The notes under the pieces are model-generated. The model made no database searches. It was not told the origin of the DNA and worked only from the letters and a program-made list of their open reading frames with translations. This document shows, in pieces, positions 1-64,000 of a stretch of 64,000 nucleotides of DNA. The stretch is from Ilyonectria destructans (taxonomy: Eukaryota; Ascomycota; Sordariomycetes; Hypocreales; Nectriaceae). Location: NCBI GenBank assembly GCA_020740775.1, contig JAHEWK010000046.1, positions 124,001-188,000 of the forward strand. The letters are read 5' to 3'. The translations under genes were made by a program, and so were the position numbers. Position 1 is the stretch's first letter; each line of letters starts with the position of its first letter.

Positions 1-690
1 CTGCTGATGTCCGGCGCCGTCGTGCGCCAAGTCAGTCCCAAGTCCGATGCAGCTCCGCAGGCAGCCTTCCGTTTACAGACGGCATCGCGTGTCCCGGCAC
101 CATAGACCAAGGCGCTCAATTTCAGATAAATCCCTCAGTCGACTGCCTCTTCAACATCGTCTCTCTCTGATCCCTACAAATGTATGCAGCACTGTTGAAC
201 AGACAGCAGCCTTCTCATCTATTGTGCTCTTCCTGGCCCAGCAACGCATAGCAATGCTTGCAAGAATACGGAGGAAGGGCTCAAAAGTCTTTGCCCAAGA
301 TATCAACGCCACATCCTTGGATCCTTGTCAGCTACCTACCGGTACATCACGCTCTGGGCAAGTGCAGAGGGTCTCCGCCTAATGCCACTAAAAGTTCAGG
401 GGCTATAGGGGAAGTGTCATTTTTAGTTACTGACTACAGCCTGCTGTGAACGGCCTCTAGTAGCTGGATTCCAGCTATCTAGTCCAGGATGCGATTTACA
501 TCAAAGATGAAGAAGAAAGAAAGAAGTTCCTAAGTGCCCCTGAGCTGTGGACCGATTTCTCATCCCTGGCGAGCATGAGCCTAGTACGTCTTGCGGCACA
601 GCCGCAAGGATATGGGCCCTGGCCTGTGACACCCGTGACAATAGATGCTTAGTTATAATTTGCAATTCGACTTGTTCTCCAGCTATACCT
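1..690. other. No recognisable gene
   Basis: Normal base composition. Open frames of up to 111 codons exist (for example 47-382 plus) but their translations are arginine/serine-rich and show no domain I recognise. No splice pattern or convincing start context was found. Possibly decayed coding sequence whose upstream part lies outside the window. Confidence 0.4.
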
Positions 691-699
691 ATAGTCCAC

Positions 700-840
700 A
701 GCAAGATTGCCGCAGCAAGATTGCCATTATAGGATTGCCGCTGCAGGATTGCCGCTATAAGATTGCCTAGGTTAGCAACTGTCCCGTCTGAACTTTACCG
801 CTATAACATTACCGCTGTAGGATTACCTAGGTCAGCGACT
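700..840. repeat. Degenerate minisatellite, 15-bp unit
   Basis: A unit close to gattgccgctgcag repeats several times with point changes (gattgccgcagcaa, gattgccattatag, gattgccgctgcag, gattgccgctataa). A second-order copy then follows in which gattgcctaggttagcaact reappears as gattacctaggtcagcgact. No coding role is visible. Confidence 0.7.
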
Positions 841-1550
841 GCCACATGGACCAGAGGTACATACTTTCAGATGCCTACCTGGGTTTTACATTGACTGCTG
901 CAATTCACCTGTGCGGTCGTTATTTAGATGTAATTATAGAACTGACCAGGGGTTCGAAAAGGGACCTAAGTAGCTATTTGCGGAATTCTGGTGTCGAAAA
1001 ATGAACACCTATAAGGCGCAGGGCATCGATCAAAGTGCGTGCATGGAAGGGAGCACCGATTGGCGGCAGAGTTACATACCACTCCGGGTATCAGTGCACT
1101 GAAGCATTTCCGAACGGCATGCCGTTCATAATCCGGTAATTTCGAGCACGGATCAGTGGTGCTTGGGGAGACAATCTAGCAGCCAAAAGTGGACCAAAAT
1201 TTCCCACAATACGACTCATTTTTCTTCCTGTTAGGTCCTGGCAAGCGCGTCAAAGTACGACAAAGTCGGTGAAGGGAGTCCAGAAATGGACCAAGATTCA
1301 CGGTGGGGAGAGTAATGCTAGTCCCACTTCACCTCGAGGATGGTACCCATGAGCTAGCCACAGTAATGATTGTGGCAGTGCCACATTGCACCAGATGACG
1401 CGTTGAACTGCGAACGAAAGGCGTCAGTCCAGCACAAACTTTCCAAGTGGTGCAATACACCATTTTGGGGATCTCATAGGTCTCTTTTGTTGTCCTATAG
1501 TTATGTCTAGCGTAAAGTCCAGGCTTGCTAACTTAATATCGCATTTTTAG
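841..1550. other. Non-coding stretch ending in a 3' splice site
   Basis: No gene recognised. The end of the stretch carries a good fungal intron tail: a CTAAC branch-point sequence at about 1528-1532 followed by TTTTTAG ending at 1550. The pseudogene that begins at 1551 therefore probably had an upstream exon here or further left. A 16-bp perfect palindrome lies at 1112-1127. Confidence 0.4.
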
Positions 1551-2399
1551 ACCTCGTTTCAACCTCACCCTTGACGACTATGACGCACGCCCGACATAGC
1601 AGCATCGGCCGTGATATCATCCGCGGTATTGATATCGATCAAAACTACAAGCGAAGCCTCGATACCGCTGCCATTGCCCGGTCCCCCGAGCACAACATCA
1701 CTGAGACTATCCCTCCTCCGAAAGAAGCCTTGGTCGATACTGTCGCATTGCCAGCTACGGCAAAAGTGGAATGAACACTCCGCTAATGCGTAGTGCAACA
1801 ATGGCCTATAGTAGATGTGACAGATACCCAAACACCCCAAAAGCAAACCGAGCTGGATTCCATCGCCGAGCCCAAAGAAGCCGACCTAGCCGAACTTAGT
1901 GCCACGCGCGATATTGTTATAGATCTCGACGAAGTCGAGATTGACTCATTCGAGACTCATCGTGTCGACGAAACCAATGCCACAGTTGATATCTTAGTTA
2001 AATGGGGAAACGGCGAGCAGTCTTGGGAATCCGAATGGAACCTCCGACAACAAGTCCTTGTGCTTATCTACAAGTACTGGGACACTGTCGGTAGACGTGA
2101 TGCGGCCCAGCATAGCCTTCCGGCGGACAACGAAAGAGATCATGGCTTGAGAGGGCAGTATTACGCCTGTCACGCAGAGAAGCAACTTATCGCCTACTTT
2201 GTGAACACCCACGTTGTCTTGACAGAAGACCATTGGCATCTCAGAGAAGCCATACCTCCGGTCATGATTAATAAAGCTCAAATTATAGTGAACAAGTAAG
2301 AGTGCTGGGACTATAAAGCCCTTCGTTACAGCAGTAAATACAGTGCTTAAGCTGGACTTGCAGGTGAAAGAGATTAATAACTACGAATTAGATACTTAA
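1551..2399 (+). pseudogene. Chromodomain-deaminase fusion protein, broken
   Basis: One frame runs from 1551 with in-frame stops TGA at 1772-1774 and TAA at 1784-1786, then is open to a TAA at 2297-2299. The middle (about 1955-2110) reads as a chromodomain: VDILVKW, then the WES tryptophan-glutamate block, a leucine, and a YWDTVGRR helix end as in fungal chromodomains. About 20 residues later comes CHAEKQLIAYFV, the His-Ala-Glu zinc-site motif of fungal nucleic-acid-deaminase-like proteins (I believe the OTT_1508-like group). After the TAA the family's C-x-x-C reads ECWDY, so the second cysteine is Tyr (TAT), a G-to-A change. The C-terminus (VNTVLKLDLQVKEINN) resumes in another frame near 2321 and ends at 2399. 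CAA-to-TAA, CGA-to-TGA and TGT-to-TAT are what RIP would give. Chromodomain confidence is high, deaminase family good, exact ancestral start unknown. Confidence 0.7.
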
Positions 2400-2427
2400 G
2401 GACTTGGAATTTGATGAACTCAATTGA

Positions 2428-2821
2428 CTAACATTTTAGTATTACGTCAGTGATTTGATGAACAACAACGTGGTCGCGGATTTTGTTCCATCTCTCGGAA
2501 TCAGCGAGTACGGCCTGCCCGAGATCTTCACCCAAACAGCCCTGGATCAAGGTACGTGTTGACTTGTAAAGATCGTCTAGTTGTTTGGGGCTGCCTCCAT
2601 TCAGCAAGGACCAGCAATGAAGTGGAAAGAATTGCTTACGTTGTGTTTTCATCTGCCTTTTGCATTTTGAAGCTAAATTGACGATGCCAATTGAGAGCTG
2701 ATTGTACTTGCAATATGTCCTTTGCGGTCTTATCGAGGTCTTTGGCCTTCTCTACTGCCTCCTTGACAGCGGCAAGAGAATCTTGGAGTATGTTCTTGTC
2801 GTTGCGGAGTTTTTCTATCAT
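2428..2821 (-). CDS. Small coiled-coil protein, two exons, function unknown
   Basis: Exon 1 is 2640-2821 and exon 2 is 2428-2590. The 49-bp intron (2591-2639) has GTAAGC at its start, a CTGAA branch-like site and GGCAG at its end. Splicing gives 345 nt, exactly 114 codons plus stop, across a phase-2 junction, which supports the model. The first part is a charged heptad-like helix (MIEKLRNDKNILQDSLAAVK and beyond, up to about residue 45). The C-terminal exon has LDDLYKSTRTLIQGCLG and a His/Val-rich end. The frame stays open upstream of the chosen ATG to a stop at 2915-2917, so the true N-terminus may be longer or come from another exon. I do not recognise the family. It may be the tail of a larger decayed gene, given its ruined neighbours. 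Confidence 0.45.
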
Positions 2822-3105
2822 CGATTCTTTCTCGATGACTTGCTGGACTTCCCCCAGCTCGTTCCCCCGACCAGGCGAAGGGTACGCAGATGGTACAAGA
2901 AAGACGCCAGGGGATTAATGCCCTGTCGCGAGACAAGGTTGATCGCGGAGGCTTGTCTTCTAAGTGAAATGCCAGCCCCGCTTCCCGCCACGCTGGGGTC
3001 ATCGAGCTTCTCGACCCTTCAACGCATAGACAGCACGATCAGTGGTATGGGGCAAACGAAGACGTGTCATTCCGCTAGCCTAGACTCGAACAAGTACAAA
3101 CATCG

Positions 3106-4020
3106 TCATTCCGCCGCCCGCTTCTCCTCCAACAACCGGAGGCGGTCGCGGATTGCAAACTTCCACTCCTTCGTTACCTTGTACACCAGGAGGAGGCCCA
3201 AAATGAAGAGCAGGATGCAGGACGTCACGATCGCCGTGACGCCGACCCAGAGCGCCGCCCCCGTCCAACCGCCCCCGCCGTCTTCCCCGCCCGACACGAC
3301 GACCTGCAGTCCGCTCAGGACCACCGACGTGATCCCGATCACGAACAGGATCGGCCCGTAGAAGCGCGCAAAATACGTCCCGTACTGGTGCTCGACCCTC
3401 TGGAAGTGCGACTTGCCGAGGAGGAGCGGAGCGTATAAGTTGAGCCGCGTCAGGCGGATCTCGCCGTAGGCGTAGCGTAGGGAGACGTCTCGGTCTGCGA
3501 TGTCCCCCAGGCTCGACGTGAAGTTGCAGAACTGCTTCCAGGTGATGTCCGGCGGGACGAGGTATAGGCTGGGGTCCTGGGCGATGCGCAAGTCGGACTT
3601 ATACTTCACGAGATGGTAGTACGTCCGCAGGTAGCCCAGCGCCGCTCGTCGAATGCGTTTAAGTCCACCGCTGCCGGCCTCTATATAGAGATAGTCCCTC
3701 CAGAATGCGTATGACGTGATGTACTGCGGGAGCGGCTTGATGAAGATGCGATTGTGGATCTATACCAGGTGAAGCTTCGGGTCCTCCATCACGACGATGG
3801 TATGCCGTTTTACTAACTGCCAGTAGAGAGGCGATATATTTCCGCTGTCCTGTTTTGATATCCACCAGAGCCTTTTAGCGACCCAGTCTAAATCGTCCGA
3901 GCAGATTTCTCTGGCCAGTAAGTCCTATATCTTGCTTCGGTCCTCCAGAGGCATGTGGGGGTGTCCCGGTACGTGCCGGACTGGCTCGTCTAGCTCCTGC
4001 GTTAGCTGATGCTCTAAAGC
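3106..4020 (-). pseudogene. DUF6601-like fungal membrane protein, broken
   Basis: The frame reads ALEHQLTQELDEP near 4020, then DDLDWVAKRLWW, TIVVMEDPKLHLV, SYAFWRDYLY, RRAALGYLRTYYHL and LVPPDITWKQFCNF, then GEIRLTRLNLYAPLLL and ARFYGPILFVIG with two hydrophobic helices (about 3150-3330) before a charged tail. As I recall it, this is the fungal DUF6601 family (often mis-named subtilisin-like), about 300 residues, role unknown, anchored by two C-terminal membrane segments. Two stops interrupt it: TAG at 3925-3927 and TAG at 3760-3762, the latter where the family usually has Trp (TGG to TAG). The last 168 codons (3106-3609) are intact. The N-terminus above 4020 is unclear: the same frame continues into hydrophobic residues and then a stop. 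Confidence 0.65.
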
Positions 4021-4471
4021 GAAGGGCGGTGTTAGGGTTATTGATATTATCGTAAAGATGAGGAAGCAAAACCCAGTATCGCCAGAATCACGACCTCGTC
4101 TGGTGAGGTTGGGACCAGGCAGAACTATCTTTCATGTCATGTGGTCAGCTGCAGGCAAGATGCATGTGATGACTGTTGAGATACAATCTGCAAAAGTAAT
4201 GGGTACCCACACTGATGCTAGTATGAATGTGGTATATATGCCTGGTCCTTTCAACACTTTTCAACCCCGAAGAAAGGAATTTGGTGACGATTTGTGCGCT
4301 GCATTGGTGATTTGAGGCACTAAGCCTATTCTGTGTACCAACTAATCCCAATATGGCTAGGCGCTAAGCCTAAATTGGGAGGGGTTTTTGACGTAAATTA
4401 CTGCCAAAAACCCCCTTTAGGTATTTGACGGTCAAATACCGTTTTTAACCGTCAAAAACGGAACCCTAGTC
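4021..4471. repeat. Cluster of short perfect palindromes, MITE-like
   Basis: Between 4346 and 4461 four consecutive inverted repeats occur: TCCCAAT/ATTGGGA (4346-4352, 4374-4380), GGGGTTTTT/AAAAACCCC (4381-4389, 4406-4414), GGTATTTGAC/GTCAAATACC with one centre base (4420-4440), and CCGTTTTT/AAAAACGG (4439-4446, 4454-4461). The direct repeat CTAAGCCTA also flanks the first one. The cluster stops where NLR-like coding sequence starts, so it may be a small foldback element inserted into or beside that gene. The upstream part (4058-4315) is open for 85 codons but unrecognised. Confidence 0.6.
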
Positions 4472-5899
4472 CCTAGCGCCGTACCCAACCTGATCAACCA
4501 TTTTGAGGATAAACAGACAACCGAGGGCGAGCTTGGAGAGAAGTGGCAGTGGCATCTACAGCCATTGCAGGCTTTCCTCAAGTCGTCACTTCCAAGGATC
4601 CTAAAGAGATTTCCAGTTATACTCTTTATCGACACACTCAACAAGTGCAGCAAACAATCAGCAGTCAAGTTGATCGAATACCTCAAATATCTACTTAAAA
4701 GCCTTCCGTCTACTGATTCTCGATTCGGTATTTGCTTCTCTTGTCGTCACTATCCCATCCTAGAGCTAGAAGGATGATCGGCCATACTGCTGGACACTGA
4801 AAACCACGCGGATATTACGATATACATTCAAGCCCGCTTCGCAGCTCATCCAGACGCCTATATCGAAAGGCTCATATCCGACCGCGCCCAAGGCGTTTTT
4901 ATGTGGGCACATATTGTCCTGGAGCACATCCTACAGCTGATACGCCAGGGGGGATCGCGGGATAAGATTGAGATTGAGATTAAGCAGACTCCCCAGACTT
5001 TAGACTATCTGTACTGCGGGCTCATTAAGGTTGTAGAAAATCGCTCGGATACCTTGAGACTTATATAATAGATCTGTTTCTCCACGAGGCTGTTGGCAAC
5101 GGGCGAGCTACAATGGGCCATAGCGGTTAATCCTAATTACACTTATAAGTCACTGGATGAATGCTGAAACTCGGATGAATTCATCGCCAAAGATAAGATT
5201 GACAGAAGAATCAACACCCTCAGCTGCAGTCTCGCAGAGATTGTCCCGTCCAATAATGCCCGAATCGTTCAGTTCATCCATCAATCGGTCAAGGACTTTT
5301 TTGTCAATAGCGGATTGATGGCTCTGGACAATACCACAAAAGCGGCCGACCTGGTGGTCCCCGCTACCCACTGCCGTCTATCCCGAACTTGCATCCACTA
5401 TTTCAGGATGGCTGCGCATACTCACGCCCAATCATTCAGCCAGGCAGATATATTCAGGTTCCCTTTTGTTCACTATACAACAAAATCATGGATGTCTCAC
5501 ATAGTGTTGGGCGAGGTGGCAGAGACATCCCCAAGAGGTCTTCTTGCTCTACTTGGATGGCAGAGAGACTCGCTGATCGAATTATGGGTACACACATACC
5601 AGCAAATGGAGCCCAACACTGCTGACTGCCCGCGAAGCGGAACCAAGCTTATACATGTCATATCCAGATACGGATTGGCGGAACTACTATCATGCCTGCT
5701 ACAAGAGTATCAGTTTTGGGAGGAGGCTATATTCAAACCTAGATTGACTTGTCCACTTCTTGCCCCAGTCCACGTCTACTTTGCTCCACTTTTTTATGTA
5801 CGAAATATAACACCAGGAATAAAGTGCTCCTACGAACGATTCTGTAAAGGAGACCCGCTCATATGCAAACCCAGGACCACGCCTGTCCCAGGACCATAG
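4472..5899 (+). pseudogene. NACHT-domain NLR-like protein, broken
   Basis: One frame from 4472 reads VPNLINHFEDKQTTEGE, then FLKSSLPRILKRFPVILFID, the region around Walker B of fungal NACHT ATPases. It continues as FGICFSCRHYPILELEG, ISDRAQGVFMWAHIVLE, YCGLIKVVEN, ICFSTRLLATGELQWAI, IVQFIHQSVKDFFV and a C-terminal part ending at 5899. Such proteins sense non-self and trigger fungal cell death; repeats normally follow the NACHT. The Walker B core that is usually (V/I)DALDECGE reads IDTLNKCSK: four changes, each explainable as G to A. Stops at 4775-4777, two adjacent stops near 5064-5069 and one near 5164 break the frame; the last 194 codons are open. The P-loop half upstream is missing, replaced by the palindrome cluster. 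Family certain, function lost. Confidence 0.8.
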
Positions 5900-5935
5900 C
5901 TGTCCCAGGACTACAGCTGTCTCAGGATCGTCATT
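5866..5935. repeat. Short tandem repeat, about 18-bp unit
   Basis: Four imperfect copies of a unit like ctgtcccaggaccatag (cccaggaccacgcctgt, cccaggaccatagctgt, cccaggactacagctgt, ctcaggatcgtc). The array overlaps the last codons of the NLR pseudogene frame, so the apparent C-terminus CKPRTTPVPGP is repeat-encoded. Confidence 0.75.
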
Positions 5936-6085
5936 ATCCCGGAAGAACACGCCTTCAATGACGAGAATGCAGGATCAAGCACGGCTGTTGGGAGGGCTAC
6001 GAGGAAGCCTTGTACGCAATTTAGCACCAGTGCGCAGAGTCCGCTAGGATTGCATCAAAATTTTGCAATGATCTCGCCCGGCAAG

Positions 6086-6330
6086 CTAAATCCGTCCGTC
6101 ATATCGGGACACGGACGACAAACCTCGGTTCGGACTGGCCGAGATGTCATTTGTTGAAAAATGGGGCGGTATACGACCTGGTCGTGAGGGGTTCTTGCCG
6201 TCAAACTCCGTAATCCGTGCACGGCTTATGTTTGCCTGCTCCCAGGAATTGTCACCGCCCGGGCCCTTCCATTTCACAAAGTACTCAGTCCTCCCTCGTC
6301 GTGACAGAATCTACTGTTTCTATTGGTAAC
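6086..6330 (-). pseudogene. Retroelement chromodomain remnant
   Basis: Reading minus from about 6330, IETVDSV shifts one base into RRGRTEYFVKWKG, then PGGDNSWEQANISRARI and EFDGKNPSRPGR. This is the chromodomain fold signature (FVKWKG, then W-E, then an N..A..I..F helix) with the N-P-x-x-P-G tail typical of the C-terminus of Ty3/Gypsy chromovirus integrases. One frameshift is visible. No LTR or other pol part was found next to it, so it is an isolated scrap; 5936-6085 shows nothing else. Confidence 0.6.
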
Positions 6331-6756
6331 ACCGGGATTTCCTGGCTGTATTGGAGGACCACCCGACAACCCAGCACCGCTTTTACTTCAGGCGAAGCGG
6401 GACATTAACCTAGAGAAGATCGGGCGGTTGATCAAGGAGGGCGAGGAGTTCGACTGGTTCGCAAGTATAACGAAGACTATCAGACAGGATGGATTTGTTG
6501 AGACAGCTTGTTGACGATGGAAGATCTTGATTTCTAGCTAAGGGACGGGCCTAGAGCCCGTCTTTTATACATGATGAAGACGGCTGCTGCCGGAGGCGGC
6601 AGTCCGTCGCCGCCGCACAGGGGCCGGGGCCCCGTGGGTCCCGGTGACCGGGATCGTGGTCACAGGGCCGTCGATGTGGTCTGAGATAGAAAGGAAGTCG
6701 CGTTGTTCGTCTGACACTAGCCTTCCAATACTCAGCTTGTGCTTATAATTTTAGGT
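6331..6756. other. Unassigned, GC-rich hairpin segment
   Basis: No gene recognised. GACGGGC-CTAGA-GCCCGTC (6545-6563) followed by TTTT makes a stable hairpin. 6575-6670 is very rich in GGC/CGG. TTATAATTTTAG just before 6755 looks like an intron end and leads into the hAT transposase piece that follows. Confidence 0.35.
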
Positions 6757-6880
6757 AAATTCGGTGTGATCTGGGAGGTTTTGCTCACAATAGAGTGGCT
6801 TCTAAAGCATCTGGAAGAGTTCAAGGCAAGGCTCGAACCAACTACACTGCATATCCACGTGGACCACATATAAGTGGCCC
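6757..6880 (+). pseudogene. hAT transposase, middle fragment (hAT2, left piece)
   Basis: The translation KFGVIWEVLLTIEWLLKHLE and following resembles the segment of fungal hAT transposases just before the catalytic core's last third. Beyond 6880 the frame loses similarity. Base composition is normal, unlike the adjoining RIP block. The matching C-terminal dimerisation region lies at 26743-26970 in the same orientation, so I read the two as halves of one element split by the nest between them. The region 6880-7000 also carries several atccact/agtggat motifs that recur at 26580-26740. Confidence 0.5.
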
Positions 6881-7085
6881 ATCTCTATTACATCCACTTT
6901 GCCGCGCTCAGCTTACGTAATGATCCACTACATTCGGACCTGAAAGTGGATGTAATGGAGTGGATTTAGGTGGATCTAGGTATAGTGGGATATTCCCTGA
7001 GCTTGCACGGCCTATAGTACTTATTTTTGTATATAATTGCCTAGTAAATCGAGGTACCGAGACTCAAGTTAGCTAAAGTTGATCA

Positions 7086-7107
7086 CCCCCCCCCCCCCCC
7101 CCCCCCC
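7086..7107. repeat. Poly-C tract, 22 bp
   Basis: An uninterrupted run of 22 C at the junction between normal sequence and the RIP-mutated block. It may be length-variable and assembly-sensitive. Confidence 0.9.
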
Positions 7108-8118
7108 AGCTAATCTTATAAACGTTATATAAGAAACTGCCCTATTGAGGCGTTTTTAACAGATTTCCTGCTGTTGTTTTGCAAGAGATAATTTTTTAAC
7201 GATATCAGCTAACTAGCCAGGCTAATAGCACCACCTTAAAGACTGGCTTTTTCGCTATTTTAGAGGCTGGACTTAGTTAGAACGCGCTTATAATACTAGC
7301 TCTTAGCTGTGGGACTTTAGCTGTAATATTTAACGTTATAGCTTACGTAAATAGGCTTATAAGGACTGTATCCTTAGAAATCGTTCTATTATTGCAAGTT
7401 TTACCTCTTTAGGTCTCCAGAATACAGTAAATTATCTATAGCGTAAGTATAAAATACCAGCACCAAAGGGAGAGAAAAAGAGTATAGTACAGCTGAAATC
7501 CTAAGGCGCACTGAAATTAAACCAGCTGATTATTGCCTCTATTTTAAAACTGAATATTAATAAGCCTACAGAATAGAATATTATAAATAGCTTTATTTTA
7601 TACTTTAATAAGTAATACTTTTAGTATATATTAGTTAAATTAATTGTCAGTAGTAATTAGTCTTTTTTCTTCACTAAGAACTCTATCCTCCGAGAAATCT
7701 TTAACTATTTAAATCCCTCTATTTCGATCTAATATACTAACTTAAGTGCTACAGCTGTATAAAATTATAATTAGGGTTCTAGAGGCTTATTGTTACTTCA
7801 GCTTAATAATCAGTGGGGAGGTTCTTAATATTCTATATACTCTTAGTGTGAGTCTAGAGAAGATTAGCTATTTTACACTTAATAATACTGAAAATAATAA
7901 TACTGCAATAGAGGTTATTAGTGCTGAATTTGGGTTTAATAGCTAACTATACTGAGGATACTATATTAGCTATATAATTAACTTATCAGCTAAGGTACTC
8001 TTATTTAGTAAAAAAGCCAGTATATTTAAGTAGTAATTATTAGATATAGAAGTATTATCTAATACTAAATACACTTAATAGTATAAAAAAGAACTAGTTA
8101 GTAAGTTATATAATATTA
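7108..8118 (+). pseudogene. hAT transposase, N-terminal part (hAT1, RIP-mutated)
   Basis: Heavily stopped, but translation still shows IFNYLNPSISI near 7700, then SLEKISYFTLNNTENNNTAI and VISAEFGFN (7850-7940), then YIINLSAKVLLFSKKA (7965-8030) and KELVSKLYN just before the E1 insertion. These match the hAT transposase block around GYFTLDNA..NDTA, the SAEFGF segment, the HIINL helix and GKLHN. The reading continues on the far side of E1 at 16308. A target duplication (8114-8118 tatta) marks where E1 landed. The left end of the element was not located; the poly-C at 7086 is close to it. Confidence 0.75.
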
Positions 8119-8551
8119 TATTACAATCTATACTATATAGACACCTAGCATTATATACACTCTATAAATTTCCTCTAATTAAAATTACCCTATAACAGCT
8201 TATACTGTATATAAAAAACTTATCTATAAGCTGCTACAGCTTATATATAAGCCTCTATAACTTACTTATAATTTTAAGGCTTACTGCTATAAGCCTTATC
8301 CAGCACCTTAATATATAGATATATATTTATTAGTACTTTTCTAGACCTTTAGCTTTTAATATAATTTAGTTACCTTAATTACCTTAACTTACTATATATT
8401 ACTATACTTAACTATTACCAGATATAATATTTACCCAGTAAGTAATACCCTAATCTATCTGCTAATATAAACCTACAGTTTATCTACTAGTAACTACTCT
8501 CTTATCTACTCTATACTATATATATAGCAGACTAGAAGTATAACTATTATA
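8119..8551 (+). repeat. E1 5' LTR
   Basis: 433 bp. Aligns end to end with 15875-16307; differences seen are nearly all C/T or G/A. Followed by tattaaaagctcttattt, a stretch that E2 also has (as the complement tattaatagcttttattc) after its 5' LTR. No standard tRNA primer site was recognised there. Confidence 0.93.
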
Positions 8552-11500
8552 TATTAAAAGCTCTTATTTAGAAAGGTTACTTATATTAACTATTAAGTAA
8601 TATCTTATACTATTAAGATATTTAGAATTAACTAAATTCCTGCTACTTTAAGTAATATACCTACACTACCAGCTTATATAGCTCCAGCAAATAATACTAA
8701 TATAGCTGCTAAAGTTAAATAGCTGTATAATTTAGTCTGTACTCTATAGCAGTAAGTATAGAATATACTAACACCAGTTACTAGAAATACTAAATATAAC
8801 TTAGGGGAAGTAATAAAATTACTGCTACTAGAAAAGTTTAATAGAATATCTAGTAATATTATACTCTTTATTATTAGAATAAAAGGGTACTTCTAGTAGT
8901 ATCTATAACAGTTAGTATCTGTAGAATTATAACTGCTATTTATAAGCAATCTAATATCTAATAATATAAAATATTAATTTAAATCTATTCTTAAAGACTT
9001 TCTTAATAATAATAAGGCTAACTAGAACTAAGATATAGTTAATCTATTTACAGATTAAGAAAACTTTAAAGTAGCCCTTAAAGATATATTTAGAATAATT
9101 AATAAAAAAAGATAGATAGCTATAAAAATTCATATACTTAAATAAATCCATTCTGCTGCTGCCTATATTATTATACTCTAATAAATTGCCTCTAAATTAA
9201 ACTAAAAGGATAAAATACTTATAGAAATATTCTACTAGAAATTAAAAAATAAGATTAAAAATAAACTCTATAAAGCTAACTAACTTAATATTCTTATAGA
9301 ATATATTACTATAGCTATTAAAATTAATAAATAACAGTATGAAAGATATAAAGAGAAAGCTATAATATACTAAAAAAATTAAGATACTCTATATAATTCT
9401 TACTACCCCAACTAATAAGGAAATAGTAAAGAATAAAGAGGCAGCTAATAGGGTAACTCTTATAGAAATACCTCTTAGGGAATATATACTGAATCTATAG
9501 AACTTAAAGCTATATAGAGGCAGCCTTAAGATAAAAAGAATATTATATACTATAACTGCAATAAAAAGAGATACTTTATATAAGAATACTATAAACCTAA
9601 AAAGGAATAATAATTCCAACCTATACCTACTGGATAATAATTATTAAATACTATCTAGAGATAGAAAGAAATAGAAATAGCAATATAAATATAAACTATT
9701 ACTATAATATAAGGTATATATAAGTACTCCAGCTTAAACTGGCCTGTATATCTACCCAGCTAAAAGTAATACTTATTCCAGAAAGAAGTAGAAATATTAC
9801 ACCCAGAAGAACCTACCTTAAGAGTAAGTAGATAGAAGAAATAGGTAGAGTGAATACTAATACTGAAACTACCTATAATCTAACTATCAGCAGAAATATT
9901 AAGAATAATAGCTATAGTATAATAAGAAAAACAACTAGAAACCTATTAAAGAGGAATACTAAAAGTACTAAACACTCAGAATAATATCCCTAATAGACAG
10001 CTAGAAGACTATAACACTCAGATAGACTAGCAGTAGATAGCAGATACTATACTAAATAAAAGTAATAAATACTACAATATTAGAAATAAATACCCTAATT
10101 CCAGTAATAAAGAAAGACTGAACTTCTATATAGAGAAATATATATCTAGCACTCCAGAAGAAACCAGCCAGATAGAAATAGAGAAACTATAGTAAGATAA
10201 AGCCACACTTAATAAGTAAGATAAATAATAATAGGAAAATAAGAGAGTAATATACTAATAACTTATAAGGGAATAATAAAATATCAAATAATATAAATCT
10301 ATCTATCTTTATATAATAATAAGATATAAAGTAAGAGACTGTATAGTAGAACCTAAAGGAGAATTTAGAGATAACTCTATTCTCCACCCTAATATAGAAG
10401 AATATAACTAGATCTTATAGATCTTATACTACTACCTATAATACTACTACTACTTAAAGAATAAATAGACTTATAACTATTACCCCCTAAGACTATTAGA
10501 AATCCCTATTACCTAACTATATATAAAGTATAATATAGAGTACTATAAAAATACTAATAGATACCCTAAGTACTATATTACTATTCTAGAAGCTAAGATA
10601 ATTAGATTTCTATAACAGTATATATAAGGAGTATAGAACCCTTAGGATTACTAATATTAGAAATACTGAATCTATATAAAAACTAAGATATACCTTTAGC
10701 ACTAAGTGCGGAAAGAATAAAGGTATTTTCTGTAAGAATGTAAATACTTCTAACTAGGGAAACCCAGATATAATAAACTATCCAACAATAATACTCAGTA
10801 AAAGAAAATAGAGAACTAACTTAGAATAACTAGAAAAGAAAACCCCAAGGCAATAATAAATAGATAATATAATTACAAAAAAGAATATAGCAGTAAGAAT
10901 TAACAGGGAACTAGAAAGAGCTCTCTTTATATAAGAAGAATAAAAAAGAAGTATATATCAGTCCCTATACCTAATAAAGTATATAAAGAATAATTTATAA
11001 TAGACTGCAGCACCCCAGGATATAAAAAGCATATATAGAAAGAAAAAATCATCTATAACTGCTTATAAAGAATATATATAGATGGATTTAACTTTCCCTA
11101 ATAAACCGGCAGATAAGCTGAAGATTGAGAATAATATAAGGTAGTTTAAATACAGATAAAAAACCATACTTACCCTCTATAATAGAGTAATAGATAGGCC
11201 TAAAGCTAGAAGAAGTAGAACTTTCAGTAAGAGCTCTATATACTACAGAAAGTATAAAAATAGATTACTTAGAAATCCAAATATAAATTAAGGGATGTTA
11301 ATATACTGCACTAATAGATAGCAGTATAGAACTTAACTATCTTTATCTAAAAGTAGTAAATAAGCTAAAGCTACTATAGAGGAATAAATTAAATCTATAC
11401 TAAGTGCAGAATCTTAAAGGAATAAATTTCAGTTATAATAATAGATATATTACTAGGGAGATTAATTATCTTAAGGTTTTTATAAATAAATACAATAAAA

Positions 11501-14500
11501 GTATCTCTTTTAATATTATCCCCTCAGTATAATATAATTTAGTTCTAGGCTATCTATAGCTATAATAAGTAAACCTACTGATTAATTAGAGGACTGACTA
11601 AATAACCTTTAATAATATTAATAATTATTCCTTCTATAAATAGAATTCAGATAATAATAATATAAGATCTTAAACTCCAACTGATAATAATATCAGCAGA
11701 GTAATATATAATAATATAATAGATACTTTGCCACCTTAAGGCACCAGATATAAATACTATAACACTTAAAATAATAAGATATATTGCACTATTATATAAG
11801 TATAAGTATAATTTACCAAGCTTAATAAAGAACTATAAGAAATAAAGAAATATAAGAAAGTAGATAATAGGCTTAAGAATATACCCCCTGCTTACTGTAT
11901 CTACAAAAAGCTATTTACTGAAGAAATAGAAATAGGTCTATTTCAGTATAGTTAATAGAACTATAAGATAGTACTTAAAGATAGAATTACAGCTAAGTTC
12001 TATAAGATTTATAACCTTAATAAAGTTTAACTCTATATATTAAAAGAATACCTTAAAGATATATTAAAAAAGAAATTTATCAGAATATTAAAGTCCTCTA
12101 TAGAATATCCAGTTATATTTATCCTAAAGAAAAATAGAAAACTGCAATTAGTTATAGATTACTAACAGCTTAATAATATTACTATTAAAAACTAAATACT
12201 ATTACTACTTATTAATAAACTAAAAGATTAATTATATAGTAAGAAGTAATTTATAGCTCTTAACCTTAAAGGAGCTTATAACCTTATCTATATTAAATTA
12301 AAAGATAAATAGAAGACTGCTTTCTATATAAAATACAGACTTTTTAAATATCTAATTATACCCTTTAGACTTACTAATATACTGGCAACCTTTTAATAGA
12401 TAATTACTAATATACTATAGAAATACCTTAATATCTTTATTATATATTACCTTAATAATATCCTTATCTTCTCTAATATAAAAGAAGAATATATAGAATA
12501 TATCTATATAGTACTTAAGAAACTATAGAATATAAACCTCCTTATTAAACTAAAAAAAAGTAAGTTCTATATAGATAAAGTAGACTTTCTTAAATATACT
12601 ATCTATCTAAATAAGATCTATATAAATTAAAAGAAAATTAAAGCTATTAAAGATTAGCTAAAATCTATAATAGTTAAAGAAGTATAGAGTTTCCTAAAAT
12701 TTACTAACTACTACTAAAAGTTTATTTATAATTTTAAAAGTATTAAATATACTCTTATAGAACTTATAAAGAAAGAAGTAGATTTTAAATAGAATACTAA
12801 AGTATAGAAGGCTTTTAATAATATTAAAAAGGCAATTCTCAGCAAACCAGTTTTAGTTATATTTAACTCTAAAAAAGAAGTTAAGCTGGAAATAGACTCT
12901 TCTAATTTTAATCTGGAATTCCAAATAGAATAGAGAGATATTAATAGAAAGTTATATCTAATTGCCTTCTATTTATATAAACTCTATAGAGTAAAGCTAA
13001 ACTACTCTATTTATAATAAAGAATTCCTTATAATAGCTAACTTATTTAAAGAATTCTAATACTACCTCTTAGAAAGTAAGTATAAAATTAAAGTTTATAC
13101 TAACTATAAGAATATCTCACACTTTATAACCACCTAAAAGCTCAGTAGTAGGTAACTCCACTATATAGAATACCTATTGGAATTTAACTATATTATTATC
13201 TATAAAAAGAGATTGAAAAATAGCAGAGCTAATACTATTAGCTGATAATCCGACTTTAATACCGGTATTACTAAGGAAAATAAATAACTCCTTAAGCTGA
13301 CTTCAGATAGACACCTCAAATAGAAATATATTGCTAACCTCTATAAATATAAAGATAACTGGATATATAAAGACTTATTAGAAACACTAAGTAGGGAATA
13401 GCAGAATAAGATATAATAATACCATTATTTTAGAAATAATAACAACACTATCTACCCCTATAAATATAATTATCAGTATGGAATACCTATATATAAGAAA
13501 TAAGCTTTTATACCCCCAGAATATATACCCAACTTTAGCAAAGAATATATAAGGGACTACTAAAAATAAAAACTCACCTTTAACTAAATATATACTAGAT
13601 TTTATTAGAGATTTATTACTAAATCAGCAGACTTTAGATAATATAATATTTATAAAGAAAAAGAAATAGAATATTAGCAGCCCCCAGAACTAATAAAAAA
13701 GATATAATTTATTAATAAACTTAATAGAAGAATACTTATAGCAATATATACAGTGGAACCAGATAACTCACTATTAAAGGAAATCCAGAAGTATAACTAT
13801 ATACTTTCTAATAAAGAATAAATAGAATAACTGCAGGTTCCTAAAGAACTGCAATAACAACTAGTACAGAATGTTTATAAACACCCTATATACAGTTACC
13901 AGAGTATAAATAGAACCCTTAAGAGGCTTAAAATAATATACTTATTCCCCAGAATAAAGAAAGCTATCTCAGATACTATTAAAGGATATAATCTGTATAA
14001 AAAGTTAAAATCACTACAATATAAGCCTTATAGATAACCATAACTACTACCAGTAGTATAATAACCTTAGGAATCTATTACTATAGATTATATTACTAAG
14101 CTCCTGCTATCTAAAGATCTAATAACTGGAGTACTCTATAACAGTATATTTATTATTATAGATAGACTTATAAAGTTCTTATACTTCCTACTCTATTAAG
14201 AGTCTACTAATATAGAATAACTTTCTTATATATTTTTAAGAAATATTATTAGTATATACAGATTGCTAATAGAAATTATATCCAATAGAGGAATAATCTT
14301 TATATCTAAATTCTAGTAAGAACTAATAGCTTAAATAGAATTAAACTATAAACTTATAACAGCTTAAAGACTATAAGTAAATAGATAAATAGAAAGACTT
14401 AACTAAATAGTTAAATAGTACCTATAGTACTATATTAACTATAAATAGAATAATTAGATCTAGAAGCTGCCTACAGTATAACTAGCCTATAATACCTCTA

Positions 14501-15429
14501 CTTCTAGAATAATAAAGCTTATACCAGCTTATATAAATTTCAGATTCACCCTAAATACCTATAGATTATTAAGAGAAGAACTACTAAATACTAAAGCTAT
14601 TCTTACTACTAACTAGCTATAATAACTATATAAAGAAATATATATAGAACTGAAGTTTATATATAACTAAATAAAAAAATACTATAATAAGAAAAGATTA
14701 AAGGAATTAATCTTCCAGAAGGAAGATATAGTCTACCTTATAATAAAAAATATTATAATAAAAAAGCCGAATAATAAATTAAACTTTAAATTTATTAAAT
14801 CTTATAAAATTTTAGAAACAATCTCAGAAAATAACTACAAACTGAACTTACTACTAAAGGTTAAGCTCTATTTAATCTTTTATATTTCCTTACTTAAATT
14901 AGCAGTAGATACTATTTATATTAAAATATAAAATAATAATTAAAAAATAGAAAGTAAAAATAACTAGAAATTTACAGTTAAAATAATTCTTAATATAAAA
15001 AGAGAAAATAATAAAATAAAATATCTTATAAAATAGAAAAATTATAACCCCTTAAAGAATATATAGAAACTCTATAAATACCTTATATATTATTAAGCTA
15101 AATTAAAAAACTTCCTTAAATAAAAAAATACCCTAAAAATATATATATTAAGATAGATTCTAAAACCTTAAATATATATAATACCTTCTGAAGAAACTTC
15201 ACTAATAATACCAGATAAAAAATTAAATAAAGAACCTATAGTATTCTAATTAATAAGGTCTATTACCAGAACAGACTGTATAGAAACTACTACTTCTAAC
15301 TCTAACTACTTAATTTTATCTAACTTATCTATAGATATAAGATTACAGTTTAATATTTAAGTACCCTTCTTAACTAACTGATATTTCTAATAATAGAGTT
15401 ATATTAGATGGAAGAGATACTTATTTAAC

Positions 15430-15700
15430 TGTTATTACAGCTGGATAAGCTCCTCCTCAGTAGCCTCCTTAGCAGCCTTTAAGTGCTGTTTTTTAAGCGC
15501 CAGACAATCCGCTACACTAAAAATCAGAATAAACAGTATTACAGGGAATTCGGAATAGCCTTACCGGCCACCAGAGAGATACCCTAGCTGTTATAGGGGC
15601 GACTCCAGTGTGTATACTCAGTATACTTAAAGTGGCCCTTCTTTATTACGCACTTTAAGCTCTGCAGTAAACAGTAGGAATAAGGTATAATAATGAAACC
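15430..15700 (-). pseudogene. Antisense ORF remnant between integrase and 3' LTR of E1
   Basis: This part of E1 is visibly less AT-rich than its surroundings. Reading minus gives RVSLWWPVRLFRIPCNTVYSDF and, in a neighbouring frame, VADCLALKKQHLKAAKEATE ending in a stop. The lysine/alanine/glutamate helix is of the kind seen in small antisense ORFs in E2 and E3 at the same place. Family unknown to me. Confidence 0.4.
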
Positions 15701-15874
15701 TATAGTAGTAATTAGAACTGCCTGTATTTTTCAGTTTCTTATGGATTTAGCTGTAAATATATTGTCAGCAAACTATAAGGGGAATATAGAACTAAGTGCA
15801 AATATATAAAGGAAATTTAAAATAGGCCTAATAAGCTGGCCTTAGGGATAAAAACTAATAGAGAGGAGATATTA

Positions 15875-16307
15875 TATTACAATTTATACTATATAAATAC
15901 CTGGTATTATATATACCCTATAAATTTCCTCTAATTAAAGTTACTCTATAATAGTTTATACTATATATAAGGAACTTATCTATAAGCTGCTACAGCTTAT
16001 ATATAAGCCTTTATAACTTACTTATAATTTTAAGGCTTACTGCTATAAGCCTCACTCAGTACCCTAGTATATAGATATATATTTATTAGCACTTTTCTAA
16101 ACCTTTAGCTTTTAATATAACTTAATTACCTTAATTACCTTAACTTACTATATATTACTATACTTAACTATTACTAGATATAATATTTACTCAGTAAGTA
16201 ATACCCTAATCTATCTGCTAATATAAACCTATAGTTTATCTACTAGTAACTACTCTTTTGCCTACTCTATACTATATATATAGCAGACCAGAAGTATAAC
16301 TGTTATA
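15875..16307 (+). repeat. E1 3' LTR
   Basis: 433 bp copy of 8119-8551, immediately preceded by the polypurine tract. It ends CTGTTATA, with G retained where the 5' copy has A. Confidence 0.93.
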
Positions 16308-17117
16308 TATTGTAGTTAATATATATATTAGCTATTAGCTAATTTACTTAGTTAAGAAGGTCTAGAGAGTAAGCAGTTTTTACTAAATCTTATTTATCTT
16401 ATACTAATTTAATATATTTAATAGAATGAAATTAATTATATTACTACTCTTAAACTCTAATTAAAGAAACCACTTAAGCTAATTGTTAATAACGATATAT
16501 ATTAGCTATTATAACTCTATATAATCTATAGAACTCTACAGCTAAAAACCTCTATTAAACTCCTACTGATTAAGTATAAGGTGTAATAAAAGGATAAAAA
16601 TCAGTTTAAAAAGACTGGCTAAGTAATACAAGCTAAATTAGCAAAAAAACCATATATCCTTTAAGATAAAAATCAGCTAATAGATAAAGACTGAGAGGTT
16701 CTTTACTATTTAAAGGCTATTCTAACTATTTTTAAGATTATAGTAAAGATACTTAAGAGTAATAGATATATCTATAGGTATAAGTAAGGCTGGACTGGCT
16801 TCTATAGTAATATCTAGGATATAGTATTTAGCTATAAGTTGCTACTTAATATACTGAAAGAATATAAGCAGCTTACTGCTAACTTTCTAATTTTAAGTAC
16901 TTCTATATTGGAATTAACCTTACTTAAGATAAGCTGGATAAATATTATTAGCAGCTAGATAAGATACCTATCTACTATATAGTAATAACACTCTATTTAG
17001 CTTATTATTAAAATTAATTTAATAAAACTTAGACTTATAAGCCTAATTAAATTAAAAAGGTAAAAGAGATAGTTACTAATATCTAGCTGTCTGATTATAC
17101 TTATTTTAAGGTTAAAT
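16308..17117 (+). pseudogene. hAT transposase, middle part (hAT1)
   Basis: Continues the hAT1 frame across the E1 insertion: IVVNIYISY, then (with stops) ILTIFKIIVKILESN near 16730, GWTGFYSNI, LLLNILKEYKQLTANFLILS and SWINIISS..YYIVTTLYLAYY near 16940-17000. This is the hAT order of linker helix, LL..L helix and the segment where YY..LD..P is expected. Stops are all TAA/TAG. Similarity ends near 17117, where the dispersed repeat begins; the C-terminal part resumes at 25970. Confidence 0.7.
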
Positions 17118-17670
17118 TCTATTAGAGGTTATAAGGCAGTAAAATAAAGTAATATAATTATAAAAGAAATATTCTAATAAAGAATATAAAGTTAAGGGGT
17201 ATATATAGATAAGAGGTATATAGTATAAGATAGTATAAGATAGTATATTAATAGTATATAATATAGTGATAGTAATATATAATAAGTCTGGAATTACCTA
17301 GGGGGTCTCAGCCTTTTTATAGATAATTTACTTAAAATCCAGCTATTATATTACAATAATATATATACTATTAGAAGGCCCTAAATTCCAGCTTTCTTAT
17401 AGTATTGTATTTATCCTTATAGGTACTTTCCTTATTAAGTAATATTAATTCCAAATAGTATACACTTTAAAATCAATTAATTTTAAAGTGCGGATAGATT
17501 AATAAGCTGATTCGGGCTAATTAGTTATACAGTATAAATATTGATAATATACTGTATTTTAGTATATAATTATAAGATTTTTATTAGAATTTATAAGCTA
17601 TATTTTAAAGCTTAAAGCTTAAAGCTTAAACTGTAAAATAGTTATAAAGTTATATATTTACAGTTTTTAA
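17118..17670 (-). repeat. Dispersed repeat, about 555 bp (copy 1)
   Basis: Matches 37678-38235 in inverted orientation over its whole length, with mainly C/T and G/A differences. Landmarks are ggttataaggcag, ggggtatatatagataagag, gggggtctcagcctttttat, agtgcggatagattaataag and repeated aaagctt. It sits in hAT1 directly next to the E2 insertion site. What it is remains unclear: copy 2 adjoins the unidentified ORF at 36090-37675, so it may be the end of that element. Confidence 0.7.
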
Positions 17671-17676
17671 TAGATT

Positions 17677-18069
17677 TATAACAGTTGGATTTAACCTAAG
17701 AGTATAGAGTAGGTTTGGGTGTAAGGTGTATAATCTAATAGATTAGAATATTATGGTGAGTAATATAGATTACAGTCTGATAATAGTAGAATAGTAGATT
17801 TAATATAACTAAGTATATTAATAGCTGGTAAGGCTATCTCTATAAAAGTGCTAAATAAATATATCTATATACTAGATATATTATATAGTCTTAGTGGCAT
17901 CTTTATAAGGCTTATTAATAAGACTATCAGTCTTATTAATAAGAGTTATAAGTAGAGTACTGATATTAATCTATTATATATAGATCTTTAGGCTAATAGA
18001 GGGGCTAAAAGTGGGTACTATTATAATTCTGCTAGTTATAACTACTTAGTCTTAACCTAAGCTGTAATA
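17677..18069 (-). repeat. E2 3' LTR (left copy)
   Basis: 393 bp, same length as 25572-25964. Belongs to LTR type A, also found at 47101-47495, defined by actagatatattatatagtc and the ttattaataagactatcag hairpin. Confidence 0.92.
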
Positions 18070-18249
18070 TAATATCTCCCCTCTAATAGTCTTATTTTTA
18101 AGATCTATATATAAAACTGTAGCCCCTAAGGATATTAATTTATCTGTAACCTTATTTCTTATTCCTCTCGAAATATTAATATAATATCCAGCTGTATTTC
18201 TAAAAAACTATCTGTTAAGAAAAGAAATTCTACTAAGTCTTACCATACT

Positions 18250-18800
18250 TAAATCTTACTTATTAAAGAATTCAGTTATAATAGTATATCTTACTTATTC
18301 TACTTATTAAAGGGATTTCAATATTATATTATAATAATATTAAATTATTATTTAAAGTATATCTATTAAGGTCGAGCTTATAATATATTGGGAATTTCTA
18401 TAGTAATTAGTAGGTATTAGATATTATATATACTTCTGTATCTTCAGGCTGATAGTTAGATAGCAAACTGAATTATTATAGAGAAATATTATATTAAGTG
18501 TAAAAAGAAGGCTATTAAGGAAGCTCTCTTAAAGTCTTATAAAGTATTTAAGATTATATAAAAGGAGATTATAAATAGTTTAAATTAGTTAGCTTAACTG
18601 TAGAGGCAGTATAACTAAATAATCTCTTATAGTAAGAAGCTAGTCTATTATAGTACTCACTTTTTAGATAAATTAGATACAGTAGAGTATATAGATTTAG
18701 AAGCTATAATTAATATACAGTCTCTAGTTTATTTTAACCTTATTAACTAAAGTTCTTTTAATTTTAGTAATCTTTTTTTACCTACTTCTAGTGCTATTAA
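18250..18800 (+). pseudogene. Antisense ORF remnant in E2
   Basis: On the strand opposite to gag-pol, between integrase and the 3' LTR, an otherwise stop-ridden frame reads KCKKKAIKEALLKSYKVFKI near 18510, then an L..RQY helix and DKLDTVEYIDLEAI near 18690. The E3 sequence at the same place has LKLLEELEFLKQAELEAI, so a coiled-coil antisense ORF seems to be an inherited part of this lineage. Role unknown. Confidence 0.45.
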
Positions 18801-21800
18801 TAGAAGTTCTTTAGAAGATATTATATATAGATAAGGTTTTTAGCTGGTTTCTATTAGTTATTACTCTCTGGGTAGTTTTTCTATTTAATAAGATACTCTA
18901 TTTAGTTATTAATCTATTATTACTTAAGAATCTTCTTAACTTTATATTCTTCTAGTTTTTTAACCTCTATTTTATATTTATTGCTAAACTTAGCTATAAT
19001 ATTACCTTCTATACTCTTAAGAAGTAAGATATAGAAGATAGAGTGAAGTCTGACTTTTAGTAATAAGTCTAAATAGTAGTTATTTTCTAAGATCTTTTTA
19101 AGAATTTTATAGAAGCTAATATATTTATAATTCAGTTTTTTATTTTATCGTTTTATTTTGATATTTTTTATAGTAAGGAGGATTATATCTTCCTTCTGGA
19201 AGAATAATCCCTTTATCTGTTTTTTATTGTAATATTTTTTTATCTGGTTTCTAATAAATTTGAGTTTAGTTTTTATTTCTTTATATAGATTTTTTAAATT
19301 TTCTATTATAAGAATAGCTTTAGGGATAATTAATCTATTCTAGCTTATTCTATAGATATTAAAGGTAAATTTAAAGTTAGTATATACTGGGGTAAGCTTT
19401 ATACTTTTATATACTAATATATTATAGCTTAGCTATACAGTTAGAAGCTTCTTAATTTAGTTATTCTATTTATAGTTAATATAATATTAAAGATATTATT
19501 TTAGTATTTAGTTTATTTATTCTATCTAACTGTCAGTCTGTAGTCAGAAAGCTATTAAGAGTTAGTAGTTTAATTCTATATAGTCTATTAGGCTTTATTA
19601 AAACTTAAAAGCAAATAGTAATCCTCTATTAGAAAGAATCTCTATTAGAAGCCTATAAATACTAATAATATTTTATAAGAAGATATAAGTAAATTGCTCT
19701 ATATCTATTAATTTCTAATAGAGTATAAAATAGGAAAATTTCATAAGTCTATCTATAATAATAAGAATATTATTATATATAACTTTAGTTATAGAGTCTT
19801 CTAATAGGGGTAATTTAGTAATAAAATCTATAGTAATAGAATTCTATAGTTATTTAGTAATTAGTAGGAGTTACAGTTTCCTATATAGCTTATAGTATTA
19901 AGTTTTAGTTTTATTATAAAGTAGGCACTATTTAGTAACTTCTTATATAACTTTTTTTATTTTAGGAAATTAATATATTATTCTGACTTATTTAAGGGTT
20001 TTATTAACTCCCTAATATCTATATAGTGGAAGTTTATATACTTTCTGTATAAATTAATACTATAATTCTCTAGAAACTTATAGCTTATCTATTTTTTTAT
20101 CTGGAGGTAGTTTGTTATTATATTATTAGATTTAGATATAGAGTTTATTATTACTTATAATAATATAGGTATTTTCTAATTTTTTCTTATTTTTATTTAT
20201 ATATTCTGAGTATTTCTTAATTGTATACTAAAGTGTATTCTATAGGCTGTATATATTATAGATTTTAGCAACTAGCTGTTATAGTATATCTATACTTCTA
20301 TTTTAGAGTCTATCTTTATATAGTTTTAATACTATCTGATACTAGTAGTAGTAGGAGATAATAATATGTCTATTTTAATATCTAATTTTGCCAGTATATC
20401 TATAAGCTTAATTTATAAAATCTTATATAAGTCTATTTCTACAGATTAAGTTTAGGTATTTAGGTTGAGGTTAAGTTCTTTATATACTTATAATATACTT
20501 CTACTTAAGATATTCTTTAGTATTAAAGTTAAGAATCTATTTATTTATTTTAAGCTTATTAATATTAAAGTTATATTATTAACTAATAGTATTAGCTTAT
20601 CTATTTTCTCATTCTTTCTGTAGATAATTATATAGTTAAATTCCAATAGATATTTAGTATATTGCAGTTATTATCCACTAAGTTCTTATATAGTTATAAA
20701 GTATAAGATATTCTTATAGTCTATATAGACCTTAATTTTATATTTACTTTCTAGAAGGTAGTATTAAAATTCCTTAAATAAATTAATAATTATAAGGAAT
20801 TCTTTATTATAGATAGAGTAGTTAAGTTTAATACTATATATTTTATAAGAGAAGAAAATAATAGAGTGTAACAGTCTATTATTATCCCTTTAATTAATCT
20901 AAGTGCCTTATATAAAGTTTAATAAATCTATTTTAAGTTTAATTTCTTATTTAGAATTAAAGATAGCCAGTATAAATTTACTTAAAATAAGGTTTTTTAT
21001 AGTATTAAATACTTTTTCTGCAGCAGTATTCTATCTGAAGTTTACTCTTTTTCTAGTAAGTTTAGTAAGTAGTATAATATAGCTACTAAAGTCTTTAAGG
21101 AACCTTTAGTAATAGTTAGTAAATCTAAGGAATAATTATACTTTCTTAATATTTATTAGTCTTAGCTATTTACTAACTGCAGTAATTTTCTTTAGATTTA
21201 TTCTAATCTTATTATATAAGATAATATATCTAAGAAACTTTACTTCTAAGGTATAGAAGTTACTTTTCTCTAATTTAACTAGTAGGTTTATATCTTAGAG
21301 TGCTTATAGTACCTTATAGATATATTCTATATATTCTTCTTCTGAGTTAGAGAAGATTAGAATATTATCTAGATAGTATATAATAAATATATCTAGATAC
21401 TTATATAGTATATTATTAATTATTTATTAAAATATAGCTGGTATATTTATAAGTTTAAAGGGTATAATAAGATATTTATAAAGTCTGAATTTAGTTTAAA
21501 AGGCAGTTTTCTATTTATATTCTTTCTTAATATAGATAAGATTATATACTCCCCTTAGATTTAGTACTATAAATACCTTCTTACTATAGAGTTAACTTTT
21601 AAGCTCTATAATAAGAGATAGTAAGGTTTAATCTTTAAGTATAATATTATTTAATTATCAGTAGTCTATAATAAGTTAGAGTTTATTATTCTTTTTAGAA
21701 ATAAATATAACTGGATATCCAGCTAATAACTTAGAGATTCTAATATATTCTTTCTATAGTATATCTTTAATATATTCTTTAAGTATATTAAGTTATATTT

Positions 21801-24800
21801 TATTAAGGTTAAAGATTTTATAAAATATAGATATTATTCTATCTTTCAGTATAATTTTATAGTTTTATTAACTGAATTTAGATAGTTCTATCTTAAGTTC
21901 TTCTATAAAGAGTTTTTTATAAATATAGTACTATACTGATATATTCTTAAGTTATTCTTCTTTAGGTATTTTCTTATATTTCTTAAGGTCTTTATTTATC
22001 TAGATAAATTATTATTAAAGGTATCTAATTATTCTTTAGAGTTATAATTTCTTATCTTTCTGGTATTTATATTATATTCCTTTTAGTAGTATTAAGGTAT
22101 CTATTATATTCTTATATAAATCCTTACTCTTACTATTTTTAGAAGTTAGAATTAAAAATCTCTTATCTTCTGAGTTACTATTATCTTTATTAGAGAGTAT
22201 ATTATTATAATTAATATATATCTAGCTAATTCTCCAGTTAAATTATAGATTATATTTTATTAGCTATAGGTACCTAAGAATAATATTATAATATTTTATC
22301 AGTATAATATTAAGGGTAACTTCTTAATTTTATCTATTAATAAATATCTTTAGGTAATTAACCTATTAAGTTATCTATCTGTTATTATATTTAAAGTTAT
22401 TACCTTTAAGGTTATATACTGTATAAGGGTTCTTTTTATCTTTCTATAGTAACTTCAGCCTATTAACTACTAATAGGTTAATATATATAGCTTTAGCTTT
22501 ACTATCTACTAATATAGTAAGCTATACTCTCTTAATTTATACTTATAACTTAAGTATCTTTCTTTTCTTTATTAATTCTATTATATATAGAGCTTTTATT
22601 AGAGGTAGTTCTTCCTTATATATATTGCCTGCCTATTACTCCTCTATAGGTAGTATATATTATTTTTTATATAGTAACTATCTTAGGAGTATTCTATCTT
22701 AGAGTATTCTCTATATTTACTTTTAATTTATTAATATTAGATTTAGTCTATTTAATTTATTCCAATTTAGGTTAAAAAGTTAAATTCTTTATTATATATT
22801 TATTTAATATATATATTGATTTCTTATGCCTCTATACTATATGTAGGGCATTCAGGCTTATTATAGGTTATTATATTTTATACTGAGTAAGGCTGGGTAT
22901 TCCAGATGGATTCTTTATTATTATATTTAGGGGTTATCCCTCTATATTCTTAATTTTCTATTTTACTCTTTTAGGCTTAATTAAGACTGCTTATTCCTTA
23001 GTAATTTAAGAAGTTATAGTTTCAGTAAATTAAGAACTTAATATATTAGAACTTATTTTAATTTTTCTAGCTGTATTCCATACAGTCTGATTTATTATAT
23101 TATAGTATTCTTATAGCAATATACTTAAGGATATCTTTTTCTTTATATTTATATTATTCCCTTATCTTCTGTTATTTATATATATAGTATTCTTCAGTTT
23201 TACAGTTATTAATAGTACTATTTGGGTTTATATATTCTAATGGGAAAAGGTCTTCTTTATCTTCCAGTTATATAATACCTATTTCTATATACTATTTAGT
23301 GACTTAAAAGTACTTAAGCTTATTCTATAAGTATAAATTCTAAATAGATATATTATTAGTTTATATAGAAAAATAGTTATAGTAGATTTTTTCTTCTTTA
23401 TATATTAGATACTTATAGACAATATATAAAGCCTATAAGATTTCCTTATAGTTAGAGTATATTACTACTATTCTTAGGTTATTATCTTCTTATTTCTTTA
23501 GGGTTATATAGTATAGATTGCAGCCTAATTATATATTATAGGTATAAATATAAATAGGCTTAATTGCAGTAGGTATTTATTATTTATTTATAAGGTTGTT
23601 ATATATCTCTATAGGGTTCTTCTATATTTAGTTTCTGAGGTTATTATACCTCTAGTATCCTTTATAGCTGAATCTAGTATCTTATTTATCCTCTATTTCT
23701 AAGTATTTATCTGTAGAAGCAATAATATTCTAATTGGCTACTATAAGTTCTAGCTTCTTTACTAATTTTATTTCTTATTCTGTATATATCTAGGGGGTGC
23801 CTTCTTTTTTAGTATAGAAGTATTAATAGAGCTTATCCTTTTCTTCTTATTTCTTAGATATCTTTACTCCTTATTCCCTATTAGTTAGGAGTAATATAAT
23901 AGATTTAGGCTATCTATCTGAAATAGTATCTCCTCTTTATACTATAGCTATAGTATAAGAGGTTTTATTATTAGATTTTTCCTTATTATTACAAGTTAGC
24001 TTAGAGACTAATATCCAGATTATCTTTATATTATATACTTATCTAAAGGCAATATAATTATCTATAATATTATTAGTTACTCCTTTTTAGATACCTTCTA
24101 AGTCTAGCTTAATTAATTTAATAATAAAGTACCTTTTCTCTTATAGCAGTTTATTAGTATACCCTTCTTCCTTAAGAGTTTCCTCTAATTTATAGAGGCT
24201 AACTGTAGGCAGTTAGTAGGTATTTAGTATCAGTTCGGTATTATTATAGCTAGCTTAAGCTATTATAAGAGTCTTTAAGTAAATAGCAATTTATAGTTTA
24301 TTATTATTAAAGTATTAGTAATTAGTAAATCTTATATACTTACCTTCTAATACTGGCTTATACTTTTAGTTAGACTTTAAGGTATAATATTTATTTTTAA
24401 AGTAGTCTATCTTTTTATAATTTCAGTATTTAACCTTTAAGTAGTCCTTCTATATAGCTTTTAATTCTATAGATTCTAATACTATTCTATAGAAGGTATT
24501 ACTCTAGTATTTTTTTCTGTAATTAGAATAGTTTTTCTTATTCTTTTAGAACGGTATATATAGAGTACCTTCTAACTTTTCAGTTTTCTTTTCTTATTAT
24601 CTTTTAAATTATCTATTATTAATTTCTACTGTAAGTTATATAAGTTTATTATAGATAGTAGGTTTATCTTTTCTAATTATAGTATTTTTAACTTCAAACT
24701 TAAATCTTTAGTAGAAGCTTACTATATAGGCTTCTTCTCTTCAGTTAAGTTATAATATAGAATTACAGTATTCAGCTGTATATATAGATATAGCTTCTGC

Positions 24801-25571
24801 TTATTAGAGTTTCTAGAGTTATTATTCTGCAATATATTTCTTATCTTAGAATCTATAGGATACTTTAAGTTTCTACTTAAAGGTTTTATAGCTTCTATAA
24901 ATAGTTCTGGTTTCTTTCTTTCTCTAGTTATAGGTATTATTAATATAGTTTTTTATAATAGGTTTAAACTATTATAAGGCTTTATCTTTAAGAAATCCCA
25001 TTCTATATTGGACTTTAATTTTATCTATAATAAATTATATTAAGTAGTATATTTAGTAGGCTTAAAGTTATATAAGGAATTCTTAAAGTTTAGTAGCTAA
25101 GCTATTATAAAGATCAGGCTGTTATAATCTGAGGATTTCTCTAGCGTCCTTACCTCTAGCTATATTAAAAGCAAGGTTTTTAATATAGTTCTTATATATA
25201 TTTTTCTAGTTAATAAGTTCCTACGCCAGTTTATTATTATATTCCAGTAGATTCTTATATTAAGCACTTAGAAGATTAATCTGCTCCTACTTATTAGCTA
25301 TACTATTCTTAGATACAGTTAGAAGTTTATTAAGCTATACTAATAGGTTTTTATTAAACTATTTAAGCTTTTTAAAGTCCTTTATAGTAACTTCTTTATT
25401 ACTATTTTCTTCTTTAATAAGATTAAGATCTTTATTATTATTAATAAATAGATTATAAGTTCAGTCTTAAAAGAAGGCCGAACTTCTAGAGGGTATTATA
25501 GATACTATAATAACAGATTTAAGGTATTACTTAAGTTGATATAGTAATACACTGAATAAAAGCTATTAATA

Positions 25572-25964
25572 TATAACAGTTAGATCTAACTTAAGGGTAT
25601 AGAGTAGGTTCAGGCGTAAGGTATATAATCTAGTGGATTAGGATATTATAGTAAGCAATATAGATTACAGTCTGATAATAGTAAAATAGTAGATTTAATA
25701 TAACTAAGTATATTAATAGCTAGTAAGGCTATCTCTATAAAAGTACTAAATAAATATATCTATATACTAGATATATTATATAGTTTTAGTAGTGCCTTTA
25801 TAAGGCTTATTAATAAGACTATTAGTCTTATTAATAAGAGTTATAAGTGGAGTACTAATACTGGTCTATTATATATAGATCTTCAGGCTAATAGAGGGGC
25901 TAAAAGTGGGTACTGTTATAGTTCTGCCAGTTATAACCGCCTGGTCTCAACCTGGGCTGTAATA
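25572..25964 (-). repeat. E2 5' LTR (right copy)
   Basis: 393 bp; less RIP-decayed than the left copy (for example ctggtctcaacctgggctgtaa against cttagtcttaacctaagctgtaa). Confidence 0.92.
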
Positions 25965-25969
25965 AGATC

Positions 25970-26560
25970 CAGCAGCAGTAGAGGCAATAATAAGCTACCA
26001 GCAAAAAGACCTCAGTTTTTTAACCTCTTTAAGAAGAATAACTATCTACTAAGCTTAATACCAACCTCTATAGCAGCTATTATTAGTAATAAGTACTAAG
26101 TATAGCAGATAGATTATAAGGCCAGTAATAGCGATATTTATAATCTAATTAGTTACTAAATTACTAAGTAAAATAGATATCCTCAGTTATTCAGAATAGC
26201 CTTAAACTTTCTAATAATCCAATTAATATCAGCTAAATATAAGAGGTTATTTTTAGCTGCTAGTAAGATAATCTTAGGATTACAAACTGACCTAAATACT
26301 GAGATTATTACTATTTATTAGGTTTTACACTCTTAATACTATACTAGCCTTATTAAGGACTTAAATCTATTACTTAAGTTATATATTAAAAATAAGCTAA
26401 ATGCCAGTTATATAACTCTAAGCAACAATAAGCTGGTACTTATTAAGTTAAAATAGCTATTAGAGGGCGAGGACAGCACCAGTAAGGTTGACAATTTATT
26501 ATAGCAGTAACAGGCTGAAGAGTTAGTATCAGCCTCTAAAAGTGAGGCTGAATAAATACT
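25970..26560 (+). pseudogene. hAT transposase, C-terminal part (hAT1)
   Basis: Beyond E2 the plus strand reads YPQLFRIALNFLIIQLISAK and then KRLFLAASKIILGLQTDLN (about 26180-26300): the hAT C-terminal dimerisation region, with YP.L..A...L, S A . (C) E R and F S . A . . I positions recognisable but the ER pair mutated. An acidic tail (EGEDSTSKVDNLL, 26465-26500) follows. Together with 7108-8118 and 16308-17117 this makes one transposase read-through, cut by E1, the dispersed repeat and E2. Confidence 0.8.
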
Positions 26561-26574
26561 GACGAGGTTGTAAA

Positions 26575-26740
26575 TAGCCTCAAAAATCCACTTATAAATC
26601 CACTTATAAATCCACTTATAAATCTATATATATATATCCATTCCACTCCGGCCGAATATATATTACATCCACTAGGTAATTGCCTAAAAAATCGTACATC
26701 CACTCTACTTAGTCCAAATATGAGTGGGTGTAGTGGTTCC
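26575..26740. repeat. Repeated atccact motifs at the nest's right edge
   Basis: Four tandem copies of an aaatccacttat unit (26580-26625), then tacatccact twice, then gagtgggtgtagtgg. Left-edge sequence 6880-7060 has tacatccact, gatccact, agtggatgtaatggagtgga and a shared aattgcctaNNaaatcg. These look like sub-terminal repeats of a DNA transposon; exact TIRs were not resolved. Confidence 0.5.
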
Positions 26741-26742
26741 GA

Positions 26743-26970
26743 GCCTTGGCGAGCCCTCTTGAATGGTGGAGCCGGCATCAACTTAAATATCCAGTTCTAT
26801 ATCGAATGGCGCTAGATCTATTCTCTATTCCTGGCATGAGTGCTGAATGCGAGAGAGTGTTTAGCCAGACAAAGAAGATGATCACAGATGAGCGAAATCG
26901 ACTATCGCCAGAGACAGTCGAGGCTGATCAACTTCAAAAGCAGTGGCTAATAAGGGGGTTAGTAACATAG
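26743..26970 (+). pseudogene. hAT transposase C-terminal dimerisation domain (hAT2, right piece)
   Basis: Well preserved: PLEWWSRHQLKYPVLYRMAL, LFSIPGMSAECERVFSQTKK, TDERNRLSPETVEADQLQK, stop at 26968-26970. This is the classic hAT C-terminal domain (SAECERVFS) in about 70 residues, needed for transposase dimerisation. It lacks everything upstream; an in-frame stop lies just before it. Normal GC and intact motifs contrast with hAT1, so it is a different, less RIP-affected copy. Probably the same element as the fragment at 6757-6880. Confidence 0.85.
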
Positions 26971-27056
26971 CAGTGTCTTTATAGCAATAGAAATATGTGT
27001 ACGAGTCTGTAACCATATAGTGAGGCCCTTTCAGTAATAATGTCGGACCAGACTAT

Positions 27057-27132
27057 CAGACCTAGACCGACCGGCCCGCCAACTCCAGACAGACCTAGAC
27101 CGACAGACCGAAGAGGCCGGTCTAGGTCTGTC
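27057..27132. repeat. Inverted and direct repeats, likely hAT2 sub-terminal end
   Basis: gacagacctagaccg is followed after about 14 bases by its exact complement cggtctaggtctgtc (15-bp arms), and a direct copy cagacctagaccga lies 30 bases upstream. GACC-rich sub-terminal repeats are common in fungal hAT elements and this lies about 90-160 bp after the hAT2 stop codon. Confidence 0.6.
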
Positions 27133-27139
27133 GGTTTGT

Positions 27140-28936
27140 TAGCCACACTGCTCGCACTGCCGTATCCTCATTCTGACGCAATGGCTAAGGTCATCACGGC
27201 ATATATGACGCAGGCAGCACAGCAAGGAGCCACCCCCGAAAACAGCTCCCAGCAGGCAGTCGATGACACTTAGAGTTGCACGATCGAAAGTCAATATTAA
27301 CAGGGCGCTCCCCGGAAAAGTTGGCAAATACACGAAATGACTCTATGACCAGCTGTCATAGAAGGAAACTAATGTGCTCGCTTAGCTCAGAACGGGTATA
27401 GCGAGACTGAACGTATATCTCTTCTATATTGAAGTGGTACTATTAGACCGGCGTGATTATGGATACGCGGGAGAGATAGTTAAATACTTCTATTCTGGTA
27501 TTAGAAGTGGACAGTATACCGTCAAGAAATGGTTTAATATAACTACCGTTTTTAGGCGTGTATTAAACGTAGCGGCTAGATCCACGTCAGTATTTTTCAC
27601 ACCGTGGCCGCTTGTGACTGCTTGTCTCAACGCTTTGAACTGCCGGGCATTTGTGAGCACCTACGTCACTCGAATCGAGGTACACTCCAACGGAGGTCGG
27701 CCCGGTCACACAATAGAAGGAGAAAACCTCGAACCGCGTCTGGCGTGTTCTCGTTCGAGGCGAAACGGTCGGTACAACATCACGCGAATCGGTTGATGTC
27801 AGCGGCGGTTTTATCCAGGCCATCGAAGCCACAACAAATAAAGTTTCACATAGCGTAGCGAGACAACCACTTATTTCCAGTGATTGACGCCCGCTCGCCT
27901 CATGTTCTGGTTCAGATGTCTGTACCAATACCTCGTAACGTAGTACTGATAGCTTCACTAAACTTTCTTGCGCACGACGAATAGCAACATGTGATCCAGA
28001 ACATGGTGTCGTTCCCTGCAGGTGTCAAATTCTTTACAGCTGTGAATCTCTACGGCTCTTTATCTGGCTGTTTTGTAGTAGAAAATGCTCTCTTGGTGCC
28101 TGCCGTGATTCCCTTGTTTGATTCGGTAACCTTAAGATACCTCCTTACACATGCTTCTTAGGTAAGGCACAGATAGGTGGGCGCCCTTGTTACTCACTAA
28201 GCTACTGTACAAACAACAGGTCAGGGATGCGCTCGCTATACTTTACTTCACAATTTAAAGTCACCAATAGTATGAGTTTGGACTTGTCGATGGGACTTAA
28301 GCATGTGATTATTGTCTTCGATTGCCCCAAATTCTCTCTATGACGTATATCAATACTGGGCTCGACAGCTCGTGGTTGGTGTTGGATCCGTTAGGGTCAA
28401 TTCAATCAGGGTGATAGTGCTCAATACGATAGAGACCAAATAGATGATGATATTGATGTCTTCCGTCCCTTCCGGACCCCTCTTTCCTCATGAAGGGTTT
28501 TTAGGTCATGATGGATCCGATACGGTCAATTCGATCAGGCTGATAGGGATCAATACGATGTGCAGCCAAAAGACGACGATTGTATGGTAGCTACAGTTCG
28601 CTAGTTACTATTACGACAGCAAAAGTGCTTGTTAGTACCTAGAAGTAAACAGCATTGGTAGGACCCGCAGGCCCACTATGACAGTACGCCAAGCCGTGAC
28701 AGTACTTTTCTTTGCCAGTAGGCTACACCTATGATCGGCCTCACGTGTTCCTTATCGCAAATCTAAGGCAAAGATACATTTCAGTAGGCCTAACTTATCG
28801 ATAAATTCCACTGAAAAAAAGTCAGACTAGGGTAACTTTCCACTCAATCAAAACTGGTCGCTTGGTCGAATTTGACTCTGTCGGTGTTTGTTGACTCTAG
28901 CAGTGATACTATATACTCCCATTCGGATGACCCTAA
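27140..28936. other. Non-coding or unrecognised
   Basis: Normal base composition. The longest open frames (27434-27796 plus, 27587-27958 minus) overlap on opposite strands and neither translation resembles a known protein. Contains one imperfect direct repeat pair (next entry). No tRNA-like B-box seen. Confidence 0.4.
28383..28580. repeat. Imperfect 70-bp direct repeat pair
   Basis: 28383-28452 and 28512-28580 share tggatccg, ggtcaattc.atcagg, tgatag, tcaatacgat and a gacgat-type end, about 75-80% identical by eye, with a 59-bp spacer. No gene in either copy. Confidence 0.7.
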
Positions 28937-29250
28937 TCACCATAGGACTGCAGAATTCGTGGTGTTCATGACCACCCCAAGGACCTTGACGTGACTCTTC
29001 GGCTCAACACTCTGGCCTTTGATGATGAAGGGCTCCGAGTCAGCCTTGTACGCTTTGCGGGTAAAGTGGATGACGGCCGTCTTGTCTGCTTCAAATGTCG
29101 CTTCGCTTCTCCTCTCCCAGTCCAGCGCCTCATCGATAATTGCTTCGATGCCCTTGGAATGATGCATCCCTTCCGTCCGTGATGCATACAAACTGGACGA
29201 GAGCGCGATCTGCCGGCCACCTTCGCCGAGGCATCCAAGCCGCTCGCCAA
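28937..29250 (-). pseudogene. LINE reverse-transcriptase fragment
   Basis: The minus-strand frame from 29191 reads IEAIIDEALDWERRS, ATFEADKTAVIHFTRK, PFIIKGQSVEPKSHVKVLG and VVMNTT. This is the segment downstream of the catalytic core in Tad1-type fungal non-LTR retrotransposons (LDWERRSGATFE..KT..IHFTR). Upstream, the frame above 29191 gives no further match, and no endonuclease or RNase H is present, so this is a truncated scrap. Its codons are hardly mutated. Confidence 0.8.
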
Positions 29251-29650
29251 AACTAAGCGCAGATGTCCGCGAAGCTATACTTTAGACGACGCGGTCATGC
29301 CACCGCGAACGAACAACCTGCCTGTTCCCGTGCCGCGTGGAACTAGATCAACTCGGTGATCACGCGAGTCAATTCCCTTTGCGGAGAAGATGGTCTTTTA
29401 TTGAACAGCTCCTACCCCATTGCCCAGCCTATTCAAAAGAGCCTCTCTTCCCTCCGTCCCAATCTCAATAAGTGTTTTTTCTTTTGTGTATCTATATTGC
29501 ACTCGTTACCCGGCTCCTTTTTTCCTTAGCAGAACGCACTCAACAAGCTTCCTACATGCCCAGCTCTCTGCAGTATGACAGCACCGGTACAACGCGTGTG
29601 AGCTCTAAACCACACTCTCTCAGCCATGCATATATGGAGATCCTGTGATT
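29251..29650. other. Intergenic, 3' side of the HET gene
   Basis: No gene recognised; probably the 3' untranslated region of the minus-strand HET gene. Confidence 0.4.
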
Positions 29651-31843
29651 TCATATCACACTAAACTGCCGATAACGTAGCATGCTGTCGGTATACTCGT
29701 ATAGGCTCAGATTGATGGCAGCTCGCCCTATCCGGGAGTACTCGTCTGGCTTCTTTGTTGGAAGCATGGCCAGCCCCATGATCCGGCAGGGGAGGTCGCC
29801 GTCGTTGTGATGTGCTAGTAAAGGTAAGAAGGTAGCTTCAATATGGCCGTCGATGACATGGGGGAAGATCAGTGACTCGTCTCGCCCATCGAGGTCGCAA
29901 TCACCTTCAATCGTATCCAATCCTCGGAATGCTGCGGTATCCATCGAAGCCTTGTGTGTGTGCATCCACCCTTGCAGTCCACCTTCTAACATGGCTTCAT
30001 AAAATGGGCCCTTCCGCTCAAATGACTCCAGAGAGATTTTAAGTTGCCCCAATTGCGCTCGAAATCGTATGGCGCCAGAGGTGACCTCGCCGTAAGGCGC
30101 ATGCTCGTTTTGAAGACGAGTTTCCACCGATAGAACCTCTGTGCACCTTCCCGCCCACGTAGATGTGCCGCAATTCAAAACTCCACCCCTCACAATCTTC
30201 TCATCCAAGTGGATGGTAATCTTTACGTGTCCCATTGACACCCAGGACCATGAAGGGGCATAGAAATCGTCCTTGGCGTAATTCATCGTATTGGGCGGCA
30301 GATTAAGTCTTCCGTACCCCATTTTTGTTGCAACCCACAGAAGCCCTTGCTCCAAGTCTTCTTTCCATAGTCCCGCTAGGTATACGTCCTTGTCCTCGAG
30401 GAATGGGCGGAAGGATTCGGCAAGTCCGGAAATCGCTGGCAAGATGTCTTTCTGATATGTGATGTTCCGACTCGTCAGATCACTAATCATGGTATACCAG
30501 GTATCATAGAATGGATTTCGACGCCAGTAGGCTGCAGTGTCATGGTCAGGAAGGTCCAGCTGCATGGGAAAGTGTGGCCAGCCCTTGGCCGGGTTGTGCC
30601 TATAGGGCTCTTTGCGTGTCCCGTCAGGATCCATCTCAGAAGACCGGCTACCAAAGCATCTCCACCTCAGGTAATTCTGGCCAAATTGAAGTGTGCGTCG
30701 GGATAATAACTCTTCCTGCAGAACCCAAGCCCGGGAACGTAAAGGCCCGGGAGGCTCTGCTGACATGTAGCGGGCGTAGAAACCGAGTGCCTCAGAAGCT
30801 GGATCGGCGGAGGCAAGCGGGAGCCTGAACGGACGAGTCGACAGCGGATTTCGATATGAAAATAGACCCTTGCTTCCGTTTTCAGCCCATGCCGCTGCGA
30901 TTGTGAATGCGGCGCTGTGAAAGTACTGAAACATGCGCGATGATTCGATAGCCCAGTCTTCGCGGTTACCCTGCAGGATGCATGGTGCATCGATCCAGAG
31001 ATAGCGAATGTGAAACTTTCTGACGACGGTTACCGCATCCCGGAAAGTTTTTGGCCATCGTGCCAAAGGTGGCAGGATCCAGAACCTGTCCCTTAATGGA
31101 CCACAAACTTCAATCGGGCTTTCTCCTCCCCAACAATGACTTAAGGTTACGTACGTGCCCCTCTCCTCGGGGGCGCTCTCGTACAGTATTGGAAGACAAG
31201 GGAGTTCCGGATCTCCGACATCAATGACTCTGGTCGGTAATGGTGCATGTTCTAAGCGACACTCGGCGTGCTCTTGGAGGCATGTTTCGAACCACTTCGC
31301 GGCGAGTTCCAGATTGATGGACGAGCCGGTAGAGTCGTCGCTGATGAGGAGCTGACCAGTTGCCCAGAGATTCTCGAGATTTCGACTGAAGAATAAGGAG
31401 TTGGCTGGGTAGGATGTTAGCAGCGAATAACTGTGTGACTAGCAAGAGTCTGTACCTGTAGGTGCTGACACCCTTTCAAGTCTGATCTCAGTAGAGCCGA
31501 GAAATACCGAGATAGGCTCCCCAATGGGGCAGTCCTGCCATGAGTGCCATTCTGTGTTCCACCAGATTCTTAACACTATCGGACTAGAGTAAGCAGTCCT
31601 GTTCTCAGCTTCAATCGCCTCCCAGGCTAGTGTAAGCCCGTGCCACAGAATAGCGCAGAAATAGCAGCCACGTCGAGCAGAGTGAACCAATTCCAAAAAG
31701 CAACAGTGATGCAAGTAGTAGACATAATCTAGACGACCGTTCTGATAAGGTGCGAAGGCGACATTCAATGGGTTCCCAATGTCATAGTGCTCCCAATGCT
31801 CAATGGGCAGGAAGTTGATAGATTCGCAAGTATTGCATGCCAT
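29651..31843 (-). CDS. HET-domain protein (heterokaryon incompatibility type)
   Basis: Two exons: 31456-31843 and 29651-31404. The 51-bp intron (31405-31455) has GTACAG, a CTAAC branch point and CCCAG. Spliced length is 2142 nt, 713 residues, phase-1 junction in frame. Start is ATG at 31841-31843. The N-terminus has paired cysteines (MACNTCESINFLP; CYFCAILW). The HET domain begins with YVTLSHCWGG (residues 214-223), continues with FRDAVTVVRKFHIRYLWID and PCILQ (to about 274), MFQYFHSAAFTIAAAWA and RSRAWVLQEELLSRRTLQFG. HET domains act in cytosolic non-self recognition and trigger growth arrest or cell death when activated, usually by a partner; some resemble TIR domains. Ala-Pro-Cys replaces the more usual (S/A)LC in the WID..C motif. 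No transmembrane or repeat domain seen; C-terminus (about 480-713) unrecognised. Intact and GC-normal between two RIP blocks. Confidence 0.92.
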
Positions 31844-32428
31844 TGTGTGCCGAGAAGGAATTTGCCACTTTTGTGAGAAAGCTGAGTAGGAAGAAGGTCA
31901 AATAAAGTTTTTCTCAAATGAGATACTTTGGTAAGATATTGTTCTGCGCCTTTTGGCTAGATCTCAGAGTAGGGTCTTATTGAACGGCAGGGCATGTGGA
32001 AGCATGTGAAACAGGGTATACCTAGAGCTAAGCGCATCATACTGTACTAATGAACATGGAGCGTGACGTCAAGGAAGAATCATGGCTCCGGCGAGCGGGG
32101 TCGAAAACCTTCAGAACCGCCACTTGTTACATCAGCCAGGATGACCCGGGAGAGGAGGCGGGGAACACAAAACACGTACTGTAGACGTCACAGGATATGC
32201 TTACTCATCAGAATGACCTGACAGGGAGTTTACAAAAGGGAAGATATTCCTCTCTGAGGGTTGATCCTTAGGATATAGGGCCTTACAATACAAGCGCAGT
32301 TACCACCACATTGTTGGATCATTTTCCTTAACCTATAATTAAAGTATCCGTTGACATCTGTACGCTGTATCACCCAAAGAACATTCCTCCTAGCAACTTG
32401 ATAGCTAACTCCAACAAAAAACTCAGCA
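31844..32428. promoter_or_regulatory. Shared divergent promoter region
   Basis: 585 bp between the start codons of the minus-strand HET gene and the plus-strand membrane-protein gene. No ORF. A TATA-like ctataattaaag lies about 100 bp upstream of the plus-strand ATG. A common control region for the two genes is possible but inferred from layout only. Confidence 0.4.
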
Positions 32429-33457
32429 ATGGCGAACGGACCTTCGTGTCAGCTGCCGCTTTGCTGGCTTCGAGCTTGGGGCCCTTTTCATATTGATGCT
32501 CTCGGTCTTTTGACCCTTCTCGGAGCCGAAGAAGTCGATGCAGCAATCGGCAGTCTGGTCAGTAGCCGCTATACTGAGTATCTTCCTCTCCTTGCGGCTT
32601 TCGTCATTGCGAACAACAAGTTCACCGAATCAAAACCCGGGTTTACGCTCTACAACCTTACCGCGGGCATTACGACCACCGATATGGCTGGCTGGTTCCA
32701 AAGATGGTGCACAGCACAAGGGTTCGCCAAAGCCGGGGGCAGCGTCCGCTGGACCGTGGCGCACGAAGCCAGATTTAGCGGTCGACAGTGGTGTAATCGA
32801 CTCACAGCTCTATTTATCGGGGTGATGTTAAACAGCTTCATGATTGTATTCACGGCGCTGCAGTGCGATTGGTGGGGCCTCGGGAACGCTGTGTCGATGG
32901 TTCTTTCCATCAGCGTCCGCGCTTACCTCACGGAGCAAAACCGACGAGGCTTGGACGCTGCCGCGAGACTGCATGCCCGATCAAATAACCAAGAGCTATT
33001 CCTTGTTGTCCTCAACGATTCACGCATGATCTCGATGACAGCACCGCAAGGAATTGTCTTGGACTGTTTTGTTAAGAAACCTCGACCTCTGAGACCACGG
33101 CTGTACTTTTTCGCGCGAATGATCGGCTGGCTAGCCTTTGCTACCCAAGTGATAGCAATTGGGATGTCTAGTTTCGCAACTCAAATCATCACCGTCGTGG
33201 TTATGTCCGTTTCGACTGCGTTGACTGTATTCAGAAAAGGTTGCGAGGAGTTCATGATTGGTAGCGCTTTACAAGCTAGCCTGACGTCGCAACGACCGGG
33301 TTCAGATTCGCGCAAGGATGCTTACATTGCACTTGGTCTTGACACACATCAACTGGACGCATTAAAGGCTTGGAACCTTGTGCCGCTGAGAAATGGCACG
33401 CCAACTACTGAGAGGTGGTGGAACGACTTTGAAGAAAGGCCTCGGACGAGGGACTAG
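32429..33457 (+). CDS. Multi-pass membrane protein, function unknown
   Basis: Single exon, 342 residues, ATG in good context (cagcaATGGC). Four strongly hydrophobic segments: about 126-144 (ALFIGVMLNSFMIVFTAL), 149-166, 228-248 and 250-268. A weaker one lies near 51-62. A cytosolic-looking stretch between the second and third (Arg/Asn-rich, NRRGLDAAARLHARSNNQE) and a polar C-terminus ending in a Trp-Trp motif (ERWWNDF) flank them. I do not know a characterised homologue; such small integral membrane proteins occur beside HET-type genes in ascomycetes. Divergent from the HET gene and convergent with the next one, so it may belong with them functionally. Reading frame intact, with no obvious intron. 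Confidence 0.8.
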   Translation: MANGPSCQLPLCWLRAWGPFHIDALGLLTLLGAEEVDAAIGSLVSSRYTEYLPLLAAFVIANNKFTESKPGFTLYNLTAGITTTDMAGWFQRWCTAQGFAKAGGSVRWTVAHEARFSGRQWCNRLTALFIGVMLNSFMIVFTALQCDWWGLGNAVSMVLSISVRAYLTEQNRRGLDAAARLHARSNNQELFLVVLNDSRMISMTAPQGIVLDCFVKKPRPLRPRLYFFARMIGWLAFATQVIAIGMSSFATQIITVVVMSVSTALTVFRKGCEEFMIGSALQASLTSQRPGSDSRKDAYIALGLDTHQLDALKAWNLVPLRNGTPTTERWWNDFEERPRTRD

Positions 33458-33629
33458 TTGCGCCGTTAAGTGTGGTATCTTTGTTCCCATTGTCTTTTGC
33501 CTCTAGTACGGATTACATCTACTGCTGTGTCCTACTCCTGTACTGTATTTGTTCCTTTTGTAAACAGGCGGAGCAGGGAACGTGATTGATCTTCGTTACG
33601 CCATTGATAACTTTACTAACTATATGACT

Positions 33630-35174
33630 CTAAACTCCTTCTGGCCCCAAGAGAACGGCCCCTTTAATAAGAGTGACAATGATAGAGCGAGTTTCGTTGC
33701 CTGGAATATGGGTGGCTAGAATGAGCTTCATCTGCTTAGATGAACATTCATATGATTCCGAGGGCTCAAAAAATGCAGCTCTTTGACCTCCGTCCTCCCC
33801 CTGATGATTGCCGGTTAGATAGGACCATCGATCTAGGATGGGTGGAACGGTGCAAAGAGCAGCCACGGCGTCATAGAGGACAAGTGTCTGGATGTTTGGG
33901 ACCAGGGACGCCGCATGTTCTTCGAGAGCTTGCCTGTCCAAATCCCCACGGGGTTCTGGCGTTTCCTTCCCGTTGAAGAACCTCGGTTCCACAAAATTCC
34001 TCCATGTCAACAGACCCCTTCTACCTTCCACAACATCCGCAAGAAGTTCAATCAGGGACTCCTGCTGTTGCTTATACAGCTCCTTTGTCGTGTTGTATGT
34101 TGTGTGAATGCGGTCATTGATCTTCCTCAGCTGCTCATAGTGTAGCATTCCCGGGATTTGTGCTTTAGCAGCAGCTTCCTTCGATAAGAATATGCAGTCC
34201 ATGGTCCCATGTCGCTGAAGATACTGAAAAACGAAGTCTGTTGAATCCTGGACCGCTATTTCGTCGTCGCCATCCGCATTGTAGTTTGACACAACTTTTC
34301 CATCTGTGTCTACCTGCCGTCTCAGGTCTCCGTCGATGAGGCTCGCGCCGGACTGTAGGATGAACCTCTCAACGCCTTGATAACAGCGCGGGTATCTCCT
34401 GAAAGTCTCGGCAACATCGAACGTTGGCGCAATACACAACAGCGTTATATCCTTGCGGTCTCCGGTTTCCTTCAGGATGCCTGCCGCGAGGTCAGGCCCA
34501 TCTTGTGTCGCTATGTTGAATTCGTAACCGTTGATGATGTCAAATTGCCCCTCTCGGCCGTCATCAGCCTTATAGTCTATACCCGCAGCAACCGGAATCC
34601 ATGACAGCCCATGTTCTTCGAGTAGTGCCTTAGCAAAGCGCGCTCGATGCCTTGTCGGTGGGCTAGTTGTGATAACGCCTATGATCTGAATGAACCCCAG
34701 CTTTTCCAGCAGAATTAATGCCAGAAATGCATTTTGGTCATCTGGATCGCGACGAATATCGGTATAAATGAGGATTTTCCTTGGAACGTAGCTTGCTGAA
34801 ATGTCGCGTTGAAGTGCCACAAGCCTCTCAAGAAGGTTCAACTCCAGCTCGGATAATGCGTCGGGTATCTGCTGGGCTCTATTCTTTATAGTCGCAATTT
34901 TTTGTTCATAGTTTGCGGTATGCACGCGCCTGGCGGAGGACAATGTTAGCTGTGTCGCATGAGAACACTCGTGGTTCTGAGCTGTCATCAATGGGCTCTG
35001 ACAGGCCTGTGCGCAATCCATAAGGCGTTTGTCGCTCTGAAAGTGGTTTCGGAAGAATGTTATCTTCAGTATACCACGTGTCGTCTGCTGCGTCGCTGAA
35101 AATTTTAGAGAGTGATTATCAAGCAACCCTCCTGGCTTAATTTGCAACCCATTTTGTGGCTGGACCCACCTCAT
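33630..35174 (-). CDS. Nucleoside-hydrolase-like protein
   Basis: Single frame of 514 residues; ATG at 35172-35174, though a second ATG at about residue 52 (35021-35019) could be the true start because the first 50 residues are unremarkable. The core starts with PRKILIYTDIRRDPDDQNAF (131-150), then LEKLGFIQIIGVITTSPP, AKALLEEHGL and PVAAGIDY: a beta-alpha nucleoside-hydrolase fold. The metal-binding signature, usually DxDPGxDD, reads D139-I-R-R-D-P-D145-D146, closer to the Sde182-type nucleoside-hydrolase-like domains. Near the C-terminus LYDAVAAL (433-440) sits where classical enzymes have (L/M)HDP.A, with Tyr434 replacing the catalytic-region His and Asp435 kept. It may hydrolyse a nucleoside or nucleotide derivative, or have a changed activity. 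Convergent with the membrane-protein gene (172 bp apart). Fold confident, substrate unknown. Confidence 0.75.
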   Translation of the reverse strand: MRWVQPQNGLQIKPGGLLDNHSLKFSATQQTTRGILKITFFRNHFQSDKRLMDCAQACQSPLMTAQNHECSHATQLTLSSARRVHTANYEQKIATIKNRAQQIPDALSELELNLLERLVALQRDISASYVPRKILIYTDIRRDPDDQNAFLALILLEKLGFIQIIGVITTSPPTRHRARFAKALLEEHGLSWIPVAAGIDYKADDGREGQFDIINGYEFNIATQDGPDLAAGILKETGDRKDITLLCIAPTFDVAETFRRYPRCYQGVERFILQSGASLIDGDLRRQVDTDGKVVSNYNADGDDEIAVQDSTDFVFQYLQRHGTMDCIFLSKEAAAKAQIPGMLHYEQLRKINDRIHTTYNTTKELYKQQQESLIELLADVVEGRRGLLTWRNFVEPRFFNGKETPEPRGDLDRQALEEHAASLVPNIQTLVLYDAVAALCTVPPILDRWSYLTGNHQGEDGGQRAAFFEPSESYECSSKQMKLILATHIPGNETRSIIVTLIKGAVLLGPEGV

Positions 35175-36090
35175 TGAGGCTGGACACTGGTACTCCAGGG
35201 GGAAACCACCACTTAGGTTTTCAACACCACAACCAAGATTCCTTATCTTATATAACTATTTCCATAAGCCTAGTCGCTAAAAAACATGGAAATATAATTT
35301 TTTTTTTAATTAGATCTATATTCTTATTATAGCTGCTTATTAAACCTCAAGAGATAATACCGTTATCGCTCGACTGTGACGATTTCCTCTTTTGGATTAG
35401 TACGGTTTTGAGAGAGTGTGATGATTCCTTAATTTGGTTAGCACCGATAAGCTACCCCACCACTAGGTTTATGTAACTGGATATGAAATGCCGCTGGAAC
35501 TTTGGGGTTATATATCCAGCTTTGCGTTCGACTTATTGTATCAGGGATTCCGTTTCTAACGATATAGACTTAAATAACTATACCCAAATATATAACTGCT
35601 TACTTTCTTTTGTTCTTTAGATATTCTTATTAGTTAATCGGTATTATTACTGATTCCCGCAGAACTAATTGCCCAATATTAGCCAACGAGAATTACCTAA
35701 GTATACCTCCTTTATTTATATAAAATAGCATCTATATATATATAGAAGGGGGAAAAATATCCTTAAGAAACCTACAACTAAAGTCCTATAAGCCCCTATT
35801 ATAATCCTTAGGGTCTTTTATCTACTATTAAGCTATTACCCTTTTTAAACTCTATAATATTAATTACTTTAGTAAAAATCCGAATATATTACTCGTTGGG
35901 GAAGTAACAGTATAATTCAAATTTATTGGTGCTTAAGAATAAGACCCCGCTGTGCGACGTCGGTATTATCTAGATGCAAAATAGGCCTGGGACTACTAGC
36001 TGTATTAAAAAGCAAAATAAGGGATTAATACTACTGACCCTCAGACTGAACTATTATATTAAGCAGTTAAACTAGGGATAGAGGCTGGAC
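35175..36090. other. Transition into AT-rich RIP block
   Basis: Composition drops to AT-rich beyond about 35250. No gene, LTR or repeat pair recognised; short poly-T and TA runs only. Confidence 0.4.
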
Positions 36091-37675
36091 AGGTGGAATC
36101 CAATAGTGCGCCAGTTGATATTGGGGAGTTTAAATAGGAATTTATCTCTATTGATAATATATCTATTACCTCTTGGCAGAGAGGTGCAGATCCTAATGGG
36201 AATAGTATTAAGTAGGATCCCTATAGCGATAAAGAACCTATCTGCCTTTACTTTTACTGTACTAGAGATTATAAAGCTCAGATAGAGCTTAAAATTCCAG
36301 AGTTCTATACTGAATAGAAAGCAGATCTTCCTAATAGCAATATCTAATTAGATATAGAATATACTACTGAGAAGTTTATTTAGCAGTTTCTAGTTGGAAT
36401 TTATAGTTATAGCACTAAGAAATATTAAGAAGACCTAGCAATATATATTAAAGCTGAGGGAGCTTATAACTATTATAGGCTGGATTAACTATTCTTAAGT
36501 AATATACCTTATACACTTAATAAACTGTATATACTATCCTCTTAAGTTTATAATATAATACTAAGTATAAACCCTACTTAATAGCAAGATTTATTCTCTA
36601 GCTATATATCTAGACAGTTTAAAGACAAGCCTAAGCAGGTCTATCTCCATACTAAATATTTATAATAGACTACTCCAGTTATTTTATTTAATATTAATAG
36701 CATCTTGAGTTTTATAACTTCTCCTGTAATAGCAGTCTATAGGATTCAGTTTTATTCTGCTCCTTAGTATAGTCAGAATATTTCTATAGATATCCACCTG
36801 ACTTTAAATCGCGCAGATTTAAATCCAGAGCAGCCCCAGTTAATTCCATTACAACTAAAAGACATACCGCATTTTATCTTTATAAGAGCTAAAGATACTA
36901 ATTTTATTATATTTTACCTATTCTTTCTATATTTGCTATACTCTTATAACTTCAATTAGTTAACTGATAAGCAGCTCTTGCGGTAGTTTAATAATATCTT
37001 CTATTCCGCTATCCGTTAGGTCTATAATATCAATTAACTCCAGCACTTACCGGCAAGTTATTATTATATATTAGCTACCTGCTGCACTCTTAAAGTAGAG
37101 GATTATCTACTTAAGACACCTAGTTATTGGGTCTAACTCCAGATAACCTATTTCCTACTACTGTAGGGCTTACAGTAACTATAGGACTATATTCTCGCAG
37201 CAGTATAACAACCTAGATTGCAGGACTTTTGCAATCTAGAGCTTTTTATTAAAGTAAAGAGCACTAAACTTCTATTTAAATACCCAGATGTACTATCTAA
37301 TTTACTTGCAGTTATAGAGAACTTTAACTGTAAGCTATACTAAGTTCTAGATTTCTCCTATATATACAGTAATCAGTTATATATCGATATAGGCAAAGAG
37401 ACCTACCTACTGTATAATAGCATTCTATTGCCTGAAGCTTAGATATACCTTTAGCGGCATTATTACATCTATTATCACCTTAGTTACCTCTATAATAGGG
37501 ATATTCCCAAGTCCGGCTAAAACTTCTACTATAAGTTAATACTTCAGGATGCTTACAGTATAACTATATTAATGCCTCTAAGGTTTTAACTTCACTATAG
37601 AGGTATTCTTTATAGTTAGATATACAGTCTTACTAAAGAGATTATAGATGCTACTTATATATTTCCATTTTTATT
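36090..37675 (+). pseudogene. Degenerate long ORF of an unidentified repeat family
   Basis: A plus-strand frame can be followed for many hundred bases with TAA/TAG stops but few if any frameshifts: QRGADPNGNSIK, PICLYFYCTRDYKAQIELKI, YNYYRLD, VYRIQFYSAP, then HFIFIRAKDTNFIIFYLFFL (about 36870-36930), LQHLPASYYYILATCCTLK (about 37040-37095), LYIDIGKETYLLYNS (about 37380-37430) and NRDIPKSG (about 37496). The stops correspond to CAG/CAA/TGG codons mutated by RIP. I have a vague sense of similar multi-copy fungal proteins but cannot name a family or a catalytic motif. It ends next to copy 2 of the 555-bp dispersed repeat. Confidence 0.5.
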
Positions 37676-37677
37676 AA

Positions 37678-38235
37678 AGACTATAAATATATAACTATAT
37701 ATAACTTCTTTAATATTTATACTTTAAGCTTTAAGCTTTAAAATATAGCTTAAGAATTCTATAAAAATTCTTATAAGAAGATACTAAAATACAGTATTAT
37801 TACTGATATTTATACTGTATAACTAATCAGCCCGAATCAGCTTATTAATCTATCCGCGCTTTAAAATTAATTAATTTTAAAGTATATACTATTTGGAATT
37901 AATATTACTTAATAAGGAAAGTACCTATAAGGATAAATACGATACCATAAGAAAGTTGGAATTTAGAGCTTTCCAATAGTATACATATTGTCTTGATATA
38001 ATAGCTGGATTTTAAGCAAATTATCTATAAAAAGGCTGAGACCCCCTAAGTAATTCCAGACTTATTATATATTACTATTAATATATTATACACTATTAAT
38101 ACACTATCTTATACTATCTTATACTATCTACCTCTTATCTATATATACCCCTTAACCTTATATTCTTTATTAGGATATTTCTTTTATAATAATATTACTT
38201 TATTCCACTGCCTTATAACCTCCAATAGGTTATAA
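37678..38235 (+). repeat. Dispersed repeat, about 555 bp (copy 2)
   Basis: Inverted match to 17118-17670. It begins directly after the unidentified ORF, so it may be that element's 3' end. The rest up to 38643 is AT-rich with no recognisable content apart from A/T runs. Confidence 0.7.
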
Positions 38236-38648
38236 GCCCGGAATAGCTTAACCTACTCTATACTAAAACTTTCATAAAAAGATGAATTTATATAAAATAT
38301 TTTAATAAATATTTTATAATAAAAAAAGCCCACTTTAAAAGAGGATATTCCTCTTTTCTTAATAAGAATACTACTGCAGTTAAATTAACTGCTTTAATAT
38401 TCTAAGAAGAAAACCTATAAAAAATTTCCTTTTTATAAAAACAAAAAACATATATTTTATAAAGAATGCATTTTGCATTCAGTTAATTTTTCTACTATTA
38501 TTTATAGCAGAAAACTATTAGAAAAAATGAAAAATCCCTAAAAAATCAAGAAAAGTTTAAATAATATCAGAAAAAATAGAAAACTTTAAAAAGTTATATT
38601 CTATTTAAAAACTTAAGGGAACTTAAAATTATATTATCTAGTCTCTTA

Positions 38649-39532
38649 TATAACAGTTAGGTCTAACTTAAGGTATAATAGTTATACTAGACTGCTATAC
38701 CAGGGGGCAAAAGATTGGTTAATAATTATATTAATTGTAATTACTGGGCATACTAGCTGCTCTTTTAAGCCTCTTTTGCTATTCAGTAAACTAAGCTGTA
38801 ATATAATGCTCCCCTCCTATAAGGCTTATCCCCAAACCTTAGGAATCTGAGCTGGAAGTTTCTTTATCCGGTGTGGTAGCTAGCTAACCCCTAAGGTATA
38901 CCCTGTATATACCCCCCTTGCTGCAGTACGTTACGCGTAATAAGATATACATTAGGTAAGCTTATTAGCAGTCCGGAATGGGCTTCTGCAGGCACCGACC
39001 CGGGAATTAAACCTAAGACCACCAGTATTATATGATTATTGTATAACGGTTATACTAGACTGCTGTACCAGGGGGCAAAAGATTAGTTAATAATTATATT
39101 AATTGTAATTACTGAGTATACTAGCTGCTCTTTTAAGCCTCTCTTACTGTTCGGTAAACTAAGCTGTAATATAAGGGTATAGAATAGATTTAAAGTGTAG
39201 TATTTATAATTAAGTAGATTAAAATATCAGAGTAAGCAATATAGATTACAGTCTGATAATAGTAGAATAGTAAATTTAATATAATTAAGTATATTAATAG
39301 CTAGTAAGACTATCTCTATAAAAATACTAAATAAATATACTTATATACTGTATATATTTATATAGGCTTATTAGATAAAAGTAAGTTTAATCTTATAGCT
39401 TATTATAGAGAAGTAAGCTAAGCACTCTAGCTTACTTATATAGATAAGTTTTAGAATTAGTATTATATAAAAAAGTGGGTATATTATAGTTCTGCTAGTT
39501 ATAACTGCCTAATTTTAACTTAGGCTGTAATA
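38649..39532 (-). repeat. E3 3' LTR (type B), split by a TRIM
   Basis: Type B LTR, marked by tatatactgtatatatttat and tagcttattatagagaagtaagct. The first 25 bp (38649-38673) are separated from the rest (39177-39532) by the TRIM and its 5-bp duplication. Confidence 0.9.
38674..39171 (-). mobile_element. TRIM: 498-bp miniature LTR element
   Basis: Two 130-bp direct terminal repeats (38674-38803 and 39042-39171), TATAAYRG..CTGTAATA, flank a 238-bp interior with no coding capacity. Target duplication taagg is perfect (38669-38673, 39172-39176). The complement of the left interior edge has an aggaggggagca purine tract against the LTR, like the PPT of E2, so the element points minus and probably depended on gypsy proteins of that lineage. 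Near the other LTR the minus strand carries ggtttaattcccgggtcggt, which matches a tRNA T-arm/B-box in sense orientation. Less RIP-decayed than its host. Terminal-repeat retrotransposon in miniature is the best fit; a tRNA-derived SINE-like insertion inside it is possible. Confidence 0.85.
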
Positions 39533-39539
39533 TAATATC

Positions 39540-40330
39540 TCTCCTTCTATTAGTTATATTCTATAGCTATATTTAAGACTATTTCTTATATATATATTAG
39601 TTTATCTCTAACCTGCTTTCTTATTAATTTTCTAATATACTAATAAAATAACCAGTTATATTTTAAAGTATTCTTCTAAATCTTATAATATTCTTAAGTC
39701 TATAGTAAGTAAACTGATTTTAGCTGCTTCTATAGAGAGTCTTAAAGTTTCTATTTCCTCTGTAAATATACTGGTTCTTACTGCAGCTATTAAGGAGTTT
39801 AGCTTTAAAATAATATCTTATTCTTATTATATTACCTATAGATATATATATAAAATATTAGATAGTAGTTTAAAGAAATATAGTTTTTATACTAATAAAG
39901 GTTACTCTTATAATATAACTGGTATTCCTCTTTATTTCTATAGGTATATCTTTCTGAGGTATCTTTTCTTACTAAATAATTATAGTAACTTATATTATCT
40001 ATAAGGTAAAGTATCTTAGTAATAAGGAGTTAGAGTTAGAAAGTAAATTTCTTAAAAAGAGAGCTGCTCTTTAGGCTACTTAGGCTGAATTTAATTAGTT
40101 TCTAGATCTCTTAAAGTGCACTTATTATCAGTATTAGTTACTAGTTATAAGAGGGTATAAAATAACTTATTATAATTTAAAGTTACTAGAAGAATTAGAA
40201 TTCTTAAAGCAGGCAGAATTAGAAGCTATAATAGATATTTAGTTATTAATATATACTGATATTATTAACTGGAGTTCTATTAATTTTAGTAATCTTTCTT
40301 TATCTATTTCTGATATTATTAATAGAAGTC
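39540..40330 (+). pseudogene. Antisense ORF remnant in E3
   Basis: Opposite to gag-pol, between the 3' LTR and integrase: KRAAL, then KLLEELEFLKQAELEAI near 40180-40235, then INRSPLEGIIYR near 40320. Equivalent position and similar end (NRSSLEDIIYR near 18800) in E2. Coiled-coil-like; function unknown. Confidence 0.45.
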
Positions 40331-43300
40331 CTTTAGAAGGTATTATATATAGATAAGGTTTTTAGCTGGCTTCTATTAGTTATTACTTTCTGAGTAGTTT
40401 TTCTATTTAATAAGATACTTAATTTTATTATTAACTTCTTATATCTTAAGAATCTTCTTAATTTTATATTTCTTAGGTTTTTTAACTTCTATTTTAAATT
40501 TATTATTAAACTTAGCTATAATTATACTTTCTGTACTCTTAAGGAGTAAGATATAGAAGATAGAGTAAAGTCTAACTTTTAGCAGTAAGTCTAACTAGTA
40601 GTTATTTTCTGAGACTTTTTTAAGAATTCTATAGAGGCTGATATATTTATAGTTCAGTTTTTTATTTTATTATTTTATTTTAATATTTTTTATAGTAAGA
40701 AGAACTATATCTCCCTCTTAAAAGAATAGTCTCTTTATCTGTTTTTTATTGTAATATTTTCTTATCTAATTTCTAATAAATTTAAGTTTAATCTTTATTT
40801 CTTTATATAGATTTTTTAGATTTTCTATTATAAGAATAGCTTTAGGGATAATTTTTCTATCTCTATCTATACAGTAAGTATTAAGGGTAAATTTAAAGTT
40901 AGTATATACTGAAGTAATCTTTATACTTTTATTTACTGCAGTATTATAGCTTAGCTATACAGTTAGAAGCTTCTTAACTCAGTTATTCTATTTATAGTTA
41001 ATATAGTATTAAAGGTATTATTTTAGTATTTAATTTATCTATTCTATCTATCTATTAACTTATACTTAATATACTATTATAAGTTAATAGTTCAGTTCTA
41101 AATAGTCTATTAGTACTTATTAAAACTTAGAAGTAAATAGAGGTTCTCTATTAGAGAGAATCTTTAAGAGTAGCCTATAAGTACTGATAATATATCTTAG
41201 GAAGATATAAGTAAACTGCTCTATATTTATTAATTCTTAATAGGGTATAAAATAGGAAAATTTTATAAGTCTATCTATAATAATAAGAATACTGTTATAT
41301 ATAACTCCAGTTATAGAGTCTTCTAATAAGGGTAATTTAGTAATAAAATCTATAGTAATAGAGTCCTAAGGTTACTTAGCAACTAGTAGGGGTTATAATT
41401 TTCTATATAATTTATAGTATTAAGCCTTAATTTTATTATAAAGTAGGTACTGCTTAGTAATAGCTTATACTACTGCTTTTATCTTAGGAAATTAGTATAT
41501 TATTCTAACTTACTTAAGGATTTTATTAACTTTCTAATATCTATATAGCGGAAGTTTATATACTTTCTATATAAGTTAGTACTATAGTTCTCTAGGAATT
41601 TATAGCTTATCTGTTTTTTTATCTAGAGGTAGCTTATTATTATATTATTAGATCCAGATATAGAGTTTATTATTATTTATAACGATATAGGTATTTCTCA
41701 GTATTTTCTTATTTTTATTTATATATACTGGGTATTTCTTAATTATATACTGGAGTATATTCTGTAGACTGTATATATTATAGATTTTAGCAACTAGCTA
41801 TTATAGTATATCTATACTTCTATTATAGAGTCTATCTTTATATAGTTCTTATACTATTTGGTACTAGTAGTAGTAAGAAATAATAATATATCTGCCTTAA
41901 TATCTTATTTCTTTAGTATATCTATAAGCTTAATTTATAAAGTCTTATATAGGTCTATTTCTATAGATTAGGTTTAGGTATTTAGGTTGTAGTTATATTC
42001 TTTATATACTTATAATATACTTCTACTTAAGGTATCCTTCAGTATTAAAATTAAGAATCTATTTATTTATTTTAAGCTTATTAGTATTAAAGTTATATTA
42101 TTAACTAATAGTATTAGCTTATCTATTTTCTGATTTCTTTCTATAGATAATTATATAGTTAAATTCTAAGAGATATTCAGTATATTACAGTTATTATCTG
42201 CTAAGTTCTTATATAGTTATAAAGTATAAGATATTCTTATAGTTTATATAGATTTTAATCTTATATTTACTTTCTAGAAGGTAGTATTAAAATTCCTTAA
42301 ATAAGTTAATAATTATAAGGAATTCTTTATTATAAATAGAGTAGTTAAGTTTAGTACTATATATTTTATAAGAGAAGAAAGCAACTAAATATAACAGTCT
42401 ATTATTATCCCTTTAGCTAATTTAAGCGCCTTATATAAAGTCTGATAAATCTATCTTAAGTTTAATTTCTTATTTAGGGTTAAAAGTAGCTAGTATAGAC
42501 TTACTTAAAATAAGATTTTTTATAGTATTAAATACTTTTTCTATAGTAGTATTCTATTTAAAGTTTACTTCTTTTTTAGTAAGTTCAGTAAGTAGTATAG
42601 TATAGCTGCTAAAGTCTTTAAGAAACCTTTAGTAGTAATTAGTAAATCTAAAGAATAATTATACTTCCTTAATATTTACTGGTCTTAGCTATTTACTAAC
42701 TGTAGCAATTTTCTTTAAATTTATTCTAATCTTATTATATAAGATAATATATTTAAGAAACTCTACTTTTAGAGTGTAGAAGTTACTCTTCTTTAGTTTA
42801 ATTAGTAGGTTTATATCCTAAAGTACTTATAGTATCTTATAGATATATTCTATATATTCTTCTTCTATATTAAAGAAGATTAGAATATTATCTAGATAGT
42901 ATATAATAAATATATTTAGATATTTATATAATATATTATTAATTATTTATTAAAATATAGCTAGTATATTTATAAATCTAAAGAGTATAATAAGATATTT
43001 ATAAAGTCCGAACTTAATTTAAAAGGCAGTTTTCTATTTATATTCTTTCTTAATATAGATAAGATTATATACTCCCTTTAGATTTAATACTGTAAATACC
43101 TTCTTACTGTAAAGTTAGTTCTTAAGCTCTATAATAAGAGGTAATAGAATTTAATCTTTAAGTATAATATTATTTAATTATCAGTAGTCTATAATAAGTT
43201 AGAATTTACTATTCTTTTTAGGAATAAATATAACTGGATATCCAGCTGATAACTTAAAGATCCTAATATATTCTTTCTGTAATATATCTTTAATATATTC

Positions 43301-46300
43301 TTTAAGTATATTAAGTTATATTTCGTTAAGATTAAATATTTTATAAAATATAGGTATTATTCTATCTTTTAGTATAATTTTATAGTTCTATTAACTGAAT
43401 TTAAGTAGTTCTATCTTAAGTTCTTCTATAAAGAGTTTTTTATAGATTTAGTATTATATTAATATACTCTTAAGTTATTCTTCTTTAGGTATTTTCTTAT
43501 AATTCTTAAGGTTTTTATTTATCTATATAAACTGTTATTAAAGATATCTAATTATTCTTTAGAGTTATATTTTCTTATCTTTCTGGTATTTATATTATAT
43601 TCCTTTTAGTAGTACTAAGATATCTATTATATCCTTATATAAATCCTCACTCTTACTATCTTTAGAAGTTAGAATTAAAGATTTTTTATCTTCTGAGTTG
43701 CTATTATTTTTACTAGAGAGTATATTATTATAATTAATATATATCTGGCCAGTTCTCTAATTAAATTATAGATTATATTCTATTAGCTATAGATACTTAA
43801 GAATAATATTATAATACTTTATTAGTATAATATTAAGGGTAACTTCTTAATTTTATCTATTAATAAATATCTTTAGGTAATTAACCTATTAAGTTATCTA
43901 TCTATTATTATAGTTAAAGTTATTATCTTTAAGGTTATATACTATATAGAGGTTCTTTTTATCTTTCTATAGTAGCTTTAGTCTATTAACTACTAATAGG
44001 TTAATATATATAGCTTTAGCTTTACTATCTACTAATATAGTAAGCTATACTCTCTTAACTTATACTTACAGTTTAAATATCTTTCTTTTTTTTACTGATT
44101 TTATTATATATAGAGCTTTTATTAGAGGTAGTTCTTTCTTATATATATTATCTATCTATTACTCCTCTATAGATAGTATATATTGTTTTTTATATAGTAA
44201 CTATCTTAGGAGTATTCTATCTTAAAGTATTCTCTATATCTATTTCTAACTTATTAATATTAGGCTTAGTCTGCTTAATTTATTCTAATTTAAATTGAAA
44301 AGTTAAATTCTTTATTATATATTTATCTAATATATATATTAATTTCTTATGCCTCTATACTGTACTTAGAGTACCCAGGCTTATTATAGGTTATTATATT
44401 TTATATTAAGTAGGACTGGATATTCTAAATGGGTTCTTTATTATTATATTTAGGGGTTATCCCTCTATATTCCCAATCTTCTATTTTACTCTTCTAGGCT
44501 TAATTAAGACTGCTTATTCTTTAGTAATTTAAGAAGTTATAATTCCAGTAAATTAAGAACTTAATATATTGGAATTTATTTCGACTTTTCCAGCTGTATT
44601 CTATACAGTCTGGTTTATTATATTATAGTACTCTTATAGTAATATACTTAAGTATATTCTCTTCCTTATATTTATACTATTCCCTTATCTTCTATTATTT
44701 ATATATATAGTATTCTTCAGTTTTACAGTCTTTAATAGTACTAATTAAGTTTATATATTCTAGGGGAAAAAAATCTCCTTTATCCTCCAGTTATATAATA
44801 CCTACTTCTATATACTATTTAGTAACTTAAAAGTACTTAAGTTTATTCTATAAATATAGATTCTAAATAGATATATTATTAGTTTATATAGAAAAATAGT
44901 TATAGTAGATTTTTTCTTCTTTATATATTGGGCATTTATAGATAATATATAATACCTATAAGATCTTCTTATAGTTAGGGTATATTACTGCTATCCTTAA
45001 GTTATTATCTTTTTATTCTTTTAGAGTTATATAGTATAGATTGTAATCTAGCTGTATATTATAGGTGTAGATATAGATAGAGTTAGTTACAGTAGGTACT
45101 TATTATTTATTTATAAGGTTATTATATATTTCTATTGGGTTTTTCTATATTTAGTTCCTGAGGTTATTATATTTTCAGTATTCTTTATAGCTGAGTCTAG
45201 AGTCTTATTTATCCTCTATTTCTAAGTATTTATTAGCAGGAGCAATAATATCCTAGTCGGCTACTATAAGTTCTAACTTTCTTACCAGTCTTATTTCTCA
45301 TTCTGTATATACCCAGAGGGTACCTTCTTCCCTAGTGTAGAAGTATCAGTAGAGCTTATCCTTCTCTTTTTATTTCTAAGACATCTTCACTCTATATTCC
45401 CTGTCAGTTAGGGGTGGTATAATAGATTTAGGTTATCTGTCTGAAATTAAATTTCCTTATCGTACTATAGCTATAGTGTGTAATATACTATTAAGGGTAT
45501 TTAAGGTAGTATTATAGCTTTTTGGGACTGGTTTCCAGATAGGCTTATTTTACTGGTGATTTTATCTTTTCTTTTTCAGTCTGATATTCTATTTGTTCTT
45601 TCTCTTAGTATCTATTTTTCTATACTATACAGCTTATTTTTATACCTTCTCTACTGTATTATCTTTAATTGTTTTAGTAGTTCTTTAGATATATAATTTA
45701 AGAATAAGTATATTATTAAGATATTCCTCTTCCCAATTTACATTATTCTTATAGACTCTATTAAACCCTTCTTTATAACCACTCCAAATTATAGTAATAA
45801 TCTTAAATTAAATAGCAATTTAAGGTTTATTATTATTATTAGAGTACTAATAGTTAGTAAATTGTATATACTTACCTTCTAGTATAGGCTTATACTTTTA
45901 GTTGGATTTTAAGGTGCAGTATTTACTTTTAAAGTAATCTATCTTTTTACAGTTTTAATATTTAACCTTTAAATAGTCTTTTTATATAGCTTCTAGTTCT
46001 ATAGGTTTTAGTGTTATTCTATAGGAGGTATTACTTTAGTGTTTCTTTCTGTAGTTAGAATGGTTTTTTTTGTTTTTCCAGGACAGTATATAGAGGGTAC
46101 CTTCTAATTTCTCAGTTTTCTTCTCTTATTATTTTTTAAATTATCTGTTATTAATTTCTACTGTAAGTTATATAAGTTTATTATAGGTAGTAAGTTTATC
46201 TTTTCTAATTATAATATCCTTAACTTTAGACTTAAGTTTTTAGTAGAAGCTTACTATATAGGCCTCTTCTCCCTAATTAAATTATAATATAGAATTACAG

Positions 46301-47100
46301 TATTTAGCAGTATATATAGATATAGCTTCTACTTATTAGAGTTTTTAAATTTATTATTCTGCAATATATTTCTTATCTTAGAATCCACAGAATACTTTAA
46401 GTTTCTATTTAAAGGTTTTATAATTTCTATAGATAGCTTTAGTTTCTTTTTTTCTCTAGTTATAGATATTATTAATATAGTTTTTTATAATAGGTTTAAA
46501 CTATTATAGGGCTTTATCTTTAAGGAATCCTATTCTATATTAAACTCTAGCTTTATCTGTAATAAATTACATTAAATAGTATATCTAGTAGGCTTAAAGC
46601 TATATAAGGAATCCTTAGAGTTTAGTAGCTAAGCTGTTATAGGGGTCAGGCTGTTATAGTTTAAGGATTTCTCCAGTATTCTTACCTCTAGCTGTATTAG
46701 AAGTAAGGTTTTCAATATAGTCTTTATATATATTTTTCTAACTGATAAATTTCTATACCAGCTTATTATTATATTCCAGTAGGTTTTTATACTGTATATT
46801 CAGAAGGTTAATTTACTTCTATTTATTAGCTATACTATTCTTAGATACAGTTAGAAGTTTATTAAGTTATATTAATAGATCTTTATTAAACTATTTAAGC
46901 TTTCTGAAGTTCTTTATAGTAACTTCTTTATTATTATTTTCTTTAATAAGATTAAGGTCTCTATTATTATTAATAAGTAGATTATAAGTTCAATCTTAAG
47001 AAGAGGCCAAACTCCTAAAGGGTATTATAGGTGCTATAATAACAGATTTAAGGTATTACTTAAGTTAATATAGTAATACACTGAATAAGAGCTATTAATA

Positions 47101-47495
47101 TATAACAGTCAGATTTAACCTAAGAGTATAGAGTAGGTCTAAGGTATAGTATTTATAATTAAGTAGATTAGAATATTATAGTAAGTAATATAGATTACAG
47201 TCTGGTAATAGTAAAATAGTAGATTTAATATAACTAAGTATATTAATAGCTGGTAAGGCTATCTCTATAAAAGTGCTAAATAAAGGTATCTATATACTAG
47301 ATATATTATATAGTCTCAGTAGTACCTTTATAAGACTCAGTAATAAAACTGTCAGTCTTATTAATAAGAGTTATAAGTAGGATATTAATACTGATTTATT
47401 ATGTATAAGCCTTTAGGCTAATAAAAAAGATAAAAAGTAGGTACTATTATAGTTCTACTAGTTGTAACTGCCTGATCTTAACCTGAGCTATAATA
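47101..47495 (-). repeat. Type A LTR inside E3
   Basis: 395 bp, TATAACAG..CTATAATA, closely matching the E2 LTRs rather than the E3 LTRs. It is the 5' LTR of a second element nested in E3's pol; its partner 3' LTR is absent. Confidence 0.9.
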
Positions 47496-50400
47496 TAAAT
47501 TTAGGTAGTTCTATTTTAAGTTCTTCTATAAAGAGCTTTTTATAGATATAGTATTATACTGATATATTCTTAAGTTATTTTTCTTTAGGTATTTTCTTAT
47601 ATTCCTTAAGGTTTTTATTTATCTATATAAACTGTTATTAAAGGTATCTAATTATTCTTTAGAGTTATATCTTTTTATCTTTTTAGTACTTATATTATAT
47701 TCCTTTTAGTAGTATTAAGGTATCTATTATATCCTTATATAGATTCTTACTCTTACTGTCTTTAGAAGTTAGAATTAGAGATCTCTTATTTTCTAAGTTG
47801 CTATTATCTTTACTAAAGAGTATATTATTATAATCGATATATATCTAGCTAGTTCTCTAGTTAAATTATAGATTGTATTTTATCAGCTATAGATACTTAA
47901 GAATAATATTATAGTACCTTATTAGTATAATATTAAGAGTAACTTCTTAATTTTATCTATTAATAAATATCTTTAGGTAATTAACCTATTAAGTTATCTA
48001 TTTATTATTATATTTAAAGTTATTACCTTTAAGGTTATATACTATATAAGAGTTCTTTTTATCTTTCTATAGTAGCTTCAGCCTATTAATTACTGCTAGA
48101 TTGATATATATAGCTTCAGCCCTACTATCTATTAATATAGTAAGCTATACTCTCTTAACTTATACTTACAGTTTAAATATCTTTCTTTTCTTTACTAATT
48201 CTATTATATATAGAGCTTTTATTAGAGGTAATTCTTTCTTATATATATTACCTGCTTATTACTCTTCTATAGGTAGTATTTATTATTTTTTATATAGTAG
48301 CTATCTGCAGAATATTCTATCTTAAAGTAATTTCTATATCTATTTCTAACTTATTAATATTAAGCTTAATCTACTTAATTAAGTTCAGTTTAAGTTAAAA
48401 AGTTAAATTCTTTATTATATATTTATTAGATATATATATTAATTTCCTATATCTCTATACTATACTTAGGGTATTTAGGCTTATTATAAGTTATTATATT
48501 TCATACTGAATAAAATTAGATATTCTAAATAGATTCTTTATTATTATATTTAGAGTTTATCCCTCTATATTTCTAATTTTCTATTTTACTCTTTTAGACT
48601 TAATTAAGACTGCTTATTTCTTAGTAATTTAAGAAGTTATAATTTCAGTAAATTAAGAACTTAATATATTGGAATTTATTTTAAGTTTTCCAGCTATATT
48701 CTATACAGTCTAATTTATTATATCTTAGTACTCTTATAGTAATATATTTAAGAATATCTTCTTCTTTATATTTATACTATTCTTTTATCTTCTATTATTT
48801 ATATATATAGTATTCTTTAGTTTTATAGTCTTTAATAGTACTATTTAAGTTTATATATTCTAATAGAAAAAGATCTTCTTTATTCTCTAGTTATATAATA
48901 TTTATTTCTATATACTATTTAGTAACTTAAAAGTATTTAAGCTTATTCTATAAGTATAGATTTTAAATAGATATATTATTAGTTTATATAGAAAAATAGT
49001 TATAGTAGATTTTTTCTTCTTTATATATTAGGCACTTATAGACAATATATAAAGCCTATAAGATTTCCTTATAGTTAGGGTGTATTACTACTATCCTAAG
49101 GTTATTATCTTCTTATTTCTTTAGGATTATATAGTATAAGTTACAGCCTAATTATATATTATAGATATAGATATAGATAGATTTAGTTACAGTAGGTATT
49201 TATTATTTATTTATAAGGTTATTATATATCTCTATAGAGTTTTTCTATATCTGGTTTCTAAGGTTATTATACCTTCAGTATTCTTTATAGCTAGATTTAA
49301 AATTTTATTTATTTTCTATTTCTAAGTATTTATTAGTGGGGGTAATAATATTCTAGTTAGCTACTATAAGTTCTAGCTTCCTTATTAATTTTATTTCTTA
49401 TTCTATATATACCCAGGGGGTACCTTCTTCCTTAGTATAGAAGTATCAGTAGAGCTTATTTCTTTCTTCTTATTTCTTAAATATCTTTACTCCTTATTCT
49501 CTATTTATTAGGAGTAGTATAGTAGGTCTGAGTTATCTATCTGAAATTATATCTCCTCTTTATACTATAGCTATAATATAGGAAGTTCTATTATTAGAGT
49601 CTGCTAAGATGCTGGTATTATTCCAAGTGGGAATTAATCTCTAGATATTTTTATTTTTATTCTAGTTATATCTCTTTTTCTTATTCAGTTTGAGTTATCT
49701 TTCCACTTTAGTCTTAAAGTCTATTTTTCAGTATTAAACTGCTCTCTTTTATATTTTCTTATTAGTATTATCTTTAATATACCTTACTGCTCTTTAGGCC
49801 TAAGGTTTAAGAATTAATATATTATTAAGGCACTTAGCTTTTCAGTTTCCGCTATTCTTATAGACTCTATTAAACTCTCTATTATAACTACTTTAAGTTA
49901 TAGTAATAGTTTTAAATTAAATAGCAGTTTGAGGTTTATTATTATTATTAGAGTGCTAGTAGTTAGTAAATTATATATACTTACCTTCTGGTATAAACTT
50001 ATACTTTTAGTTGGATTTTAAGATATAATACTTACTTTTAAAGTAATCTATCTTTCTGCAGTTTTAGTATTTAACTTTTAAATAATCCTTCTATATAGCT
50101 TTTAGTTCTATAGGTTCTAGGGCTATTCTATAGAAGGTATTACCTTAATATTTCTTACTGTAGTTAGAATAGTATTTCTTATTCTTTTAACCCTCTGGGT
50201 TTTTTTATTATTTCTCTATATATCTTTTAAATAGTTAGTTATTAATAGTAATATAGAGGTATATATAGATATTAAATCCAGTTAGTAGATTAAGAATCTT
50301 ATAGATTTTATTCTTAACTTTATTCTTTAACTTTTAGTAGAAGCTATCTATTATATTTTTATTATTTCAGTTAAGCTTTATAGATAGATATTAATATTCT

Positions 50401-51283
50401 ATAAGGTATTTTAATACTGTCTTTATCTACTTTAACTTTTAGATTTATATAAGTACTTTATATTTCTTATTCTATTCTCTATATATATTTATAAGCAGTT
50501 ATTTATATATATTAAACTATTAAATAGTAGGGTAGTTTCTAATTTATATTAGTTAGATAAGTTCTCTATAAAGTCTCTCAGTATTAGGCCTATTCCTTAT
50601 TAGGCTTTATCTTTTAGTAGTTCTATAGTATATTAAACTTTTAGTAATTTATTGCTAAATATAATTAGATAGTATATATAGTAGGACTTAAGCTTAATAA
50701 GATACTCTTTTAGCTTCTTAGGTATACTATTAAACTTCCTCAGCTGGAGTAATTTAATAGTTTTATTAATATTATAAGATCTTAAGATACTTAGAGTAAT
50801 AGTAAAACTGTTAAATTATTCTATATACTAAGCTTATTCAGTATAAGTATAGAGTTACTTATTAGTAAGGTTAATAATATATCCTTTTAGTGCTATAATA
50901 GTTACCAGCAGTATTAAGTTTAGAGCAGCTATTTAAATTATACTGAGATTCTATATTTTATTATATAGAGCTTGGAACTTTTCATTATTTTATATCTTAT
51001 TAGTTTTAGCTATATTAGTTAAAGTATCTACTTTTTAATAAAGTTAAAGATTTTTTTTATAAAGCTTTTTAAGCTTTTTACTTATTTCTTCTTTATTTAA
51101 GAAGGATTTCTTATTACCTATAGTATTATTACTATTATTATCCTTTAGAGTCTTTAGGTGTATAATATTTTTTCCCTTAGAGAAAGTAGAGATACTAGTT
51201 AATAAAGTTACTAGAGCTATAATAACTGAATTAGGGTATTACTTAAGTCGATATAGTAATATACTAAATAAAAGCTATTAATA

Positions 51284-51664
51284 TATAATAGTTAGATTTA
51301 ACCTAGGGGTATAGAGTAGGTCTAGAGTATAGTATTTATAATTAAGTAAATTAGGATATTAAAGTAAGTAATATAGATTACAGTCTGATAATAGTAGAAT
51401 AGTAGATTTAATATAACTAAGTATATTAATAGCTGGTAAGGCTATCTCTATAAAAGTACTAAATAAATATACTTATATACTGTATATATTTATACAGGCT
51501 TACTGGGTAAGAGTAAGTCCGATCTTATAGCTTATTATAGGAAAGTAAGCTGGGCACTCTAGCTTACTTATATAGATAAGTCTCGGGATCAGTATTATAT
51601 GAAAAAGTGGGTACATTATAGTTCTGCCGGTTGTAACCGCCTAGTTCTAACCCGGGCTGTAACA
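51284..51664 (-). repeat. E3 5' LTR (type B)
   Basis: 381 bp; the right-hand part is little mutated and keeps the intact terminus CTGTAACA. Confidence 0.9.
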
Positions 51665-51669
51665 CCTTA

Positions 51670-52660
51670 GAATAAAAGTCTTTCTTACTAAAGAAAAACT
51701 TATATCTGCTATTTCTATAGCAAATAATGAAAAATCTGAAGAAGCTCTTATAAATATTCGTCTTTTACTATTCTGTACTAAACTATAACTCTTGATCTTA
51801 TAAGGTGACTCTTATACAGTAACTCCCCTACTCAATCACTTTCTTTATCCCATATACTCCTCTATATATCTTTCAGTCTGCCTTCTAGTAGTCTTTACTA
51901 CAGTATACTACAGCCTTATACTGCTCGCACTTCCTAATCCCTTCTATCTTTCTGCATACCGTATAAACTATAGCTTCCACTTAAGCCTCTGCCCCTACTC
52001 CAATTTCAAGTATCTCCTTCTGGATAGCTTATTGCATCTAGCTTTCATATTTATCTTTCCCATACACATTACTGATAAGAACCCTAATATAGGGATCACC
52101 CTCTTTATAAAGAAAGAATATTAATGTCTGCAGAATGGTTATAATAGGCAATCTGCAAATTCTATAAAATAGATTGAATACTATATAATAAGCTGGTTTA
52201 TATTCTTTTAAAAAAGGCAGTACTGTATATTAAAAATAATAGATATATAAATTATCTTGCTGGGTATAGAATAGAGGCCTAATAAGACTCTTTGAAATCT
52301 TATAAGTAAAATTCAGACCTTTAGGGATATTATTATAAGAAAATTAAAACCGAACTGAATATATCGCTATATTCACAATAAGAGAGAGGACTATAGATAC
52401 TATATCTTCCTTATAATTAAATAAATTGACTATAATAGTTCTAATTGTAAGCTTTTAGGAGAATAAGTGCCAGTAATATAACTCCACCTAAGTTGCTATT
52501 AAGGTTTTCCTAATGTTTTGTAAAGAGCCTTAATACGTTTTATAGTCTTAATATACCAATTACACCTTACAGTCGAGCGTAAGATAACGTTACGATAATC
52601 AAGCTGCTGATCTTACTGCTTCATCCAAACTTTATATCAGCTTAAAATATCAGCTCAAAA
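51670..52660. other. AT-rich flank of the RIP block
   Basis: GC content rises gradually to the right. No LTR, ORF or repeat pair recognised; probably decayed element sequence. Confidence 0.4.
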
Positions 52661-53107
52661 TAACAAAATTTTGGTCAAGTTGCGTTGGCCGATTTTCGTC
52701 TTTAACTTCGTTCCTCAAGGCTCTTTTTGGGCAGACCGCTTGCGGTTTGCGTCTCCTGTTCTCATTGGTCACAGACTTGACCGTGAAATCCCAAAATGGC
52801 TAGTACTGTGACCGCAAATTTCAAAAGGGTAGGTTTTGACGGCCCGACAGTTAGGCACAATACGACACATAGAATAACTGGTAGCCTGGTAGCGCAGAGC
52901 CGTTCATCTCGGCGAAGTCCATGAAGTGTAACAAGCAATGCCAAGCCCATAGAAAAATTTATTTCATCCATGGAACCTGTGGGTGCCTCTCGCTCTAGCC
53001 CTAATACTCCGACTTTAACTTCCTCAGACTCCTAATACCGGCCTTGACAACTCCGTTACCAGTATTATCATCCGGCATCATCCATGCAGGTACACCGGTC
53101 TATAGCA
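52661..53107. other. Intergenic, 3' of the CHAT gene
   Basis: Normal composition. A 69-codon minus-strand frame (52762-52971) with a hydrophobic segment exists, but nothing supports it as a gene. The last part overlaps copy A of the tandem duplication described below. Confidence 0.4.
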
Positions 53108-53214
53108 TTAGTCAACTCCCAGTGCTCCTTCTTCATCAAGGAGCCCGTTATCCATGCAGGTACACCAGTCAATCATGGCATTAGTCAACTCCCAGTGCTC
53201 CTTCTTCGTCAAGG
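53080..53214. repeat. Tandem duplication at the 3' end of the CHAT gene
   Basis: 53080-53141 and 53150-53214 are near-identical (atccatgcaggtacacc.., gcattagtcaactcccagtg, ctccttcttc.tcaagg), differing by a few substitutions and a 3-bp length change. Copy B encodes the ending KKEHWELTNAMIDWCTCMD; copy A is read in another frame and gives the last residues LLDEEGALGVD and the stop. Confidence 0.9.
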
Positions 53215-56200
53215 TGCCTAGTCCGAGCTGGTACCCCAGACACCAGCGAAAGAGATCCTTCTTTTGATCCGCTGTGAGACTATCAAAATCATGCAGCGGT
53301 TCAGAAAATGCCAGGACGCGGTTAAAAGCATCATGGTCGACCTGCCTCGCTGCCACCGCATCGGCTAACCAGACCGCACCCTGTTCTATTTCGGACGTGA
53401 ACCAGGCTTCCATAGTGAGTGTGTCTGGATGCGGCGCAAACAAGCTGGCCATGACTTTTTTTTTGAGGTCTTTGACTAAATCTCCGAGGCCGGCGGCACT
53501 CATAGCTGTCATCATTGTGCCTGAGTTGCCAAATGCTTTGAGCAGGAGCGGGCCCGCGGCGTCGAAGCGGCGGAGGCGGACGAGGCAAAGGGCGTAGCGG
53601 GAATAACGAATCGTGTTTCTTCCTCGGTCTTCCCGTCCCCAAAATCCAGCGGTCCTATCTTCAAGCAGAACCAGCCTCTCCATATATTCCGCTGCTGCAG
53701 CATCGCTGCCCAATTGCAGCGCGAAATCGATGAGCAGCCGGTAATATACTATCTGTGCGGGCTTGTCACCATTGGCTATCGAATCTGCTAGGCGCTCTAA
53801 CAGATGGCTCTTTGCGTCATGGACTCTGGAATCCTGCAGTAGAGCCTGCACAATCTCGACATCCGGAATGACACTAATGCAGCCGTGGTCCAGAAAAAAC
53901 GAGTTGTGAAACGTTTTTCGAGGGTCTTTGGACAGCTTCAGACTGGTGTCAGGCACGATCCGACCTAGTATTTCCTGCTGCCTCCTTTTCACCAATCTCT
54001 CGTGCGCGGGTGTGTTGGAGACTGATTTCAATTCTTCGGAAGTCTCCTTGAGCTGTTGGTTCCAAATGCGGAGCTCTGATTCCAATGGTGCAAGAGACTT
54101 TCCGAGGAGGACGAGGAGGCAGGAAATCTTCACTGGGGACCGAAGGTTGAGAGGCAACGTGTCATCCGCAATCAGCTTTTCCAGGAGGTCGGTAAGCAAG
54201 GCTTTCCCTTCGCCATAATAGCCCAGCAGTAGCAGCGTATGACCCTTGATGAATTCAGCCTGGCATTTGAGGCCATACACAGTAGTATCTGTCCTCACAT
54301 GCTCGTTGCTGGCATTGAACAAATTGAGCATCATGTCCGAGTACTTTCTGGCGGTTTGCGGGAAACTCTCGGCATAGTACATGCATAGGCTGTTCAAGAC
54401 ATGAAGCACATACTCCAGTCGCGGTAATTCAAGCTGTTCCACTTCTCCTCCCTCTGTAGTGCCAAATGTCTGCACGAACAGCTCGCAGCGTCTGATAATC
54501 AACTCTTTGTCGACATTCTCCAGCAGGCAAAAAGCGGCCAAACAGATCAAAACTCTATACGTAGCGTGTACCACCGAGTCGTTGGGCATGTTAATGCCCA
54601 GAAGCCCAATATCGACTGTCTTGATGAAATTAGTATTCTCTGCCGTAACGTCGTGCTTGAGTTGCCGCCATGCGGCGGGCGAATTCGACGACCATTCGTA
54701 TGTCCTCTCCTCGAAGTAACTATACACGGCCAACATGACTATTTGACTCAGAGCAAAGTCCGGCCATTCTTCACGTGGTTTCCTGTTGTGTTTTATGATG
54801 CGTGCCCTGATTACCCGCGTGATGAGTGGGTGAATCCTCCAGTAAGTGTATGAGCGTTGATTCACGGCCGGGTAGTCTTTGGTCGGATAGTCAGGATCCA
54901 CCTCAATCCACCCCGCAGGGAGGGCAACTAACAGAGCTTCAGAGATTCCTTTCGCAGTGGCACCATTGGCCAAGAAATGGCGGACAGCAGATCCAGGGTC
55001 GTCAATGATGTAGTCAAACCAGTCAAGACGAAAGCGCGTGGAAAAGAACGCCAGGCTCAGCAGTGCTACCTCAAGGTCCGGGTTTAAGCGAGCCAGCCTC
55101 TCATATGCAAACTCTGCTGTGCGCATTATCTGCATAGATGTCCAACAAGGACCGCGCCCCGTCGCTAAGCCGTAGAATAAAAATATCTCTGGGATTCTTT
55201 GAATGGCTTGCAGCTGTTCGGGAGAAGCTGCGCTTAACCTGAGATCCTGTAAGAGAAAATCTAATGCCGTCGGATTGCGCTCTAGGACGACAAGTTGATC
55301 TCGGAACTCGAACTTATGGTCGTCATGGGACACTGATGCCTGCAGTTGTGCGGGAAGCCTGTCTATGAGGAGCTCCCTGGCAAGAGCCAAAGGAAGGTCC
55401 CCAAGACGGTATCTTTGGCTGTCCAATAGCCCTAACCAGGGTTCCGTGGACCGCGAGACAATTAGAAGAATGCTCTTGGTCCCGGAAACCGCTTCCACCA
55501 GATTCAATAGCTGCGTTCTCTCCTCTTCGGACCACCTCACGCGTTCCGCGTGAGTTGCTTGAGTGACCGAATCCAGACTGTCGAGTACGATGAGATATCG
55601 CTGGTCCTTTATTGGTTCAAGCAAGTCTCCTCCAAGCTCAAAGGCATCCCTTTGTAATCGAAGACGAAGAGCGACGCGTTGGAGCATTTGTCGTACCGTA
55701 TTCTTGTCGTAGCCTGCGTCAGCATCAAGATAGAAGCTCTCTTGAACTAGCTGCGTTGCCTTCCACCACCAGCAAAGATGTCTCACAAATGCCGATTTAC
55801 CAACGCCAGCCACGCCATGGACTAGCATGACCGTCGGCCGTCGGAATTGCTGAGGTTGTTTGGCGCAGTGAGTCGACGGCGACAACAGTTGCGCTTCTAA
55901 CAGGAGAATATCGGCATCTCTGCCCTTAAGATCAGAGATGAATAGGCTGCTGTTGTCTAGAAAGGTGGAGCCAAGAGTGCTTCGCGCCCATTCAGCAATT
56001 CGTGATGCCATGCCGTACTCGGAGCGATCTTGCTCTTCGTCGTTCTGTTCCAGCATAGGTCGTCCACGCAGGAACGGTTTGTCGATGGAGGTCTTGCCTT
56101 TGGAGGAGTAGACAACAGGAACTATATAATCATCGATTTCAACGCTTGCGAGTCCTCCAAGCCTACGTCTATTCGTAGCCAGCACTCTTCTTGCTGCCGC

Positions 56201-57259
56201 CGCAGCAGCGATAAAGCTGCTTCCCTCGGCAAGTAGGTGCGAGTAGAACGTCTGGACAAACATCGCTGACGCTGCTGCAGTCAGGTCAAAGGACATTGCC
56301 ACTACTTGTTGGATGCCAGAACGGACAAGCATCTCGGCAAAGCTTGACAACGGGGGGCCAACCCTAGCGCTCTTGCAGGCGTTGGTGACGACCGTCGTGA
56401 TGCCGTGGGTGTGGAGACACTTGGCAACAGCTTCTGCACTTATGCGTACGGGCGATGGTTGACCTACGACTTTCCGGGGGTTGAACCGAAGATGCACTTG
56501 GCTATTTCAGATTTAGTCAAATCGCGAGATGTCAATTTGAATGACCGTAACTCACTGTCTAAACTCATCCCCATGGACGTCAAAGTGCACAAGGTCATAG
56601 TACCCTGGCCCATTCTTGGTAGTAACTTCTTCGAGATGGTTCACAAAAGCTTGCCAGCAGCCTGGGCGAACGATCACAACTTTCACTTGCGTTCCATTGT
56701 GTCGTCTTAACCTCTCCGCCAGGTCGATTAGAGGCCGCGAGAGTAAAGTGTAGGGCAGATCTTGGCTGACCCCGGGCCGCGAAGAGATCATCAGGATATT
56801 GTAAAACTGTCTCTTCGCCAGAATGTCTTGATTGGGGATATGCCCCCCATCGTATGCGTCGTGCACCCGCCGACATAGGACGGTATGACCGAGCAATTCA
56901 TCTTGCTCAATGACTTCCCAGTGGATTTTGTGGAACGTGGAGCTGCTACTGGCTGCTTCGACGATGAGAACAAGGCCGTCCCGACGAGCTTGCTGACTAG
57001 ATGGTCAGCGGCTGAGACGCAATCAGAACGTGATTTCAGAGGGTCATCTTACGCCGACTATTTCGTGCAGACGCAATTGATTGATTAGTGACTGCCGATA
57101 GCTGACCAGAGAGTTACGGACGCCGCTGGCTCGTTGGGTATCGAAAGGCTCGAGTTCCGAATGTCGCTCGACGAGCCAAGTCAAGGATTCTTCCTCTGTC
57201 ACCGTATACGGATCCGTCACTGCGCATGGTTCAGATCTCAACGACAACGGCAATGGCAT
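53108..57259 (-). CDS. CHAT protease - NTPase (NLR-like) protein
   Basis: Three exons: 57053-57259, 56556-56992, 53108-56501. Introns are 60 bp (GTAAGA..GTCAG) and 54 bp (GTGAGT, TGACTAA branch, AATAG). Spliced length 4038 nt, 1345 residues, all phases fit. Start is the in-frame ATG at 57259; an upstream out-of-frame ATG lies 7 bases earlier. A CHAT caspase-like protease domain covers about 75-345: YDLVHFDVHG with His209, and VVTNACKSAR with Cys257, the expected His/Cys pair, then GIQQVVAMSFDLTAAAS and FYSHLL. A KGRDADILLLEAQLL linker (about 407) leads to an NTPase with Walker A GVAGVGKS (444-451) and Walker B YLIVLDSLDS (517-526). The long helical C-terminus (about 800-1300) has TPR-like pairs but I cannot fix repeats. 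Likely a cytosolic sensor whose activation switches on the protease. Nearest gene on the same strand is gasdermin-like. Intact apart from the odd 3' duplication. Confidence 0.88.
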
Positions 57260-58436
57260 CGCACATACGGGTATGTATCTCCTTTGCCTCACCTAAGCAC
57301 ACCTGCACTTGCCATGACACATCTGAAAATGCGCTGATCTCCTTGATTGTAACCGTAATCATCATCATCGGCGTTTTTGGGTCACAATCCTGGCTAATAC
57401 CTCGAGAAACGTCGGTCAGGCATGCCGGAAGGCATGTTACTGTTATATCGTCTTGACCACCCAACCCAACCAACGGACCCGACAGCCTTACCACCAGCCC
57501 CTGAATGTACCAAGTACAAACCCGCACGAACAGGCAGGGGATTTGATTAACCTACCGGTCGAGAACGTTTCATTGCATGAGAAGCAGGCTCGGCAGTTGC
57601 TGGACCCGTCAGTATGCCTGCACGAACCTTGACTGAGCCCAGTGCACTACCGTCCGCCTCAACTGAAGCTGAACGCCAAAGCGGCAGGGGATTACCGCAA
57701 CTCAAGCCCAAAATAGCATAGGGGGTCAATGCGCAGAGTCAGCGCACGGCAAGTGTCTAATCACCGAATTGCAAGAACGGGGCGCCTAGGGTTCGCCAAC
57801 GAGGCAACAACGCCAATAATAGGCACTTACTAGGTCTAAGCAATCGGCCAGTAGCTGACCTAGCACTGCCTGCCGTTGCCTGCCGCTGCGGCCCCCGAGG
57901 AGAAGCACTGGACGAGAATGAAAGATACATACTTGGGCATCAGCCTTGCCGTGTTTGTGTCAAAGCCACCACGAGCTGTAGATTGATTTGTTGCCAATAG
58001 TTTTCGCCGTGGCTTGCAGGGATGCAGCAGGCCTGGCATCGGGTAATCCCCCGGTCCCCCCGTAACCTTCATACCGAACTTTCGCTCCCGTGATTCTGGC
58101 AGGTCGCGCCTGGAAGTGGTGGGGCTATTGTTCTCGCACCAGGCCTCCCGGAATCTTTCCCGTCCTTTCCTCTCTGTTCCTCCTCTGAAGCCGGGCTCCC
58201 ATACCCACAGTAACATCAAGCCAGCCGAATCCTACCGAGCTCGTGAGTGGATCTGCGATCCCTCTGCAGCCAAAGACGCAGGAAGGGCCTATGATCTGAC
58301 CGATGTCGTCCAACAGGCACAGGTCAGGTTGCTTAAAGATCCAAATGGCATAGAAACGGACTGAAGATTTAGGGCTATCAGGCAACATCTCAACAAGGAG
58401 AAGGCGGACGAGAGCCACGTTGATATCAAGACTGTA
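57260..58436. other. Upstream region of the CHAT gene
   Basis: About 1.2 kb without a recognisable gene. Open frames on both strands (up to 119 codons, 57860-58219 minus) have no familiar motifs and odd composition. Probably promoter and 5' leader of the minus-strand CHAT gene plus decayed sequence. Confidence 0.4.
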
Positions 58437-58736
58437 CGGAGGGCCATTTCAAAAGTCTTGTCCCAAGAAAAAGCAACGATTTCCAGTCAGCCAATCATAG
58501 CTAGCCTAGGTACATCAGATACTTCCTATTTCTCATATGCCCTAAGAAGCTACAGATTCTAGCACACCACCAACCGCTAAGTCTTGACCGGCAGCCGCTA
58601 ATACCCCTGGAGCTACAGCAGGCATAGCGGACGGCTTCAGTGCACTGCCTCAATTGCCATGTATCTCAAGTAGCTGACAGGGTATAGAGATGTGGCGTTG
58701 CTAGCTCTTGGACAAGACTTTTGAAATGGCCCTCCG
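58437..58736. mobile_element. 300-bp MITE flanked by TA
   Basis: Perfect 27-bp terminal inverted repeats, cggagggccatttcaaaagt-cttgtcc and its complement (58437-58463, 58710-58736), with TA on each side (58435-58436, 58737-58738). No coding capacity. TA target and TIR type point to a non-autonomous Tc1/mariner-like element. It sits between the CHAT gene and the gasdermin-like gene and shows no RIP decay. Confidence 0.88.
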
Positions 58737-58738
58737 TA

Positions 58739-59128
58739 GCAGAAAGCGAGTCTAGCCTCCAATACCTCGACGCTCGCGGGTGGGAGTAAGAGAACTCTAG
58801 CGTTAAATCGGTCAGCAAGGGTCATTCGGGGAGGTATTATTAGCCGTGTCATGCTTCATCCGGCATGAAGGTGCTAGATGGGAAGAATCCCGGCTCTAAC
58901 ATACCCGATACCGATAATTCGGTTGAGTCCACAAAGCCTCAGTCGTTAAGGTCGATTCGCCAAATGCACCTAATGTTAATATGCAGACGGAATCGGATAT
59001 ACTCGAGCAGAATCTATTGGCGTAATGCGAACGAAAGACAGCCGAGACGCTGGAAGCTAGAAACTTTGGCAAGGACGCAGAGTCTCAGCATAAACGTCTG
59101 GAAGCGTACCATGCATCACCTCGTGAAG
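58739..59128. other. Intergenic, 3' of the gasdermin-like gene
   Basis: No gene recognised. It would contain the 3' untranslated region, and a last small exon if the donor at 59171-59176 is used. Confidence 0.4.
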
Positions 59129-60058
59129 TTATTCGTCCTCACCGCAGGTACACAAAAGGGCGCCCGAGATACTCACGTCCTCACTTGACAGTGGGGCCTC
59201 CAACAAGCCGATATCTTCATCCACATCCCAATCCACATCCTCCTCAAGGACGCCTCCCTCCAGATCATGCACCTCGAGATCCAACCCGTTGTTGAACGTC
59301 CCACTTCCCCACTTCGTCTCTGCTATTTGCCCAAACTGCAGTTCCAGTGAACGACCTCCAAGCCCAAACAGTCCCGGTCGCTTCGCCTTGATGATGCGGT
59401 ACTCGACCTGAAAGATGCACTCGCCTTCGATAATGTGGCTGTTGCCCCAGTCCGCCAAGCGGTTGATGCTGGCTTCCATGCTGGGGTCGATTGCAGCAGC
59501 CCGAACGCCAACCCCGGTGGCCACGACTGCTCCAACTGGCACGCTTCCCTTGACGCCGACGTCGCTCTGGGCAGCGTCCATCACTTCGACACTTGCATCG
59601 ACGCAAGAGCGCGTCGCAACAGCCATATACACCTTTCCGCTATTTTCGGCGAGCAGATCCATCAGCTCGGCGCGCAGGTTCTGGTTGCGCACCAGCAGGG
59701 TGAAGAAATGGCGGTGGTTCGTAAGGCGTCGCGTTACCACGCGCGTTGTATCAATGCGCCACGTCTTTCGTTGACTGGCCCCGGCGCTGAAGGAGAAAAG
59801 CGATCGCAGGGCAGCTCGCGCCGAGTCTTCGCGGGCGGCAGACATGAATGCCTGAGCGGTCGTCCGGACCGTCTCCAACAGGCAGTCTCCATCTTCTTCG
59901 AGCAAGGTGGTAGTTAGCTCGGGATCTGCTGGGGCGTATTCATCTGTTGGATTGCCTGGGTCGGCGACGAAGCGGCCGAGGATGTCGGAGTGCGGGCCTG
60001 AGCTGGGCAGAGGGTCGTTGAGGAGGACGAAGGTTGGTCGTTTGCTGCGTCGGATCAT
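59129..60058 (-). CDS. Gasdermin-like pore-forming protein (putative)
   Basis: The open frame extends upstream, but the first ATG is at 60058 (aaaaaccATGATCCG), giving 309 residues. Order: basic start RRSKRPTFVLLNDPLP (3-18), GPHSDILGRFVADPGNP..EYAP (21-43), a helical part, FFTLLVRNQNLRAELMDLLA (118-137), then GKVYMAVATRSCVDASVEV (141-159), a Gly/Val-rich strand pair GSVPVGAVVATGVGVRA (171-187), ECIFQVEYRII (213-223), and a very acidic tail from about 266 (EEDVDWDVDEDIG). This layout, the K-V-Y-M-x-V..(K/R)-(S/T)-C block and the IFxVEYR block fit fungal gasdermin-like proteins (RCD-1/HET-Q1 group, about 250-300 residues), which form membrane pores after a short C-terminal piece is cut off. 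A GTGAGT donor at 59176-59171, right after SSED, may replace the last 15 residues by another exon. Assignment from memory of the family, not a search. Confidence 0.65.
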   Translation of the reverse strand: MIRRSKRPTFVLLNDPLPSSGPHSDILGRFVADPGNPTDEYAPADPELTTTLLEEDGDCLLETVRTTAQAFMSAAREDSARAALRSLFSFSAGASQRKTWRIDTTRVVTRRLTNHRHFFTLLVRNQNLRAELMDLLAENSGKVYMAVATRSCVDASVEVMDAAQSDVGVKGSVPVGAVVATGVGVRAAAIDPSMEASINRLADWGNSHIIEGECIFQVEYRIIKAKRPGLFGLGGRSLELQFGQIAETKWGSGTFNNGLDLEVHDLEGGVLEEDVDWDVDEDIGLLEAPLSSEDVSISGALLCTCGEDE

Positions 60059-60310
60059 GGTTTTTGGACACAAGCGTCTTGACAAAACTCGGCACTTTAT
60101 ACCCCCGTAGTCTAACCACTAATCCGCAGTCATCCTACGAACTTTTCGTCCATAGGATTCCTGTTTCCGCCACGCCTATTGGCTTAAAACCCCACGCACA
60201 GACCACCCGGTATCCACCAGTCCATAGGATAACTGAAGTTCATAGGATAACCGATCTGCAGCCAATCAGAAACAAGAGACCTATCTTCTTTTCTTTTTTC
60301 TTTTCCCTCC
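60059..60310. promoter_or_regulatory. Promoter region of the gasdermin-like gene
   Basis: About 250 bp with normal composition and no ORF support. A repeated catagga(t/a)..: ccataggattcctg, ccataggataactg, tcataggataaccg occurs three times (60151-60254). Confidence 0.4.
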
Positions 60311-60317
60311 CTCTCTT

Positions 60318-60410
<93 letters not shown>
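60311..60410. repeat. (CT)n microsatellite
   Basis: About 100 bp of CT repeats with occasional CCT/TTT breaks, followed by pyrimidine-rich sequence to about 60470. It separates the gasdermin-like gene from the helicase pseudogene. Confidence 0.95.
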
Positions 60411-60586
60411 ATCTTATCCCCTCTCTCTTTCCTTCTTCTTCCCCTTCTTTTTCTCTCCCCTCCTCTATAATATAATAATATATATATTAGAAGAAAATAG
60501 AATAAATAGAGATAGCAGATAATCTACAGCTAGCTGCTATTACTTTAAGCAGTAAGAGCTGGCTAATTTATTACCCTATTTATTAG

Positions 60587-63500
60587 GCCTTAGTCTGTAA
60601 GACTCACGGCTATACCGTCGCCGACCTAAAGAGCCACTTACACTGAGAACACTCCAACCTCAACCGGCTAGCCTATCGGGCCCTCCTGACGCACTATGGG
60701 GGCTACAACCTCGCTGGGCCAAGCTGGCAGCAGCCCGGAGCGGCCGAGAGGCAGCAGCTGCCGCCGAGGGAGCCTATAGCCCCTATTGCCGGGCTGCCGA
60801 TCCGCTACGGCTTCAGCTGCCGATAGTGCCCCGGCTTCCTTACTATCAGCTGGAAGCTATACAAAGGGCACTGCAGCTAGGTCCATAAAGCACAAAACAG
60901 CCAGGCCAGAGACAGCCTCTAATTCGGCGTTGAGGTCCAGACCTTCTTTATCAGGCCACAGCAGAAGTAGCAATACTTCCGGGTAGCAGTTACTGCTGCA
61001 GCAGCTAAGGCGGCAGCAACTAATAAGGAAGACGACAAGGAAGACAATAAGGAAAAGGCAGCCGCTATGGCAATAGTAGCGGCAGCAGCTATATACCAAG
61101 AAGATATAGAGGCCAGAAGGGTTAGAAGGAGGCAGCAGGCTTAACTAGCAGTAAGTATCCAGCTGCAGTGGGACTACAAGCAGGGCCAGCAGCAGAAAAG
61201 GCAGCTCCAGATGCTCGAAGACGGTATGCATAAGCATAAAATTACCAACTGACTGCAGCATACAGGCTAGATAGATTACTTCAGCAGCTGAGACCTGCGC
61301 CCTATCTACCTGGCCAGCTGCATACTGCAGCCCAAGGATGAGCCAGGCCTTAAGCTACTCGTAAAGGCCCTTAACAGCATCTTCTTCCGCAGCTGCATTG
61401 CAGGCCTGCCGGAGATACCGCTCATCGGCCGCCTCTTCCTTACCAGCCCCTATCCTAAAGACTCCTACAGCCAGCCATTTGGGCCCTTGCAGGAAAAGGC
61501 CAGTATGGACCGATACCTAGGCTACAGCAAGCACTTCCTCTGCTATTACATGAGGGTCCTGCCTCTGGGTGCCGACAACCTCATCAAGCAGCATGCCTTC
61601 TCCTTTACGCCAGTACAGTAAGGCCGGCTTGAAGCACTCTAGAGCCAGCTGCAGAGGGCGGCAGCAGCGGCGGAGAAGCCCAGCAGAAGCAGCAGAAAAG
61701 GAGAAGAAGAGAAGGAGGAAGAGAAAGAGGAAGATAGAAGCAGCAGCCTCGAAGGGGAGGTCCTGCAGGTCCTAGCCAGCTTCTGGATATAGCGTCTGCC
61801 CTTTGACCCCTTTGCGAGCCTGCTATGGCACTTCGTCGCCGTCCTAGGCATTAACAGCGAGACGGGCCAGCTGCAGCCGGCCCACCACTTTACCGGCATC
61901 CTCGCCGGCCTTATCTACACGGCCCGCGCAGTCGTAGCCGAGGCGGCTATGCCCAGTTAGAATCGGGCGGCGATGGCTGACCTGCCCGAGCAGCTAGCAG
62001 CAATCCGGAAGACCTGGCTGTACAAGTCCAGCTATACGCCGATAGGCTACATCCTCAACCTCCTGCTCTATAGAAAGAAGATCGCATTTGAGACTGGCAG
62101 CCAGCTGGCTGTAGTATGAAATAGAGACGGCATGCTACTCTACTTTTAAGGTCAGCCTCTGGCTATAGAGACAATCCGGCAGCTAATTACAAGTATAACG
62201 GCCAATACAGAAGACCTCCTCTAGGATGGGCTGCTCTTCCGGCCTTATAAGGTAGAGGCAGGGTTATTAGGCTCAGACTCTAAGAGTCTGAGGCCTCTTA
62301 AGCAAGAAGGCTGCTTTCTTATCCCTCTTACTACTATTCAAGATAACTTAATGCAGACTCAGTAAGGCCAGTCCTTCCTCTATACTAACAGCCTACTCAG
62401 CAAGGAAAAGAAGATACTGCAGAACCTGATTGCCGGGCCTCTAAAGAAGCAGTTTCTCAACAGCCGGAATAAGTAGAAATGGCCCTGGGTCCAGCAGTAT
62501 CTGCGGCAGGTTAAGAGGTTCCAGAAGCTGCTCTTACTTCTAGTCTACCTCACAAATCACCCCCTCTAAGGCCCGGAAATTACCGGCCTGCAGCTTATTA
62601 ACAGCATTAATAGAGACTACAGCCTCTTCATTATTAACAGTAAGGTTATCCTTATCAGCCAATACCACAAATCCCTCGCCCACTTCAATAGCCCTAAGGT
62701 GATCCCTTAGATGCTGCCAGGCCGGATAGAGCAGCTAATAGTAATATATATACTTTATATCCAACCCTTTACCAACTGCCTCCAGGGCAGCTGCTAGGCC
62801 CTCTACGATAAGGTCTACCTGCCGAGCGATTTTATCTGGTATCAGCCAGAGAGCTCTAGTACGCCTTAGGATAGCAGCCAGCTCTCCCGGGCCCTTACTA
62901 AATGGAGCCAGCACTACGCCGGCCAGAGGATTACCCTCCAGCAGTAGCGGCATATAGCTATTGCCATCAGCAGACAGTATACACAAGCAAGAGGGGCCCA
63001 GAGGGCAAATTTCAATAAAGCCGGCAAGGCTGAGGCCAAGGAAGAGGAGGCTAAGAGCTATAAAGAGGTGGAGGACCTTATAGCTGCTCATACGAGCCGC
63101 ACAGCAGCCGGCTACAGCGTGACAATTAATATTCTGAAGCAGCTAACCTCTAAGTCTCTTAAGGTCTTTAGCCAGACTAGCCAGCGCTGGCATCACTTCC
63201 TCGGCTGCAGCAGCAGCAGCAGCGGCAGCACTGCCGCTGGAGTTAAAGCTGAGATTGCAGAAGCTGCTGAAGGGCTAGAAGGGTCAGCAGCAAAGGAGGC
63301 AGCCTTACTACTGCTGGAGGCTGGGCTTAAGGAGGAGAAGAAGAAGAAGAGGAGGAGGAGGCTTACGGCCGGCAGCAAGCTGCTATTGAAGGCAGAGAAG
63401 AGGCAGCAGGTAAGCAGCTGGCCTATTGCCCTCAAGCAGCTTCAGGCCAGCAATAGCAGCAGCAGCAGCAACAGCCCAGCTATACACAACCGCCTCCTCC

Positions 63501-64000
63501 ACCGGGCTCTACAGCAGGCTCTGCGAAATGAAGATACTGACTTTCGCTCGGCCGAGCAGAAGGAAGCCATCCAGCGAGCCGCAGCCAAGCAGACGCCGCT
63601 AGTAGCAATCCTTCCGACTGGCGCCAGCAAGAGCCTGGTCTTTATAGTCCCGGCCCTTCTGATCGGCGCCGGCATGACGATTGTCGTCGTGCCTTTCCGA
63701 GCGCTCAAGGCACAGCTAGTTAGCTGCTGCCGAGAGGCAGGCTTAACCTGCAGCGCCTGGCCTGAAGCGTAGGACCTATAGCCTACTGTTACGATCATCT
63801 CGGCCGAGGCCGCCATAAGCGAGACCTTCCTACAGTGGGCTGCCGGGCTGACTGTGAGCAACCGGCTCGACCGTATTGTTATCGATGAATGCCACCTGAC
63901 CTTTACGGCGGCGCAGACCTATCGAGAGAGGCTGCGGCGGCTCACGCTGCTGCAAGGCCTCTGCTGCCCTTTAGTCTTCCTTACGGCCATGCTGCCCCAG
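60587..64000 (+). pseudogene. Telomere-linked RecQ-type helicase, stopped; partial
   Basis: A single plus-strand frame runs from 60587 to the window end without a detected frameshift but with many TAG, TGA and TAA codons. The N-terminus LVCKTHGYTVADLKSHLH..H has the Cys/His zinc-finger pattern of OrsD/DUF3505 proteins, repeated in CR.CPGFL..H and ending VEVQTFFI (about 60927-60950). A long central part contains FNSPKVIP and WHHFLG. The helicase starts at 63480: DFRSAEQKEAIQRAAAKQTP, motif I VAILPTGASKS (63601-63633, GASKS for GxGKS), Ia VVVPFRALKAQL, II DECH (63883-63894) and III LTAM near the end. Such proteins lie next to telomeres in many fungi. The stops sit where Gln (CAG) or Trp would be expected. 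GC-rich, with CAG/GCA-rich runs (63208-63235). Last 705-nt open stretch 63068-63772. Continues beyond the window. Confidence 0.82.

Follow-up and report, generated by a model that had tools for sequence, protein, structure and literature searches.

The closest described systems are clusters of a fungal gasdermin gene with the gene of a CHAT protease. As reported in a review (PMC10197012), about 80% of fungal gasdermin genes adjoin a protease gene and 19% adjoin a CHAT gene, and fungi have dozens of NLR or NLR-like proteins that bear a CHAT domain. NLRs with an N-terminal CHAT domain are reported to adjoin gasdermin genes (PMC9815663). That fungal gasdermins pair with CHAT proteases, among which are NLRs, is already published, and the gain of the present analysis is therefore one added, well-defined case. 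In Podospora anserina, the protease-controlled gasdermin gene of the HET-Q1/HET-Q2 system lies beside its protease gene, and HET-Q2 is an S8 serine protease (PMC10197012). In Aspergillus fumigatus, hetB encodes a CHAT protein of 1,327 residues whose expression there causes incompatibility, although the involvement of a gasdermin is a suggestion of that paper (PMC11138114). In bacterial gasdermin operons (Johnson et al. 2022, via PMC9612521), a protease and a gasdermin are encoded side by side; the proteases are caspase-like or trypsin-like, and NACHT-type proteins also occur (PMC9612521).

The window analyzed here is a stretch of 64,000 nucleotides of the Ilyonectria destructans genome (contig JAHEWK010000046.1, positions 124,001 to 188,000). 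As listed in Table 1, it carries the gene of a CHAT-NACHT protein, a putative sensor protease, and a 309-codon ORF described as gasdermin-like. The pair resembles the published gasdermin and CHAT clusters (Clave et al. 2022, via PMC10197012, PMC12881547, and PMC9815663) in gene spacing (less than 10 kb), in the CHAT domain as the N-terminal module of an NLR-like protein, and in a short C-terminal tail that is the likely inhibitory part. Nothing fundamental differs, although the distance between RCD-1 and the family of the window ORF is too great for any direct match to be significant, and the tail of this ORF is strongly acidic. The preliminary description likened the pair to HET-Q1. The likeness of a gasdermin-like gene beside a protease gene holds, with protease control being predicted here, but the comparison needs one change because HET-Q2 is of the S8 type while the window pair has a CHAT protease with a NACHT domain. 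The bacterial operons differ in their bacterial origin, and the window ORF matches no PADLOC model. A literature search for Ilyonectria with gasdermin gave papers unrelated by title.

Table 1. Features of the locus (window coordinates).
Feature	Position	Strand	Details
CHAT-NACHT sensor protease gene	53108..57259	-	1345 residues, 3 exons, spliced model
Sensor exon 1	57053..57259	-	residues 1-69; spliced model
Sensor intron 1	57052-56993	-	GTAAGA..CAG
Sensor exon 2	56556..56992	-	residues 70-215, ends in split codon; holds His209
Sensor intron 2	56555-56502	-	GTGAGT..TAG
Sensor exon 3	53108..56501	-	residues 215-1345; holds Cys257, NACHT, helical C-terminal half
CHAT domain match	56162..56605	-	residues 199-328; PF12770; intron 2 inside span
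His209 codon of CHAT dyad	56573-56575	-	exon 2
Cys257 codon of CHAT dyad	56375-56377	-	exon 3
NACHT NTPase match	55394..55831	-	residues 439-584; PF05729
Walker A GVAGVGKS	55793-55816	-	inside NACHT match
LIVLDSLDS	55568-55594	-	inside NACHT match
C-terminal region, candidate sensor solenoid	53111..54600	-	predicted almost all helical; approximate boundaries
MITE-like insertion between the two genes	58435..58738	.	304 bp; perfect 29-bp terminal inverted repeats starting TACGGAGGG
Gasdermin-like gene	59129..60058	-	309 codons, no intron, intact ORF; ATG at 60058, stop 59131-59129

The sensor protease and its orthologue

After removal of the two introns, the sensor gene encodes exactly 1345 residues, and its product is 100% identical to the deposited protein EDB80DRAFT_360879 of I. 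destructans. The preliminary description had claimed an intact fusion of a CHAT domain with an NTPase, and the spliced model bears this out; the N-terminal CHAT domain scores 35.4 bits against a cut-off of 24, and the NACHT domain scores 40.5 bits against a cut-off of 26.7. The motifs are HFDVHG (His209), TNACKSA (Cys257), GVAGVGKS (at 444), and LIVLDSLDS (at 518). An alignment of 11 rows was made from the sensor and 10 of its 22 other homologues, leaving out P0005, a deposited model without His209 and Cys257. Both catalytic residues are invariant in all 11 rows, as are the NACHT residues G444, G449, K450, and D522. No Pfam match to repeats of the TPR, ANK, or WD40 type was found in the C-terminal half. 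The AlphaFold model of exon 3 is mostly helical (mean pLDDT 55.5, with 552 of 1130 residues below 50), and its top Foldseek match is 6mfv_A, a STAND protein with a TPR sensor, at a low TM-score.

Both proteins have orthologues in Dactylonectria estremocensis. The 309-residue protein is 89% identical over its whole length to B0J13DRAFT_60334, and the sensor shows 78% identity to its orthologue across 80% of the protein. The two genes probably lie on one contig, since the contigs that carry them are both 1,530,580 long. The deposited sensor model has 1092 residues and begins opposite residue 272; it therefore lacks His209 and Cys257, which may be due to gene loss or to an annotation error.

Recurrence of the pairing in the genome

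Seven clear members of the family of the window ORF exist in this genome (the window ORF, C5, C8, C13, C29, C4, and C74). Six of them, including the window ORF, have a CHAT match 164-2,964 bp away, the distance being 2.5 kb for the window ORF. The binomial chance that at least five of the other seven members tested (the window excluded and a more distant relative, C7, included) lie within 3.5 kb of a CHAT match is 9e-11. C13 and C29 stem from a recent duplication that included their CHAT partners (96% and 98% identity), so that the six CHAT pairs correspond to about five independent ones. These observations support the view that the pair is a recurrent module, and the clustering with a protease gene, as claimed earlier, occurs within 3 kb in six of the seven cases. 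The five other partners carry the CHAT domain at the C-terminus, and four have at least a weak TPR match. A mirror-tree comparison of the gasdermin-like proteins with their CHAT partners gave a Mantel r of 0.89 (4 of 720 permutations were as high), which is given no weight because the C13/C29 duplicate and the outlying window pair account for it.

Might the two genes of the window be chance neighbours or relics with no common function? The gap between them holds the MITE-like insertion, and the D. estremocensis sensor model is without its catalytic part, as such a view would have it. It is nevertheless highly improbable, since the pairing recurs far more often than chance would allow, which already contradicts it. 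Moreover, both genes are intact and lie in a GC-rich island that does not show the RIP signature of the AT-rich blocks, and both orthologues are kept in another genus.

C74 is the clear member that has no CHAT match nearby. Its neighbours are a possible aspartyl protease and a trypsin-like protease, the former possibly fused to the latter, and the trypsin-like gene is the single match in the genome. No fungal gasdermin paired with such proteases appears by title among the literature matches listed, and the word trypsin is absent from the searched text of the reviews PMC10197012 and PMC12881547. The C7 family (six copies) has no CHAT match near any copy. C7 itself adjoins abhydrolase-like (a weak match), NB-ARC, and TPR genes, with no protease match there. 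S8 proteases were also considered as partners of the window family and rejected, since no S8 match lies within 40 kb of the eight members tested. Among the five additional C7-family copies, one (on C22) has an S8 match at 9.5 kb.

The neighbours of C74 and C7 speak for another explanation, in which the window ORF is a gasdermin that is not switched on by the neighbouring CHAT protease but by allelic mixing like RCD-1, or by another protease. RCD-1 reportedly acts through two paired allelic forms and is not cleaved (PMC12881547). This explanation is unlikely, given that a CHAT match lies beside six of the seven clear members and that C13 and C29 were duplicated along with their CHAT partners.

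Possible relationship of the 309-residue protein to gasdermins

The 309-residue ORF lies upstream of the sensor gene. The two genes are on the same strand and 1,869 bp apart, in agreement with the 1.9 kb noted previously. Residues 1-225 form the conserved part of the protein, and residues 226-309 form an 84-residue tail with a net charge of -16, whose acidity had been correctly described; the final 50 residues include 18 D/E and no K/R. Such an acidic tail is not shared by the whole family (net tail charge 0 in C8 and -4 in C5).

The label gasdermin-like found weak support. Homologue searches with the window ORF gave three proteins, and those with the alignment A2 gave four. Among 177,635 PDB sequences, RCD-1-2 of Neurospora crassa (8jyz_B; RCD-1 entries 8JYY and 8JYZ) was the top sequence with two of the four family profiles, at E 0.23 for A4 and E 0.17 for A6, and the match is colinear over 51-57 residues. 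The profiles A2 and A5 did not give the RCD-1 match, A5 thus losing what A4 and A6 had given. Three paralogues searched one by one against the PDB gave no gasdermin match. No gasdermin model was found in Pfam and NCBIfam with nine rows of A4, which gave weak matches to unrelated families, and no PADLOC model matched any of six proteins of the family. The AlphaFold2 model of the protein, built with four sequences in the alignment, had a mean pLDDT of 30.4 and was unusable. The sequence similarity to RCD-1-2 weakly supports a gasdermin identity, and this label is the only item of the preliminary description for which the searches gave no significant direct match.

Genomic context provides a stronger indication: as described above, six of the seven clear members have a CHAT match nearby. 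As a control for its logic, a 57-residue stretch of RCD-1-2 was searched against the genome and matched four other places (E 4e-5, 0.03, 0.26, and 0.64). One of these is significant by itself and three are not, but all four have an S8 protease match no more than 3.1 kb away. In the search with C8, the next match below the family, although its E value is 1.04, also has an S8 protease match near it (1.4 kb), like the RCD-1-like places. This link, together with the first rank of RCD-1-2 in two profile searches and its colinearity, argues against the explanation that the 309-residue protein is a non-gasdermin substrate or effector of CHAT proteases, freed by cleavage of the acidic tail. That explanation would fit the missing gasdermin models, the unusable structure model, and the modest E values obtained with two of the four profiles, and it is unlikely, being slightly less probable than a gasdermin activated by other means.

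A predicted cell-death switch and its protease class

I consider it likely, with a probability of about 0.78, that the pair is a fungal cell-death switch, in which the CHAT-NACHT sensor protease is predicted to cut the gasdermin-like protein into a membrane-pore former. The helical C-terminal half of the sensor would detect a trigger, upon which the NACHT domain would oligomerise. The CHAT domain may then turn active and remove the acidic tail of the 309-residue protein, whose released 225-residue part would assemble into pores in the plasma membrane, so that the cell dies. A possible occasion for such killing is the fusion with an incompatible strain. This would be a contracted, inflammasome-like pathway in which the receptor and the caspase-like enzyme are one protein. 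If the pair works in this way, it represents a compact one-receptor version of the route from inflammasome to caspase to gasdermin, in which a single chain is both sensor and protease. The fungus has seven clear related gasdermin-like genes.

A more speculative idea, which I regard as doubtful, is that each fungal gasdermin lineage is tied to a protease class. The RCD-1-like lineage would keep S8 and the window lineage CHAT, while the receptor would be exchanged within the latter: the CHAT domain precedes NACHT in the window protein and is C-terminal, mostly behind TPRs, in the five others, and the partner at C74 would be the possible fusion of an aspartyl protease to a trypsin-like protease. 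If so, gasdermin and protease would evolve as lock and key, and cleavage sites would follow the protease class. Since CHAT-paired and S8-paired places exist in one genome, the specificity of activation is directly testable by partner swaps.

Sensor gene and the adjoining 309-residue ORF

The window corresponds to bases 124001-188000 of contig C41 (190,183 bases). The sensor gene encodes a protein that shares 100% identity with EDB80DRAFT_360879 of Ilyonectria destructans, and the three-exon spliced model agrees exactly with the preliminary description, in which a 1345-residue sensor with His209 and Cys257 had been read from the DNA. It was found that H205, F206, D207, His209, G210, N255, Cys257, and S259 are invariant in an 11-row alignment of this sensor and 10 of 22 other homologues, drawn from fungi, a cyanobacterium, and entries with no named organism. 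The deposited sensor of Dactylonectria estremocensis was omitted from the alignment; the first residue of its model corresponds to residue 272, and neither catalytic residue is present, which may reflect either a short gene model or a real loss. This orthologue has 78% identity to the window's sensor over 80% of the latter, and the gasdermin-like orthologue of the same species has 309 residues and 89% identity, both lying on contigs of equal size (1,530,580). In a predicted model, the C-terminal half of the sensor is mostly helical (mean pLDDT 55.5; 552 of 1130 residues below 50), and the top Foldseek match is the STAND protein 6mfv_A, which has a TPR sensor, followed by plant resistosomes, with low TM-scores. 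The stop codon of the sensor gene falls inside a 73 bp tandem duplication at its 3′ end (window 53080-53218), and the protein terminus of the D. estremocensis orthologue, LLDEGALGVD, is nearly identical to the sensor's end there.

Coordinates of the features in the window and in the rest of the genome
Feature	Location	Strand	Remarks
Sensor gene, three exons	57259-57053, 56992-56556, 56501-53108	minus	1345 residues encoded
CHAT domain	sensor residues 199-328		above Pfam cut-off
NACHT domain	sensor residues 439-584		above Pfam cut-off
309-residue ORF	60058-59129	minus, as sensor gene	1,869 bp upstream of sensor gene
MITE-like element	58435-58738		304 bp, between sensor gene and ORF; perfect 29-bp terminal inverted repeats
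RCD-1-2-like place	C1:1197567		significant alone
RCD-1-2-like place	C12:4713292		not significant alone
RCD-1-2-like place	C74:1096100		not significant alone
RCD-1-2-like place	C4:1890361		not significant alone
Five C7-family copies	C16 (two), C22, C9, C24

The element between the two genes was regarded as a MITE-like insertion because of its perfect inverted repeats and its near-full-size genome matches (17 of 85 search rows cover at least 298 of the 304 bases, its own copy counted). This insertion makes the gap wider.

The preliminary description had named a CHAT protease and a gasdermin-like gene. The profile check confirmed the former. None of the gasdermin models of Pfam, NCBIfam, and PADLOC matches the 309-residue ORF. 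AlphaFold2 with four sequences only gave an unusable structure (pLDDT 30). Against 177,635 PDB sequences, Neurospora RCD-1-2 (8jyz_B) ranked first with the family profiles A4 (9 rows; E = 0.23) and A6 (8 rows; E = 0.17) over a common stretch of 51-57 residues; it was absent from the results of the other two of the four family profiles (A2, A5), and three paralogues used as single-sequence queries returned no gasdermin. Since these direct tests are weak, the case for a putative gasdermin is a consistent but sub-threshold RCD-1-2 match together with the genomic context, the latter being the strong part of the evidence.

Pairing with CHAT genes in the genome

I found at least six further clear relatives of the ORF (E no higher than 0.001 for one or more queries from the family) in the same genome, on contigs C5, C8, C13, C29, C4, and C74. 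Among the matches listed, a CHAT match lies 164 to 2,964 bp from six of the seven clear family members, the window's included. The 71.7 Mb genome has 48 CHAT matches, of which some belong to the same gene. By chance, five or more of the seven other members tested (the distant C7 relative included) would lie within 3.5 kb of one with a probability of 9e-11. The C13 and C29 loci are 96% identical in the gasdermin parts and 98% in the CHAT parts and represent a recent duplication of the entire pair, which leaves about five independent pairs. Only the window's sensor has CHAT ahead of NACHT among the six partners. In the other five the CHAT domain is C-terminal, with TPR clear for C8, C13, and C29, below cut-off for C4, and none for C5.

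The C7 relative is more distant (E = 0.0135; 34.6 bits against the family profile), and its protein has at least five closer copies elsewhere in the genome (46-51% identity). None of the 48 CHAT matches lies near C7 or these copies, and the CHAT-linked share over all of the at least 13 places is 6 of 13. All these counts are lower bounds, since the genome searches score best candidates only. The C7 relative (L046:45-935) lies 1.2 kb from a gene set with abhydrolase-like (below cut-off), NB-ARC, and TPR matches (L046:2146-5581).

On C74, the paralogue (L023:287-1297) has a very acidic tail, and 2.7 kb downstream of it is an ORF for a pepsin-like aspartyl protease (PF00026, 3e-52), the proteases spanning L023:4004-7642. 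Splicing could continue this ORF in frame into trypsin-like/S64-like ORFs (TNHHVL; GDSGSW; PF08192 above cut-off); the fused gene model is unsure because the last join requires a GTAAAG donor. It is possible that a double protease replaces CHAT here. The trypsin-like gene has a single match in the genome.

RCD-1-like genes and S8 proteases

As a control query, the 57-residue RCD-1-2 stretch from the profile match was searched against the genome. It matches at least four places with E values of 4e-5 (significant alone), 0.03, 0.26, and 0.64 (none of these three significant alone), and an S8 protease match lies 0.9-3.1 kb from all four (chance about 8e-10). The next match below the family for the C8 paralogue, C67:925201 (E = 1.04), has an S8 match 1.4 kb away. 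These places are likely HET-Q-type clusters. The C4 member has two sub-threshold matches besides C7, one on a contig without an S8 match and the other on the C22 copy of the C7 family, 9.7 kb from an S8 match. Among the six C7-family places, one (C22) has an S8 match at 9.5 kb.

Since S8 proteases lie by the RCD-1-like places and CHAT by the window's family, the genome appears to hold two pairings. They correspond to the two classes given for fungi in a review, in which S8 accounts for about 63% and CHAT for 19% within 10 kb of a gasdermin gene (PMC10197012). Thus, the finding is real and the kind of pairing is already known from that review, whose source is Clave et al. 2022. Two points go slightly beyond what is known: within one genome, two gasdermin families appear to be divided according to the class of their protease partners, and the C74 member adjoins an aspartyl and a trypsin-like protease.

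Possible mechanism and surroundings

Both genes of the pair are intact, the key residues of the protease and NTPase domains are in place, the 309-residue protein has an acidic tail, and the pairing recurs. Judging from the low-confidence model and its Foldseek matches, the helical C-terminal half of the sensor would detect something, and NACHT might then oligomerise. The CHAT domain, once activated, may cut the acidic tail off the 309-residue protein, and the released part could form pores. A review attributes the activation of a Podospora gasdermin to a CHAT protease with TPRs (PMC12881547). For at least one fungal CHAT protein, the 1,327-residue hetB protein of Aspergillus fumigatus, experiments have shown a link to incompatibility (PMC11138114).

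The gene pair lies within a GC-rich island without RIP signature. AT-rich blocks at window 9000-26000 and 37000-52000 have a GC of 0.23 and the RIP signature (TA/AT ~1.5; (CA+TG)/(AC+GT) ~0.4). A HET-domain ORF (PF06985, 3e-18; 29651-31066, minus strand) is a further allorecognition-type gene. The ORF at 1793-2299 matches the C-terminal model of single-strand DNA deaminase toxin A (PF24120; 41.7 bits, cut-off 27), and the one at 63068-63772, near the contig end, matches the start of a DEAD helicase (PF00270; 26.7 bits, cut-off 26).
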